From positions 1 through 51,149 of the forward strand of contig CAJBEZ010000094.1 in NCBI GenBank assembly GCA_903952205.1: a stretch of DNA of 51,149 bases, read 5' to 3'. The position numbers were made by a program, and so were the translations under genes. Below are positions 1-51,149 of the stretch, piece by piece. The stretch's first letter is position 1. Each line of letters opens with the position of its first letter. Under the pieces are notes generated by a model. It ran no database searches. It was given only the letters and a program-made list of their open reading frames with translations, and was not told the origin of the DNA. This stretch comes from an uncultured Desulfomonile sp. (lineage in GTDB: Bacteria > Desulfobacterota > Desulfomonilia > Desulfomonilales > Desulfomonilaceae).

Positions 1-69
1 GCATGATTTGGCCACCTTTAATTAGTAACTGGAGAATCCTATAAACCTTAGCTTTTTGTCTTTTATTAC

Positions 70-98
70 TTGACAAGAATTAAAAGATTTGAGACAAT
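70..98 (+). promoter_or_regulatory. Promoter of the left-element regulator
   Basis: TTGACA (70-75), a 17-bp spacer and GACAAT (93-98) form a sigma70-type promoter reading right into the regulator at 232. The same -35, spacer length and -10 occur before the paralogous regulator of the right element (5757-5785, minus strand), so the arrangement is conserved. Confidence 0.7.
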
Positions 99-99
99 T

Positions 100-137
100 C
101 CCCATACACGATAAAATGTTGTTCGTGATTAATGGGG
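100..137. promoter_or_regulatory. Candidate operator between divergent promoters, left element
   Basis: A 38-bp segment bounded by CCCC (100-103) and GGGG (134-137) lies between the two divergent -10 boxes. It is an imperfect inverted repeat and matches the equivalent 38-bp segment at 5718-5755 of the right element. The natural ligand is the adjacent HTH regulator; that is inference. Confidence 0.5.
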
Positions 138-140
138 CGT

Positions 141-169
141 AATGTATATAGCCTTGATTTTCGTGTCAA
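141..169 (-). promoter_or_regulatory. Divergent leftward promoter, left element
   Basis: On the minus strand TTGACA (169-164), 17 bp, then TACATT (146-141). It reads left, out of the window, and is the counterpart of the rightward early promoter at 5686-5714. It suggests that the early genes of the left element lie beyond position 1. Confidence 0.6.
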
Positions 170-231
170 GCTCTTTTTGTCATCTACTGCAAAAAACAAC
201 TGGCAACCTCATGGAAAGGGGGTAAATGGAA

Positions 232-855
232 ATGGCTTCAAAACATCTTTATTTTGTCGCTAAAGTTCTCTATGCGGAGAAAACAGGGGAAGAGTTGAGC
301 GATGTTACTATGAGTCGAATTCACGAGGTTTGTGGGTTAAGTCGGCAGACCGTCGTTAACTGGAAGATTAGTAATGTGGTGCCTCAGAATAGCAAGATAG
401 ATCAGCTTTGTCTCGCCACGGGTGTTTCTAAAGAATTTGTCGACGCTATTATGAGCCTGCCATTGGACATTGAAATAAATGAAAATGATTTCTATACCGC
501 TATAAAAAACAGGGATATACCTTACATCAAAAGATTAGGATTTTCTCCTAATTTTCTCCCGTCACAGTTAATCGCAGCTATTGAAGCATTGAGCCCGGAT
601 CACTTAGTAAAAAAGCTTTGGGCATATCGAAACAAAGGTGATGATTATCTTCCACCTGTTGATCGATTTATTTTTTTCGCTGGGTCTGCAAGGATACTGT
701 ATAAGGATTTTATTAGTTGGATTGAATCCAGTCCGAAAGACGTCAAAATCTCAATAGACTATTTAACGTCTATTATGGACAATCTGGAAATTCCTGTTCA
801 GGAACGGGGGTTGTTCTTTATGCGCCCTGATCGAATCGAAAAAAATCTGAGATAG
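232..855 (+). CDS. HTH regulator of the left element (phage repressor-like)
   Basis: About 207 residues with a helix-turn-helix near residues 28-50 (VCGLSRQTVVNWK) and a C-terminal domain I do not recognise. It is a clear paralogue of the 4966-5625 protein along its whole length. I start it at ATG 232 (MASKH) rather than ATG 226, because the homologue starts there and the G-rich Shine-Dalgarno sequence has the same 9-nt spacing in both. Its position beside divergent promoters and upstream of the integrase suggests a lysogeny or maintenance regulator; no catalytic motif is visible. It might instead be a general XRE-type regulator. Confidence 0.75.
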   Translation: MASKHLYFVAKVLYAEKTGEELSDVTMSRIHEVCGLSRQTVVNWKISNVVPQNSKIDQLCLATGVSKEFVDAIMSLPLDIEINENDFYTAIKNRDIPYIKRLGFSPNFLPSQLIAAIEALSPDHLVKKLWAYRNKGDDYLPPVDRFIFFAGSARILYKDFISWIESSPKDVKISIDYLTSIMDNLEIPVQERGLFFMRPDRIEKNLR

Positions 856-1035
856 AAAATTCACCAAAAGAAGTGCGGAATCAGGCAAGTTAACTGTTAT
901 TTAGGAGGGTGGGCGACGTCAGGAATTTCGAGTTTCCCTGATGAATCGCGCGTACCTGGGGCGCAAGATTTAATCCCAAAACGATTTTTTTTCATTTTTT
1001 GGGTTCCTTGAAATCATTGGGATTTTGAGAGCACA

Positions 1036-1074
1036 ATTTCACCAAATTACACCAAAATAATCTAATTACACCAA
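1036..1074. repeat. Three ATTACACCAA direct repeats
   Basis: ATTTCACCAA (1036-1045), ATTACACCAA (1046-1055) and ATTACACCAA (1065-1074). Short direct repeats on the integrase-gene side of a prophage end are often arm-type integrase or excisionase sites. Here that is inference. Confidence 0.45.
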
Positions 1075-1115
1075 CTCAACCCCTTAACATCAGGTCACTT
1101 TATGCTATTTTATAG

Positions 1116-1145
1116 TTGACCTGCAGAACCTCGAACAGTTATAAT
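1116..1145 (+). promoter_or_regulatory. Promoter for the excisionase/integrase operon
   Basis: TTGACC (1116-1121), 18 bp, TATAAT (1140-1145). It would transcribe the small ORF at 1400, the two excisionase-like genes and the integrase. Confidence 0.55.
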
Positions 1146-1399
1146 TCTTCGCAATTGAGAAAACATCGTTACGTCTTTTTTCGTCAGGGTAATTGCCTGA
1201 TTTTCGGGGGAAGCGTTTCAGAATTCGCGTTCGTATCAATACCTTAGAGTGAACTGGATGCCGTTGATAGGGGTTGTGGGATAGCCGCGCTCCCAGCTAC
1301 CGAGTTTGCTGACTATCCAACTGTGCCAGGCCATATCAGGCGATTCGTTAAAAGGGAACAAGTAGAGGATCTCTATCTTTATTTTAAAGGAGGCTGCCG

Positions 1400-1558
1400 A
1401 TGTCGCAACCCGTTGATCTGATGGAACTAGAAACACTCACTTCTGAAATTGTTCACCCTTGGTCAGACGGAGATTATCGTCTTCCTGGCTACTTCTCGTC
1501 CTCTAAGGCAAAATTCATTTCAAAACAGGAGACACGTATTAAATGGAACAACTTGTAA
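1400..1558 (+). CDS. Small hypothetical protein upstream of excisionase
   Basis: A 52-residue ORF (starts MSQPVDLMELE) preceded by a near-perfect AAAGGAGG 6 nt from its ATG. It overlaps the next gene by 16 bp, which suggests translational coupling. It is acidic, with no domain I recognise. The strong ribosome binding site is the main support. Confidence 0.5.
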   Translation: MSQPVDLMELETLTSEIVHPWSDGDYRLPGYFSSSKAKFISKQETRIKWNNL

Positions 1559-1755
1559 AGATTACTGACGCCGCAGAGCAATTGGGAATCCACTATCAAA
1601 CACTTCGCAGGTGGGTACGTGATGGCCGTGGCCCCAGATGTGTTCTCACACCAGGAAACAGGATGTGTTTTAGGGAATCTGATTTGCGCCACTGGACAAA
1701 CAGTCTGGATACAATTGAACCGGCGTCGTCTGAATCCGGCAAGCGTATACCTTAA
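1543..1755 (+). CDS. Excisionase-like MerR-type HTH protein
   Basis: A 70-residue protein with one winged-helix domain of the Xis/MerR type: ITDAAEQLGIHYQTLRRWVRDG followed by an RMCFRESDLRHW wing and helix. Such proteins bend DNA during integrase-mediated excision or act as regulators. It lies between the regulator and the integrase of the left element, the usual place for Xis. The second HTH gene downstream is an equally good Xis candidate. Confidence 0.7.
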   Translation: MEQLVKITDAAEQLGIHYQTLRRWVRDGRGPRCVLTPGNRMCFRESDLRHWTNSLDTIEPASSESGKRIP

Positions 1756-1947
1756 AATCCCATGAGCCGTTAATTCGTGGGGGGTTACTCAAACCTAGCT
1801 GTTGGTCGAGGAGTTATGAAAAGTCGTCGACAAAAATCTTAAGTCCAAAAAATTCTTCAGCCATAGCTAAAAGCCCTGTTTATCAAATCGAATGTCAGGT
1901 CAAGATTTGTATTGGTTATGGAATGTTGCCAGGGGGGTAAGGCAAAA

Positions 1948-2262
1948 TTGGAAACGTATTTTACTGTCCACGAAGTGGCGAGAAAATTGCGAAAATCTGA
2001 GATTTCAGTCTCTAGGTGGTTGAGGGAAGGTAAATTACCATACACTCAGGTTTCCGAGCGGCGTAGGTTAATATCTGAATCCGATCTACAAAATTTCCTG
2101 GATAGAAGACGTGTCGCCTCACCGAAAAAAAGGGTTGACGTAGTTAACAAACATGTCGCATCGTTTGAGGATAGATCTTTGAAAACAGAGGATCGTGCGG
2201 GGGATACGCGGGAAATGGATGTGAAATCTTTACGAAAGGAGATTTCACAGTTATGGCGGTAA
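1948..2262 (+). CDS. Second excisionase-like HTH protein
   Basis: A MerR/Xis-type helix-turn-helix (TVHEVARKLRKSEISVSRWL, then RRRLISESDLQNFL) with a charged C-terminal tail of about 45 residues. I choose TTG 1948 because a GGGGGG ribosome site (1932-1937) lies 10 nt upstream; in-frame ATGs at 1912 and 1918 have no such site. It overlaps the integrase start by 10 bp, so the two are probably cotranslated. It could supply the excisionase of the left element. Confidence 0.65.
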   Translation: METYFTVHEVARKLRKSEISVSRWLREGKLPYTQVSERRRLISESDLQNFLDRRRVASPKKRVDVVNKHVASFEDRSLKTEDRAGDTREMDVKSLRKEISQLWR

Positions 2263-3410
2263 AACTGCAAGGTAAAACCTGGTATGTGTTTTTCAGACCA
2301 TTTGGAAGCCAGATTAAGCTCGCATTGAAGGATTGTGAATCAAGGCGGCAGGCGGTGGCGTTAGAAGCCGAGTTGCTTGAGGCATTGCAAAAGAGTGATT
2401 ACTCGAACCTTACCGGCATTGCGAGACAGACAGTGGTCAAACTCTTTGCTAATCAGGGATGGGAAATGCCGGAAGGCCTACAACCGACACGGGCTAAAGA
2501 GCCACCAAAGGAGTTTACACTTTGGGATGCGGTAAAGCTCTACACGAGTGACCCAAGTTATAAAAATCTTTCCAGGCCCGAAGACTACGCTACAAAGTTG
2601 GCGCACCTAGTTGGATTCTTCAAAAAAGACAGACCGGTGAAGGATGTTTGGATATCGGATTTGAAGTTGTATCGTACCCATAGGGCAAACCAAGGAATGT
2701 CCAACGCGACGATCAACCGTGAATTAGCGGCATTCAGTGGGATTTTTCGGGTTTTAGTTGAACATCAGATAGTAGAGATCAATCCTTGTAGGCAACTCCC
2801 GAAACTGAGTGAGAAGTCAGGTCAACGCCAAGTCTATATTAGCCTTGAGGATGTTGGCAAGATTATGAATTTTTCACCCGATTGGTTTAGAGACATGATT
2901 TGGATGAGTTATCTGACAGGCATGCGCCGGGGTGAAGTCCATAAGCTACAGTGGCGGCATGTGAACATGAACACAAGGATAATTTCCTTCCATGCAACCG
3001 AAACGAAAGAAGGACAGTCAAAACGTGTCCCTATACACAGGGACTTGATGCCAATATTTCAGAGGCTTCGTAAAGTCAGGTCTTTGAGTGACGACAGAAT
3101 ATTTCTAACCAGCGAACAATCGCTTAGGCTGCCGTGGGTGAGAGCGTTAGACAAACTACAATGGGAAGATCCAAGACCGAGGTTTCATGATTTGCGACAC
3201 GCTTGGAAAACAAACGCCAGGCGAAGCGGCCTAGACTCAGAGATTCGAGAAATGATCCTAGGCCATGCCAACAGAAAACTGGATGTATCGCAGCGATATG
3301 GATTCATAGATGATCAAGAGTTAGTCAACGCTATCGACAAATTCACTTACGACAATGGCTTAACCCAAATTCTAGTTGCGTCTAAGGCCGGAATGTACGA
3401 GTCTAAATGA
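2253..3410 (+). CDS. int: Tyrosine recombinase (integrase) of the left element
   Basis: 385 residues. An N-terminal AP2-like arm-binding region is followed by a SAM-like core-binding domain (about 95-185) and the catalytic domain. Visible catalytic residues are the Arg of TGMRRGEVHKLQW, the HDLRH box, LGHAN, and the Tyr of SQRYGF. ATG 2253 has AAAGGAGA upstream. The gene ends 95 bp from the tRNA-Arg fragment, as expected for an integrase next to its attachment site. It is clearly not the same subfamily as the integrase at 3622. Confidence 0.93.
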   Translation: MAVKLQGKTWYVFFRPFGSQIKLALKDCESRRQAVALEAELLEALQKSDYSNLTGIARQTVVKLFANQGWEMPEGLQPTRAKEPPKEFTLWDAVKLYTSDPSYKNLSRPEDYATKLAHLVGFFKKDRPVKDVWISDLKLYRTHRANQGMSNATINRELAAFSGIFRVLVEHQIVEINPCRQLPKLSEKSGQRQVYISLEDVGKIMNFSPDWFRDMIWMSYLTGMRRGEVHKLQWRHVNMNTRIISFHATETKEGQSKRVPIHRDLMPIFQRLRKVRSLSDDRIFLTSEQSLRLPWVRALDKLQWEDPRPRFHDLRHAWKTNARRSGLDSEIREMILGHANRKLDVSQRYGFIDDQELVNAIDKFTYDNGLTQILVASKAGMYESK

Positions 3411-3504
3411 TGCCCTGTTACCTTTTTGTTACCTTTTCTCAAATCATGTTGATTAATGAGTCAGTTTTTCGGGAATTTCAACATCTAAACTATTGTTTTT
3501 ATTT

Positions 3505-3551
<47 letters not shown>

Positions 3552-3621
3552 TGCAACTATACTGAAAGCATTAACAAATATCGACATGGAGGGCATTTAG
3601 AGGGCATGAGAAAACCTTTAA

Positions 3622-4704
3622 TTATTTCGCAATGTTACAAAGCGGGTCCATCTTCTCGGCTATCGCTTTAAAGTGATCTGTAAACACATGGATGTATTTA
3701 CTTGAAGTGCTGAAACTTGTGTGGCCTAATATTTCCTGAACAGCTTTAATATCCCCTGTGACCTGATATATCTTGGCGGCTGATGTGTGTCTTATACCAT
3801 GAAAACGAAAGTTTTTATCAATGCCCGCTATTCGCTTTATTTTGGCCCATTTCTTGCGCGGAAAATCCTGAAAAGGTTGTCCGGTTGCGTGATTAATCCA
3901 AAAATAAGGCGTCCCATTGTCAGGAATATTTTCTAACATTTCAATTACGCTGCTTGCCAATCGCACTACATGTTTTCTCCCTCGCTTCTGAATAACAAAA
4001 ATTGCCCCCTCTTTAAAATCAACATCTTCCCTCTTTAGGTGAACCACGTTCATTTTTCTCAGTCCCGTAGCAAGAGCGACTACCAACATTTGAAAAAATG
4101 TTTCATTTATGTTTTTTGCGGCACGCAACATAAGATCAGTCTTTTCAGTATTTAAAAAGACAATATTCCCTTCGTCAGGCCGAAAAAGGGGCGTTTTGGA
4201 AAAAGGACAAGGTTTGTCTTCAACTGTATATTTCCAACAAGCCTTTGCCGCAGCGTGGTATCGGTCGCACGTATTTTTGGAAAAATTTCTGTTTAACAGG
4301 GAAACTCGAAACTCCTGAAACAGAATAGGAGTTATTGTGTCAATTTTCCTATTCTTTCCCCAAAAATCCCCCATTTCGGTCAGATATCTGTAGGAATCCA
4401 GACAATAGCGGTGGGTTCTACCTTCCGCTTCCAACTTGGAACAAAATCTTGCAACCAAATCGCTCCAATGTAGATTATTAACATTGGCTTCCGTCGTCGC
4501 CATGACTTTAAGTTCAGCCTCGGCTCTTCTCGCAACAGATAATCCAACCGTTCCAAGTTTTCGTTTGATTTTCCTTCCGGCGTTATCTCTTACTTCAATC
4601 CAGTAAATCGCTCCCTGCGGAATAAATTTCTGTCCGCATCCACAAATCGCTGTCTTTAAACTATGTTTTTTGGAACAATTCACGCACTCAAAGAAAATAG
4701 ACAT
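3622..4704 (-). CDS. int: Tyrosine recombinase (integrase) of the right element
   Basis: 360 residues. The N-terminus carries a small zinc-ribbon-like Cys cluster (CVNC...CGCG, residues 7-25), then an arm-binding segment, a SAM-like core-binding domain and a catalytic domain. Catalytic residues seen: the Arg in TGLRKMNVVHL (Met-Asn replaces the usual Gly-Glu), the HGIRH box, LGHTS and the Tyr in SKYIHVF. The gene points at the tRNA-Arg fragment 72 bp past its stop, so it is the integrase of the element extending right. The Cys cluster is unusual for this family. Confidence 0.93.
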   Translation of the reverse strand: MSIFFECVNCSKKHSLKTAICGCGQKFIPQGAIYWIEVRDNAGRKIKRKLGTVGLSVARRAEAELKVMATTEANVNNLHWSDLVARFCSKLEAEGRTHRYCLDSYRYLTEMGDFWGKNRKIDTITPILFQEFRVSLLNRNFSKNTCDRYHAAAKACWKYTVEDKPCPFSKTPLFRPDEGNIVFLNTEKTDLMLRAAKNINETFFQMLVVALATGLRKMNVVHLKREDVDFKEGAIFVIQKRGRKHVVRLASSVIEMLENIPDNGTPYFWINHATGQPFQDFPRKKWAKIKRIAGIDKNFRFHGIRHTSAAKIYQVTGDIKAVQEILGHTSFSTSSKYIHVFTDHFKAIAEKMDPLCNIAK

Positions 4705-4749
4705 CGTTACCTCCTTTGTAGCTGAGAATCGAAGCTAAACGTTTAAAGA

Positions 4750-4781
4750 ATAAGAGCCCATCCCTTTAGATAGGCTCTTAT
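4750..4781. other. Hairpin between regulator and integrase
   Basis: ATAAGAGCC (4750-4758) pairs with GGCTCTTAT (4773-4781) with further pairing inside. Neither strand has a clear U tract after it, so it may be a weak terminator or a processing stem limiting integrase expression from the regulator promoter. Confidence 0.4.
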
Positions 4782-4965
4782 AACAGTCACATGAAATAAT
4801 TTCCCCACAAAACCGTAATGGCACACACTCCGAGTCTTCCTATACACACACTCGCCAAAATCGCGTTTTGCGTTATTTTCTTCACTAAAGAAAACTGTCT
4901 TACATTTTGTTTTTGTTCAAAAGAGAAACCGACATTTCTATGTCGCCCACCCCCCGAGACTACAG

Positions 4966-5625
4966 TTAGCTCGCCTCTTTTACCCGAATCTCTTTTAACG
5001 ATTTTTTTATTCCCTGATATTCCTGTTCCGGTCGCATTAAAAACAATGCCCGTTCCTGAACAGGAACTTCCAAGTTGTCCAAAATGGACGTTAAATAATC
5101 TATCGAAATCTTAACATCCTTGGGTTCAGCTTCAATCCAATCAATTAAATCTTGATAAATTATTCGTGCCGCCCCAATAAAAAAAGTAAATCGGTTTACA
5201 GGGGAAAGAAAATCGTCTCCATGATTTCTATATTCCCAAAGTTTTTTAACTAAGTGATTCGGGCTTAATTCTTCTATAGCGGCGATTAACTGTGACGGGA
5301 GAAAATTAAGAGAAAACCCCAATTTTTTGAAGTAGGAGAAATTTCTATTTTTTACGGCCTCGCAAAATTCCTTTTGATTTACATCCACGTCCCACGGTAA
5401 ATCTATAACCGATTCCGCAAGTTCCCTGGAAACTCCGGTGGCTAAACAAAACCGATCAAGTTTGCTTTTTCTTACTGCAACATCGCTGGCTTTCCAGTTA
5501 ACGATTGTTTGCCTACTTAGCCCACAAACTTCGTGAATCCGACTCGTACTAATATCATTTAGCTCTTCTCCTGTTTTTTCCGAATAAATAGCCTTGGCGA
5601 CAAGATAAAGATGCTTTGAAGCCAT
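4966..5625 (-). CDS. HTH regulator of the right element (phage repressor-like)
   Basis: 219 residues, paralogous over its length to the 232-855 protein: the same HTH (CGLSRQTIVNWK), the same LNFLPSQLIAAIEELSP block and the same PKDVKISIDYL block. The likely start is ATG 5625 (MASKH); the upstream in-frame ATG at 5646 would place the AAAGGAGG ribosome site inside the gene. It has a C-terminal extension of about 12 residues compared with the left copy. It lies beside a divergent promoter pair and an operator candidate. I infer control of the lysogenic/early switch; no LexA-like autoprotease motif is visible. Confidence 0.75.
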   Translation of the reverse strand: MASKHLYLVAKAIYSEKTGEELNDISTSRIHEVCGLSRQTIVNWKASDVAVRKSKLDRFCLATGVSRELAESVIDLPWDVDVNQKEFCEAVKNRNFSYFKKLGFSLNFLPSQLIAAIEELSPNHLVKKLWEYRNHGDDFLSPVNRFTFFIGAARIIYQDLIDWIEAEPKDVKISIDYLTSILDNLEVPVQERALFLMRPEQEYQGIKKSLKEIRVKEAS

Positions 5626-5685
5626 TTTCAGTTTCCTCCTTTCCATGAAACGTCCAGCTCGGATCTTTTGAATGTCTAATTAAAC

Positions 5686-5714
5686 TTGACACCGCGTCAG
5701 AAACACTGTATAAT
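5686..5714 (+). promoter_or_regulatory. Early rightward promoter of the right element
   Basis: TTGACA (5686-5691), 17 bp, TATAAT (5709-5714): a perfect sigma70 consensus. It fires right, away from the regulator gene, into the leader ORF and the replication/recombination genes. A perfect consensus suggests it is strong unless repressed. Confidence 0.85.
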
Positions 5715-5717
5715 TCG

Positions 5718-5755
5718 CCCCATTAATCAAGACAACATTATCATTGTCTAAGGGG
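5718..5755. promoter_or_regulatory. Candidate operator between divergent promoters, right element
   Basis: A 38-bp segment from CCCC (5718-5721) to GGGG (5752-5755), with TTGTC/GACAA half-sites inside, between the -10 boxes of both promoters. It is the same length and general sequence as 100-137. A protein bound here would block both promoters. Confidence 0.55.
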
Positions 5756-5756
5756 T

Positions 5757-5785
5757 ATTGTCTCAAATTTCTTGATTCTTGTCAA
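5757..5785 (-). promoter_or_regulatory. Regulator promoter, right element
   Basis: On the minus strand TTGACA (5785-5780), 17 bp, GACAAT (5762-5757), reading left into the regulator at 5625. The elements are identical to those at 70-98. Confidence 0.7.
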
Positions 5786-5857
5786 GTAACAAATAACAAA
5801 AAAGTAAAGAATTTAAAGCGGTCCAATAGTTAATTAAAGGGGAGGCAATATCATACA

Positions 5858-5983
5858 ATGTTAATAATAAAACAAACACTAAACGGCATAATATCGCCTA
5901 TTAGTGCTGTTTTAACAACTTTGGACAAGGTTCATTTTCGTTTGATCTGTAAGATTAAACACGGCAGGGCGCAAACTAAATGA
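5858..5983 (+). CDS. Short leader ORF, 41 residues
   Basis: First ORF after the early promoter, with GGGGAGG upstream (rather far, about 13 nt). Basic, with no recognisable domain (starts MLIIKQTLNGI). It may be a real small early protein or a leader peptide; support is position and ribosome site only. Confidence 0.35.
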   Translation: MLIIKQTLNGIISPISAVLTTLDKVHFRLICKIKHGRAQTK

Positions 5984-6015
5984 GCGCCATATTGCCTATT
6001 ACCAATTACAACAAT

Positions 6016-6049
6016 ATACAAAACAGCAAATTACCGCGTTGTTTTGTAT
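6016..6049 (+). other. Hairpin in the early leader
   Basis: ATACAAAAC (6016-6024) and GTTTTGTAT (6041-6049) form a 9-bp stem with a 16-nt loop, downstream of the leader ORF and 48 nt before the next gene. It could be a pause, antitermination or binding site; no U tract follows directly. Confidence 0.4.
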
Positions 6050-6096
6050 CATTTTGACCAGTTTATCTTAATTATCGCCTTTGGAAAGGGGGGGAT

Positions 6097-6270
6097 ATGC
6101 CTAAACCCATTAAAATCACTTACAACGGGGAAACCATGTCCATTCGCAAATGGGCGCAAAAACTAAACATTTCAACAGAAGGGCTAAGTTTCAGACTGAG
6201 AAAAGGATTAGCTCTTCATCAAGCTCTAAAACCTAGAGACATTTACACACCACGAGGGACCGGCAAATGA
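6097..6270 (+). CDS. Small phage HTH protein
   Basis: 57 residues; the pattern SIRKWAQKLNISTEGLSFRL then RKG is the short HTH unit seen in many phage proteins (Trp, then 'LxxRLxKGW'-like). A GGGGGGG run at 6088-6094 is the ribosome site. Its stop overlaps the next start in ATGA. Likely a small DNA-binding early regulator. Confidence 0.6.
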   Translation: MPKPIKITYNGETMSIRKWAQKLNISTEGLSFRLRKGLALHQALKPRDIYTPRGTGK

Positions 6271-6545
6271 TCAAAATGGGAATAGACGCTGACCGATTAT
6301 ATTCGGTAGCTGATGTCGCTGGAATTTTAAACGTCTCAAGAAAAACAATGGAACGATTAGTGAAGGAAACTCCACTTGAATACGTCAACTTAAATGGTGG
6401 GCGACAGTATTCATCCATACGAATTCTTGGCTCAACGTTAATCAATTTCATCGAGAAAAACACAGTCACCGGGGATAGGAAACCTTTGTATGACGCCAAA
6501 TCAAGAAAGAATACTATTTTCAGAAGTTTGCAGGGTCGTTGCTAA
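6267..6545 (+). CDS. Excisionase-like DNA-binding protein
   Basis: 92 residues with an Xis/MerR-type HTH (YSVADVAGILNVSRKTMERL, then a wing with GGRQYSSIRI). It overlaps the previous gene by 4 bp and the following HU gene by 56 bp in another frame. It could be the excisionase of the right element, although it lies on the other side of the switch from the integrase, or an early transcription factor. Confidence 0.6.
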   Translation: MIKMGIDADRLYSVADVAGILNVSRKTMERLVKETPLEYVNLNGGRQYSSIRILGSTLINFIEKNTVTGDRKPLYDAKSRKNTIFRSLQGRC

Positions 6546-6795
6546 AAAACTCAGGGTTAGACAAGACCTCACGAAACAAATTGCCGCTACCCTGTTTTCT
6601 GAAATCATAAACCAGTTATGCGCAAACAAACGGATTGTAATTGTAAATTTTGGCATTTTTTCGGTTCGATCAACTCCGGCTCGAAAAGCCCCTCAAATGC
6701 CAGGTGACACTACGATCCGATTTAGCCCGGCCCATCAAATGCCGAGGTTTAAATTTAGTAAAAGAGTTACTCGGAAAATAAATGAATCCTACTGA
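6490..6795 (+). CDS. HU/IHF-family DNA-binding protein
   Basis: 101 residues. Helices 1-2 (RQDLTKQIAATLFSEIINQL), then the conserved NFGIFSVR turn, the arm region with a Pro where DNA-intercalating prolines sit, and the closing FKFSKRVTRKIN helix. This matches HU/IHF length and order. HU-like proteins bend DNA at origins and attachment sites. The start overlaps the preceding gene. Confidence 0.85.
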   Translation: MTPNQERILFSEVCRVVAKKLRVRQDLTKQIAATLFSEIINQLCANKRIVIVNFGIFSVRSTPARKAPQMPGDTTIRFSPAHQMPRFKFSKRVTRKINESY

Positions 6796-7075
6796 TACAA
6801 ACCAAATTGATTGTCTTCTGGATTGTAAACACACCTTAACAGACTGTGAAGCCCGACAAGTGGGACGCTGGCGTTATAGCAATCCAAAAGACCACTCAAC
6901 GCTCAATCTCATGTTTATAAGCTGCAAAAATTGCAAATATTGGCTGACAGACCGGGAATATGAAAACAAAACCCAAAAAATTAACAGACAGATTTTGGGG
7001 ATGAGGGGGAAACATGCAAGAAAGCAACCTAGGAAAAAAGATCTCACAACTCAACGATTCACAACGCCTAAATAA
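6782..7075 (+). CDS. Hypothetical Cys-rich early protein
   Basis: 97 residues with scattered cysteines (CLLDC, TDCE, SCKNCKYW) that could bind a metal, and a basic C-terminus. It overlaps both neighbours, so it belongs to the same translational chain. I do not recognise the family. Confidence 0.55.
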   Translation: MNPTDTNQIDCLLDCKHTLTDCEARQVGRWRYSNPKDHSTLNLMFISCKNCKYWLTDREYENKTQKINRQILGMRGKHARKQPRKKDLTTQRFTTPK

Positions 7076-7199
7076 AATTATGAAAAGCATTCTTGATAGA
7101 ACGTCGGGCGTAGCGACAAAACGGGACTCAAGGCTATTTTTACTAGCTTTTGAAAGGAGGCTAAGTCAAATGTTGACTCCGCCAGAAAAGGTAGCTTGA
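7014..7199 (+). CDS. Hypothetical 61-residue protein
   Basis: Overlaps the end of the preceding ORF by 62 bp and ends in TGATG overlapping the RuvC-like gene. A GGGGGAAAC ribosome site precedes its ATG. Charged and helical; function unknown. Confidence 0.5.
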   Translation: MQESNLGKKISQLNDSQRLNKIMKSILDRTSGVATKRDSRLFLLAFERRLSQMLTPPEKVA

Positions 7200-7642
7200 T
7201 GCCAACTAAACTTTACCAGATTGCATTTGATCCAGGAATGACAGGCTGTGGTTATTCTGTCTGGCAAAATAGTAAATGGTCAAAAGTAGGGACAATAATT
7301 CCGAAGGGCTCCAACCATCTATCAAAGCTAATGGATTTACAAGAAAAATTAACCGAATTTTTCATAAACCTTTTAAGTGAGCCAAACAGCCTAGTCGTCA
7401 AGGTAGTTATTGAAGAATGGGAAAGATTTATTCCCCGTTTCAAAGTTGCCACGATGCTCAAAAGCGCCGAAGGACGGGGTGTCTTGATTTCAGTCGCATC
7501 TCTTTTCTGCCAGGACATTTGCTTCGTTAACAAAAGAAGGGCTCCAAAACACGAAGCTCAATGGCTGGCGACAGCAAATCAGGTTTCAGGTTCAAGTCAT
7601 GCGTTAGACGCATATTATCTTGGAATATTAGGAGGTTTTTGA
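7199..7642 (+). CDS. RuvC-like Holliday junction resolvase
   Basis: 147 residues with the RNase H-like fold of RuvC: first Asp in IAFDPGMTGCGYSVW, Glu in VVIEEWERF, and a C-terminal Asp in SHALDAYYLGI. It is shorter than cellular RuvC (about 170). Phage RuvC-like enzymes resolve branched DNA from recombination-dependent replication before packaging. The neighbouring Bet, nuclease and SSB-like genes fit that role. Confidence 0.75.
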   Translation: MPTKLYQIAFDPGMTGCGYSVWQNSKWSKVGTIIPKGSNHLSKLMDLQEKLTEFFINLLSEPNSLVVKVVIEEWERFIPRFKVATMLKSAEGRGVLISVASLFCQDICFVNKRRAPKHEAQWLATANQVSGSSHALDAYYLGILGGF

Positions 7643-7643
7643 C

Positions 7644-8090
7644 TTGGAAACGAAATTCGATGAAGGGTTTGATTTAGGTGAAATCGCAAAAGAAAAAATT
7701 CCAATTCCTTTCTTCGGGGAAGAAATACTGGAAGCCTACAGTCTCAGATTTAACCAAATACCGGACAAGGATTTTATCGTTTATCGGTTCAAGGTAAACC
7801 CTAGACATGACCCGGTAGCCAACATTCTAAACGGGAAAATGCTGCTTTGGCAGGTCATGGACAAAATTCATGGAATTCCATTGCTGATCCCTTCACTAAT
7901 CGGATTGGTCCCTTACACTCAGCTTTCAACCAAGGAAACAGCGATAGAAACCGTCCTGGAAATGCTTATGGAATTAGATGTCGTAAACAGCGACAACCTG
8001 GAAGCCATTTTTAGGGCCTTTTTTATAATCCGGGGCAATTACGAACGGTATCTGAGAAAAACCGCCCGAAAGTTTGAGGCTTCGGCATGA
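7644..8090 (+). CDS. Hypothetical phage protein
   Basis: 148 residues, TTG start with GGAGG about 9 nt upstream. Mixed alpha/beta and acidic (starts METKFDEGFDLGEIAK). It overlaps the next gene by 4 bp. No motif recognised. Confidence 0.6.
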   Translation: METKFDEGFDLGEIAKEKIPIPFFGEEILEAYSLRFNQIPDKDFIVYRFKVNPRHDPVANILNGKMLLWQVMDKIHGIPLLIPSLIGLVPYTQLSTKETAIETVLEMLMELDVVNSDNLEAIFRAFFIIRGNYERYLRKTARKFEASA

Positions 8091-8281
8091 CATCAATGCA
8101 AGTAATCGTTTGCATAGCCTGTATAGGCGCTTTTTGGGGAGCCGTAATGGAAGCCGACACAGAATTAGCAATAGCCAGGAACCATCCTGAATACGGAATA
8201 ATGGCTTATTTCATGGGAGCCTCTTTAATTTTAAGTTACGTTATTTTAATTACTTACGCCCTAAATAAGGTTTTTGAATAA
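8087..8281 (+). CDS. Small two-span membrane protein
   Basis: 64 residues with two hydrophobic helices (about 4-22 and 40-60) joined by a polar loop. It overlaps the preceding stop in ATGA. An early phage membrane protein, possibly involved in exclusion; that is inference from topology only. Confidence 0.55.
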   Translation: MTSMQVIVCIACIGAFWGAVMEADTELAIARNHPEYGIMAYFMGASLILSYVILITYALNKVFE

Positions 8282-8291
8282 TCTTAAAGAT

Positions 8292-8366
8292 TTGACGGGA
8301 CGGGACGGGACTGGACTTGTCCGAACATGGCGGGACGGGACTGGACGTGACTGGACAAGACAAGAC
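8292..8366 (+). repeat. NNGAC pentamer array 1
   Basis: Fifteen contiguous 5-bp units in strict register; 12 of 15 end in GAC (TTGAC, GGGAC x5, TGGAC x3, GTGAC, AAGAC x2 and three variants). It lies directly before the gene at 8391. Seventy-five bases is a multiple of 3, so an upstream reading frame stays open through it, but the ribosome site supports the start at 8391. Confidence 0.85.
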
Positions 8367-8390
8367 AATAAAACAAGAAAGGAAAAACCA

Positions 8391-8957
8391 ATGTATGAAG
8401 CCAAATTTCACCTTGAAAGTGTAACACCTTACGGACCAGGAAAATTCTACGAAGTTCCGAAGCTCCCCAAAGAGCTATCGAAAGACTATGAAATCAGAAC
8501 ATGGAGAGAAAGGTGTAACTATGACAAAGAGGGTTTCGTTTTCTTTCCACGAATGGGATTCAAATATTGCCTGATATCAGCTTCAGCGTTTCTGGATGAA
8601 CAGATCCCAGGAAAAGGCAAACGAACATACAAAAAGCGATTTGAAGCAGGAATCGACATTATTGAAGATCTCCACCTGCCTTTCAGGAAAGACGAAGTAG
8701 AAGGCGAATGGTTTATGGTCCCGTCTGATGGAAAAGCCGGGGGAACGACGAGGGTTCCGAAATGTTTTCCCGTCATCCCGACATGGGACGGGGATCTTCG
8801 GATACTTGTAATGGACGACCTGATTACAAAACCGGTCCTGGAAAAACACGTAGCCGAGGCGGGCAAGTTTGTGGGTATAGGCAGATTTAGGCCCGAAAGA
8901 AGAGGTTTTTATGGAAGGTTCATATACACAAGCGTTGAATACACAGAAAGAGGCTGA
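8391..8957 (+). CDS. Conserved phage protein of the recombination region
   Basis: 188 residues starting at ATG 8391 (GAAAGG upstream). Features: an early YEIRTWRERC segment, IPGKGKRTYKKRFEAG in the middle and a C-terminal GKFVGIGRFRPERRGFYGRF. I recall similar proteins in other temperate phages next to recombination genes, but I cannot name a function. It is preceded by the first pentamer array and followed 2 bp later by the next gene. Confidence 0.7.
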   Translation: MYEAKFHLESVTPYGPGKFYEVPKLPKELSKDYEIRTWRERCNYDKEGFVFFPRMGFKYCLISASAFLDEQIPGKGKRTYKKRFEAGIDIIEDLHLPFRKDEVEGEWFMVPSDGKAGGTTRVPKCFPVIPTWDGDLRILVMDDLITKPVLEKHVAEAGKFVGIGRFRPERRGFYGRFIYTSVEYTERG

Positions 8958-8959
8958 GA

Positions 8960-9535
8960 ATGGAAACAGTAGAGCTAAACCCTAACGGCGACACCAGAAA
9001 TAGCCGGGCAAGAATGACAATCGAAACGCAATTGATTCTGAATTGCTTACTGAACACATCAATTGGAGACTTAGTGTCCTATGAAAGTCTGAAATGCGCC
9101 GCCGGACTTGAAAATCTACCCACGTCAAAAAACCCGACGGAATATGGACGGCTTCACAGCGCTCGACGAATAGCCGAAATGCAGGGTGTCTTTTTTGACT
9201 GTGTTTCAAAGACAGAAGGTTTCTACGGTCTAAAAAGAATATCGGAAGCCGAAGCTGTGTCCAAATCGCAAAAAGGAATTTCTCACATAAAAAAAAGGTC
9301 ACGATTGGAAGTCCGCAGGCTTGTCGCCATTCCAAAATATTCCGAGCTTGATCCCGAATCAAAGATGGTTTGGAACAGAAACATGACCATGTTCAAGCTA
9401 TTTGACGCCGTAGCCTCTCCAAAAGGGATCAAAAACATTACATCAAGGGTAATGGCGGAACCAAGAATCTTCAATTTCAAAGAGGTCGCCAGACTTTTTA
9501 ACAACGACAAAAAAGAAAACCAAATCACAATATAA
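8960..9535 (+). CDS. Hypothetical protein, 191 residues
   Basis: Contains a basic central part (KKRSRLEVRRLVAIPKY) and an N-terminal segment resembling a winged-helix layout (DLVSYESLKCAAGL... SARRIAEMQGVFFDCV). It could be DNA-binding, but I do not recognise a family. It forms a tight pair with the preceding gene, and the pair is bracketed by the two pentamer arrays. Confidence 0.6.
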   Translation: METVELNPNGDTRNSRARMTIETQLILNCLLNTSIGDLVSYESLKCAAGLENLPTSKNPTEYGRLHSARRIAEMQGVFFDCVSKTEGFYGLKRISEAEAVSKSQKGISHIKKRSRLEVRRLVAIPKYSELDPESKMVWNRNMTMFKLFDAVASPKGIKNITSRVMAEPRIFNFKEVARLFNNDKKENQITI

Positions 9536-9550
9536 AAAGTTCGATGTCAC

Positions 9551-9625
9551 AAGACTCGACAAGACGGGGCATTACACGACATGGCCAGACCTGACCTGAC
9601 AAGACAAGTCCCGACCAGACAAGAC
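9551..9625 (+). repeat. NNGAC pentamer array 2
   Basis: Fifteen 5-bp units in register, 11 of which end in GAC (AAGAC x4, CTGAC x2, CAGAC x2, TCGAC, ACGAC, CCGAC) with variants GGGGC, ATTAC, ATGGC and AAGTC. It is the same length and type as array 1; both include an ATGGC unit and both end near GACAAGACAA just before a gene start. Confidence 0.85.
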
Positions 9626-9655
9626 AAGGTTTCAAATAAAAATGGAGGTTAAACA

Positions 9656-10654
9656 TTGAATTTACCGGCAACCGTATCACCTAATGAGGGTGATTTAGAA
9701 ATGCCAGAGAGAACCAAAAAGATTCTAATGAACTCTGTGTTCAAAAATCTTTTTGAAGACGAGGCCCATGTCGCTTGGCGTTTGTCGAAACGCCGAGGCT
9801 TGGATGTTGAAGCAAAGCAAATATTCTTTGTTCCGTATGTTGACAAAAAAGGAAACAGAAGCGTCATTGCGCAAACTTCAATAGACGGTTTGAGATTGAT
9901 TGCCGCCAGAACAGGAAATTACGGCGGCCAGATAAACGCTAAATTAACCGTTCGTTTAAAAAATGGCGACAAAAAGGTCATCGATCATGAGGAATACGAC
10001 CCCAGCGAAACCAAGGAAATAATCTCCGCTACAATTGAAGTAATTAACAAGGAATTTCCTCAACCTCAGAAAGCTACGGCTTTATTAAAGAGCTACGCCA
10101 AAACCTATAACGGCCAATTACAGGGGCTATGGGGAACAATGCCGGACGTAATGTTACTCAAGTGCGCAGAATCTTTAGCGCTAAGAAAGGCGTTCCCTCA
10201 AGACCTTGGGGGCCTTTACAGCAACGAAGAAATGGATCAGGCGAAAAACGACATAGAGGCTGTGAATGTTAGTTTTTCAACCATAGAAACAACTCAACAA
10301 CCAACCTCGGAGCCCCCAAAAAGGGAAACTTCTGAAGCGCCGGTGATTGACGTTCTAAAGGAAGATGTTCAGGTTCAAACAGAAGCGGCCCCTGCAACCT
10401 TACAGACTAAAACGGAGGTAATTACAGAAATAGAGAGCGAGCAATTTATAAACGAAACATGGGGAAAATTCACGGGGTATTGCGCTGAAAAAATCAGTGA
10501 CTCAGCCTCAGCGATAGAACTTGTAAAAAAGGCCGTGAGAGAGCGGTTTAAGGTCGAAGATCCCGCAAAGATATCACCCGACCAAAACGCCGATCTCTCA
10601 CTTTATTTAAGAACGGTTTGTATACCGATCTTAGAACAGAATGGTTTGGTATAA
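9656..10654 (+). CDS. bet: Bet/RecT-type single-strand annealing protein
   Basis: 332 residues, TTG start with GGAGG 8 nt upstream. The first 200 residues follow the phage recombination protein Bet family: EAKQIFFVPY near the start, SIDGLRLIAARTGNYGG, a central YAKTYNGQLQGLWGTMP segment and the end block MLLKCAESLALRKAFP. The remaining 130 residues are a linker and a charged tail. It anneals complementary single strands, working with the nuclease encoded next. Confidence 0.85.
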   Translation: MNLPATVSPNEGDLEMPERTKKILMNSVFKNLFEDEAHVAWRLSKRRGLDVEAKQIFFVPYVDKKGNRSVIAQTSIDGLRLIAARTGNYGGQINAKLTVRLKNGDKKVIDHEEYDPSETKEIISATIEVINKEFPQPQKATALLKSYAKTYNGQLQGLWGTMPDVMLLKCAESLALRKAFPQDLGGLYSNEEMDQAKNDIEAVNVSFSTIETTQQPTSEPPKRETSEAPVIDVLKEDVQVQTEAAPATLQTKTEVITEIESEQFINETWGKFTGYCAEKISDSASAIELVKKAVRERFKVEDPAKISPDQNADLSLYLRTVCIPILEQNGLV

Positions 10655-11963
10655 CATGGACGTTAGACCGTGGTCAAAAAGTTTCCATGTGAACATGAAG
10701 AAATGCGCATGGAAGGCTTACAACATTAAAAAGAAGAAAATAAAAGAGCCGCCTAGTGAACCGGCGGAACAGGGAAAAGAGTCCCATGAATTCTGGCAGA
10801 AGATTCTCGCCGGTCAAATGATTTTTTCTGAAATAGGCGGCAAGGCGAAATATCCTTTAACCAGATCGTTTGTAAGTAAAGCCCTTGATATGGAGGAAAT
10901 AGGGACAGGCGGCATTCAATTTTTTGAACCTCACTATATCTTAGATCCAAAAGGATTGATTACGAGTGACTACGATAGCGGAATGTTCCACGGTTATCTG
11001 GACAGAGTAGTCCTGTTTGATGGAATAGTCAGACCTGAATCCCCTACCCCCGACATGTCGAACGGAAGTGTCTACGTTGAAGACCTGAAAACAGGAGCCA
11101 GCACTCAAGACGACCCTACGGAACGACATGGTTATATCGCCCTGCTAAAATGCAAGTATCCTGAATGCAGGAAATTCACGTTCGCCAGATTGTTTTGTAA
11201 AAAGGGGGTCCGGCATAAATGGGATTACACGTTTAGCGATGACAGCAAAAGCGTGGAAATCTGCAACCACCAGAAACAGACTACCGAGACATTGCGAATT
11301 ACGGCAAGAAGTAAGGTCTCCGGATTTCCCGGCGCTAACCCTTTATTCAACTACCTCTACAAAATGGATGAAGAGATACTCAACGCTGTTGTAGTCCCTA
11401 ATCCGGGGAAACATTGCGAGAACTGGTATGGATCACCCTGTTTCTGCCTTGGAAAAGAATGCCCTCTCGCAAAAGATACGCCAATGATTGCGGCGGAAAT
11501 GGATAAGCGACTTGAGGCCATTCCAGACACCAAAACTCTCTTGCTTAAACTACTCAACATGAACCATCCGTCAGTTTTGCAAAAATGGGAAGTTGAGACA
11601 GGTTTCTCAGGTGTTATCCAACTTGAGGGCTTTGTCAAAAAAATCAAAAACAACATTAAAGCATGGTCTAAACATTCCGGGCCTATTCGATTAGGCGCCA
11701 CAAATTACGGATGGGAAGAAAACGAAACATCCGTGATCGACACGGAAAAGGCCCTGACAGCAATGGTTCTGGGCGACATGGACATCAAGGACATCGCCAG
11801 GGCGGTTAATATCTCAGAATCAAGCCTGTCAAAAGCTCCCAAGGGGTATGCGGGGATCATAGACAAGATTTTACAGGAATCCCTGGCGACAAAGAAAACC
11901 GTTCGTTTTGGACCATTAACAGAACCTAACAGCACCATTGAGGTAACAACAAATGTCAATTAA
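10641..11963 (+). CDS. PD-(D/E)XK nuclease, probable recombination exonuclease
   Basis: 440 residues. The core motif is GYLDRVVLFDG followed by VYVEDLKTG (Asp ... Glu-x-Lys), with an upstream EQGKESHEFW helix as in RecB/Cas4-like nucleases. Cysteines (about CSPCFCLGKEC, residues 266-277) could bind a metal or Fe-S cluster. The start at 10641 overlaps bet; ATG 10656 (MDVRPWSKSF) is an alternative. It probably makes the single-stranded DNA that Bet anneals. A C-terminal segment (DMDIKDIARAVNIS) resembles a small HTH. Confidence 0.75.
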   Translation: MVWYNMDVRPWSKSFHVNMKKCAWKAYNIKKKKIKEPPSEPAEQGKESHEFWQKILAGQMIFSEIGGKAKYPLTRSFVSKALDMEEIGTGGIQFFEPHYILDPKGLITSDYDSGMFHGYLDRVVLFDGIVRPESPTPDMSNGSVYVEDLKTGASTQDDPTERHGYIALLKCKYPECRKFTFARLFCKKGVRHKWDYTFSDDSKSVEICNHQKQTTETLRITARSKVSGFPGANPLFNYLYKMDEEILNAVVVPNPGKHCENWYGSPCFCLGKECPLAKDTPMIAAEMDKRLEAIPDTKTLLLKLLNMNHPSVLQKWEVETGFSGVIQLEGFVKKIKNNIKAWSKHSGPIRLGATNYGWEENETSVIDTEKALTAMVLGDMDIKDIARAVNISESSLSKAPKGYAGIIDKILQESLATKKTVRFGPLTEPNSTIEVTTNVN

Positions 11964-12420
11964 TTGGGACGAACTGGATACCGTTTATGAACAGGCCGAA
12001 GTAGATGATTTTAACAGTGAAATTCCTGACGGGTTTTATGAAGCCTTAATAGTAAATATTGCGCTGGAAGAGAGTAAAAAAGATGGAACGCCGCATCTCA
12101 AATGGGAATTCATAATCACTGGCCCGAATTACGCCAACAAACATTTATGGAAATATTCACAACTTTATTCAAGTCCTGAGTCTATGAAATGGCTCAAAGG
12201 CGAACTGAGAAAAATCGGGTTCATGGGTGAAAAAATCAGCGCATTTATTAATACCGCAAATTTCTATATCGACAAAACAATTAAACTTAACCTCAAAACA
12301 ACGGAGAAGAACGGGCATAAACGGCAGGCGATATATTTCACTAAACTCCTGGACGAAGCCCCGGTTCAGCCGACCAAACAGCAAACAACCAACATGGAAA
12401 ACGACGATATCCCATTCTAA
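11953..12420 (+). CDS. SSB-like phage protein (DUF669 type)
   Basis: 155 residues with the DUF669-like opening MSINWDELDTVYEQA and a beta-rich middle. The C-terminus MENDDIPF is the acidic tip typical of single-stranded DNA-binding proteins, which recruits partner proteins. It overlaps the nuclease gene by 11 bp. I infer protection of single-stranded DNA between the nuclease and annealase steps. Confidence 0.75.
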   Translation: MSINWDELDTVYEQAEVDDFNSEIPDGFYEALIVNIALEESKKDGTPHLKWEFIITGPNYANKHLWKYSQLYSSPESMKWLKGELRKIGFMGEKISAFINTANFYIDKTIKLNLKTTEKNGHKRQAIYFTKLLDEAPVQPTKQQTTNMENDDIPF

Positions 12421-12431
12421 AGGAGATCCTA

Positions 12432-12665
12432 ATGAAAAAAGAAGATATGCGCTGTGAAAATTGTATTTTTATAAAAAAATACCCTAACTTCAAATATTGC
12501 CATTTAAGGCCACATTTCAGAGAAGAATCTGGGGAACGAACTTCAATTGAATTCCCGCTTATTTCTAGTTTCGATTGGTGCGGGCAAGGTGAATGGGAAG
12601 GTCCAGACAAAAACAACCCTGACATTACAGTTCTTTATCGTTGGGGAGAATGGGATGCCGCCTAA
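12432..12665 (+). CDS. Hypothetical Cys-containing protein
   Basis: 77 residues with CENC, a later KYCHLRP and DWCGQGEW, giving four cysteines in a pattern seen in small phage zinc-binding proteins. It has GGAG upstream of its start. Last gene before a terminator. Confidence 0.6.
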   Translation: MKKEDMRCENCIFIKKYPNFKYCHLRPHFREESGERTSIEFPLISSFDWCGQGEWEGPDKNNPDITVLYRWGEWDAA

Positions 12666-12688
12666 TCGCTTCTTGCATTAGCTTCCTT

Positions 12689-12722
12689 GGGGAGTGTCTT
12701 TAGAGGCTCTCCCCATTTTTTT
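12689..12722 (+). terminator. Rho-independent terminator
   Basis: GGGGAG (12689-12694) pairs with CTCCCC (12709-12714), followed by ATTTTTTT. It closes the recombination operon that starts at the early promoter; read-through or antitermination would be needed to reach the replication genes from that promoter. Confidence 0.7.
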
Positions 12723-12818
12723 ACCTAACACCCCTATACAGCAAAGCCAAAACATTTAGCGGGGACCGTTACGACAACCTCGCTTACTTTTTAGAATTGA
12801 TTACAGGGGACCAACATT

Positions 12819-13463
12819 GTGAAAATAGTGGGTAAAATTGGAACGTGTAAAAATTGCGGCGCTGAATTTGCGAAAAAAATCAGCAAACAGACGTTTTGTA
12901 CTAAAAAATGCCGGTTTGAATTTCTCAAAAAGCCAACAATTCAAATAGGCGTGTGTCCTGTTTGTGGAAAATCTTTTCTTAAACGCAACGGGAATCATTT
13001 ATTTTGCGACGACAATTGCTGGTTTAAACATACCGACTCGAAAAAACAAATAAAAACTCAGAAGACCGTTGTAACCGCCACATGCGTGATTTGTGGAAAA
13101 CTACTAGACAGAAACAATCAGAAGGTTTGCAGTTCGCCTGAATGTATCAAGGAAAGGCGCAAACAAACTCATAAATACCATTACAGAGGCTACCAACCCA
13201 AAAAGCCTTCCAGCGTCAAACTGACGCCTGAAATGAAGGCCAGGATAAAAGAGATCAAAGAGATTAATAAGCTGCGCGAATCAATGGATCTGCGCCCTAT
13301 ATCCGCCGGGATTATCCAGTGTCGCATGTGTGAACGGGACTTTTTTTCTGAGGATATCACTAGGGTGAAGATGTGTGAACCATGCAAAGAAGCGGCCAAT
13401 GAAATTGAAACGGAGAATCTTGCGGCGGGCGGGGCGAAACAGAACAGAAGATGGATGATGTAA
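12819..13463 (+). CDS. Multi zinc-ribbon protein
   Basis: 214 residues, GTG start after AGGGGA. It has at least four CxxC-type knuckles: CKNCGAEF, CPVCGKSF, CVICGKLL and CRMCERDF...CEPC, with further CxxxC pairs such as CTKKC. It is basic between the knuckles. Probably a nucleic-acid-binding protein; no enzymatic motif is visible. Confidence 0.65.
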   Translation: MKIVGKIGTCKNCGAEFAKKISKQTFCTKKCRFEFLKKPTIQIGVCPVCGKSFLKRNGNHLFCDDNCWFKHTDSKKQIKTQKTVVTATCVICGKLLDRNNQKVCSSPECIKERRKQTHKYHYRGYQPKKPSSVKLTPEMKARIKEIKEINKLRESMDLRPISAGIIQCRMCERDFFSEDITRVKMCEPCKEAANEIETENLAAGGAKQNRRWMM

Positions 13464-13486
13464 TTAATCAAAGATAAGGATTCAAC

Positions 13487-15277
13487 ATGGAAGATCACAT
13501 AATTCTACATAAAAGCATAATAGACGACTGGAAATTCAAAGACGAAGGCGTCCTGAAATTCTGGATTCTACTCTTAGTTGAGGAGTTAGAGGCTCAAAAG
13601 GACGAAGACGGGCTTTTTGGAATCAGAAGCTTGACTAAGATTGCCAAGAAAGTAGGCGTGACACGTCAAACAGCGCATAGACTTTTTAAGAAGATGGAAA
13701 CGGTCGGCGACATCGAATTATTGTGTTCCTATTTCAGAGGAGAAAAACAAAAGTCCTGGAATATGAACGGAGAAACAACGACTAAAATCTCTATCAACAG
13801 AAAACAATTTGGCGGACAATTTTTGACACACGTAAAATCCCATACTAAAGCGCCGTTCAACAATCCTAAACCAGAAACATCATACAATTTTGCGGACATA
13901 AAATCGGACTGTTCCCTAACCTGCGAAACAGATAATCGGCGGAACGATTTTGAAACTGAAAGCGAGCAATTTAATGGACAATTTTCAACAGAACCTAAAA
14001 CCGATCCAGAAGTTAATATAACTCGTTTTTCAGAAGAAGAATCGGATAATTTTTCGGACAATTGTTTTGACAGTCCAAAACCAGAAATACAACCGCCTCC
14101 GACGCCGGAACAGGAAAAGCGTTCATGGAGAAGGGTTGCGCTAAAATGGGCAATAAGGGCAGAGGTCGGTATTTTAAGTCATGACGAATCAGTTCAGCGT
14201 TATTTTAATGAATTATTCAGGGAATATGATGGTTCACCTGACAGAGAAACTCAACTAGCTGTAAGGGCCAATTTTTTCAGAAAAGTATATGGGACTTTCG
14301 GGAACACTCTTGAGATCAGAAAGGCTGAACTATACGCAGAACATAAACATAATCCCTATGTTATGACCGCTAACACTAAAAAGCTGTGTGACGAGCTTTT
14401 AGACCCTGAATTTTGGGAACTCAGCAAAAGAGAAACTTTTCAGTATAATGAACAAACCATGATCAAAGTTAATGTCAAGGGGCCGAGAGACATTGGAGAT
14501 GTAGCAAAAGAGTTAGTGAACAAGTTGAGCCTACAAAAAACCGGACAATTTTCGTCACGTCCAGAAACACCTAATAATCAGGTTATCCCTGATTCTGAAG
14601 ACGAAAAGCCGGACAATTTGGCGGACACAAAACCGGACCATTCCTTATGTAAATCAACGCCTTCCCAATCCGATCCCCCAATTAAGGTTGGCACGGACCT
14701 TGCTATTAGTACTAATATTAATATTAAGAATAAGACTAAGAATATATTAAGTACAGTAATAGAAAATAACAGACTTAATTTTGTGTTAGATAAGAGGGGG
14801 TCTGGGGGAGAGAAGGGAAAAAACTTTTCAGCCGAGACATCCAATGAAAATTTGCCGATAGAAAAAAAATCTTCAGTTGCCGAAAATCACCCGGACGGTC
14901 AACCCGCTTTTTCAACCAGGGCGTTTAAGTCACTATCCAAGGCCAAACAGATTCAAATCATCGGCGAACGGTTGAATGATCTTGCCGAACTCTTCCCTAC
15001 CCTTGACGTTGAATTTCAGTTCGATCACTGGCAAGACTGGATGTCGGCCAAGGGACAATCGTTCAAAGACTATAGCGCCGCCTTTAGAAACTGGCTTCGT
15101 AAGAGTCTGGATTTTTCCGCCAAAAACACCGCCAGCAACCCAACCAAGATTTACACCGAAACCGGGGCCAAGTTTGTAACGCAAGAGGTTTTTACAAACC
15201 CGGCGCATGTCCCGTTCAAAAAAGACGTGCCACGTAACCCTAACATGAAACGACGACCCGGAATTGGAGGGGTTTGA
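13487..15277 (+). CDS. Replication initiator with winged-helix N-terminus
   Basis: 596 residues. The N-terminal 90 form a winged helix (SLTKIAKKVGVTRQTAHRLF), as in phage replication proteins. The middle holds three degenerate copies of a 40-residue unit beginning GQF (about 107, 164 and 352), and a C-terminal FDHWQDWMSAKG...FRNWLRK segment resembles the end of phage O-type proteins. It is immediately followed by a DnaB-like helicase. I infer origin binding and helicase loading; the DNA within it seems to carry the origin. Confidence 0.7.
   Translation: MEDHIILHKSIIDDWKFKDEGVLKFWILLLVEELEAQKDEDGLFGIRSLTKIAKKVGVTRQTAHRLFKKMETVGDIELLCSYFRGEKQKSWNMNGETTTKISINRKQFGGQFLTHVKSHTKAPFNNPKPETSYNFADIKSDCSLTCETDNRRNDFETESEQFNGQFSTEPKTDPEVNITRFSEEESDNFSDNCFDSPKPEIQPPPTPEQEKRSWRRVALKWAIRAEVGILSHDESVQRYFNELFREYDGSPDRETQLAVRANFFRKVYGTFGNTLEIRKAELYAEHKHNPYVMTANTKKLCDELLDPEFWELSKRETFQYNEQTMIKVNVKGPRDIGDVAKELVNKLSLQKTGQFSSRPETPNNQVIPDSEDEKPDNLADTKPDHSLCKSTPSQSDPPIKVGTDLAISTNINIKNKTKNILSTVIENNRLNFVLDKRGSGGEKGKNFSAETSNENLPIEKKSSVAENHPDGQPAFSTRAFKSLSKAKQIQIIGERLNDLAELFPTLDVEFQFDHWQDWMSAKGQSFKDYSAAFRNWLRKSLDFSAKNTASNPTKIYTETGAKFVTQEVFTNPAHVPFKKDVPRNPNMKRRPGIGGV
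13813..14800 (+). other. Candidate replication origin inside the initiator gene
   Basis: CGGACAATTTT-like words recur at 13813, 13974, 14052, 14541 and 14610, with shorter CGGACA copies at 13893, 14622 and 14633. They are followed by a very AT-rich stretch (14700-14775) that could be the unwinding element. The layout matches the known lambda O plan, iterons inside the initiator gene then an AT-rich region. The words coincide with the repeated protein unit, so the coding explanation must be excluded. Confidence 0.5.
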
Positions 15278-15279
15278 CG

Positions 15280-16752
15280 ATGTTCCCGCAACACAAATAC
15301 GCTGAAAAATCGGTTTTAGGTCTGGCCGTGAACGAAATCAACCTCGCTCATAAGGTTGCAAAACTTCACAATAACCTGTTTTACGAGCCTAAAAACAAAA
15401 CGATTCACCTCGCTCTAGTGAAAAGCGTCCTGGAAAATTCTGGCCTTGACGAGTTTTCGATTGTGAACATGGCTCAGGCGATTTGTTCCGAGGGCCGCCA
15501 AATAGCCACTATAACCATTGGAGACATGATCGAACTTCAAGACAACCTTCCAGCGAACGCTCAGTTACCGGCTTACATCAAAATGCTTGAAGAGAGTCGA
15601 TCCCAGCGTGAAATTCTGCAAATGTGCAGCGATACCGCTGAGAAAATGCAGCAAAGGCTTTATTACCAAAACGAAATCGACAAAATCATAGATGGCTTCA
15701 AAAAACGATTATTTAAAATCAAGGTTAGCGACGAGCGGATCGCTAATCAGGCGCATATATTCGCTACTGAGGTTGTTGAAAAAATGGAAGCCACACTAAA
15801 AAACGGATGCCAGGATTTCGGCATACCGTCCGGCTTTCCCGATTTTGACGAGAAATCATCGGGCTTTAGAGGCGGTCAGCTAATTATTTTTTGTGGCAGG
15901 CCGGGCATGGGAAAGACATCGCTTGCTCTTGATATCTGCACACACGCTTCCAGCCCTAAACCGGGATGTGGCTTTCTGAGCTACTTTTTTTCACTGGAAA
16001 TGTCTTCCGAAGAAATCTCGGCCAGGTTGCTGTCAAAACTTTCGGGGGTGAACCTGAAAAATCTGCGTACCGCCGATTTGAGCGAAGCGGACATTAACGC
16101 TCTATCGAAAACAGCGTTGAACATGGTTAATTACAGGCTAGTTATCGACGATTCGCCAACATTAACCCCAGCGACCATAAAAGCAAAAATCATGGAACGT
16201 CAGGCCCTTTATGGTGAAAAACCGGACATAATTTTCATCGACTACTTACAATTACTGGCCCCTTCCCAGGCGCATAACTCACGCGAACGGGAAGTCGCAA
16301 GCATGAGCCGGGATCTCAAACTTCTGGCCCGTGAGTTAAACATACCAGTTATAGTCATGAGCCAGTTAAACCGTGAACTTGAGAAACGCCCTAACAAACG
16401 CCCCATTATGGCCGACATCAGGGAATCCGGGGCCGTTGAACAGGACGCCGACCTTATTGTAGCGCTCTATCAACCGTTTTTATACTCAAACAACGAAAAC
16501 GACCAGGGCAAGGCGGAAGCCGTGATACTTAAACAGCGCAACGGTCCCATAGGAACAGTTCACATAGTCTGGAAACCCGAAACTTCGTCATTTGCTCCTA
16601 TCCCTGGCAGCGGTTTTGAAATGAGACGAAACAACCAACCAGCTAACCTTAAAAAGTTTTTTCAGGACATGGAGGTCGAATTTACCAATCCACAGGAAAA
16701 CGAAAAAGTCCTTTTTCAGCAAACCGTAAACGACCAGGATTTACCTTTTTAG
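15280..16752 (+). CDS. dnaB: DnaB-type replicative helicase
   Basis: 490 residues from ATG 15280 (GGAGG 9 nt upstream; a TTG at 15274 is too close). An N-terminal helical DnaB domain is followed by a RecA-fold motor: Walker A GRPGMGKTSLA, the FFSLEMSSEEI block, Walker B IIFIDYLQLL, the MSQLNRELEKRP block and the arginine-finger region. Phage-encoded, acting with the initiator just upstream to unwind the origin. Confidence 0.93.
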   Translation: MFPQHKYAEKSVLGLAVNEINLAHKVAKLHNNLFYEPKNKTIHLALVKSVLENSGLDEFSIVNMAQAICSEGRQIATITIGDMIELQDNLPANAQLPAYIKMLEESRSQREILQMCSDTAEKMQQRLYYQNEIDKIIDGFKKRLFKIKVSDERIANQAHIFATEVVEKMEATLKNGCQDFGIPSGFPDFDEKSSGFRGGQLIIFCGRPGMGKTSLALDICTHASSPKPGCGFLSYFFSLEMSSEEISARLLSKLSGVNLKNLRTADLSEADINALSKTALNMVNYRLVIDDSPTLTPATIKAKIMERQALYGEKPDIIFIDYLQLLAPSQAHNSREREVASMSRDLKLLARELNIPVIVMSQLNRELEKRPNKRPIMADIRESGAVEQDADLIVALYQPFLYSNNENDQGKAEAVILKQRNGPIGTVHIVWKPETSSFAPIPGSGFEMRRNNQPANLKKFFQDMEVEFTNPQENEKVLFQQTVNDQDLPF

Positions 16753-16950
16753 ACGACATCGCTTAAAACGGGTCTAATTTTAACGTAGGCCGATTTTAAA
16801 TCGAAAACAATAAAATCATACGGGAAAGGTTCAGAAAATGTAACAGCGACGAGATCATCTTGCAATTAATTGATAGCAGAAAATAGATTAAATGCTAACT
16901 TAACTTACACGACACAAAACTAGCTGGCAAAACAGAGGGGGGAAACCAAA

Positions 16951-17559
16951 ATGCAAAACGTAATTTTAACATCAAAACGAGGAAACAACGCCGATCTCCT
17001 AGCGTCCGCCTTTGATCTCTATGCGCCTGATGGCGCTGTTATAGCCGACCTGACTTACGGGAAAGGAAGTTTCTGGAAACGAATCGACAGAGACAAATAT
17101 ACTGCCCTGGTTTCCGACATTAAGCCTGGCCCTGAAATTGACGCTAGAATAGATTTCAGGTCATTACCCTACCGGGACGGTTCAATTGACCTGGTAATGC
17201 TCGATCCGCCCTATTTAAGCGGCGGGGACACGGTTGTAGACCACATTAACAAACAATACTCATGTGACTCAAGGACATCTCACCAGGGCATTGTGAGGCG
17301 CTACGCAGCCGGAATTATCGAATCGGCCAGAGTATTAAAAAAGAGGGGGAAACTTTTCGTAAAATGTCAGGATGAAACCGTTTCCGGCAAGCAACATTTT
17401 AGTCACATTGAACTTATCCGCCTACTAGAAATGCTCGGTTTTAGAATTTTAGACCTATTTGTGCTAACGATCAATGGCACGCCATGTATGCGACATAATT
17501 ACCAAAGGACAGCCAGAAAAAACCATTCATACCTCATTGTGGGTGAATTAAGACACTAA
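16951..17559 (+). CDS. Orphan DNA methyltransferase
   Basis: 202 residues. SAM-binding motif I-like ADLTYGKGSFW and catalytic motif IV LDPPY, with the SAM-fold strand VKCQDE later. The length fits a single-domain phage methylase without its own large target domain. DPPY is typical of N6-adenine or N4-cytosine enzymes. Ribosome site GAGGGGGG. It probably modifies phage DNA against host restriction. Confidence 0.75.
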   Translation: MQNVILTSKRGNNADLLASAFDLYAPDGAVIADLTYGKGSFWKRIDRDKYTALVSDIKPGPEIDARIDFRSLPYRDGSIDLVMLDPPYLSGGDTVVDHINKQYSCDSRTSHQGIVRRYAAGIIESARVLKKRGKLFVKCQDETVSGKQHFSHIELIRLLEMLGFRILDLFVLTINGTPCMRHNYQRTARKNHSYLIVGELRH

Positions 17560-17583
17560 CATTAGCATAAATGTTAAAATAAC

Positions 17584-17612
17584 TTGACAATGAAACGAAA
17601 ATGAGTTATACT
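17584..17612 (+). promoter_or_regulatory. Strong sigma70 promoter
   Basis: TTGACA (17584-17589), 17 bp, TATACT (17607-17612). It should transcribe the small genes from 17754 to the dCMP deaminase at 20060. A pyrimidine tract (17637-17660) and a long stem follow in the leader. Confidence 0.75.
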
Positions 17613-17663
17613 TGCCATCAGTTGTTCAAGTTAGACTCCTTTTCTTTTTTTTCTTTTTTCGCA

Positions 17664-17724
17664 GTAAGGGGAAGCAGTTTTTAGGGTGAAAATTTATAGT
17701 AAAGAATCCTTGCTTCCCTCTTAC
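17664..17724 (+). other. Long hairpin in the 5' leader
   Basis: GTAAGGGGAAGCA (17664-17676) pairs with TGCTTCCCTCTTAC (17711-17724), 13 bp with one bulge and a 34-nt loop. It is preceded by a C/T-rich tract. A regulatory leader for the operon is plausible; no known riboswitch recognised. Confidence 0.45.
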
Positions 17725-17753
17725 ACCAAAAGCTTACGATTTAGGGGTTAAGA

Positions 17754-17861
17754 ATGAAAAATCCTATCAAGTGTCTTTATTGCGGGGCACGATTAAGTGA
17801 ATTAGCGTTTTCAGTTACAACTCACCCGACCTTACCTATTATGCCGAGCGTTAGGTCGTAA
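17754..17861 (+). CDS. 35-residue zinc-knuckle peptide
   Basis: Begins MKNPIKCLYCGARLSE, a CxxC knuckle, after AGGGG. Only one Cys pair is present, so it would need to dimerise to bind zinc. It could also be a decayed start of a larger zinc-ribbon gene. Confidence 0.35.
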   Translation: MKNPIKCLYCGARLSELAFSVTTHPTLPIMPSVRS

Positions 17862-17868
17862 AACGGTC

Positions 17869-18387
17869 ATGTCCTCTGACTTTTCCATAGTCCCGGACCT
17901 GTCTCAAGGGATAGTTAAAGCTGATAAAAATAAGAAATTATCCGCTCACATTAAGAAACGGCTCTTAAAGTTACAGGAACAGGCGAAATACAAAAACGAA
18001 GTAAAACATATTTTTACGTTTCCTGTTTCGGCCCAAATAACTTCCAGTCCCCTGGCTCCATCGGAATATATTTCGATTCCCAAAACGATTGCTCTAAACC
18101 CGTTAATCCCGGCTCATGTTAAGGTTATCTGGCTTTATATCAAAACCATACCGCCTAATAGTGACGGGCTTCGTGTTATTAGACCGGCCCAAATTGCCGA
18201 GCGAATGAAACTGTCCAGATCGACGGTGGAAAATTACATTCAACATCTCAAAAACTTTAATCTACTGATCCGGGCGAAACGATCAGCTTACAAATCGGCT
18301 TACTATTTACTTCAACCGCATCGGTTTGATCCGAAGCTGGATCAGCAAAGATACCGAAAAGACACTCACTCCTACGAACCTTATTAA
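17869..18387 (+). CDS. Winged-helix DNA-binding protein
   Basis: 172 residues; a C-terminal half with IWLYIKTIP... and RPAQIAERMKLSRSTVENYI is a GntR/DnaD-style winged helix like those of phage replication and regulatory proteins. The N-terminal 60 residues are basic. Likely a transcription or replication regulator. Confidence 0.6.
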   Translation: MSSDFSIVPDLSQGIVKADKNKKLSAHIKKRLLKLQEQAKYKNEVKHIFTFPVSAQITSSPLAPSEYISIPKTIALNPLIPAHVKVIWLYIKTIPPNSDGLRVIRPAQIAERMKLSRSTVENYIQHLKNFNLLIRAKRSAYKSAYYLLQPHRFDPKLDQQRYRKDTHSYEPY

Positions 18388-18411
18388 ACGCAGAAAGGGG
18401 GGGAAAACAAA

Positions 18412-18708
18412 ATGAGATACAAAACAGAAAAACGACTTTGGATTGGCGGAATATCAATAATTGTTTTGTTTTTTATGTTTTCGATTTGGGGCTTTTTTCA
18501 TACGTCTTCTGGCGAACAAACCATAAAACATTTTTGGTCCGGTTTTTCGGGCCTAGAACGAACAGTGACCTTCTATAATTGTGACGGCAAGGTCATTAAA
18601 TCTTGGGCCGGAAATCTTAATGTTGAAGACCAGGGTGGCACGATAAGGTTTGTCGTTGATGGTAAAACAGTAATTGTGGGCGGGAACTTTGTGGTTGAAG
18701 AGAAATAA
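18412..18708 (+). CDS. Single-span membrane protein
   Basis: 98 residues: basic N-terminus, one membrane segment (about 10-32), then a small beta domain (TVTFYNCDGKVIKSW ... GKTVIVGGNFVVEE). GGGGGGG ribosome site. Similar small membrane proteins occur in many prophages, with no known role. The TAATG stop/start overlap couples it to the next ORF. Confidence 0.6.
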   Translation: MRYKTEKRLWIGGISIIVLFFMFSIWGFFHTSSGEQTIKHFWSGFSGLERTVTFYNCDGKVIKSWAGNLNVEDQGGTIRFVVDGKTVIVGGNFVVEEK

Positions 18709-18872
18709 TGGACAACTCAAACAAAACAGTAAGATGCAAGTTAAAGGTATTTTCACCTGTCTGTTTTGAATGTCCACGGTTTGACACTTTCAAACGCATA
18801 GCTTGGTGTTTCTACAACAGAGCTTATCGTAACCACGCTTTTATTAAAATCTGTCCGGGAAAACCGGAATAA
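18708..18872 (+). CDS. Hypothetical 54-residue basic protein
   Basis: Starts inside the TAATG overlap with the preceding gene. Contains FECPRFDTF, WCF and ICPGKP cysteines. Not recognised; coupling supports it. Confidence 0.45.
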   Translation: MDNSNKTVRCKLKVFSPVCFECPRFDTFKRIAWCFYNRAYRNHAFIKICPGKPE

Positions 18873-18882
18873 GGAGAGAAAA

Positions 18883-19158
18883 ATGATTACTCTTGATAGG
18901 ATACAATTGGCAATCGACCCTGATGAAACAACCGCATGTATTGTTTTGTCCAGCGAAGAGAAACAAGTCGCAAAAAAATATAAAGATTTGTTCTTTATCG
19001 AACGAAAACTTTTAGAGGCTGCGCTTTATGAACAATCATTTGATATAGAGAGATTAAACGATTTATTATTTAGGGCCATAGAAGTAGTAGAGTTTGAGAA
19101 AGCTATGCTTCAACATCAATGGAAAAACCTTCAAGCCGACGATAAACAGGTCAACTAA
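18883..19158 (+). CDS. Hypothetical helical protein
   Basis: 91 residues, mostly amphipathic helix and acidic, with AAGGAGAG upstream. No motif. Confidence 0.5.
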   Translation: MITLDRIQLAIDPDETTACIVLSSEEKQVAKKYKDLFFIERKLLEAALYEQSFDIERLNDLLFRAIEVVEFEKAMLQHQWKNLQADDKQVN

Positions 19159-19200
19159 ACACACCAGAAGCACATTTTAAATACGGAGGGTTAGGGAGAA

Positions 19201-19503
19201 ATGAAAAAGTCACTGACTTTACTTCTAGCGCTGTTTCTAGGGTCAACGGTTCATGCGAGCGTAATGAAAACCAACCTGGGCCTGGATGCGCTGGCTTCAA
19301 AAACAGCTTCGATCCTGGCCAGGGATAATAAGATCGACATCAACCTGAATGACGATCTGAACCTGGATAAGAGTTTTACGGCTTATGAAATTTACGCCGG
19401 TGTTAGTTGCGACGAATTCTCGGTTAGAGTCTATCATTTCTTACCTAAAAACCTTACAAGGCCCTGTAATTCAGGCAGGACTGATATTTTAGGGGAAAAA
19501 TAA
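19201..19503 (+). CDS. Small exported protein
   Basis: 100 residues with a signal peptide (MKKSLTLLLALFLGSTVHA, cleavage after VHA) and a short mature part containing two cysteines that could form a disulfide. Probably periplasmic. Function unknown; the next gene starts on its stop. Confidence 0.55.
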   Translation: MKKSLTLLLALFLGSTVHASVMKTNLGLDALASKTASILARDNKIDINLNDDLNLDKSFTAYEIYAGVSCDEFSVRVYHFLPKNLTRPCNSGRTDILGEK

Positions 19504-20060
19504 TGGATAGACCATCATGGCCGGAATATTTTTTAATGTTGGCAAAATTGGTAAGCGCCCGATCAACCTGTAACGTCCGGAAAGTCGGGGCGGTAATTGT
19601 AAGAGACAACAAAATCCTCGCGACCGGCTACAACGGGGCCGTGCATGGAGCGTTTCACTGTTCAGATAAAGGGCCTAGTTACTGTTTACGACGAGACATA
19701 GGCGCTAGTGAGGCCGATAAATATAATTACTGTCTTGCGAGTCACGCCGAGGCAAACGCCATCAACCAGGCCGCCAGATTTGGAGTATCTCTGGAAAACT
19801 CTACACTTTATTGCACGCTTGAGCCCTGTAACTGGTGTTTTAAACAGTTAATCCAGGCCGGGATCAAAGAAATATACTTTGAAATTGCTTACGACTCCCC
19901 AAATAAGGAATTTGACTCATTTTGGCGACAAATCATGGAAACACATCAGGGACTAAGGGTTTTTGAGCAAATTTCAATCTCAGAACAGGCCAAACAATTC
20001 ATGTTGGAAGTATTGTTGGGCGATTCAACCCGAAAAATAGCCTCCTATCTTCAAACATAA
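19503..20060 (+). CDS. Deoxycytidylate (dCMP) deaminase
   Basis: 185 residues with the zinc-dependent deaminase signature: HAEANAINQA (zinc His plus catalytic Glu) and TLEPCNWCFKQL (two zinc Cys). The N-terminal block CNVRKVGAVIV...GYNGAVHG and the insert with further Cys match dCMP deaminases such as ComEB and T4 Cd. It converts dCMP to dUMP, the substrate of the ThyX encoded at 37337. The T4-like allosteric region is not clearly recognisable. Confidence 0.88.
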   Translation: MDRPSWPEYFLMLAKLVSARSTCNVRKVGAVIVRDNKILATGYNGAVHGAFHCSDKGPSYCLRRDIGASEADKYNYCLASHAEANAINQAARFGVSLENSTLYCTLEPCNWCFKQLIQAGIKEIYFEIAYDSPNKEFDSFWRQIMETHQGLRVFEQISISEQAKQFMLEVLLGDSTRKIASYLQT

Positions 20061-20098
20061 ATGCTGTTAGTAAAAAACCTAGAGGGCCTAAGCAACAA

Positions 20099-20869
20099 TT
20101 GAGTAAACCGAAATTCTTCACAGTTAAATCACCGACACACTCAAACCAGTTGACCAAGAATTTGCTTAAAAAACTCTTGACTCAAACTCCCAGGCTTATC
20201 GAAATACCGTTCGGAGCCCCTGTTGCAATCGGGGAAAATCATAGCAGGTTTACCAATTACTTTGATTCCCCAGGGCCTCCCTTACATATCGGCTCAGTCC
20301 ATACTCCTACAAGAAAAGTAACCCATTTCTTTACAAATCACCCAGGAGCCGAGAATAGACATCGACAAACCAGCTTCTCAACCTTCGCCCACACCAGAAT
20401 AAAACCTATCAATTATGACGAATCACTTGAGATTGAAGACTACTCAGACGGCTATTCAAAACAATACCCTTATGAAAGCCGGGATCTTGAAAGCATTGAA
20501 CCTTCACTTGTCGCCCCTGAATGTCATGCCTGGCATCTAATTGGCCCGGGAGTATTTTTCATTTATACTCTGGAAACCATTAACACCCTGGACACTCAGA
20601 AATACTTTACACACCCTCTATACGCCAGTCCCGTAATGAGCCCGAGAATTGAATTTATTCCCATGTTTTGTCAGCCCCGCCTAATATTGCCTCAGACTAA
20701 AAAGCCCGCCAGAATTGTTCTGTTTGTGCCTTATGGAATTAAGGTCGAACTCTATTCAATCTTTCCCATTGCCCACCTATCTATCTTCACTTCACTTTTA
20801 ACCCCGCCTATAAACGAAATGTTGTCCTATACCCTTGATGAAGATCCCGACGAAGATTTTGAACAGTAA
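20099..20869 (+). CDS. Hypothetical protein, 256 residues
   Basis: TTG start. Rich in Pro, Thr, Tyr and Phe, with an acidic tail (DEDPDEDFEQ). No catalytic motif, signal peptide or membrane segment is clear, and I recognise no family. It is the last phage-type gene before the signalling cassette, so its 3' side is the likely insertion boundary. Confidence 0.5.
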   Translation: MSKPKFFTVKSPTHSNQLTKNLLKKLLTQTPRLIEIPFGAPVAIGENHSRFTNYFDSPGPPLHIGSVHTPTRKVTHFFTNHPGAENRHRQTSFSTFAHTRIKPINYDESLEIEDYSDGYSKQYPYESRDLESIEPSLVAPECHAWHLIGPGVFFIYTLETINTLDTQKYFTHPLYASPVMSPRIEFIPMFCQPRLILPQTKKPARIVLFVPYGIKVELYSIFPIAHLSIFTSLLTPPINEMLSYTLDEDPDEDFEQ

Positions 20870-21089
20870 AAAAAAGCTTGATGATCCGTGAAAATGGACT
20901 AATCTTAAATTGCTCCGCGTGAGATAATTGTGATGAAAAGGCCCTGCCATGACAAATGGCAATACGCTGGAATAAGCAGAATGATCAAGGCTATTCTAGC
21001 GCCAATTGAAACACCATAATTCCGCTTTTGCTTTCTTTGCCAAATTAGGTCTGTTTCGAAAGTAAAGAACGCTCCTTGAGGTGTAGCTT

Positions 21090-23477
21090 ATGGTGGATAA
21101 GGTAAAACTCGGGGAGGAGATCGTGAAGGAAAATATTTCTGAGAGTGAAAAGAAATTCATAGCCATCACCGATTCTGTCTTGGATGCGATCATCCTGATT
21201 AATGACAGAGGAGAGATTTCATTTTGGAACCCGGCCTCGGAGAAGATCTTCGGTTACAAATCTTCGGAGGTAATAGGGAAGAACGTCCACGAGTTGTTGG
21301 CTCCTCCAAAATATCAAACAGCTTTCCGATCTGCTTTTAAAGATTTCTCCGTATCCGGCAAAGGAAACGCCGTGGGGAAGATTACCGAGCTTGAGGCTCG
21401 CAGAAAGGGTGGAGAGGAGTTCCCCATAGAACTTTCCCTTTCTGCGTTCCAGATGGATGGTCGCTGGCACGCCGCAGGGATAGTCCGTGATATCAGTGAG
21501 CGCAAACAGACAGAAGAGGATTTGAGAAAAAGCGAAGAAAAATACCGTCTACTGGCTGATAATACCAAAGACGTGATCTGGCAGGTGGATATGGACCTGC
21601 GTTTCACTTATGTCAATCTGGCTGTTGAGCAAGTGACAGGATACACCCAGGATGAATGGATAGGCACTCGACTTGCGGAACATTGCGATGAAGAAAACTT
21701 TTTAAAGATGGCCCAGGTGTTGTCGGCAGAGATGTCAAAAGGATCTGAAAGTCAGGGAGCGACAATTGAGGCCGTGCTGCTTAACAAGAAAAAAGAACCG
21801 GTTCCTGTCGAAATCTCTGGGAAGATCATATACGGGGAGAATGGATTCCCGATTGGCCTGCAAGGGACCACCAGAGAAATTTCAGACCGTAAGAATTTCG
21901 AGAAAGCCCTCCTTGAGAGTGAGTTTCGGTATCGCTCTTTATTCGAGGGCAGCCGTGATGGAATCGTGTTTACTGATATGGAAGGCTCGATCAAGGCATT
22001 TAATGCCGCATACCGGGAAATGTTGGGATATACAGAGGAGGAGTTATTTTCCACAACTTATCATGATCTTACCCCGACCGAGTGGGAGGCCATCGAGAAC
22101 AGAATAGTGATAGAACAGATAATCCCACGAGGCTATTCTGATGTCTACGAGAAGGAATACATATGTAAAGACGGCCGAGTAATTCCTGTAGAACTAGCGA
22201 CGTTTATTGTTAAAAGGGCTGGGGAAAATGTAGGGATGTGGGCCACCGTCCGGGATATTTCCGAACGGAAACAATTGGAGCAGGAGCGGTTGGAGACGCA
22301 GGAAAAACTTCTCCGTGCTCAGAAGCTAGAGAGTCTCGGGATTATGGCCGGGGGTATAGCCCATGATTTCAACAACCTACTGATGGCCGTTTTGGGTAAC
22401 CTCGACGTGGTTCTTGAGGATCTGCCTCCGGATTCCGAGACACGGCGAAGTGTCGAGAATGCGATCAAGGCGGCTGAACGATCAGCGGAACTTTCCACAC
22501 AGATGCTGACATACACGGGCAGCACACTGTATCATTCTAAGGACCTGAATCTGAACGAGTTGTTGGACAAGAACCGTGACCTGCTCAAATTAGGCATTTC
22601 CGATCATGTAACTCTCAACCTGGAACTCGGCGATACGCTTCCTCATATTAAAGGAGATGCAGAGCAAATACACCGTTTAGTTATGAATATTCTGGTCAAC
22701 GCCTCTGAAGCGATTGGCGATCAGGATGGTTATGTGACCATCAGAACAGGAGTCATGGATTGCGATGAGGTGTGTCTGGATCGTAGCCTACTCGATGCGA
22801 AATCTGAACAGGGTAGGTTTGTGTTTCTGGAGATCACAGATACTGGTTGTGGCATGGACGCTGAGACACTGCGCAAGCTGTTTGATCCGTTCTTCACAGC
22901 AAAGTTCTTGGGACGTGGCCTTGGCATGGCCGAAGTTATGGGGATAGTAAAAGGTCATCATGGAGCTATAAGAGTCGATAGCGAGATAGGGAAAGGAACC
23001 ACCATCCGGGTATTGTTCCCGTTGTCAGAGAAAGTAGAGGAACGAATTGTTAAGGTCAATGACGAAGTTGAGACCAAGCCTCCATTACCGAGTTCTGTTC
23101 ACCTGCGAAAAACGATCCTTCTCGTCGATGATGAAGAACTGGTCCGTGGTCTGGTGGCAAGCCGCCTAGAGGTTCTTGGATACCTGACCATTACCGCCTC
23201 AGATGGGGAGGAAGGAGTCAGGGTCTTCAGAGCCCGTTCAAATGAAATTGATCTTGTGTTATTGGATTTCGCAATGCCGAGAATGAATGGAATTGAGGCT
23301 TTCGGGGAACTCATAAGGATCAAACCGGATGTCAAGGTCATCATCAGCAGCGGATACACTGAGGATGTCGTGCTGGATAGCTTTCCCGGTCAACGTCCTG
23401 CCGGTGTTCTGCACAAACCGTACAAGATGGAGGCATTGAAGGCCGAATTGGAAAGATTGCTAGGGGGCGATAATTGA
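21090..23477 (+). CDS. Hybrid histidine kinase, 3 PAS - HK - receiver
   Basis: 795 residues and no membrane segment. Three PAS domains (about 15-135, 145-270, 280-400) precede the phosphoacceptor box GGIAHDFNNLL (about 420). The ATPase domain has an N box (NILVNASEA), G1 (DTGCGMD) and a GRGLGMAEVMGIV lid. A C-terminal receiver has VDDEE, the phosphoacceptor Asp in LLDFAMPRMNG, and a final KP. It is a soluble sensor that phosphorylates its own receiver. It lies 53 bp before the next kinase. Confidence 0.9.
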   Translation: MVDKVKLGEEIVKENISESEKKFIAITDSVLDAIILINDRGEISFWNPASEKIFGYKSSEVIGKNVHELLAPPKYQTAFRSAFKDFSVSGKGNAVGKITELEARRKGGEEFPIELSLSAFQMDGRWHAAGIVRDISERKQTEEDLRKSEEKYRLLADNTKDVIWQVDMDLRFTYVNLAVEQVTGYTQDEWIGTRLAEHCDEENFLKMAQVLSAEMSKGSESQGATIEAVLLNKKKEPVPVEISGKIIYGENGFPIGLQGTTREISDRKNFEKALLESEFRYRSLFEGSRDGIVFTDMEGSIKAFNAAYREMLGYTEEELFSTTYHDLTPTEWEAIENRIVIEQIIPRGYSDVYEKEYICKDGRVIPVELATFIVKRAGENVGMWATVRDISERKQLEQERLETQEKLLRAQKLESLGIMAGGIAHDFNNLLMAVLGNLDVVLEDLPPDSETRRSVENAIKAAERSAELSTQMLTYTGSTLYHSKDLNLNELLDKNRDLLKLGISDHVTLNLELGDTLPHIKGDAEQIHRLVMNILVNASEAIGDQDGYVTIRTGVMDCDEVCLDRSLLDAKSEQGRFVFLEITDTGCGMDAETLRKLFDPFFTAKFLGRGLGMAEVMGIVKGHHGAIRVDSEIGKGTTIRVLFPLSEKVEERIVKVNDEVETKPPLPSSVHLRKTILLVDDEELVRGLVASRLEVLGYLTITASDGEEGVRVFRARSNEIDLVLLDFAMPRMNGIEAFGELIRIKPDVKVIISSGYTEDVVLDSFPGQRPAGVLHKPYKMEALKAELERLLGGDN

Positions 23478-23529
23478 AAGACGGTTTTCCCGTGATTGCG
23501 ACTTTTGAGAGAAATTTGGAGATAACAAA

Positions 23530-26500
23530 TTGAACACCGCAAAAATCTTAATCGTGGATGACCAAATCCATGCGCTCCAAGGCGTGTCAAGAATAATGCA
23601 TGGCGCTGGATACGAGGTGTTGGAGGCAAGCACTGGAATGGATTGCCTAAGGCTGGCTGCGGAACACAAACCTGACTTGATTCTTCTGGATGTAGTTTTA
23701 CCGGACATTGACGGTCGGGAGGTTTGCAAACGCATTAAGTCTGATCCTGAAACCTCGGACATCTATGTAGTCCTTTTTTCGAGTGTTCATATCGAATCAG
23801 ATAGTCAGGCCGAGGGTTTGGAACACGGGGCGGACGGTTACATAGCCAGACCAATACCTAATAGGGAACTGCTTGCTAGAGTCAAGTCCATACTGAGGCT
23901 CAAGTACGCTGAAAACCAGCTACGTCAAAGTGAAGAGCTTTTTCGTGCTATGTTCGAAAATCACTACGCTGTTATGCTCCTGATAGAACCAAAAGGGGGC
24001 AAGATAGTTAATGCGAACCATGCGGCTGAACAATTCTATGGTTACACAGTATCTCAGTTATGCTCGATGTACATCGGTGAGATCAATATCTTGCCTCCAG
24101 AAGAGGTTGAAGCCCTCCGCAGCCTGGCTATAAAGAACCAGCAAAACCACTTTGTTTTCCCCCACAGACTTGCCAGTGGAGAAATTCGAACTGTGGAGGT
24201 TTACGCAGCGCCGATAAAGCAAAACAGGAAAACCGTACTCTTTTCAATCATTCATGACATCACTGATAAGAAAATGGCAGAGGAGGATTTGAAGAACAGT
24301 GAGGAACGCTATCGAACGATCGCCGATTTCAACTATGACTGGGAGTATTGGGTAGACGCTGAAGGCAATTTTCTATACTGCTCGCCCTCTTGCAAACGAG
24401 TAACGGGTTATACAGCGCAAGAGTTCCTTGATGACCCGGACTTGATGAATCGAATTATTCATCCGCATGACCGTAATGAAATGCAGGACCACTTTAATAA
24501 CGTCAGAAAAGTAATGCCCAACACAGTTGATGCGAGGGATTTCCGCATCATCCGACAGGATGGCGAAATACGGTGGATTGGTCATGTCTGTCAACCGGTT
24601 TATGATCAAGAAGGACAGCCTATAGGCCGAAGAGGCAGCAACAGGGATATCACGGAACGGAAGGATGTGGAGGAAAAACTTCGACACAGCGAAGAGCGAT
24701 TTAGAAACTTCCTGAACTCCGCTACAGATCTAGTATTTATAAAAGATCAACACTGCCGATATATGTTTGTGAACAAAGCGAATCAGGAGTTTTTCGGGCT
24801 TTCCGAGCAAGAGATTATTGGAAAGACCGATTTCGAATTGATGCCGCAGGAGGCCGCTTATACATGTCAGCAATCAGATCAGCTTACAAAAGTAACAAAT
24901 GACATAATTGTGACTGAGGAGCAGATAGACAATAATTTCTACGAAATCCGGAAGTTTCCAGTATTGGTAGGACCAGAAGAAGTAGGAATTGGCGCCATTA
25001 TCCGGGACATTACTGAGCAAAGGCGGAATCAAGCGGCTTCGCTGGAGAGCGAAGAGCTTTTCAGAAGGATATTCGAATTCTCCCCGGTTGGCAAATCCAT
25101 GACATCCCCAGACGGTAAACTACTAATGGTAAATAAGGCTTTCGCTGATATGCTGGGTTACACGGTCGAAGAACTCCAGTTGATGGACTTTTCGGACATA
25201 ACCGTTTCGGATGATCTACCAGCCAGTAGGGAGTGTATCCGCAGTCTTGTGACAGGCGAGCGGAATGTTTACCGGATGGAAAAACGATATATCAGTAAGG
25301 ACGGTGTTATTGTATGGGTGGACCTAACCACGACACTGTTCCGAGATCCAAATGGTATTCCGCTATACTTTCTCACTACAGTGCTGGACATTACTTATCG
25401 CAAAGAGGCTGAAGAGGCTCTGCTTCGAAATGAAGAGAAATATCTAAAACTGTTTCAGAATGCGCCTTTGATGTATGTCATCACTAGGAATGAGCAGGGG
25501 ATTCCCTTCATCAGCGACTGCAACAAACTGTTTCTAAATTCCGTCGGTTTCGCTAGACAGGAGGTAATTGGAAAGCCTCTGGCCGACTTTTATTCGCCTG
25601 AGTCCCAGACTCGACTTTTTGATGGTGGTGGCTATGCAAGGGCTCTTGCAGGAGAATACATCATGGGCGAACGACAAGTGTTAACGCGAGACGGCAGACT
25701 CATTCAAACATTTTTGTACACCATGCCTGAAACTGATTTCTCCGGTCATGTGACTGGAACGCGGGCCATGTTTGTAGACATAACAGCCGCACGAAAGGCT
25801 CAGGAAGCGCAAAAACGTCTGGCCGCAGCCATTGATCAGGCTACAGAGGGGGTCATAATCACAGACACAGAGGGGGTTATCCATTACGTCAACCCAGCAA
25901 TGAGCAAAATAACTGGATACAGTGCTGAGGAACTTATAGGTGCTAACCCTAGGATTTTGAAAAGCGGGGAACAGGATTCTATTTTTTACGCTCAGTTATG
26001 GGCCACTATAAAATCGGGTAAGATCTGGTCAGGGCGTTTTACAAACAGGAAGAAAAACGGACAACTATATTATGAGGATGCCACGATTTCACCGGTAAAA
26101 GAGAAATCAGGAGCCATAGTAAACTTCGTTGCGGTCAAGCGTGATATTACGGAACATCTTGAACTTTCAAAACAACTTTTCCAGGCCCAGAAGATGGAAG
26201 CGATAGGGACGCTTGCGGCTGGCGTGGCGCACGATTTCAACAACCTGCTCCAGACGGTATTGGGATATTCGGAGTTAATGCTCCAACGCAAGGAAGAAGG
26301 GGAATCCGACTACGCTAATCTACAGAAAATATATCAGGCGGGAAAGCGGGGGGCTGATCTGGTTAAGAGCTTGATGACTTTCAGCCGAAAGGTTGAGACA
26401 AAGTATGTCCCCATAGATTTGAATCAGGAAATAACCTCTGTTCGCAAACTGTTATCCCGCACAATGCCAAGGACCATAAATATTAACTTGCATCTCAAAG

Positions 26501-27312
26501 AGAACCTGGAATCAATCAAAGCGGACCTATCCCAGATAGGCCAGGTCTTGATGAATCTTGGAGTAAACGCCAGGGACGCAATGCCCGATGGCGGGACGTT
26601 AACGATTGAAACGGCCAACGTGGAATTAGACAAGGCTTATTGCGCCATTCATCCTGAATTATCCCCTGGCGCCTATGTCTTGCTTACTGTTTCGGATACC
26701 GGCCAGGGGATGGACAAAGAAACTCTGTCTCATATATTTGAGCCGTTCTTCACCACTAAAGAGCCGGGGAAAGGGACGGGATTAGGACTTGCGACTGTCT
26801 ATGGCATCGTCAGGCAGCACGGAGGCCAAATTAATTGTTATAGCGAGCCCGGTCTGGGAACCACATTCAAGATTTACCTACCTGCAATTCAGCCAGAACA
26901 GGATCTGCAAGCTCCAACCTTTGAGACCACTATTCCACGCGGAACAGAGACTGTTCTTCTGGTGGATGATGAAGACGATATTAGGGATCTTGGCGCAACA
27001 CTTCTTGGCCGGTTCGGATATAAGGTGATCACTGCCAGTAATGGCAAAAAAGCCTTAGAGATATACCAGAAAGAGGGTGACGGGGTATCACTTGTCATTT
27101 TGGACCTCATCATGCCGGTACTGGATGGAAAGAAATGTCTGGAAGAGATTCTCCGGGTCAACCCCAACGCCAAGGTTGTTGTAGCAAGCGGCTATTCTGA
27201 CGGTGGATCGTCTGATGGCGTCATGGCCGCTGGAGCAAAGGGATTCGTGCAAAAACCATATAATATGAGACAGTTTTTGACTACAATTCGTGAGATACTT
27301 GACAAGAATTAG
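23530..27312 (+). CDS. Hybrid histidine kinase, receiver - six PAS - HK - receiver
   Basis: 1260 residues, TTG start after GGAG. An N-terminal receiver (VDDQ; Asp in LLDVVLPDIDG) is followed by about six PAS domains between 130 and 880, the box AGVAHDFNNLLQ (about 900), an ATPase domain with NLGVNARDAMP, DTGQGMD and GTGLGLATVYGIV, and a second receiver (VDDEDD; ILDLIMPVLDG). Soluble. With a receiver at each end it can take phosphate from the upstream kinase as well as from itself. Confidence 0.9.
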   Translation: MNTAKILIVDDQIHALQGVSRIMHGAGYEVLEASTGMDCLRLAAEHKPDLILLDVVLPDIDGREVCKRIKSDPETSDIYVVLFSSVHIESDSQAEGLEHGADGYIARPIPNRELLARVKSILRLKYAENQLRQSEELFRAMFENHYAVMLLIEPKGGKIVNANHAAEQFYGYTVSQLCSMYIGEINILPPEEVEALRSLAIKNQQNHFVFPHRLASGEIRTVEVYAAPIKQNRKTVLFSIIHDITDKKMAEEDLKNSEERYRTIADFNYDWEYWVDAEGNFLYCSPSCKRVTGYTAQEFLDDPDLMNRIIHPHDRNEMQDHFNNVRKVMPNTVDARDFRIIRQDGEIRWIGHVCQPVYDQEGQPIGRRGSNRDITERKDVEEKLRHSEERFRNFLNSATDLVFIKDQHCRYMFVNKANQEFFGLSEQEIIGKTDFELMPQEAAYTCQQSDQLTKVTNDIIVTEEQIDNNFYEIRKFPVLVGPEEVGIGAIIRDITEQRRNQAASLESEELFRRIFEFSPVGKSMTSPDGKLLMVNKAFADMLGYTVEELQLMDFSDITVSDDLPASRECIRSLVTGERNVYRMEKRYISKDGVIVWVDLTTTLFRDPNGIPLYFLTTVLDITYRKEAEEALLRNEEKYLKLFQNAPLMYVITRNEQGIPFISDCNKLFLNSVGFARQEVIGKPLADFYSPESQTRLFDGGGYARALAGEYIMGERQVLTRDGRLIQTFLYTMPETDFSGHVTGTRAMFVDITAARKAQEAQKRLAAAIDQATEGVIITDTEGVIHYVNPAMSKITGYSAEELIGANPRILKSGEQDSIFYAQLWATIKSGKIWSGRFTNRKKNGQLYYEDATISPVKEKSGAIVNFVAVKRDITEHLELSKQLFQAQKMEAIGTLAAGVAHDFNNLLQTVLGYSELMLQRKEEGESDYANLQKIYQAGKRGADLVKSLMTFSRKVETKYVPIDLNQEITSVRKLLSRTMPRTININLHLKENLESIKADLSQIGQVLMNLGVNARDAMPDGGTLTIETANVELDKAYCAIHPELSPGAYVLLTVSDTGQGMDKETLSHIFEPFFTTKEPGKGTGLGLATVYGIVRQHGGQINCYSEPGLGTTFKIYLPAIQPEQDLQAPTFETTIPRGTETVLLVDDEDDIRDLGATLLGRFGYKVITASNGKKALEIYQKEGDGVSLVILDLIMPVLDGKKCLEEILRVNPNAKVVVASGYSDGGSSDGVMAAGAKGFVQKPYNMRQFLTTIREILDKN

Positions 27313-27498
27313 AGGGAAAGACTTCCATGCAACACCAAGACAATATCAGGGAACGACTGGTAGTTTTGAGATACCTTATCTCTGCGATGTTTGGCATGAG
27401 GGGATATGCAAGAGTTGATTGTAGATTCTGGATAACAAACCAATTTCGCACACAGGAATATTCTTGCATGGTCGCCGGAATGACCTCTGGAGTTAGCA

Positions 27499-29055
27499 AT
27501 GGACTTACTGCGTGAGCTAATCGTTAATGGGGAAGACTGGATTATCCATAGGCTTTGGATTTATACCACCGAGCGTGGCTACGCCAAGTACTCCTCCACC
27601 CTCGAAGAGGCGTGGAGAATATCTATTAGAGGCGTGTCCGGTTGTATTATTAAAGCTTTGGAGATCCACAACAGTCCGCCAGAACTAAGTCCTGACGATC
27701 AATTTGATCAAGATCCTATAGCTGCTTTCGGAGTTATCGAGGCGCAGCGACATCGTGAACGAGGAATTGCCCTAGGGATGTTCTTGGGGCTTCTGAAGTA
27801 TTACCGCCAAACTTATATTGACCTTGTAGACGAGTCCGGATTGAAAACCGAGGATCGCTCTCGCTATCACCTCTTCGTTGAAAGGTGTTTTGACCGCATA
27901 GAAATTGGCGTCAGCGTTGAGTGGGCCTCCGGGACCGGCGAAGAGCGCATACAAGAACTACAGGCGACCAGCCGTTTCCTGACAAATGAAAAGAACAAGT
28001 ACCTAACTCTCTTTGAGAGTGTCGCCAACCCTGTCTTCCTCCTCGACAACCATAACCGGATTGACAATGTTAATCGTGCCGCATCCGAGTTTTTGGGTCG
28101 ATCTTCAATTGCTGGGAGTGAATACTATTGTACGCTGAGGGACAGGAGCCTTGAATATGTTGAACTTGAGGGTGATGATCGGGGCTCCACAGGATGTCTA
28201 AGCGCAGAACTCGCTGAAAAGGTGTTGCCGTGGCTAGAGGCTGATCTTGCCGATTTCACCCACACAGATGATCATGAGCGAGTTATCGAAAAAGTTGTGT
28301 GGGAGAAATCTAGTAATATGCATTTCCTGGTTCATTTCTCTCGTATGAAGGACATCAGTGGGAAATTCGGTGGCACAGTGGTTATAATAGATGATGTGAC
28401 CGACCAACGGATATCAGAAGAGGCGATAAGAGAAAGTGAAAAGCGTTATCGTTTATTATTCAAGAACATGCTTGAGGGATTGGCTTACTGCAAGATGATT
28501 TTTGAAGACGGCAAACCGCAAGATTTTATTTATCTCGATGTCAACGAAGCATTCGAAGAATTGACAGGCTTGAAGAATGTTGTCGGCAAGAAAGTGTCAG
28601 AGGTAATACCGGGTATAAGAGAGTCTAATCCGGAACTCTTTGAGATTTGTGGTGGGGTGTCTTTAACGGGCAATTCGGAAAAGGCTGAACTCTTTTTAGA
28701 TTCCCTGGGAATTTGGTTTTCTCTCTCTGTATATAGCCCAGAAAGAGAATACTTTGTTGCAGTGTTTGACAATGTCACTGTTCGCAAACTGGCCGAGCAG
28801 GAGCAGCAGAAACTTGTTGAGGATCTTCAGAAAGCTCTTTCCGAAGTCAAGAAACTGAGTGGGTTTCTTCCAATTTGCGCTTCCTGCAAGAAAATACGTG
28901 ATGATAAGGGATATTGGAGCGAAGTGGAAAGATACATAGGCGAGCATTCGGATGCCCAATTCAGCCACGGCATCTGTCCGGACTGTATGAGAAAATTATA
29001 CCCAGAGTATGCTGATGAAGTTCTTGGCTGTTTGGAGAAGGACGAAAAAATATAG
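27499..29055 (+). CDS. PAS sensor protein with C-terminal Cys tail
   Basis: 518 residues. An all-helical N-terminal domain (1-165) resembling the globin-like/RsbR-type sensor region is followed by PAS domains (about 170-300, 310-425), a short coiled coil and a tail with LPICASCKKIRDDKGYW ... FSHGICPDCM, a CxxC pair at each end. No kinase, cyclase or receiver is present. The tail is common on deltaproteobacterial PAS proteins and may bind metal or respond to redox. It probably feeds into the two kinases upstream. ATG 27499 has GGAG 8 nt upstream. Confidence 0.8.
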   Translation: MDLLRELIVNGEDWIIHRLWIYTTERGYAKYSSTLEEAWRISIRGVSGCIIKALEIHNSPPELSPDDQFDQDPIAAFGVIEAQRHRERGIALGMFLGLLKYYRQTYIDLVDESGLKTEDRSRYHLFVERCFDRIEIGVSVEWASGTGEERIQELQATSRFLTNEKNKYLTLFESVANPVFLLDNHNRIDNVNRAASEFLGRSSIAGSEYYCTLRDRSLEYVELEGDDRGSTGCLSAELAEKVLPWLEADLADFTHTDDHERVIEKVVWEKSSNMHFLVHFSRMKDISGKFGGTVVIIDDVTDQRISEEAIRESEKRYRLLFKNMLEGLAYCKMIFEDGKPQDFIYLDVNEAFEELTGLKNVVGKKVSEVIPGIRESNPELFEICGGVSLTGNSEKAELFLDSLGIWFSLSVYSPEREYFVAVFDNVTVRKLAEQEQQKLVEDLQKALSEVKKLSGFLPICASCKKIRDDKGYWSEVERYIGEHSDAQFSHGICPDCMRKLYPEYADEVLGCLEKDEKI

Positions 29056-29652
29056 TGAGGGATTGCTAACGAGCCGTTTGCGATATTCTAGCTTTGGAGA
29101 AGAGAGTATCAAACAAAGTGGATTATAAATCTGGTTCGATTGTTAAAAACGATAATTCTGGTTCGTCTAAGGGTGCAAAGTCATTGCAGATCAAATCGAC
29201 CTGAGCAAAAGTCTCATTAGCGCAAGCTCCCGAGACAGTCGGCGGAGGGGAAATTTGTCGAGTTTCGGGATACCACTTACGAAAAAATTTCTAATCCTAC
29301 AAATAGACCTAGAAAATCTTGATACAATGCTCTTATAGGGGAAGGGTGTGAAATATGCCACAAAAACCTAAGTTGTAGATTAGGGTTAACCTAAGGCTGA
29401 GATTACCAAATAAGGGGAAATGGGAATGGAATTAAGGGTATAAAAAATGACGGTTAAAATGTGTAATGATATTAAGGGGAGGGGAATATGGGGAAGAGTG
29501 AAAAAGGGGCGAAAAGTTTGGGGGAAAAATTGCAAATGTGCGAGTTTAAACTCCAAAATAGGGGGGCGGGGGTATCTGTTTTCCGACATAGGGGTATGGC
29601 TTAACCTATTAAGATAACTAGCTTTCATTGACTTATAACCGAACGGTTGTAA

Positions 29653-29768
29653 GTTGTTTGACTTGACAGATTGATTTGATGCTAACCTTGAAATGACTTG
29701 ACGCATTGACATAACTTAACCTTGAAATGACTTAACTACCTGAAATTACATACCTTGACCTTGACGCA
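29653..29768 (+). repeat. Degenerate TTGAC/CCTTGA repeats
   Basis: TAACCTTGAAATGACTT occurs at 29683-29699 and again at 29718-29734, 35 bp apart (seven pentamers). Many TTGAC or ATGAC words surround it and ACCTTGA occurs a third time at 29752. It resembles the NNGAC arrays at 8292 and 9551 but is more decayed. Confidence 0.55.
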
Positions 29769-29975
29769 ACAATAGTTTAAACCATTGAATTGTTTCGTGA
29801 TTTGCAGCTTTTTGACCTTTGTGAGTTTTTTTGGAGTAAAAAACGGATAAACGCGAAAAGAAAAACTAATACCTTAATATCTTTCCCATTTCCCTTAATT
29901 CCATAATCTATTTCAGATTGTTTTTTCCCTACTTTCCCTTGTTTCTATTTTCCCTTGTTTCAATCAATCAGGTTT

Positions 29976-30092
29976 CCAGGTTATACAGGTCAAATATCCA
30001 GATCCAGGCCTGCGTGAAACAATCCAGATCCAGATCCAGGTTAAGACCTGCGTTAAGGTTATTGCAGATCCAGATCCAGATCCAGGTCAATA
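29976..30092 (+). repeat. CCAGRT hexamer array A
   Basis: About ten CCAGAT/CCAGGT-like hexamers, often directly adjacent (30064-30087 is four in a row), with CCTGCGT spacers at 30008 and 30047. The same words and the same strand appear in array B (31186-31364) on the other side of the leftward gene pair. Confidence 0.75.
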
Positions 30093-30098
30093 TTTAAC

Positions 30099-30125
30099 CA
30101 AAAAAAACCGGTTTAAAACCGGTTT
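30099..30125 (-). terminator. Rho-independent terminator of the leftward gene pair
   Basis: AAACCGG (30105-30111) and CCGGTTT (30119-30125) pair. On the minus strand the stem is followed by eight or nine U. It lies 22 bp past the stop of the gene at 30148. Confidence 0.75.
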
Positions 30126-30147
30126 GAATCGTAGCGAAACGAATTGA

Positions 30148-30507
30148 TCAATTATTGATTATCTCAAAATCATAAAAATTCTGTCTAATCATTTGAATTG
30201 CGTTTTTTGAAGATAAAGCGTGGTAAGCGTTACAAATGTCGTCAATAACGAAAAAAACTGAATTGTTCACCATTTGTTTTTTCTGAAAAACGTTAGCAGA
30301 AACGCCGAACGTATGATCAAAAATATTAACAGTTTGTTTGTTCCACGCAAAACTGAAAACATCTAATCCGAAATAAGTTATTTGAATTACTGAAAACGAT
30401 TCACCATTTATTTGATGTTCCAAATTTTTCAGAAAACTGTTTACATTTGTTCTTGGTGATACATTTTTGACAAGGTTTTTGATTTGCGATTTAAGTATAT
30501 TTTCCAT
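30148..30507 (-). CDS. Hypothetical protein, second of leftward pair
   Basis: 119 residues from ATG 30507 (MENILKSQIKNL), with GGAGTAAGGA upstream; an in-frame ATG at 30543 overlaps the preceding gene and lacks a site. AT-rich, Asn/Phe-rich, no recognised domain. It is one of the few early genes on the minus strand and is bracketed by the hexamer arrays. Confidence 0.55.
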   Translation of the reverse strand: MENILKSQIKNLVKNVSPRTNVNSFLKNLEHQINGESFSVIQITYFGLDVFSFAWNKQTVNIFDHTFGVSANVFQKKQMVNNSVFFVIDDICNAYHALSSKNAIQMIRQNFYDFEIINN

Positions 30508-30520
30508 TGTCCTTACTCCA

Positions 30521-30910
30521 TTAATACGCTGGCTGTATGTCAATCATAAACCATGAATTTTCAAGACAACAAATATCATCAATTATTGATTCTCTTTTTT
30601 TTTGATACGGTTTCTTAATCTCTTGCTCGACATACAAAGTTGAATCTTCAATCCTTAAATTCAATCCTTGATTCGTCAAGATTTTGTCAAGTTCGCGTTC
30701 CAATTCGTCAAAACATTGACCTTGAAAAGATTCAAGGTCTTCATTTTCCCATTCCTTGAATTCGTCTTTCAATTCATCATGAATATTTGCGCCTGCGTAA
30801 CAAAAGATTAAGTCCCATAGCAGGTCAATGTTTTCGTCTTCATTTCTTTGATCTAATTCAAAAAAATCTAAAACTTCCATGTTTTCAGTTTCATCTTCAT
30901 AATTTCTCAT
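30521..30910 (-). CDS. Acidic hypothetical protein, first of leftward pair
   Basis: 129 residues from ATG 30910 (MRNYEDETENMEVLDFF). A longer reading frame up to 30946 only translates a polypurine leader into Lys. Strongly acidic (many Glu/Asp), helical. Acidic small phage proteins are often inhibitors of DNA-binding host proteins, but there is no specific evidence here. The A/G tract before the start resembles the leaders of plus-strand genes from 31.6 kb on. Confidence 0.55.
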   Translation of the reverse strand: MRNYEDETENMEVLDFFELDQRNEDENIDLLWDLIFCYAGANIHDELKDEFKEWENEDLESFQGQCFDELERELDKILTNQGLNLRIEDSTLYVEQEIKKPYQKKRESIIDDICCLENSWFMIDIQPAY

Positions 30911-31080
30911 TTTCTTTACCTTTTTTTCTTTTTTTCTTTTTTGCAAGTGACCTTGCTAAAAAATTTATCTCATATTTAGAATCTCAATTGCAAGCGTTTT
31001 TAGTTCGATGCTAGTTCTACTTACCTTCCCTTTTAACAATTGCTATTAGCTTGTATTAGGCTCATGTAAGGTTACTGATA

Positions 31081-31109
31081 TTGAACAAAAAGACAATCTA
31101 TGATATAAT
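31081..31109 (+). promoter_or_regulatory. Promoter of the repeat-containing transcript
   Basis: TTGAAC (31081-31086), 17 bp, TATAAT (31104-31109). Transcription would start near 31116 and run through the CCAGGT array. Confidence 0.65.
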
Positions 31110-31185
31110 TTTATCCATAATGATACCATTTTTAATCATATCAATTTACACCGCGTTAATTTTAGTACGCGTTATTTTCTCAATT

Positions 31186-31364
31186 CCAGGTCAATTTCAA
31201 TTCCAGGTCAATCCAGTCTTTGTCTATATTCTATATAAGTGTCAAAATATGTTTCCTAACATCAATCAATTATCCAGGTCCAGGTCAATTCCAGGTCAAT
31301 ACCTGCGTCCAGGTCAATCAATCAATCCAAGTCAATCAATCAAGACCTGCGTCCAGGTCCAGGT
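31186..31364 (+). repeat. CCAGGT hexamer array B
   Basis: CCAGGT at 31186, 31203, 31274, 31280, 31291, 31309, 31353 and 31359, usually followed by CAAT, with variants at 31213 and 31327. Spacings are mostly 6, 17 or 18. ACCTGCGT spacers occur at 31301 and 31345, as in array A. Confidence 0.75.
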
Positions 31365-31470
31365 TAATCCCGTCTTTATCGCTAATCTAAAATCTAATTG
31401 TAAACTTCCAGCGTTATAAAAGTCCGTAGTTATCAATATTAAATTGCAATTAAAATGACAAAACCTATTG

Positions 31471-31508
31471 GACCGATGTCGTCATTGGTCTATGGACCGA
31501 TGTTTTTT
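31471..31508 (+). terminator. Competing hairpins, attenuator-like terminator
   Basis: Segment 1 GACCGATG (31471-31478), segment 2 CATTGGTC (31483-31490) and segment 3 GACCGATG (31495-31502), then TTTTTT (31503-31508). Segment 2 can pair with 1 or with 3. Pairing 2:3 is a terminator; 1:2 would prevent it. Segments 1 and 3 are identical 8-mers. Confidence 0.6.
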
Positions 31509-31593
31509 GCATGACTTCAAACATGGTAACATACTAATATACCATTGGTAACTGACCCATAACACTACAAGTTAGACATACTGCTAAAAACAG

Positions 31594-31622
31594 TTGCATT
31601 TAAGGTCAAGATATTGTATAAT
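31594..31622 (+). promoter_or_regulatory. Promoter of the 31.6-36 kb operon
   Basis: TTGCAT (31594-31599), 17 bp, TATAAT (31617-31622). The -35 with its following TTA (TTGCATTTA) is repeated in the promoter at 36100-36128, suggesting co-regulation. Confidence 0.75.
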
Positions 31623-31671
31623 TCACTCATGTTGGACGGAAAAGAAAAGAAAAAGAAAAGGGGTAAAAATC

Positions 31672-31929
31672 ATGATTAGGTCTAACGCTAAAGGTATTGA
31701 TGAAAGACTTGATGCCTATAACAAAGAAAACGCCGGCCACGGAGTTGAAGCGTTATACGGTCACGAATTCCGGCATCATTATTGGGGTGATATTTTGGCT
31801 TTATACGTTAACACCGGAGATAGTTACAGTGAAACGCTCAGTTACATTGTTGACAAGGATGAATGGATTGAAGGCGGTTGCTATGCCGACTTAGTTGAAC
31901 GTTTACCTGAAAACACGAGGTCAATATAA
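31672..31929 (+). CDS. Hypothetical small early protein
   Basis: 85 residues from ATG 31672, after a polypurine tract ending AAAAGGGG. Acidic with aromatic residues (HEFRHHYWGDILALYV). The family is unknown to me. First gene of its operon. Confidence 0.55.
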   Translation: MIRSNAKGIDERLDAYNKENAGHGVEALYGHEFRHHYWGDILALYVNTGDSYSETLSYIVDKDEWIEGGCYADLVERLPENTRSI

Positions 31930-31941
31930 GGACGGTCCAAA

Positions 31942-32148
31942 ATGGAAACAATCGAATTGACTAACACGGCAAAGACAGTGTTAACGGCATTGAATGAAAT
32001 AGAGCCGGTCCAAATAAAAACAATTCAGAAAATCACTGAAATGGAACGTATGAAGGTTTTATCAGGTCTATTGGAACTGGAATTATTCGGAATAATTAGA
32101 CAATTTCCCGGCAAATATTTTGTGAGAATAGGCGGAATTTTCAAATGA
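31942..32148 (+). CDS. Small winged-helix-like protein
   Basis: 68 residues. TVLTALNEIEPVQIKTIQK followed by LSGLLELELFGIIRQFPG reads like the C-terminal winged helix of DprA/MarR-type proteins (the 'LLxLELxGxVxxxxGxYxR' pattern). Possibly DNA-binding. It overlaps the next start by 4 bp. Confidence 0.55.
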   Translation: METIELTNTAKTVLTALNEIEPVQIKTIQKITEMERMKVLSGLLELELFGIIRQFPGKYFVRIGGIFK

Positions 32149-32453
32149 ATACAAGTTTTCTAAAAACGTCAAAACATTTCAGTGAAACCGGCAAAACCTA
32201 TTTGGAAACCGCCGGGCCTTGGTCTGTAAATGTTAACGCCGCCGTGGAATGCCCGGATGGAATTATCAGGAAAGTAAAACGTATTGGAATTGTAGCCGAT
32301 ACATATTTTTCAATCCCTGCGGCTATTCATTACAAGGGAAAAACCGTGGCCGGATTCATTACCGGCGGAGACTGCGATAATCCTGAATTCCGTTTCATGC
32401 CGTATCTATATCGCAAAAACGGCGGAATATTTGACGGGGTAAACACCGATTAA
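32145..32453 (+). CDS. Hypothetical protein, 102 residues
   Basis: Beta-rich and Gly-rich (IPAAIHYKGKTVAGFITGGD), coupled by ATGA to the gene before. Resembles small phage proteins of unknown role. Confidence 0.5.
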   Translation: MNTSFLKTSKHFSETGKTYLETAGPWSVNVNAAVECPDGIIRKVKRIGIVADTYFSIPAAIHYKGKTVAGFITGGDCDNPEFRFMPYLYRKNGGIFDGVNTD

Positions 32454-32466
32454 CCATTTATTCCAT

Positions 32467-32484
32467 GCCGGAAACGTTTCGGGC
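32467..32484 (+). other. Leader hairpin 1
   Basis: GCCGGAAAC and GTTTCGGGC form a stem with one mismatch, followed about 35 nt later by an A/G tract ending AAAAGGGG before the gene at 32551. Confidence 0.45.
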
Positions 32485-32550
32485 GTCAATTAGAGATTAA
32501 GCCGTAGAATTCAAAAAAGAAAAGAAAAATTAGGAAAAGGGGTAAACGTT

Positions 32551-32904
32551 ATGGAAACACGTTGCGAAAGAGTTGCGCTTAAAGACGGCGGTTTTGTCGA
32601 AAAGGCTACGGTAATTTTTCAAGGTCAAGAATTTACCGCCTCCGGGGCGGCGGAATGGACTGATAAAAAGGGCCGTCATTGTTTCGGATTATACATCAAA
32701 TGGAATTTAGACGCCGATACGGCCACGCTAACAACTTGGGCCGGTGATAAAAACTATCCTTGTCAAATAGGACGCCCGTGGCGTTCAAATTTTGGTGATA
32801 AACGCCGGGCCGTTTACATGAAATATCAGGGAAAAGAGTATTCCGGCATCCTACACAGTGAAGACTGGAATATGTATGTCAAATTGACCGAACGCAAAGG
32901 ATAA
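32551..32904 (+). CDS. Hypothetical protein, 117 residues
   Basis: Beta-rich, with several Trp (GRPWRSNFGDKRRAVYMKY). Ribosome site AAAAGGGG. No family recognised. Confidence 0.5.
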   Translation: METRCERVALKDGGFVEKATVIFQGQEFTASGAAEWTDKKGRHCFGLYIKWNLDADTATLTTWAGDKNYPCQIGRPWRSNFGDKRRAVYMKYQGKEYSGILHSEDWNMYVKLTERKG

Positions 32905-32916
32905 CGGGGGCGGATC

Positions 32917-33129
32917 ATGACAAAACGGCATTTTGACGCAATTGCTAAAACCATAGCTTTTGAAATGATTAGGGCCGGTTGTTTCGACAATCCAGCTTCA
33001 AGAAAAGATTCAATCAAAACTATCGCAATTGACCTTGCAAGGAATTTCAATGGATTCAATGAACGTTTTGACAAGGGCCGGTTTTTAAAAGCTTGTGGAA
33101 TGGACGGTCAAACTATTTTGGAAGGGTAA
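32917..33129 (+). CDS. Hypothetical 70-residue protein
   Basis: Helical and basic (MTKRHFDAIAKTIAFEMIRA ... NGFNERFDKGRF). A similar small protein type occurs in phages, near single-stranded DNA genes in some, but I cannot assign it. ACGGGGGCGG upstream. Confidence 0.5.
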   Translation: MTKRHFDAIAKTIAFEMIRAGCFDNPASRKDSIKTIAIDLARNFNGFNERFDKGRFLKACGMDGQTILEG

Positions 33130-33133
33130 TAAA

Positions 33134-33331
33134 ATGCAAACCTTCATAATTGACGCCGTAAATTACAATCTTACAGACCTGCGGGATATAGACGCCGTTG
33201 CTAAACAATTAGAGGACATTTATGGCCACGCTTCGTTTATCGACTATATAAACGCCGAATTGGTCTGTAATGACGTAATTGTGTCCTTTTTTACCGATCA
33301 TTTTTATCAGTTAATTGATTTCCTGTATTAA
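33134..33331 (+). CDS. Hypothetical 65-residue protein
   Basis: Starts at ATG 33134 with GGAAGGG upstream, 4 bp after the preceding stop. Acidic, no motif. Confidence 0.5.
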   Translation: MQTFIIDAVNYNLTDLRDIDAVAKQLEDIYGHASFIDYINAELVCNDVIVSFFTDHFYQLIDFLY

Positions 33332-33353
33332 CGGTCCGATTTGCCTTCCATAC

Positions 33354-33378
33354 AATGCCCGGAAACTTTTCGGGCATT
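33354..33378 (+). other. Leader hairpin 2
   Basis: AATGCCCG and CGGGCATT, a perfect 8-bp stem with a 9-nt loop, followed by a polypurine tract ending AAAAGGGG before the clamp gene at 33434. The loop GAAACTTTT resembles the middle of leader hairpin 1. Confidence 0.6.
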
Positions 33379-33433
33379 AATGGACGGTCAATTGAGCCGG
33401 TCCTAAAAAGAAAAAAAGAAAAGGGGCATTAAA

Positions 33434-34513
33434 ATGAAAAAATCAGAAGTTGTCACGGCATTGGAATTCCTAAAAAACAAAGAGGTTTTCACGTTAAGAA
33501 ATTCATTTTGGGTAAACGGAAATGAAATATTCGGATTACACGAAAAAGTGACCGTTACTGGAATGCCGTCAACTGAGGCTCCGAACGCCGGTTACGACAT
33601 TGCGGCGGCCCTGAAAGTCGTAAAGCTATTGGACGGAGACGAAATAACCTTTACCGAAAACGGCATTTCAGACGGCATTGAAACATTGCCTCTGGAAACC
33701 CGCGGGGAAGGACCGGCTCAGGATTGTTGGCCGATTGACTATTACCCTTACGAATATGACGGCAAAAAGTTTTTGGAAGCCGTTAAAAAGGTCAAATTTG
33801 CGTTAGCTTATGATGGGAAACGCTTTAACCTTGATAATTACCTATTAAAAGAAAACCGCCTGATAACCACGGACGGCCACCGCCTAGCGTGGGCGCAATT
33901 GAATGAAACATCGGTAAAACTGCGTGACTTAACGGTCCCAAAATCTGTGGGCGTTGCGGTTGAAAAGTTCAAACCGGAAACTGTGTCAATTTTTTCACTG
34001 GAAAAACAAACTTTTTTCCGCTTGACCGCAGGAAACGTAACCATAAACATTTTCAGTGACAACATGGATTACCCCGACATTGACCGTGTTACACCGAAAC
34101 CGGAAAATTATGATCATAATCATTGGTTTTCTATTGATAGGAAACAACTGGAAACAAGGTTAACTCCGGCGGTCAAAGCGTGTCCAGATCCAACTTTTAA
34201 AGGGGTTTTTACCATAAACGGGACCATGAAAATTTCCGTAAAGCGTTTGGAAAAAACGCTTGAATTTCCGATTCTCAACAAAGCCGGTGAGTATGCCGGG
34301 CCAACAAATGAAGGCAATTTCTTAGCAAATATATCTTACCTATTGGAAGCCGTGAAACAAACCAAAGCCCCGATAATTTATCTCACAATGCCGTTTAAAT
34401 CGGACGGACATGACCAAGGGAAGCCGATATTCGCAAGATTCGATAATCCTTCCGCCGAATGGAATCAACTGTCAGAGGGCTCAATATTGATGCCGCAACG
34501 CAGTCCGATTTAA
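33434..34513 (+). CDS. DnaN-like sliding clamp
   Basis: 359 residues, close to the 366 of cellular beta clamps. LITTDGHRLAWAQL (about 140) matches the conserved TDGHRLA signature, and NMDYPDIDRVTP (about 215) matches the 'FPDYxxVIP' segment between domains. The N-terminal domain is divergent. A beta clamp tethers DNA polymerase III; a phage copy would redirect host replication. It is preceded by a hairpin plus polypurine leader and no polymerase gene is present in the window. Confidence 0.78.
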   Translation: MKKSEVVTALEFLKNKEVFTLRNSFWVNGNEIFGLHEKVTVTGMPSTEAPNAGYDIAAALKVVKLLDGDEITFTENGISDGIETLPLETRGEGPAQDCWPIDYYPYEYDGKKFLEAVKKVKFALAYDGKRFNLDNYLLKENRLITTDGHRLAWAQLNETSVKLRDLTVPKSVGVAVEKFKPETVSIFSLEKQTFFRLTAGNVTINIFSDNMDYPDIDRVTPKPENYDHNHWFSIDRKQLETRLTPAVKACPDPTFKGVFTINGTMKISVKRLEKTLEFPILNKAGEYAGPTNEGNFLANISYLLEAVKQTKAPIIYLTMPFKSDGHDQGKPIFARFDNPSAEWNQLSEGSILMPQRSPI

Positions 34514-34522
34514 GTCTTATTT

Positions 34523-34549
34523 GGTCCCGGAATTAACTTTTCCGGGGCC
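34523..34549 (+). other. Leader hairpin 3
   Basis: GGTCCCGGAA and TTCCGGGGCC pair (10 bp with one G-U) with a 7-nt loop, followed by AAAAAAGGG before the gene at 34578. It could double as a weak terminator for the clamp gene, but the following bases are mixed. Confidence 0.55.
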
Positions 34550-34577
34550 TTCCTCAACTAAAAAAGGGTTAAATACC

Positions 34578-34784
34578 ATGACAAAAATGAGACGGCTAAT
34601 GGCCGAAGCCAAACAATCGGCCACCTTCCGCGGGCATGAAATGGGAAAATGCACAATCCATAATAAAAACGTGGCGGAAAGTGTTTGTTTGAACTGCGGG
34701 AAATGGGTTCAAGTTGATTGCAAACCGGCCCCAAATGGAATTGATATCGGCGGCCCGGCTATAGCTTTAGGTTGTGAAGATTAA
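34578..34784 (+). CDS. Small Cys-containing protein
   Basis: 68 residues from ATG 34578. MGKCTIHNKNVAESVCLNCGKWVQVDC resembles the start of a B-box-like zinc site (CxxH...CxxC...C). Likely metal-binding; role unknown. Confidence 0.55.
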   Translation: MTKMRRLMAEAKQSATFRGHEMGKCTIHNKNVAESVCLNCGKWVQVDCKPAPNGIDIGGPAIALGCED

Positions 34785-34802
34785 ATGGAAGGGGAAAACA
34801 TC

Positions 34803-35048
34803 ATGACTGGAAGCAATAAGGAATCTTGGCTGTGGATTGACCAGTTTATGAAGGGGGCCTCCGTTCGATCAAACGATTCTATAAACGATACAATCAAAGT
34901 AAAAGATGTTTTGAAATTCATAAAAAACATGCCCGATTCAGATAGAGCCATTTTTAAAAATGACCTTTTAAAAATTGATTTTAAGTATGATAACACTCTG
35001 AGATTTTTGCGTGATTTTGCCAAAAAACACAACATAATTAAGGGGTGA
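34803..35048 (+). CDS. Hypothetical helical protein
   Basis: About 81 residues; I use ATG 34803 because GAAGGGG precedes it at the right distance, while the frame could extend to ATG 34785. No motif. Confidence 0.5.
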   Translation: MTGSNKESWLWIDQFMKGASVRSNDSINDTIKVKDVLKFIKNMPDSDRAIFKNDLLKIDFKYDNTLRFLRDFAKKHNIIKG

Positions 35049-35050
35049 AC

Positions 35051-35344
35051 ATGGAAATAAAGGTCTTCTCGAAAAATAAAAGATTTTTATCTCTTATGGA
35101 AACCGCCACGGGAAAATTTATTAAATGTGTAAAAGGGTATTTTGTTGAAGCACGGGAAGTCAGGCGGGACTTTTTCATTCATTACGACAAATCCAGCAAT
35201 GTTTGGGCCGTCCATGATTATTTGACCGCCCGAAGGATAGCGGCGGCGTCCGAATATTTTGCCGCCCTGGAAGCGTTTAGCAAAACAATTAAAACGTTTA
35301 ACCTGGATACCCTGAAAAATTTACCGGCCATAAATCCAGACTAG
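35051..35344 (+). CDS. Hypothetical basic protein
   Basis: 97 residues from ATG 35051 (AGGGG upstream; a GTG at 35045 is in frame). Alpha/beta, basic N-terminus. No motif. Confidence 0.5.
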   Translation: MEIKVFSKNKRFLSLMETATGKFIKCVKGYFVEAREVRRDFFIHYDKSSNVWAVHDYLTARRIAAASEYFAALEAFSKTIKTFNLDTLKNLPAINPD

Positions 35345-35353
35345 GGGGTTTAA

Positions 35354-36049
35354 ATGGAAACCATTAACAAAACAATCGGCTATATTCGAGTATCCGGCAA
35401 AAAACAGCGTGATGACGGGCTTTCCCTGGGCGTTCAGGAAAACCGGATAAAAGATTATTGTAAGATGTTTGACTTAAACTTGCTGGAAGTTAAATGTGAC
35501 ACGGTTTCCGGCAAGAATATCAAGAAACGCCCTGCCCTCAAGGAAATCCTGGAAATGGTTTCCGCCGGACAAGTCACGGACCTTGTTATTGTTAAGCTCG
35601 ACCGTCTGGCCAGGAACGTTCGACAAACGTATGAAATTGCCGAATTGCTAAAAACCCACAACAGTAACTTACACGCCGTGACCGACAAAATTGACACGTC
35701 TACGGCAATGGGGAAGGCGTTTTTCGGGATTACCGCCGTATTCGCCGAAATGGAACGGGAACTAATCGTGGAACGGACTAAAATGATTTTGGACGGCAAA
35801 AGAGAAAACGGAGAAGTAATTGGAACAGTCCCTTATGGTTACAGCCGGAACGGAGACAAACTTGTGAAAAATATGCAGGAACAGCGAATAATAGCACGGT
35901 TGAAGTTTTTCAGGACAATGGGACTATCATACGCCAACATCAGTAAACGGGCAGCAAGGGAACAAATTAGGAATCGAAAAGGAACAATTTTCCCGCCGGA
36001 CCATATTAGGTTGATACTTTTAAGGGAAACAGCCCAAGGGGTAACATAG
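35354..36049 (+). CDS. Serine recombinase (resolvase/invertase)
   Basis: 231 residues. A catalytic N-terminal domain with GYIRVSGKKQ (nucleophile Ser), the VIVKLDRLARN block and the AEMERELIVERT helix E, then GTVPYGY, which begins a short recombinase-type region, and a small C-terminal DNA-binding part. It is too short for a large serine integrase and slightly longer than Tn3-type resolvases. Possible roles: resolving multimers of replicating phage DNA, or inverting a segment. No paired sites were recognised. Confidence 0.85.
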   Translation: METINKTIGYIRVSGKKQRDDGLSLGVQENRIKDYCKMFDLNLLEVKCDTVSGKNIKKRPALKEILEMVSAGQVTDLVIVKLDRLARNVRQTYEIAELLKTHNSNLHAVTDKIDTSTAMGKAFFGITAVFAEMERELIVERTKMILDGKRENGEVIGTVPYGYSRNGDKLVKNMQEQRIIARLKFFRTMGLSYANISKRAAREQIRNRKGTIFPPDHIRLILLRETAQGVT

Positions 36050-36099
36050 TATTTTTTTGTCAGCCAATGCTATTTAAGTTAGCAGTGGGCTATTTTAGC

Positions 36100-36128
36100 T
36101 TGCATTTAGGAGCAAAATAGGCTATAAT
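36100..36128 (+). promoter_or_regulatory. Promoter of the nucleotide-metabolism operon
   Basis: TTGCAT (36100-36105), 17 bp, TATAAT (36123-36128). It shares TTGCATTTA with the promoter at 31594. It drives the Dcd-like, HTH and ThyX genes. Confidence 0.75.
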
Positions 36129-36148
36129 TACTAGACACAACAAGAAAA

Positions 36149-36172
36149 CCCCATGTCAATAAAGGCATGGGG
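36149..36172 (+). other. Leader hairpin 4
   Basis: CCCCATG (36149-36155) pairs with CATGGGG (36166-36172), 10-nt loop, starting about 14 nt into the predicted transcript and followed by an A/G tract ending AAAAGGGG. It could protect the 5' end or regulate translation. Confidence 0.55.
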
Positions 36173-36283
36173 CTTCCTAAAGAAAAAAAGAAAAGAAAAG
36201 GGGACAAAACGCAAAACGTTATTGCCGACCTTCATTAGCAAAATAGAAGATGATTAATCAAAAGTCAATGGAAGGAAAGAATT

Positions 36284-36853
36284 ATGTTTTTGACTGCAAA
36301 GGACATTCAGAAGTTGTGTCCGACCGGGACCGACACCGACTTAGTTTCAAAACCATTTTATTTTACTCATGAAGCCTGGGATAAGCGAATGGGTTTTATC
36401 GAAGCCAACAGATTTGACATTACTATTGAATCAATATGGCTCGCGGACCCGGAAGACGGCGGCGGTTTCCTCGGAGTAGATTCACGTCAAACGCCCAAAT
36501 TACTCCCATTCCCTAAATACAGGGAAAACGAATGGTTATTGACCCAAGGATTTTATCACATCCTGGCCGGGGAAGTCTTGAATATGCCTAATGATGTCTT
36601 CGGCACGGTCAAGGCACGGCGGACCATATTTGGATTTAGCAGTTTTATTGTTGGAACCGACATTGCCCCTGGATATAAGGGTCAAATTTACTGCGGAATG
36701 GTTGTGATGGCTCCAAAACCATTTCCCGTGAAAAGGGGCGCAAGGTTCGCTTCCATAAGGTTCGCTTCCGTTAATGCAAAAGGAACTATCCCATATCAGG
36801 GTATTTGGAGCGGAAACAAATTGTCAACTAATGGAATAGAAAGGGCGTTTTAA
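36284..36853 (+). CDS. dCTP deaminase/dUTPase-fold protein
   Basis: 189 residues of the trimeric dUTPase-like fold: ILAGEVLNMPNDVFGTVKARRTIFG (strand and arginine block), then VGTDIAPGYKGQIYC. The Asp-x-x-x-Gly-Tyr-x-Gly pattern recalls dUTPase motif III, whereas the catalytic Glu expected after it in dCTP deaminases (the 'TLE' position) is Gly here. Either a dUTPase-like hydrolase or an altered deaminase. The neighbouring ThyX and the distant dCMP deaminase place it in dTMP supply. Confidence 0.75.
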   Translation: MFLTAKDIQKLCPTGTDTDLVSKPFYFTHEAWDKRMGFIEANRFDITIESIWLADPEDGGGFLGVDSRQTPKLLPFPKYRENEWLLTQGFYHILAGEVLNMPNDVFGTVKARRTIFGFSSFIVGTDIAPGYKGQIYCGMVVMAPKPFPVKRGARFASIRFASVNAKGTIPYQGIWSGNKLSTNGIERAF

Positions 36854-37165
36854 ATGTTCATAAAAACACCAAAGGCGGCGAAACTTCTCGGTATTAATGA
36901 AAAAACATTTCGTGTTTGGGTAAAAAAGGGGTTGGTTCCAATGCGACGCATAGGAACAAGTCAGGTTATGTTTAATCCAAAACAATTGCTCGAATGGTGG
37001 AAGGCGGTTGAAAATATCCCGGACACACAAGAACTAAAAATTGGCCGAAAAGCAAAAGCCGTTCAACAAATCAAAAAGATGTTGCAACAAATTGAACTCA
37101 CCGAATGGAGGGAAAACCGACGCCAGACTAAACTGAAAGGAATGGAGCAGGTTGTAAATGGCTGA
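36854..37165 (+). CDS. MerR-like HTH protein
   Basis: 103 residues. An N-terminal Xis/MerR helix-turn-helix (TPKAAKLLGINEKTFRVWVKKG, wing with RRIGTSQVMFNPKQLLEW) and a basic helical tail. Probably a phage transcription factor or excisionase-like protein. It starts directly after the preceding stop and overlaps the next gene by 8 bp. Confidence 0.65.
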   Translation: MFIKTPKAAKLLGINEKTFRVWVKKGLVPMRRIGTSQVMFNPKQLLEWWKAVENIPDTQELKIGRKAKAVQQIKKMLQQIELTEWRENRRQTKLKGMEQVVNG

Positions 37166-37340
37166 ATTCATGTTGGAATGTATTTTGTTGTCTTTTAAAG
37201 TTTGTCTTGGGGCCGCATTAATTACAGGAATAGTAATTCTGGTAGCGATCCCAATAAATTACCTTGCAGACTCCGCCAGGGACCGCCTGGAAGATTGGGA
37301 TTTTAGACGCGAGTTCGATGTTTGGAGGCTACGGAAATGA
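37158..37340 (+). CDS. Single-span membrane protein, 60 residues
   Basis: One hydrophobic segment (about 8-37, VCLGAALITGIVILVAIPIN) and a charged cytoplasmic tail rich in Arg and Asp. Overlaps the ThyX start by 4 bp. Confidence 0.5.
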   Translation: MAEFMLECILLSFKVCLGAALITGIVILVAIPINYLADSARDRLEDWDFRREFDVWRLRK

Positions 37341-38083
37341 TCGAAATTTTTGACCCCTGGAAGCAAATTAGGACCGAATGTTTTGGAAATGTGGAACCGA
37401 CGGTCCAACTCCAAGCTGTTACCACTCACGCTGTAATTACAGGGCAACGAATGACTAAAGGAATTACCCCGGATTCTACGGAAATGATACCCGCTATCTC
37501 CGCCGGGATTAGTTACGGCAAGGAAAATAACACTCTTTCGTTTCTGGAACTCAAGAGGCTCAACAAAAAACTCGTCAAATTGAACCATTTAACCCCGCTG
37601 GAATCAATCCAGTTCAACTTTTTCGTGTCTGGAATATCCAAGGCTTGTGGGGCTCAATTATCACGTCACAGGATCGGCCAGGGACATGTTTCGCTGAGTA
37701 GACGTTACACTAAACAGAAACCCGAATTCGTTTATCCGATGATGTCGTATTTATCCGACGAAAAGATAGTTAGGGGGGTCTATCACGACATGTCAAAATG
37801 CCTGGGAAGTTCTTTTCAATATTATTACCTGGGATTACTCGAATCAGGCGTTAAAAAAGCCGACGCCAGATATTTAATTCCAGTTGCGACCGCCACCGCC
37901 CGGCATTGGTGGGTCAACGCCAGGGCCTTGCGAGACTTTTTTCGATTGCGGTTACACCTTAACGCTGAAGCTGAAATACGCCGTCTGGCCGCTATGATTT
38001 ACAATATGGTTGTCATAATAACGCCAAGCCTCTTTGAAGACCTCGAAAGGAACGAACATGAATACGACAATCAAGTTGCTTAA
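37337..38083 (+). CDS. thyX: Flavin-dependent thymidylate synthase
   Basis: 248 residues from ATG 37337 (GGAGG 8 nt upstream). The ThyX signature appears as SRHRIGQGHVSLSRRYT, an RHR...S...RY motif with one extra residue compared with the usual spacing. The C-terminal block DARYLIPVATATARHWWVN...FRLRLHLNAEAEIRRLA matches the FAD/dUMP-binding region. It makes dTMP from dUMP with methylene-tetrahydrofolate and FAD, so a phage can make thymine nucleotides without host ThyA. Confidence 0.88.
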   Translation: MIEIFDPWKQIRTECFGNVEPTVQLQAVTTHAVITGQRMTKGITPDSTEMIPAISAGISYGKENNTLSFLELKRLNKKLVKLNHLTPLESIQFNFFVSGISKACGAQLSRHRIGQGHVSLSRRYTKQKPEFVYPMMSYLSDEKIVRGVYHDMSKCLGSSFQYYYLGLLESGVKKADARYLIPVATATARHWWVNARALRDFFRLRLHLNAEAEIRRLAAMIYNMVVIITPSLFEDLERNEHEYDNQVA

Positions 38084-38312
38084 CGACAACCTAGTATGTG
38101 TTTGTCGGATTCTGAATAAACTTTTTGAGTCACGTAAACCATTTGAATACATTCTAAACAATACCGCTGAAATAGATATGGCTTTAACGGACGCCTCGGA
38201 AACATTGGCGACAATAACGCCGGAAACTAATCGGGGCATTACCTGGGCTTACAATAACGGTTCAGACAATCCTTCGTGCCCGGACGGTTCATGCGCCTGG
38301 GATAACAGATAA
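38058..38312 (+). CDS. Hypothetical protein, 84 residues
   Basis: Starts at ATG 38058 inside the end of thyX (GAAAGGAACG upstream). Helical N-terminus, C-terminal CPDGSC. Not recognised. Confidence 0.5.
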   Translation: MNTTIKLLNDNLVCVCRILNKLFESRKPFEYILNNTAEIDMALTDASETLATITPETNRGITWAYNNGSDNPSCPDGSCAWDNR

Positions 38313-38346
38313 CCAAAAAAGAAAACAAAAAAGGAAGGGGAACAAA

Positions 38347-38673
38347 ATGAACGCAAAAAAGCTTGCCGTATTCGCTATTACTGCCTCCTTAACTCTCACT
38401 CCAATGTTCGCCGGGGCTCACCAACTTTGGACTAAAAATCAGGCTCTAGCTTGGCCGGATAAACAAAGTCTGGCCGAGTATAACCGTCAGGTTGAATATT
38501 TGTCCGACGAACAAACCGTGGGCTTCATTGTTGGAGCGATTCACTTTAAAGCCGCCTTTTTGGTTGAGGCTCAACCCGTAACAAGTCTTTTGGAAGACAA
38601 AGATTCAGTTACGATCAGGCTTAATGATGGCCGGGAATTAGTTACAACTTCCGCAATGCTTGAATACAAATAG
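38347..38673 (+). CDS. Exported protein, 108 residues
   Basis: Signal peptide (MNAKKLAVFAITASLTLTP, cleavage near AGA-H) and a short mature domain. Leader with AAAAAAGGAAGGGG. Periplasmic; no family recognised. Confidence 0.55.
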   Translation: MNAKKLAVFAITASLTLTPMFAGAHQLWTKNQALAWPDKQSLAEYNRQVEYLSDEQTVGFIVGAIHFKAAFLVEAQPVTSLLEDKDSVTIRLNDGRELVTTSAMLEYK

Positions 38674-38682
38674 AGGACGAAA

Positions 38683-38991
38683 ATGACCAAACAAGAATTT
38701 CATCAAAATCTTTATGATTCAATGATCGACCGTTTCCAGTCACTAGGCGAAAACTTGCAGAGTTTTCTCGACTCCCCTGTTAAACAAATCAAGGAAGGAT
38801 GGGTAACAAACGATTTGGCTGTAATTGTCCTTGCTCAAGCCGTGGAAATGTTGGGCCTCCGTATTCAATACCTTCAATCTATAACAATCGCCCTGGCCGG
38901 TGGACAAATAGTTAGTGATCACGATTTTTTGAAATCCCGGCCAGGAAATCCGCCCAAAAATTCGGATAGGGGGTTGAAAATTGATGAATGA
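38683..38991 (+). CDS. Hypothetical protein, 102 residues
   Basis: Helical, with an AIVLAQAVEMLGLRIQYL segment. No motif. Overlaps the next small ORF by 8 bp. Confidence 0.5.
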   Translation: MTKQEFHQNLYDSMIDRFQSLGENLQSFLDSPVKQIKEGWVTNDLAVIVLAQAVEMLGLRIQYLQSITIALAGGQIVSDHDFLKSRPGNPPKNSDRGLKIDE

Positions 38992-39160
38992 CAACTTGCT
39001 GTTACAGCTAAGAGAATTAAGCGAAGCGGCTATGTCCAGGACTGAACGAAAATATGATTCTCACGAAACTCAATTGTCAGCGATTCGGGAATCATTAGCC
39101 AAAATTCGCCGGGTTGTGGATCTGGAAATCTGGTGGAAATCCGGTAAAAATCATGACTGA
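38984..39160 (+). CDS. Small coiled-coil-like protein
   Basis: 58 residues, nearly all helix (MNDNLLLQLRELSEAAM ...) after AGGGGG. Coupled to the preceding gene. A further 22-codon frame at 39153-39221 begins in its stop but is too short to judge. Confidence 0.45.
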   Translation: MNDNLLLQLRELSEAAMSRTERKYDSHETQLSAIRESLAKIRRVVDLEIWWKSGKNHD

Positions 39161-39242
39161 GGCTCAAAAAAAGAAGAAGAAATTCGTATTGTTGGAAGCG
39201 ATTGATTTCTTTTTGAGCTAATCCGGGAAAACAGGAAGCAAA

Positions 39243-39680
39243 TTGACCAAAATTTATGTGGTTACATCAGGAAAGTATTCGGATTATGGGATTCGGGGGA
39301 TCTTTTCAACCCGTCGTAAGGTAAGGGGTTTCATAAAACGGGAAACTCGAAACAGTCGGTATGAACATTACATTGGTGACGATTACCGGATCGAAACATG
39401 GGAAGTTGACAAACCCCTGGAACCCAAAATTCCGATATTCTTTTGTTACTATTTCCCCGATAATGATTCATGGAAGGTGTCTGAAGAGGATGATAAAGAT
39501 TATTGCCATGAATTTAACAAGATTCACAAGGAACCGGATTATTTCGGGGAAACTGAAGGAGATGTTTACTGGGTTGTAAAAAAGGCCCCGGACAAAGACT
39601 CCGCTCTTAAAATGGCTAATGAACAAATCATGCAGTTTATAGCAGAGGAGCCGCCAGAAAGAGAGCCAGAGAGGAAATAA
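39243..39680 (+). CDS. Phage protein with an N-terminal KIYVVTSG domain
   Basis: 145 residues, TTG start after AGGAAG. The opening TKIYVVTSGKYSDYGIRGIFSTRRK matches a widespread phage domain of unknown function. It ends in a Glu/Pro/Arg-rich tail. Confidence 0.6.
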   Translation: MTKIYVVTSGKYSDYGIRGIFSTRRKVRGFIKRETRNSRYEHYIGDDYRIETWEVDKPLEPKIPIFFCYYFPDNDSWKVSEEDDKDYCHEFNKIHKEPDYFGETEGDVYWVVKKAPDKDSALKMANEQIMQFIAEEPPEREPERK

Positions 39681-39683
39681 AAA

Positions 39684-39806
39684 ATGGGTGACTTGAAAAA
39701 CTTTCCTTACAGGAAAATCACTTCGGAAAATGAACTTGTATGTCTTGAAAAAGAATTGAACGAATCCGCTCAAGCCTATTATAATGCCGTTTCAACACAT
39801 GATTAG
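39684..39806 (+). CDS. Hypothetical 40-residue protein
   Basis: Starts 3 bp after the preceding stop (GAGGAAATAA upstream). Acidic, ends in a 12-bp palindrome. Last phage-type gene before the TPR/RM block. Confidence 0.4.
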   Translation: MGDLKNFPYRKITSENELVCLEKELNESAQAYYNAVSTHD

Positions 39807-39812
39807 CTAATC
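39801..39812. promoter_or_regulatory. 12-bp perfect palindrome
   Basis: GATTAGCTAATC, directly upstream of a TATACT box (39814-39819) and 52 bp before the TPR gene. Operator candidate for the accessory block; the -35 (TTCAAC at 39791) is poor. Confidence 0.35.
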
Positions 39813-39863
39813 GTATACTATACTATTGATTACTGGCTCTTTCTAAGAATCGGAGGACAATCT

Positions 39864-41561
39864 ATGGGGACGAAAAAGTTATTTGGCGTTGTCGGGATTC
39901 TAATTTTTATATGGGCTGGAGATGTATTGGCGCAATCCCTGAACCAAGTCGTCAACGTGGCGAGGGAAGCCAAGACCATCTTTGATAGCGCAAAGTCCAA
40001 AGCGGATTATCAGCGAGCTGCTCAGAAATACGAAGAGGCCCTGAAAATTAGCGAAAGAGTCAAATCAGACAAATGGATTGATATTTGTTCCTACCAACTA
40101 GGTGCAATTCAATCCAAGCTAGAACATTATCAGAAGTCACTTGAATACTATGAGAAGTCGTTAGCGATAAGTAGAAAAACAAAAGATATGGAAGGTGAAG
40201 GCAAAACTCTGGGGAACATTGGCGGAGTTTACAGAAGCTGGAACCGACACACCAAGGCGCTGGATTACTATATGCAATCGTTAATAATACTCAAGAAAAT
40301 TGGTGATGTTAAGGCTGAGGGAAGAACTCTCGTGGACATCGGGGTTGTTTGCTATAGCCTCGGCCAATATCCCAAGGCGCTGGATTACCTTCAACAGGCT
40401 TTAGTGATTCGCAGAAAGACGGGTGATGTGGAGGGAGAGGCAAGCACACTCAGCAGCATTGGTGCTGTATGCAAAAGCTTGGGCCAATACACCAAGGCTA
40501 GGAACTACCTTGAGCGGTCGCTGGACTTAAATCGGAACTTAGGTGCTGTCAAAAGTGAGGGTGTAGCCCTAAACAACATCGGCACAGTCTATTCAAGCCT
40601 CGGCCAATATCCCAAGGCGCTGGATTACCTTCAACAGGCTTTAGTGATTCGCAGAAAGACAGGTGATGTGGGGGGAGAGAGTGCTACTCTCTGTAACATG
40701 GCCCGTATCAACGCTGCGGCGGGCCGTTACGATGAAGCTGAAAGCCAGTTTAAACAGTGTATAGAAATTCAACAAAAAATGGGGTTTTCTGCACAAAGTA
40801 TTGAGGATGATTTGGCCAACCTTTACCTCGATATCAATGCAACTGTTAAAGCAGAACCATTAATTTATGAGACAAGACATGATTCATCTCTTGGGCGGTT
40901 GGCCTTGATAAAATTTGATTATTCATCAGCGCAAAAGTATTATGAAAAGGATGCACTAGAGGCAGAAAAAGCAGGTGAAACGGACACTATTTTTCGGAGC
41001 TATACTGGATTGGCCACCGCGTTTGAAAGTGCGCAAAACTACGCTATGGCAGAACAATATTATGAAAAGGCTGTGAAACTGGTGGAAGAAATCTCGTCAG
41101 GTCTTTTGCCGTCAGAACGCAAGAATTTTATCGAGGTAAAAATTGGTGGTTTTTGTCGCTCTGAGCCAGCCAAGGGACTAACCCGTGTGAGGATGAAACT
41201 TGTAAAACCAACGGACAGTGTTAATTCCATAGGTGTTTCCAAACAGGCGATTGAATGTGAGCAATCGCCTGTCAATAAATTAGCCGCTTTAAAAATTAAG
41301 TGTAAAACCAAACGCCGCACGACATTGATATTGATTGTGATTGACGTAGGATACCCGAAGTCGCTGCATCTAGTAAAAGATATGACCGACAGCGACATAA
41401 AATACCTGTTTGAGTCGCGAATTAAGGACAAGAACTTTGTTTGGATTCCTGAAAACGCAGCCATTGAGGTTACTGAGCGAGGCAAAACAATCTCTATGGT
41501 TACATTTGGCTATTCTATAGATGGCTATGTAATGAATGAGGACTTGATTTGCGACAATTAG
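39864..41561 (+). CDS. Exported TPR protein with altered C-terminus
   Basis: 565 residues. Signal peptide (about 1-23), then about eight 40-residue TPR units (35-430) of the 'LGxYxKALxYxxQALxIxRKxGDxxGE' type. After the last repeat LVEEISSGLLPSERKNF and IGGFCRSEPAKGLTRVRMKL match the lead-in to a CHAT protease domain, but the CHAT domain itself is absent. About 110 residues with no similarity known to me follow. Likely a periplasmic scaffold. Two units share 84 bp nearly identically. Confidence 0.75.
   Translation: MGTKKLFGVVGILIFIWAGDVLAQSLNQVVNVAREAKTIFDSAKSKADYQRAAQKYEEALKISERVKSDKWIDICSYQLGAIQSKLEHYQKSLEYYEKSLAISRKTKDMEGEGKTLGNIGGVYRSWNRHTKALDYYMQSLIILKKIGDVKAEGRTLVDIGVVCYSLGQYPKALDYLQQALVIRRKTGDVEGEASTLSSIGAVCKSLGQYTKARNYLERSLDLNRNLGAVKSEGVALNNIGTVYSSLGQYPKALDYLQQALVIRRKTGDVGGESATLCNMARINAAAGRYDEAESQFKQCIEIQQKMGFSAQSIEDDLANLYLDINATVKAEPLIYETRHDSSLGRLALIKFDYSSAQKYYEKDALEAEKAGETDTIFRSYTGLATAFESAQNYAMAEQYYEKAVKLVEEISSGLLPSERKNFIEVKIGGFCRSEPAKGLTRVRMKLVKPTDSVNSIGVSKQAIECEQSPVNKLAALKIKCKTKRRTTLILIVIDVGYPKSLHLVKDMTDSDIKYLFESRIKDKNFVWIPENAAIEVTERGKTISMVTFGYSIDGYVMNEDLICDN
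40356..40439 (+). repeat. 84-bp intragenic direct repeat, copy 1
   Basis: Nearly identical to 40596-40679 (two differences), 240 bp apart, which is exactly two TPR units. Points to recent duplication or gene conversion inside the TPR gene. Confidence 0.85.
40596..40679 (+). repeat. 84-bp intragenic direct repeat, copy 2
   Basis: Second copy of the repeat at 40356-40439. Unequal exchange between them would add or remove two TPR units without breaking the frame. Confidence 0.85.
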
Positions 41562-41978
41562 CTCTTCCTACTCGATAATCAAAAGCTGTCTCGGACTACT
41601 TCGTTGTGAAGATTTGTTCTGAAGTGAAGAATGTAAATATCCAACAAAACTTTGGTATAATTGGATAAACTAGTGTGGCGTTCCTTAAATTAATCGGAAT
41701 ACAGATGAACCTATAGACACTATTATACGGTAGAAATAATGTCTGACCAACTTAGGGAACGCAACACTAGCTGTAAATTGTAATTGTATTTGCCGGTCTT
41801 TCGATTAGCCACTCAGGTTCTGCCCTGTTCCAAAAGCTCATAGCGATCATCGTTCATTTTCATTGACTCCATACCCGGAAGACAAAACGTGGCGAAAAAG
41901 CTATTGCTATGATAGAGAAAGTTAAAGGAAAAGTCTTTTCCATAAAACACTTATCGAGTCAAATCATCAATCATTAAT
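41562..41978. other. Non-coding gap between TPR and RM genes
   Basis: 417 bp without a credible gene. It contains the 101-bp inverted-repeat element at 41670-41770. No clear promoter for the RM gene was found. Confidence 0.5.
41670..41770. repeat. 101-bp element with 19-bp terminal inverted repeats
   Basis: CTAGTGTGGCGTTCCTTAA (41670-41688) and the complement of CTAGTGTTGCGTTCCCTAA (41752-41770) match at 17 of 19. Inside is a second imperfect inverted repeat (AGACACTATTA ... AATAATGTCT). Size and structure fit a MITE or a relic of an insertion sequence; a regulatory cruciform is the alternative. No clear target duplication. Confidence 0.6.
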
Positions 41979-44834
41979 ATGAATCAAGAAACTATAGAAA
42001 AAAATATGCAAGACCTTCTCAAGTATAGGTCTCTACTCGATGGCAATGAAAAGAGCGAGGCACAAGTATTCTGCGATAGACTTTTCCAGGCTTTTGGATA
42101 CGCTGGTTATAAGGAGGCTGGTGCAACCCTTGAATTTCGCATACATGCCGAAGACAAGACCACTAAATTCGCTGACCTCTTGTGGGAATCCCGCCTCCTT
42201 CTTGAGATGAAAAGTGGGGAAAAAGATTTACAACAATATTACGGGCAAGTATTTCGTTATTGGATGTATCTCGTTCCGCATAGACCACAATATGTAATTC
42301 TTTGTAATTTTGATGAGTTCTGGATTTACGATCTTAACCTTCAATTGAATGTCCCCTTAGATATTGTCAAACTAGCTGATTTACCTTCTCGATATACCGC
42401 TCTTAATTTTCTGTTTCCTGACAAAAAAGAACCACTGTTCGGCAATAACCGAATTGCAGTTACTAGAGACGCTGCGGACAGAATAGCCAAAATATTTAAT
42501 CTGCTTGTTAGTCGGGGAGAGGATAGGCAACGCTCTCAGCGCTTTATGCTTCAAATTTTAGTTACAATGTTTTCTGAAGATACGGGACTACTGCCCAACG
42601 GACTTTTGTTGGAGCTTCTAAACGACTGTAAAAGAGGACTCAGTTCTTATAATCTCATTGGCGAACTGTTTCGACAGATGGACAATAGCCAGATGGCGCG
42701 CGGCGGTAGGTATCAGGGAGTCCGTTATTTTAATGGGGGACTGTTTAAAACAGTGGACCCAATAGACTTTAATTCAGAAGAACTAGAACTACTTATAGGG
42801 GCAGCAAAAGAGAACTGGAGTATAATCCATCCTGCCATTTTCGGTACCCTCTTCCAGAATAGTATGGACAAGCATGACCGTCACGCTCTTGGCGCTCACT
42901 TTACAAGTGAAGTAGATATTCAGAGAGTAGTGCTACCTACCATCATTGAACCTTGGCGGGAACGAATTGAGCAAACTAATGCCACTAAGGGTTTATTGTC
43001 TCTTCGTAAAGACCTTGAGAATTTTCATGTGCTAGATCCTGCTTGCGGAAGCGGAAATTTCTTATACGTCGCATACAGGGAATTAATAAGGTTAGAATTA
43101 GAATTGCTGACAAAACTTTATAAGATAGCGAGTCGCAAAGACAGAAACAAAATTCGAGCGGCTTCGTTAATAAATATTCGTCAATTTCATGGCATTGACA
43201 CACAGGAATTCGCTGTAGAACTGGCAAAAGTAACATTGATAATTGCCAAAGAATTGGCCTTAAGTGAAGTTAACGATTGGTTCAGTGAGCAAGTTGAACT
43301 TACAATTCCATTTACGACGCTTCCTTTAGACAATCTTGATGAAAATATCCGATGCGATGATGCCCTTTTTTGTGATTGGCCTAAAGTTCAAGCAATAATT
43401 GGTAATCCGCCGTATCAGTCAAAGAACAAAATGCAACAGGAATTTGGACCTGATTATGTCAATAGAGTTCGAGAGCGATTTCCTGATGTTCCAGGGCGTG
43501 CTGATTACTGTGTCTATTGGTTTAGACGAACCCAAGACGAATTACCAGTTAACGGTCGGGCTGGTCTTGTAGGGACTAACACCATTCGTCAGAATTATTC
43601 AAGAGAAGGCGGACTAGATTACATTGTTCAAAATGGTGGAACGATTTACGATGCAGTTTCGACGCAGGTGTGGTCTGGGGATGCGGCTGTATACGTCTCA
43701 ATTGTCAATTGGATAAAAGGGGAGTATGACCACAAAAAGAAACTTGCGACTCAGGTTGGAGATAATTCTGATAGTCCTTGGAAAATTACTGAACTGGACA
43801 AGATTAACTCTAGTTTGGCAGATTCTTTTGATGTTTCTAAGGCCAAGACACTTAAAGTTAACTTAGCTCCAAAGGTATGTTTCCAAGGCCAAACTCATGG
43901 ACGTGATGGTTTTCTTCTTTCCAATGAATTGGCAATATCTTTTCTTCAAGACAAGAATGATTCTAGGGTAGTTCATCCATATTTGATAGCAGACAATCTA
44001 CTTGGAAATTTCTTATCGCAACCATCTCGGTTTGTAATTGACCTGAATCACTGTGACAATATTATTGATGCGATGGCTTACAAGAAGGTTTTTAAACATC
44101 TTGAAGCAAATGTGTTACCAGTTGTAAAAGAAGCCGCTGATAACGAAAGACAGTCACTTGGTAGGGCCGGACCCAGACAGCAACACTTTTCCAGATGGTG
44201 GAAGTTTTGGCGCTCGCGGTCAGAAATGCTGACTAAAATGAACGCCCTATCAAGATACATAGTGTGTGGGCGTGTGACCAGACGACCGATATTTGAATTT
44301 GTTCAACCTTTAATTAGGCCAAACGATTCCCTGCAAGTCTTTGGTTTTGATGATGATTATTCATTTGGAATATTACAGTCTTATATTCATTGGACATGGT
44401 TTACTGCTCGGTGTTCAACTCTAAAAGGGGATTGGAGATATACGTCTGAAACTGTATTTAATTCATTCCCGTGGCCTCAAACTCCTTCTGAAAAACAGAT
44501 TAGGCAAGTAGCAAAAGCCTCTACCCATTTAAGAGACTTGCGGCATGACATTATGACAAAAACCGGTTATACACTCAGACAACTCTACAAAATACTAGAA
44601 TCTCCCGGAAAGAATCCATTGCGAGATTTACAAGATAATCTTGACGATATGGTTCGGAAAGCATACGGGATGACAGAAAATGACGATGTTCTGGAGTATC
44701 TGTTTTGTTTGAACCAATATGTCTCAGATAGAGAAAATAATAATCTTGAAGTCTTGGGACCTGGTTTACCTCCATTTATTAATGACAAATCATCTTTCTT
44801 GTCTGATGACTGTGTGAAGATGATTGAAAGTTAA
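41979..44834 (+). CDS. MmeI-like single-chain restriction-modification enzyme
   Basis: 951 residues, the usual size of type IIL/IIG enzymes. Near residue 65, FADLLWESRLLLEMKSG gives the Asp...Glu-x-Lys nuclease core. A helical connector is followed by a methylase domain with motif I LDPACGSGNFLYVAY (about 352) and motif IV IIGNPPYQSKNK (about 477), an N6-adenine type. The C-terminal third would hold the target recognition domain. It cuts unmodified DNA and methylates its own. It probably defends the lysogen against other phages. Confidence 0.87.
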   Translation: MNQETIEKNMQDLLKYRSLLDGNEKSEAQVFCDRLFQAFGYAGYKEAGATLEFRIHAEDKTTKFADLLWESRLLLEMKSGEKDLQQYYGQVFRYWMYLVPHRPQYVILCNFDEFWIYDLNLQLNVPLDIVKLADLPSRYTALNFLFPDKKEPLFGNNRIAVTRDAADRIAKIFNLLVSRGEDRQRSQRFMLQILVTMFSEDTGLLPNGLLLELLNDCKRGLSSYNLIGELFRQMDNSQMARGGRYQGVRYFNGGLFKTVDPIDFNSEELELLIGAAKENWSIIHPAIFGTLFQNSMDKHDRHALGAHFTSEVDIQRVVLPTIIEPWRERIEQTNATKGLLSLRKDLENFHVLDPACGSGNFLYVAYRELIRLELELLTKLYKIASRKDRNKIRAASLINIRQFHGIDTQEFAVELAKVTLIIAKELALSEVNDWFSEQVELTIPFTTLPLDNLDENIRCDDALFCDWPKVQAIIGNPPYQSKNKMQQEFGPDYVNRVRERFPDVPGRADYCVYWFRRTQDELPVNGRAGLVGTNTIRQNYSREGGLDYIVQNGGTIYDAVSTQVWSGDAAVYVSIVNWIKGEYDHKKKLATQVGDNSDSPWKITELDKINSSLADSFDVSKAKTLKVNLAPKVCFQGQTHGRDGFLLSNELAISFLQDKNDSRVVHPYLIADNLLGNFLSQPSRFVIDLNHCDNIIDAMAYKKVFKHLEANVLPVVKEAADNERQSLGRAGPRQQHFSRWWKFWRSRSEMLTKMNALSRYIVCGRVTRRPIFEFVQPLIRPNDSLQVFGFDDDYSFGILQSYIHWTWFTARCSTLKGDWRYTSETVFNSFPWPQTPSEKQIRQVAKASTHLRDLRHDIMTKTGYTLRQLYKILESPGKNPLRDLQDNLDDMVRKAYGMTENDDVLEYLFCLNQYVSDRENNNLEVLGPGLPPFINDKSSFLSDDCVKMIES

Positions 44835-44940
44835 ACAGAAAGAAAGTGAAAAATAGAGTTGGGGGATAGTAATGTTGGCCCTAGTTTTTGCTGCTTTCAG
44901 CTCAATTATGGTTAGTAATAATGGTATGGGATAGAGCAAA

Positions 44941-45366
44941 ATGGAAATAATTATAGTGTTGATAGCTGGTTTATTTTTTGCGTTGTTGTGTGGCAGTGGA
45001 GCTGGAGGTAAGGGGCGTAGTACATTAGGTTGGGGGCTCATTGGTTTGTTTTTTGGTCCAGTTGCTTTACTGGTTTTTTTGTTGCCAGCGGTTGAGGATA
45101 TCAGGGAGTTTAAGAAATGTCCGTATTGTGCGGAGTTGGTTAGGAATGAGGCAGTAGTTTGTAGGTATTGTGGCCACGACATCTGTAAAGAAGATAACGC
45201 AGCAATGTCAGACGAAACGGACGTGGCTAGTCAGAATATTGATAAAAGTATACCACATGAAACAAGAAGACCGGACTTATACAATATTAAGAAGCATTCG
45301 TGGGGAGGTTGGATAGTATTAGCGGTCTTTATAGTGATGGGTATCGTTTTAATGTTCTGGCGATAA
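44941..45366 (+). CDS. Membrane zinc-ribbon protein
   Basis: 141 residues. N-terminal hydrophobic segments (about 1-20 and 30-53), a zinc ribbon (CPYCAELVRNEAVVCRYCGHD), a polar linker and a C-terminal membrane segment (120-140). Downstream of the RM gene and possibly part of the same block. No enzymatic domain. Confidence 0.6.
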   Translation: MEIIIVLIAGLFFALLCGSGAGGKGRSTLGWGLIGLFFGPVALLVFLLPAVEDIREFKKCPYCAELVRNEAVVCRYCGHDICKEDNAAMSDETDVASQNIDKSIPHETRRPDLYNIKKHSWGGWIVLAVFIVMGIVLMFWR

Positions 45367-45521
45367 CAATATCAGTGAGTGGGGCCTTACAAAGGGGAAA
45401 AGATTGTGGAAAATCCTAGTGGTAAGCTTATTGTAACTGCTATTGTATTTTCTAGTTCACTGTTCCCCTGTTGGTAAAATATAGACCCCAAAACATGAGC
45501 CCGATGGCTTCGATTGAATTC

Positions 45522-45812
45522 TTACGCCCTCTTATAAAGCCTCAAAGCCGCCTCAATCGAAGTGTTAATAAGCGATTCGGAAGCTTCGGGAAGTTTCTCT
45601 TTGATCTTCCCGTAGACATATCCAAACTTGGATGTTTCTTTCATGTCCTGAGTTGCCGCCTCTTTGATCGCTTCCAAGGCAACTTTAAGAATTTCTTCCC
45701 CTTCTTGTTTAAAATCTTCGATTAGGGCCGCCATAACAGTCGCAACCAAAGGTGAGCCGACAAACCAACCGATAAGTTTCTGAATCCATTCGATAGTAAT
45801 AGAAAAATTCAT
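45522..45812 (-). CDS. Holin-like late protein
   Basis: 96 residues with an N-terminal hydrophobic segment (IQKLIGWFVGSPLVATVMAA) and an amphipathic C-terminus (KFGYVYGKIKEKLPEASESL...IEAALRLYKRA) in the style of LLH-type phage holins. Ribosome site is a run of eight G. Last gene of the leftward lysis block. The single weak membrane helix leaves doubt. Confidence 0.5.
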   Translation of the reverse strand: MNFSITIEWIQKLIGWFVGSPLVATVMAALIEDFKQEGEEILKVALEAIKEAATQDMKETSKFGYVYGKIKEKLPEASESLINTSIEAALRLYKRA

Positions 45813-45828
45813 GTCCCCCCCCTAAAAA

Positions 45829-46320
45829 TCATTTTGTTTTTTTGATCCGCCTGAAATCCCAAGGCGGAACAGGATCAGGGTCGATCCATAACCCTAATTT
45901 GTTTTCCTTCGCGTGTTCCTGAGCATTTGCGTAATCCGTGTCATTGCGAGCGTATTTGACATAATGCCAGGCGAAACCATTCTTAATAGACGATAATCCG
46001 GCGTCATTTCCACCACAAAATATTCTTGCGATTGTCCGACCATATCTATCAGTGCCGACAACCGAAACATCGACAATTTTTCCAAATATCTGGTCGGCCA
46101 TAAATTGCCTTGATTTGGTTCCAAAAGCCTGCTTTTTCTCTGGAGAGTCAATTCCATAAATACGAATCTTGACCTGCTCATTTGCATTATTTAGACACGT
46201 AACCGTATCACCATCGGCTATACTTACAACTTTACCTTCCCAACAATAGGCGTTGAAGGTAAACATCGACAGAATGGCCGAGCAAATCAAAGCGATGTAA
46301 TGTTGTTTTGTCATTAACAT
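45829..46320 (-). CDS. Secreted thermonuclease (SNase-like)
   Basis: 163 residues: signal peptide (about 1-26), then the SNase barrel with VVSIADGDTVTC, RIYGIDSPEKKQ (catalytic Arg, Asp, Glu), DRYGRTIARI (second Arg) and the NKLGLW closing helix. It degrades DNA or RNA in the periplasm or outside. Uses a normal GGAG ribosome site, unlike its neighbours. It may be a lysogenic-conversion gene or may help at lysis. Confidence 0.85.
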   Translation of the reverse strand: MLMTKQHYIALICSAILSMFTFNAYCWEGKVVSIADGDTVTCLNNANEQVKIRIYGIDSPEKKQAFGTKSRQFMADQIFGKIVDVSVVGTDRYGRTIARIFCGGNDAGLSSIKNGFAWHYVKYARNDTDYANAQEHAKENKLGLWIDPDPVPPWDFRRIKKTK

Positions 46321-46366
46321 TTAAGAAAATTCTCCATTTTTACTTGCAGTCCAGCTAATATTTTCC

Positions 46367-46395
46367 TTGACATGAAATAATAGCTTTACTATTAA
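46367..46395 (+). promoter_or_regulatory. Rightward promoter inside the leftward late block
   Basis: TTGACA (46367-46372), 17 bp, TATTAA (46390-46395). Perfect -35 and spacing, 4 of 6 in the -10. It opposes the late genes and leads to a terminator 50 bp later. Confidence 0.55.
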
Positions 46396-46401
46396 ACATC
46401 T

Positions 46402-46455
46402 CAGCCCGTTACAGGGTTAGGCGAAGAGACTCCCCCCCATCTTCGCCTTTTATTT
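46402..46455 (+). ncRNA. Predicted small RNA with C-rich terminator loop
   Basis: From the predicted start to the end of the U tract is about 54 nt. The terminator is a perfect 9-bp stem (AGGCGAAGA / TCTTCGCCT) followed by TTTATTTT, with the loop GACTCCCCCCCA. No ORF fits. Most adjacent late genes on the other strand have G5-G8 ribosome sites that could pair with the C7 loop. I infer a translational regulator. Confidence 0.5.
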
Positions 46456-46474
46456 TGCCATTCAAAGGGCTTTT

Positions 46475-46981
46475 TTAGTTTTTGTCGCCAATATCTAAAT
46501 ACCTGATTGCGCTTATATCTCGTAAGAACTGGCCTTTTAATTCCTGAACCACTACACCCCTAGATGAACTGGAATGAGTAACTTCCAGAAGCCCGGATTT
46601 TCGACCAGCTATAAAAACCCCAACATGACCGTGCGGTCTGTTTGGCGATTCCTTCCAGGTCCAAAAGACAATATCCATTTCTCCGGCCTGTTTTAAACTC
46701 GTGTCTTTTCCAATCCAGCCCCCTGCCCCATTTCTCATTTGTAAGGCCGTCACCCGTTTAACAGGAATGCCGGATCTTTTGGACGCCAGATAAATATATC
46801 CGCTACAATCAAGACCTTTTGACTCGTTTTCAGACCCTCCCCAAAAATACGCCGGGTGTCGATCAATTATCAACCACAAATTACTTCGGAGGGACTCTGT
46901 GTAATGTGGACCCAAAGCATAACAATTTGAAGCGATAAACAATGTTACACAGGCTGCAAACAATTTCCGCGCAAAATTCAT
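46475..46981 (-). CDS. NlpC/P60-family cell-wall peptidase
   Basis: 168 residues. Signal peptide (about 1-22), then the catalytic Cys in LDCSGYIYLA and the His in PHGHVGVFI, spaced as in NlpC/P60 cysteine peptidases. It would cleave peptidoglycan stem peptides in the periplasm. In this place, with holin-like neighbours, it is a good candidate endolysin exported by its own signal. GGGGGG ribosome site. Confidence 0.8.
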   Translation of the reverse strand: MNFARKLFAACVTLFIASNCYALGPHYTESLRSNLWLIIDRHPAYFWGGSENESKGLDCSGYIYLASKRSGIPVKRVTALQMRNGAGGWIGKDTSLKQAGEMDIVFWTWKESPNRPHGHVGVFIAGRKSGLLEVTHSSSSRGVVVQELKGQFLRDISAIRYLDIGDKN

Positions 46982-47011
46982 TTAGTTTCCCCCCGATGTC
47001 TGTATTATTAA

Positions 47012-47347
47012 TTATCCAAAAGCCATTGTGATAGACAACGCTACAAACAAGGCGGCGTAAAGGATAGCGCTCGCTATGGGATTGGTCGCTATGGTTTCCA
47101 GAGAATTCCTGGGCGTAATCCAGTCAAAAACACACCCTGATAAAATTATCAGCCATATTGAGATTAACGCAATTGGCGTTTTGAGTAATATGTAACGGTA
47201 AAGTCCGTCCGGATCTTCGGTAAAAACCCAGGGACTAATCCATAAACTTGCCGCCAGGACTCCAGTCACAATTGTCCCGATCCAGGCCAAGTGCCAAAAT
47301 TGATGAATTTCAACCGTTTCATCGTTAGGCGTTTTTTCTTGCTCCAT
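47012..47347 (-). CDS. Three-span membrane protein, possible holin
   Basis: 111 residues with three hydrophobic segments (about 18-38, 52-72, 88-109), the topology of a class I holin. N-terminus polar. AGGGGGG ribosome site. It overlaps the next upstream gene by 23 bp. I favour this as the holin over the 96-residue protein, but neither is proven. Confidence 0.55.
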   Translation of the reverse strand: MEQEKTPNDETVEIHQFWHLAWIGTIVTGVLAASLWISPWVFTEDPDGLYRYILLKTPIALISIWLIILSGCVFDWITPRNSLETIATNPIASAILYAALFVALSITMAFG

Positions 47348-47513
47348 TTTCCCCCCTCTGTATTTGTTTAAACATTATGCGTGTTTTTGCCAGCAATACC
47401 CTGATCGCCAAAACTTCAGGACATAGTGAACTTCTTTTTCTTTGCTGAAAACGGTGAACCAATGTTTCAACATCTATTTGTGTTTGTTTTCTGGCCTCTT
47501 CCCAGGTCATCAT
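47325..47513 (-). CDS. Hypothetical 62-residue basic protein
   Basis: Helical and basic (QRKRSSLCPEVLAIRVLLAK), starts at ATG 47513 with CCGGGGGG upstream. Overlaps genes on both sides. Function unknown. Confidence 0.5.
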   Translation of the reverse strand: MMTWEEARKQTQIDVETLVHRFQQRKRSSLCPEVLAIRVLLAKTRIMFKQIQRGENGARKNA

Positions 47514-48061
47514 TTTTTCCCCCCGGAAGCGAAAACTCTCAGGGTTGCTAGCAAATCTTTTGAAATAGCCGTGACCTGGCTTCGTGTCTGTTCCATAGAA
47601 TTAGCGGCGTCGCTACGGGCTCCCTGAGTCTGTTCCTCTATTGCTTCCAGCCGTTTAGAAACTTGTTCTATGGCCCAAATTATCTTGCTCAAATGAAGAC
47701 ACTTGGCGATATCACAGTCTTTATATTTATCTTCCGAGGCTAATCGTTCAACGTCAGCAATGTGTTTCAGATACGATTCATTAAACTCATCACGAATAGC
47801 CGTTAACATGATCACAAGATGGTTAAGGGTTTCCTGTTGAATGGCCTGGGAAACAACTTTCCCCTTTTCAGTCACAAAGGATTCTTTCACAACATTAATG
47901 GTTTCACCCAGGTCAAATATAAACTTTTCAGCGTTGCTCAACCGTTTGCAAGTTAGTCTGTAAAGAATATAAATAATAATTAGGATCGCTATTATTGCGA
48001 CCGTCGCCCAGAATCCCATTGTTTCATGGAGTTGCATTGTGTCTACAATGTTTAACGCCAT
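47510..48061 (-). CDS. Membrane-anchored coiled-coil protein
   Basis: 183 residues: an N-terminal membrane segment (about 16-36, ATVAIIAILIIIYILY) and a long helical, coiled-coil-like remainder. The topology resembles an inner-membrane spanin or a tail-associated protein. CAGGGGGG ribosome site. Confidence 0.55.
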   Translation of the reverse strand: MALNIVDTMQLHETMGFWATVAIIAILIIIYILYRLTCKRLSNAEKFIFDLGETINVVKESFVTEKGKVVSQAIQQETLNHLVIMLTAIRDEFNESYLKHIADVERLASEDKYKDCDIAKCLHLSKIIWAIEQVSKRLEAIEEQTQGARSDAANSMEQTRSQVTAISKDLLATLRVFASGGKK

Positions 48062-48077
48062 TATCCCCCCTGTAACG

Positions 48078-50714
48078 TCAGTATTTGATGATTTTCAAAA
48101 CTACCGCTGATGGTTGAATGTTATTGTGAGCCTGTGATCCGCCGTCTTCAGAAATCGTATGCGTGTGTTCAGTGTTAGCAGCCTCATAAACTCCGGTCGG
48201 CATACCCGTGGCGTCATAAATAGTCTTGGAAGTCTTTAGGGAGGCTGTGGCGGGTCCGGTTTCACCTCCATGATTATGTGTCGGCATTTCGTCGTTTGAC
48301 AAAGTGTGAGTTTCTTCGCCACCGTAATTGCCGACACTCGCCCCCAAAACACCCGTGCCATCACCGCCCGAACCTACCGCCACACGACGCCTAAAATCAG
48401 GTAAATTAAAGGTTGTTGACCCGTTCCCCCCTCCCCAAACTGTTCCAATGACTCCAAACAACCGGCTATATGTTGAACGGCTCACCGCTGAACCGTCGCA
48501 AAGAAGAAAGCCCGTCGGGGCCGAACCGCCTGCAAAGTCCAGCATAACCCCAGAGGGAATAGCGTTTTGAAAAACATAATCGGTCACATAAGGAATAACC
48601 TGATCCGTGCCATAATCGGATAGCCGGTCAGTTACATACTGCGGCATAACCTGAGCCACGTATTCAACAACATGACTGTCCGTGTAATCCTTGCTGTCCT
48701 CAACCGCTGTTGAAGCCCGATCATCTATTTTTTTACTACTCCATGTTTTTCCAGTTTCAGTGACAGAATCATCTATTTCAGCAATAACCGGAATAACCGC
48801 TTTTTGAATAAACGGGCCGGTGAACTTCCCATTAGAATCCGGGGTAAAAGAAAAGAGCCACCTGGCGTTATTTCCCGGATATGACTCACTCAAGTAACCA
48901 TTTATATGATCGCTGGAACTGACAAATAGGCTATTGGCGTATTCCCCCCAAATATTTCTGCCGTTCGCCATGTAAACATGAAGCTGAGTCCTGAACGTCG
49001 AAACAGGCTCCCCAAAAATAAACGGCGGCTCCCCTGTCTCATTATAAGAATAAACCGGAAAACTGTTATCAATGTAGTGAACAGAACTTGAAGACGAAGG
49101 ATAGGTTAAAACGGCATCGCCCCGAATATTTACAACCCCGCTTGATCCAGGTTTACGAATGACATTGATTCGTGTGTCAGAAATTATGTCAAATTGAATT
49201 TCCGACAACCCGTCAAAGGTGGACGGAATAATTACAGGTTGTCTAATAGCGGAAAGGTTTCTGGAATTAATGAACATTCCTTTGGCGTCGGTTTGAACCT
49301 CCCCGACATATCTTGCCGTATAACCCGGCCACGCTTCGGAAAATACATTGCGGTCCGGCAACTTGGTTGACGCGAACAATGTCAGCCTCATGTCAAGTTC
49401 GGTCACATAATTATTTTCAGCCCCAAAGTCCGTGCTTTGCCAGGGCCGACCCGTTGAAGGGTTAACCTCATTAAAATTCCATTCGTCAATTTTCCCGCTA
49501 AAGTATAAATAGTAAACAGAATTTGGCGATATATCGCTTGTGTCTCGCTCAACCTTGGAAGGCAGGGCCTCATTCCATTCGATTCTGGCCTGATCCCGAT
49601 ACATGGTTGCGCCGGTCCCAAGATCATTTAACGATCCGGCGACATAAAACAACCCATAAGATCCGTCGATTTTCCGTAATTTCAACGTGTCTTCATTTTC
49701 AAACTCAACCACGAAATCACTATATTCGCGAAACGTCTCAGGGAACGCCACCGTCCTTGAGATCAGGGAAATATCCAGTTCGCGAACAAAATAAGGGCCG
49801 CCTTCACTGTAAGGCGTGTTATCCGTTTTGATGGACCCGACAAGTCTGGCGTTAATGGTGTCCGAATTAGTCAGATAGCCGTTGATGTCCACGTTTCGAG
49901 ACAAAAAGAGCTTACGTCTAAAGTCCCAGGCGGGGATAGAGGGTTTGTCTCCATTGGCCGGTAATCCCAAAATTGAAAATCGTGCGTCTGAGTTAGCCAG
50001 ATAAACCCAGTATTCTACATCTGGTTCTATTGATTCAACCGATACCGTTTCTGTGTCAGCATCATAAATCAAAACTCCAAGCGAAGGGAAAACCGCAGTG
50101 CTTTTTGAAGCGTCAACAAACTCGCCGCCGGTCCATATCCTACCGGACCCTCCAGGTAAGGGCTCCAGATGTAATTCGGTTTTTGATCCATAAACTAATT
50201 TGGCGTCAGGCGACATTGTTTGCATAAAGCCTGAAGGAAAGTGTCTGTCTGGCTCGTCATCGTAAAGCGATGAATGAGTCGGCGGCATCCATTCTTCGCC
50301 GTTAAACATGGCCAGGACATTTTGCTTTGTTACCCTGTGTGCCTCGCCGATTACTAACCCCGGCTTAGGTAATTTCCCAGCATTGTCAAGGTTCCAATAC
50401 CATTTAATCGGTCGCCATAGACTTTTTTCACTGTCCCAAAAGTAATAATCCCAAACATTTTTGTTTTTTTCGGGAACGTAACGAATAACCCGCCATAACT
50501 CTCCAAATGGCCGGGGAGGGCCGGGCAAGTTGTCAACGGAACCCGCCTGATCCATTATTTCAGGAAACTCATTCCAGATTGACCCGTCCCACCAATAATA
50601 ATATTCAACGTCCCGGACAACCCGTGTGGCCCCGTAACGACAACCCTCTTGGGAAATCCTTCCGAGTTCGCGTCCGCATGTACCGTCCGATAAAAAAGCT
50701 AAATTACCGGCCAA
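48078..50714 (-). CDS. Phage tail fibre with collar domain
   Basis: 878 residues, TTG start (GGGGG upstream). A long beta-rich N-terminal and middle part with repeated 'YDxFxxxRKLFLS'-like segments is followed by a coiled-coil (DRASTAVEDSKDYTDSHV, about 670-730) and a C-terminal tail-collar domain: PSGVMLDFAGGSAPTGFLLCDG...FNLPDFRRRVAVG...THNHGGE. It binds the host surface. No repeat or Ala-rich variable segment typical of diversity-generating systems is obvious at the C-terminus. Confidence 0.85.
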   Translation of the reverse strand: MAGNLAFLSDGTCGRELGRISQEGCRYGATRVVRDVEYYYWWDGSIWNEFPEIMDQAGSVDNLPGPPRPFGELWRVIRYVPEKNKNVWDYYFWDSEKSLWRPIKWYWNLDNAGKLPKPGLVIGEAHRVTKQNVLAMFNGEEWMPPTHSSLYDDEPDRHFPSGFMQTMSPDAKLVYGSKTELHLEPLPGGSGRIWTGGEFVDASKSTAVFPSLGVLIYDADTETVSVESIEPDVEYWVYLANSDARFSILGLPANGDKPSIPAWDFRRKLFLSRNVDINGYLTNSDTINARLVGSIKTDNTPYSEGGPYFVRELDISLISRTVAFPETFREYSDFVVEFENEDTLKLRKIDGSYGLFYVAGSLNDLGTGATMYRDQARIEWNEALPSKVERDTSDISPNSVYYLYFSGKIDEWNFNEVNPSTGRPWQSTDFGAENNYVTELDMRLTLFASTKLPDRNVFSEAWPGYTARYVGEVQTDAKGMFINSRNLSAIRQPVIIPSTFDGLSEIQFDIISDTRINVIRKPGSSGVVNIRGDAVLTYPSSSSSVHYIDNSFPVYSYNETGEPPFIFGEPVSTFRTQLHVYMANGRNIWGEYANSLFVSSSDHINGYLSESYPGNNARWLFSFTPDSNGKFTGPFIQKAVIPVIAEIDDSVTETGKTWSSKKIDDRASTAVEDSKDYTDSHVVEYVAQVMPQYVTDRLSDYGTDQVIPYVTDYVFQNAIPSGVMLDFAGGSAPTGFLLCDGSAVSRSTYSRLFGVIGTVWGGGNGSTTFNLPDFRRRVAVGSGGDGTGVLGASVGNYGGEETHTLSNDEMPTHNHGGETGPATASLKTSKTIYDATGMPTGVYEAANTEHTHTISEDGGSQAHNNIQPSAVVLKIIKY

Positions 50715-50716
50715 GA

Positions 50717-51007
50717 TTAATCCCCCACATAATTAACGCCGTCACCCCCAAGCCCCTTTCTTGGGCCTGGTAAGTCCCTAGCCGTAGGAACAGGCGGCGC
50801 TATACCGCAAGAATGAAGGTAAAAACTCAGTATGTCGATTGCGTCCTGAATACTTTGCCCGTCACCCAGGACCACTTGAGGGCCATTAACTTTCCAGTAA
50901 GCCTGAGCCTTTTCGTCCCATGCAAGAGGTTCATCCGCTGAATCATTCTCGGCATAGCCATAATTAAGCCTCTCAGCTTCGGCTATTAGCTTGTCTATAT
51001 TACTCAT
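50717..51007 (-). CDS. Hypothetical late protein, 96 residues
   Basis: Acidic N-terminal half, Pro/Gly-rich C-terminus; the central GDGQSIQDAIDILSFYLHSC looks helical. AAGGGGG ribosome site. Directly before the tail fibre, so probably a tail or baseplate accessory protein. Confidence 0.5.
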   Translation of the reverse strand: MSNIDKLIAEAERLNYGYAENDSADEPLAWDEKAQAYWKVNGPQVVLGDGQSIQDAIDILSFYLHSCGIAPPVPTARDLPGPRKGLGGDGVNYVGD

Positions 51008-51023
51008 TGGTAAGCCCCCTTAC

Positions 51024-51149
51024 CTTAACATGTCCACACGTTTATATATCCGTGAGCGTCAGCCCCGGAATTTGAGGAAAACGTGGTTGTAGCTTCAGAC
51101 GCTTCAACCAAACTAATAAAATTATATCCCGCTTTAACACTTGTCACGC
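51024..51149 (-). CDS. C-terminal end of a phage structural protein (partial)
   Basis: The reading frame entering from the right edge ends at 51024 (final residues GYINVWTC). Ser/Thr/Gly-rich, as in tail or fibre proteins. The rest lies outside the window. Confidence 0.5.

What the first reader, a model, noticed from the sequence alone, without database searches (positions are those of the whole stretch)
46367..46455. C7-loop small RNA opposite late genes with poly-G ribosome sites
A perfect -35, 17-bp spacer and acceptable -10 lead to a 54-nt RNA ending in a strong terminator whose loop holds seven C. The late genes at 45812, 46981, 47347, 47513, 48061, 50714 and 51007 have G5-G8 ribosome sites; several early genes (6097, 16951, 18412) do too. 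One RNA could hold back many genes. The thermonuclease at 46320 uses GGAG and would escape.
Basis: partly seen in the sequence, partly recalled or inferred. Interest (0 to 1): 0.72.

Follow-up and report, generated by a model that had tools for sequence, protein, structure and literature searches.

The report
C-loop RNA candidate among poly-G genes
A virus integrated in a bacterium, probably of the Desulfomonile group, carries what looks like a gene for a very short RNA whose loop of seven C could stick to the runs of G with which most of the virus's late genes start, which would be a simple way to hold back many genes at once; nothing yet shows that the RNA is made or does this.

Summary
The sequence facts hold. 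On the + strand, between late genes nlpC and SNase, lies TTGACA-17-TATTAA, then about 54 nt ending in a 9-bp terminator with loop GACTCCCCCCCA and a T tail. The -10 is weak (4 of 6, no final T). By a strict rule no such promoter+terminator pair appears in 40 shuffles or 704 kb of host DNA. Seven of 8 late starts have G5-G8 ribosome sites, against 22 of 528 host ORFs. The loop could pair with G6-G8 sites (-16 to -20 kcal/mol) but hardly with SNase's GGAG (-5.6). New: the host genus carries its own repeated C5-C7-loop terminators, mostly downstream of HU-type genes. They show no homology to the phage RNA, but could act on the same sites. Best reading: a RepG/6C-like C-loop sRNA candidate; transcription and targets untested.

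The parts
46367..46372 (+). -35 TTGACA of the proposed RNA gene
46378..46394 (.). perfect dyad TAATAGCTTTACTATTA overlapping spacer and -10, possible operator
   Evidence: only perfect copy in the window; two further places with 2 mismatches; dyads with arms >=6 occur about 3 per kb, so weak
46390..46395 (+). -10 TATTAA (4 of 6, lacks the final T)
46402..46455 (+). proposed small RNA of about 54 nt: 5' hairpin GCCCGUUACAGGGU, then terminator with C7 loop
   Evidence: start inferred from promoter spacing
46419..46448 (+). terminator hairpin, 9-bp stem, 12-nt loop, followed by a T tail
46432..46438 (+). C7 in the terminator loop, proposed pairing site (G7 on the late mRNA strand)
45829..46320 (-). 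SNase-like nuclease, GGAG ribosome site, no G run; absent between nlpC and the next gene in sister pieces
45815..45822 (-). G8 ribosome site of 45522-45812 (small late gene)
   Evidence: G6 in C67 and C116
46475..46981 (-). NlpC/P60 late gene with G6 ribosome site at 46989-46994
47351..47356 (-). G6 ribosome site of 47012-47347
   Evidence: G6 in C110
47519..47524 (-). G6 ribosome site of 47325-47513
   Evidence: GGAGG in C110
48065..48070 (-). G6 ribosome site of 47510-48061
50722..50726 (-). G5 ribosome site of tail collar/fibre gene 48078-50714 (TTG start)
51015..51019 (-). G5 ribosome site of 50717-51007
6088..6094 (+). G7 ribosome site of early ORF 6097-6270
16937..16942 (+). G6 ribosome site of 16951-17559 (DNA methyltransferase by PHROG match)
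18397..18403 (+). G7 ribosome site of 18412-18708

Best explanation
The element is a small RNA gene on the + strand of a prophage late region, in a stretch that it shares with an SNase gene and that sister copies lack. Its RNA is two hairpins, the second being its own terminator with seven C in a 12-nt loop. The proposed action: the C loop pairs with the G6-G8 ribosome sites of phage genes transcribed from the other strand and elsewhere, keeps ribosomes off and damps them, in the lysogen or early in induction, while SNase (GGAG) escapes. Shown: sequence, predicted fold, the G-run bias and the pairing potential. Inferred: transcription, termination, loop-to-ribosome-site pairing in the cell, direction of the effect, timing.
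For: Perfect -35, spacing and terminator found together once in the window and 0 times in 40 shuffles. Fold z -4.3. The C7 run is the only C or G run of 7 or more in the window that is not a ribosome site. G5+ sites: 7 of 8 late starts against 22 of 528 host ORFs of at least 100 codons. Loop duplex -16.1 to -20.1 for eight G6-G8 leaders, -12.2 to -14.2 for three G5 leaders, -5.6 to -11.4 for seven leaders without a G5 run. Precedents: RepG terminator loop on a G repeat, 6C.
Against: Weak -10, missed by the promoter scan. Sister pieces keep G6 sites and no C-loop RNA was found beside them. No copy of the element in own or genus genomes (only short weak matches of 16-28 bases), in phage records, or of its core in IMG/VR, so conservation of the loop cannot be tested. 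Co-folding, which cannot show loop kissing, gives small gains (0 to -10.3 kcal/mol, SNase -2.5). The RNA is also a perfect antisense of the nlpC-SNase gap.
Confidence: 0.36

Rival explanations
1. The + strand RNA is a cis antisense RNA. Its 54 nt are fully complementary to the late mRNA between nlpC and SNase, and its C7 loop faces the G7 loop of the mirror hairpin on that mRNA. Pairing leads to cleavage or blocks read-through, so that SNase is uncoupled from the rest of the late operon. G-run ribosome sites are an unrelated habit of this phage lineage.
For: Complementarity is certain from position, and the other strand folds into a similar hairpin. The RNA and SNase sit together in the stretch that sister pieces lack. 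Phage antisense RNAs such as OOP and aQ are known (passages).
Against: It does not cover the SNase start region (46320-46340). It gives no reason for a C7 loop rather than any loop.
Confidence: 0.22
2. It is an ordinary + strand terminator in a gene insert, with a chance -35. No small RNA is made, and G-run ribosome sites simply pair with the CCUCC end of 16S rRNA through one G-U pair.
For: Weak -10. G-run leaders pair well with the assumed anti-SD (-9.7 to -17.8). Sister pieces have G6 sites and no such RNA was found there. The stem itself is common: 14 IMG/VR stretches carry it before a T tail.
Against: No convincing + strand gene ends close upstream: the nearest listed + ORFs end at 45366 and 45725 (mechanical list), and a terminator-like site lies at 45058-45073 after the MmeI gene. 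The promoter/terminator pair is more than shuffles give.
Confidence: 0.28
3. The G-run sites answer to the host's own C-loop RNAs (the repeated element downstream of HU-type genes). The phage copy is a mimic, or the G7 loop on the late mRNA strand is a decoy that soaks them up.
For: Thirteen model matches in 6 of 7 genus genomes; C5-C7 runs in the ten aligned copies; 8 of 11 copies examined follow an HU-type ORF by 82-153 nt. The sister prophages sit in the same host. GGGGGG-N3-8-ATG occurs 127 times in the host genome against 59 for the reversed pattern, overlapping placements counted.
Against: No homology between host element and phage RNA beyond the C run (2.9 bits). Two genus copies (G004, one of G006) do not form the stem in the minimum-energy fold. 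The host elements could be mere terminators; whether free RNAs are made is unknown.
Confidence: 0.14

Closest known systems
RepG of Helicobacter pylori
   Same: C/U-rich terminator loop pairing with a run of G in an mRNA leader; intergenic RNA with at least two stem-loops (passages of PMC8295292).
   Different: RepG is chromosomal; the studied target is one G repeat in the leader of a bicistronic mRNA, not the ribosome site of each gene; 6G did not respond, 7-12G did. Here C7 in a phage and G5-G8 at ribosome sites.
6C RNA (B11 of mycobacteria)
   Same: Stem-loops with six conserved C; [quoted passage not shown]
   Different: 6C has two C-loop hairpins; here one. No 6C match in Rfam searches.
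alpha-r14 / cuckoo RNAs
   Same: Loops carry an anti-ribosome-site motif while stems vary (passage, PMC10746234).
   Different: Three hairpins with CCUCCUCCC; here one C7 loop.
Phage antisense RNAs OOP, aQ
   Same: Short phage RNA opposite phage genes (passages, PMC12197685).
   Different: There the described targets are single genes (cII, Q); a C7 loop could reach many.

Membership tests
6C RNA (RF01066, number recalled) | two hairpins, each with a run of C, and a match to the Rfam model | tested here: not met
   one C loop only; no Rfam match at gathering over the window; at E<=10 no 6C match and nothing over the element on L134
RepG | terminator loop rich in C/U able to pair with a G run in a leader | tested here: met
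   loop GACUCCCCCCCA, duplex -16 to -20 kcal/mol with G6-G8 leaders; layout only, not descent
RepG | regulation of a G-run leader in the cell | not testable with these tools
   needs expression data
alpha-r14 / cuckoo RNA | CCUCCUCCC motif in several hairpin loops | tested here: not met
   motif absent, loop is GACUCCCCCCCA
C-loop element of the host genus (model R1) | sequence and stem match to the model | tested here: not met
   2.9 bits, C run only, filters off; no match at that place with default filters
sigma-70 transcribed sRNA gene with intrinsic terminator | -35, spacing, -10 and terminator | tested here: inconclusive
   -35 and terminator good, -10 4 of 6 without final T
cis antisense RNA | full complementarity to an mRNA made from the other strand | tested here: inconclusive
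   complementary by position; co-expression unknown

The most novel reading that the evidence does not exclude
A prophage marks most of its late genes with runs of G as ribosome sites and carries one short RNA whose C7 terminator loop covers them all, so one RNA silences a whole gene set. Its host genus has an unrelated family of C-loop RNAs after HU-type genes that can read the same mark, making G-run ribosome sites a shared control code between host and phage.
Probability: 0.15. Interest if true: 0.78.

Novelty: new variant of a known kind. Interest (0 to 1): 0.5.

Why it matters
If true, it would be a phage RNA that works as a blanket switch on many of its own genes through one simple motif, a RepG-like principle moved to ribosome sites. 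The host C-loop family, found here by its copies in six genomes of one genus, would be a second, independent RNA of the same principle, so the idea could be tested with plain reporters.

Tried and rejected
Homology of the phage RNA to the host C-loop element: rejected (2.9 bits), although the phage RNA and the fuller host copies both have a small 5' hairpin with UACAGG and a C-run terminator loop. Operator shared with other phage promoters: the dyad has no second perfect copy in the window. Same stem elsewhere: in five family genomes the stem pattern occurs only at the window site and once in G391 with another loop; 14 IMG/VR stretches have the stem before a T tail and none of the 14 loops has a C run. 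So the stem is common and the C loop is not part of it. Close phage relatives: none in phage records for the RNA region, NlpC or the small gene; the plasmid search with NlpC gave 2 weak matches. IMG/VR scans with the SNase, fibre and 47012-47347 proteins found no relative; NlpC alone gave one 36% relative. The NlpC alignment gave 6 genome loci and 5 IMG/VR loci at 36-50% identity; the C38 copy was left out of that alignment. C-loop hairpins (stem of at least 7 pairs, C5+ in the loop, 5 T in 9) were sought in 12 pieces (L053-L058, L129, L137, L089-L092; none found); L083-L088 and L093 were not scanned for them. Host-model matches outside the genus: 19 matches in 18 of 141 genomes at E<=0.1. Read at their right places, one (L168, G029) is a terminator with C6 in its loop, the other 18 have no C5+ loop. 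One search had printed some of them at a wrong offset. 16S rRNA was not found in the assembly, so the host anti-SD is assumed.

The first host ribosome-site count had a slicing error at contig edges; one search repeats it on 59 loci and is the one used. The host rule picks the best start per ORF, while the late starts were read by eye, so the Fisher value (5e-9) is only indicative. In one search the 47012-47347 homologue was read in a wrong frame; one search mends that. One search scanned a meaningless 20-residue stretch and is not used.

Full report
What was checked. The window is the whole of contig C94 (51,149 bases) of an unnamed 4.78-Mb genome in 120 contigs. Six named genome loci relate to its NlpC protein: three Desulfomonile MAGs, two labelled Deltaproteobacteria bacterium and one labelled bacterium, so a Desulfomonile-type host is likely. 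The window holds two integrase genes, a RecT-like annealing protein and a DnaB-like helicase. Tail collar/fibre, NlpC/P60 and SNase genes lie on the - strand at its right end. I read it as a prophage with its late genes running leftward from 51007 to 45522.

The + strand reads TTGACA (46367-46372), 17 bases, TATTAA (46390-46395), then a 5' hairpin GCCC-GUUACA-GGGU and a terminator, stem AGGCGAAGA/TCTTCGCCT, loop GACTCCCCCCCA, tail TTTATTTTG. The weak point is the -10: 4 of 6 letters, without the final T; the tool's scan, which requires that T, does not list it. A perfect -35 with a -10 of at least 4 of 6, followed within 90 nt by a strict terminator, occurs once in the window, in none of 40 shuffles and nowhere in 704,159 bases of host DNA (59 loci). 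With the laxer rule of 10 of 12 the window has two, all 40 shuffles together one, and the host none. The rules were set after seeing the site.

Ribosome sites. Of 8 late starts, 7 have a run of 5 to 8 G. A further - strand ORF, 44790-45182, has no G run and no family match, and was left out. In the host sample 22 of 528 ORFs of at least 100 codons have such a run, 5 of them with 6 or more. In the first 15 kb of contig C60, which codes for terminase, portal, head and sheath proteins and may be the upstream part of this prophage (no end overlap found), 4 of 14 do. Genome-wide, GGGGGG-N3-8-ATG occurs 127 times against 59 for the reversed pattern, overlapping placements counted, so such sites are not confined to the phage. 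Still, the G-run habit is a strong trait of these late genes.

Pairing. The 12-nt loop gives -16.1 to -20.1 kcal/mol with the eight G6-G8 leaders tested and -12.2 to -14.2 with three G5 leaders. With the seven leaders lacking a G5 run it gives -5.6 to -11.4, SNase -5.6. This follows from C against G and is a possibility, not a proof. With an assumed CCUCC anti-SD the G-run leaders give -9.7 to -17.8, so they are also good ribosome sites. Co-folding without kissing gives only 0 to -10.3, and -2.5 for SNase.

Sister prophages. The same genome has two NlpC copies of 71% identity, C67 and C116. There NlpC is followed after 20 and 25 bases by the homologue of 45522-45812 (42 and 44 of 93 residues identical), with no SNase between. 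Both genes have G6 in both copies; the C116 NlpC starts with TTG. C110 carries the homologue of the 47012-47347 gene (51 of 76 residues identical over the part present) with G6, and that of 47325-47513 (40 of 60) with GGAGG. So 5 of 6 corresponding sites keep G6. C110 also holds part of a 47510-48061 homologue whose start does not correspond and was not counted. My scan found no terminator-like hairpin with a C5+ loop in C67, C116, the first 20 kb of C110 or the first 20 kb of C60. It is not final, because the pieces are cut by contig ends and an RNA acts in trans. It suggests that RNA and SNase form one block, gained here or lost in the sisters. In eight more distant pieces (L055-L058, L089-L092) the same scan found none.

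Host C-loop family. Among 39 strict terminators in the host sample 3 have a C5+ loop, all of one repeated type: core CCCTTAGCCCTGGCATCCCCCCGCTGGGGTTTTTC. A DNA search of 99 genomes found it in 5 genomes of the genus, plus one 19-base match elsewhere. The ten aligned copies have C5 to C7. A covariance model (R1, four sequences) gave 13 matches in 6 of 7 genomes of the genus, G003 having none; the weakest are marginal (E 0.003 and 0.016), and those two do not form the stem in the minimum-energy fold. Of 11 copies examined, 8 lie 82-153 nt after an HU-type ORF, measured to the start of the matched stretch; one such ORF was tested and matches PF00216, the others were judged by resemblance. At E<=10 the only Rfam match over a copy is a sub-threshold one to anti-hemB on the C23 copy (17.5 bits, gathering 49.5, E 4.7, five copies scanned). 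The window RNA scores 2.9 bits, the C run alone: no homology shown. Outside the genus 18 of 141 genomes have 19 matches; one (G029) is a terminator with C6 in its loop, the other 18 have no C5+ loop.

How it most likely works. A small RNA gene sharing a stretch with an SNase gene; the C7 loop pairs with G-run ribosome sites of phage genes and damps them. Shown: anatomy, G-run bias, pairing potential. Inferred: transcription, action, timing. Rivals: cis antisense on the nlpC-SNase gap; a plain terminator with a chance -35; host C-loop RNAs as the true partner.

Known systems. [quoted passage not shown] 7-12G respond, 6G does not (passages of PMC8295292). 6C forms two stem-loops with six conserved C and is cited as binding targets via C-rich loops (review passages of PMC8628891; the primary paper was not held). 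Alpha-r14 RNAs carry CCUCCUCCC loops with varying stems (passage of PMC10746234). Phage sRNAs are reviewed in PMC12197685 (12 of 16 passages shown); none of those describes a C-loop RNA acting on a phage's own G-run sites. Searches for such a report (2 papers; 18 papers, 10 listed) showed nothing that says so in title or start of abstract; of these I looked into PMC12197685 only. A search for Desulfomonile with small RNA gave no paper.

Noticed in passing
G000 contigs C33, C100, C113, C23, C60, C18 and C28 (L144, L150, L152, L153, L155, L154; C28 not fetched at that place), and genomes G005, G001, G006, G002, G004 of the same genus: Repeated terminator element with a C5-C7 loop, mostly 82-153 nt downstream of HU-type genes; four HU copies in G000 (C33, C100, C113, C18) also share a TTGACATGTGTCAA palindrome. 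Possible RNA family of this genus; no Rfam match at gathering strength was seen.
   Followed up: partly
window 45829-46475: SNase gene plus C-loop RNA lie between nlpC and the next late gene; sister prophage pieces C67 and C116 lack both.
   Followed up: yes
L137 (contig C60, 1-15000): Terminase, portal, protease, major head protein and sheath genes on the - strand; may be the upstream half of the window's prophage, but no end overlap was found.
   Followed up: partly
window 21090-29055: Sensor-kinase-like genes inside the phage contig: 23530-27312 has PAS, HisKA, HATPase and response-regulator domains; 21090-23477 and 27499-29055 share a PHROG (phrog_5982).
   Followed up: no
window 41979-44834: MmeI-type restriction-modification protein next to the convergent end of the late genes.
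   Followed up: no
window 45815-45822 vs C67, C116: The G run of the small late gene is G8 in the window and G6 in both sister copies, so run length changes between copies.
   Followed up: partly
L168 (G029): A terminator with C6 in its loop in another family of the same phylum, found by the host model (E 0.0097).
   Followed up: no
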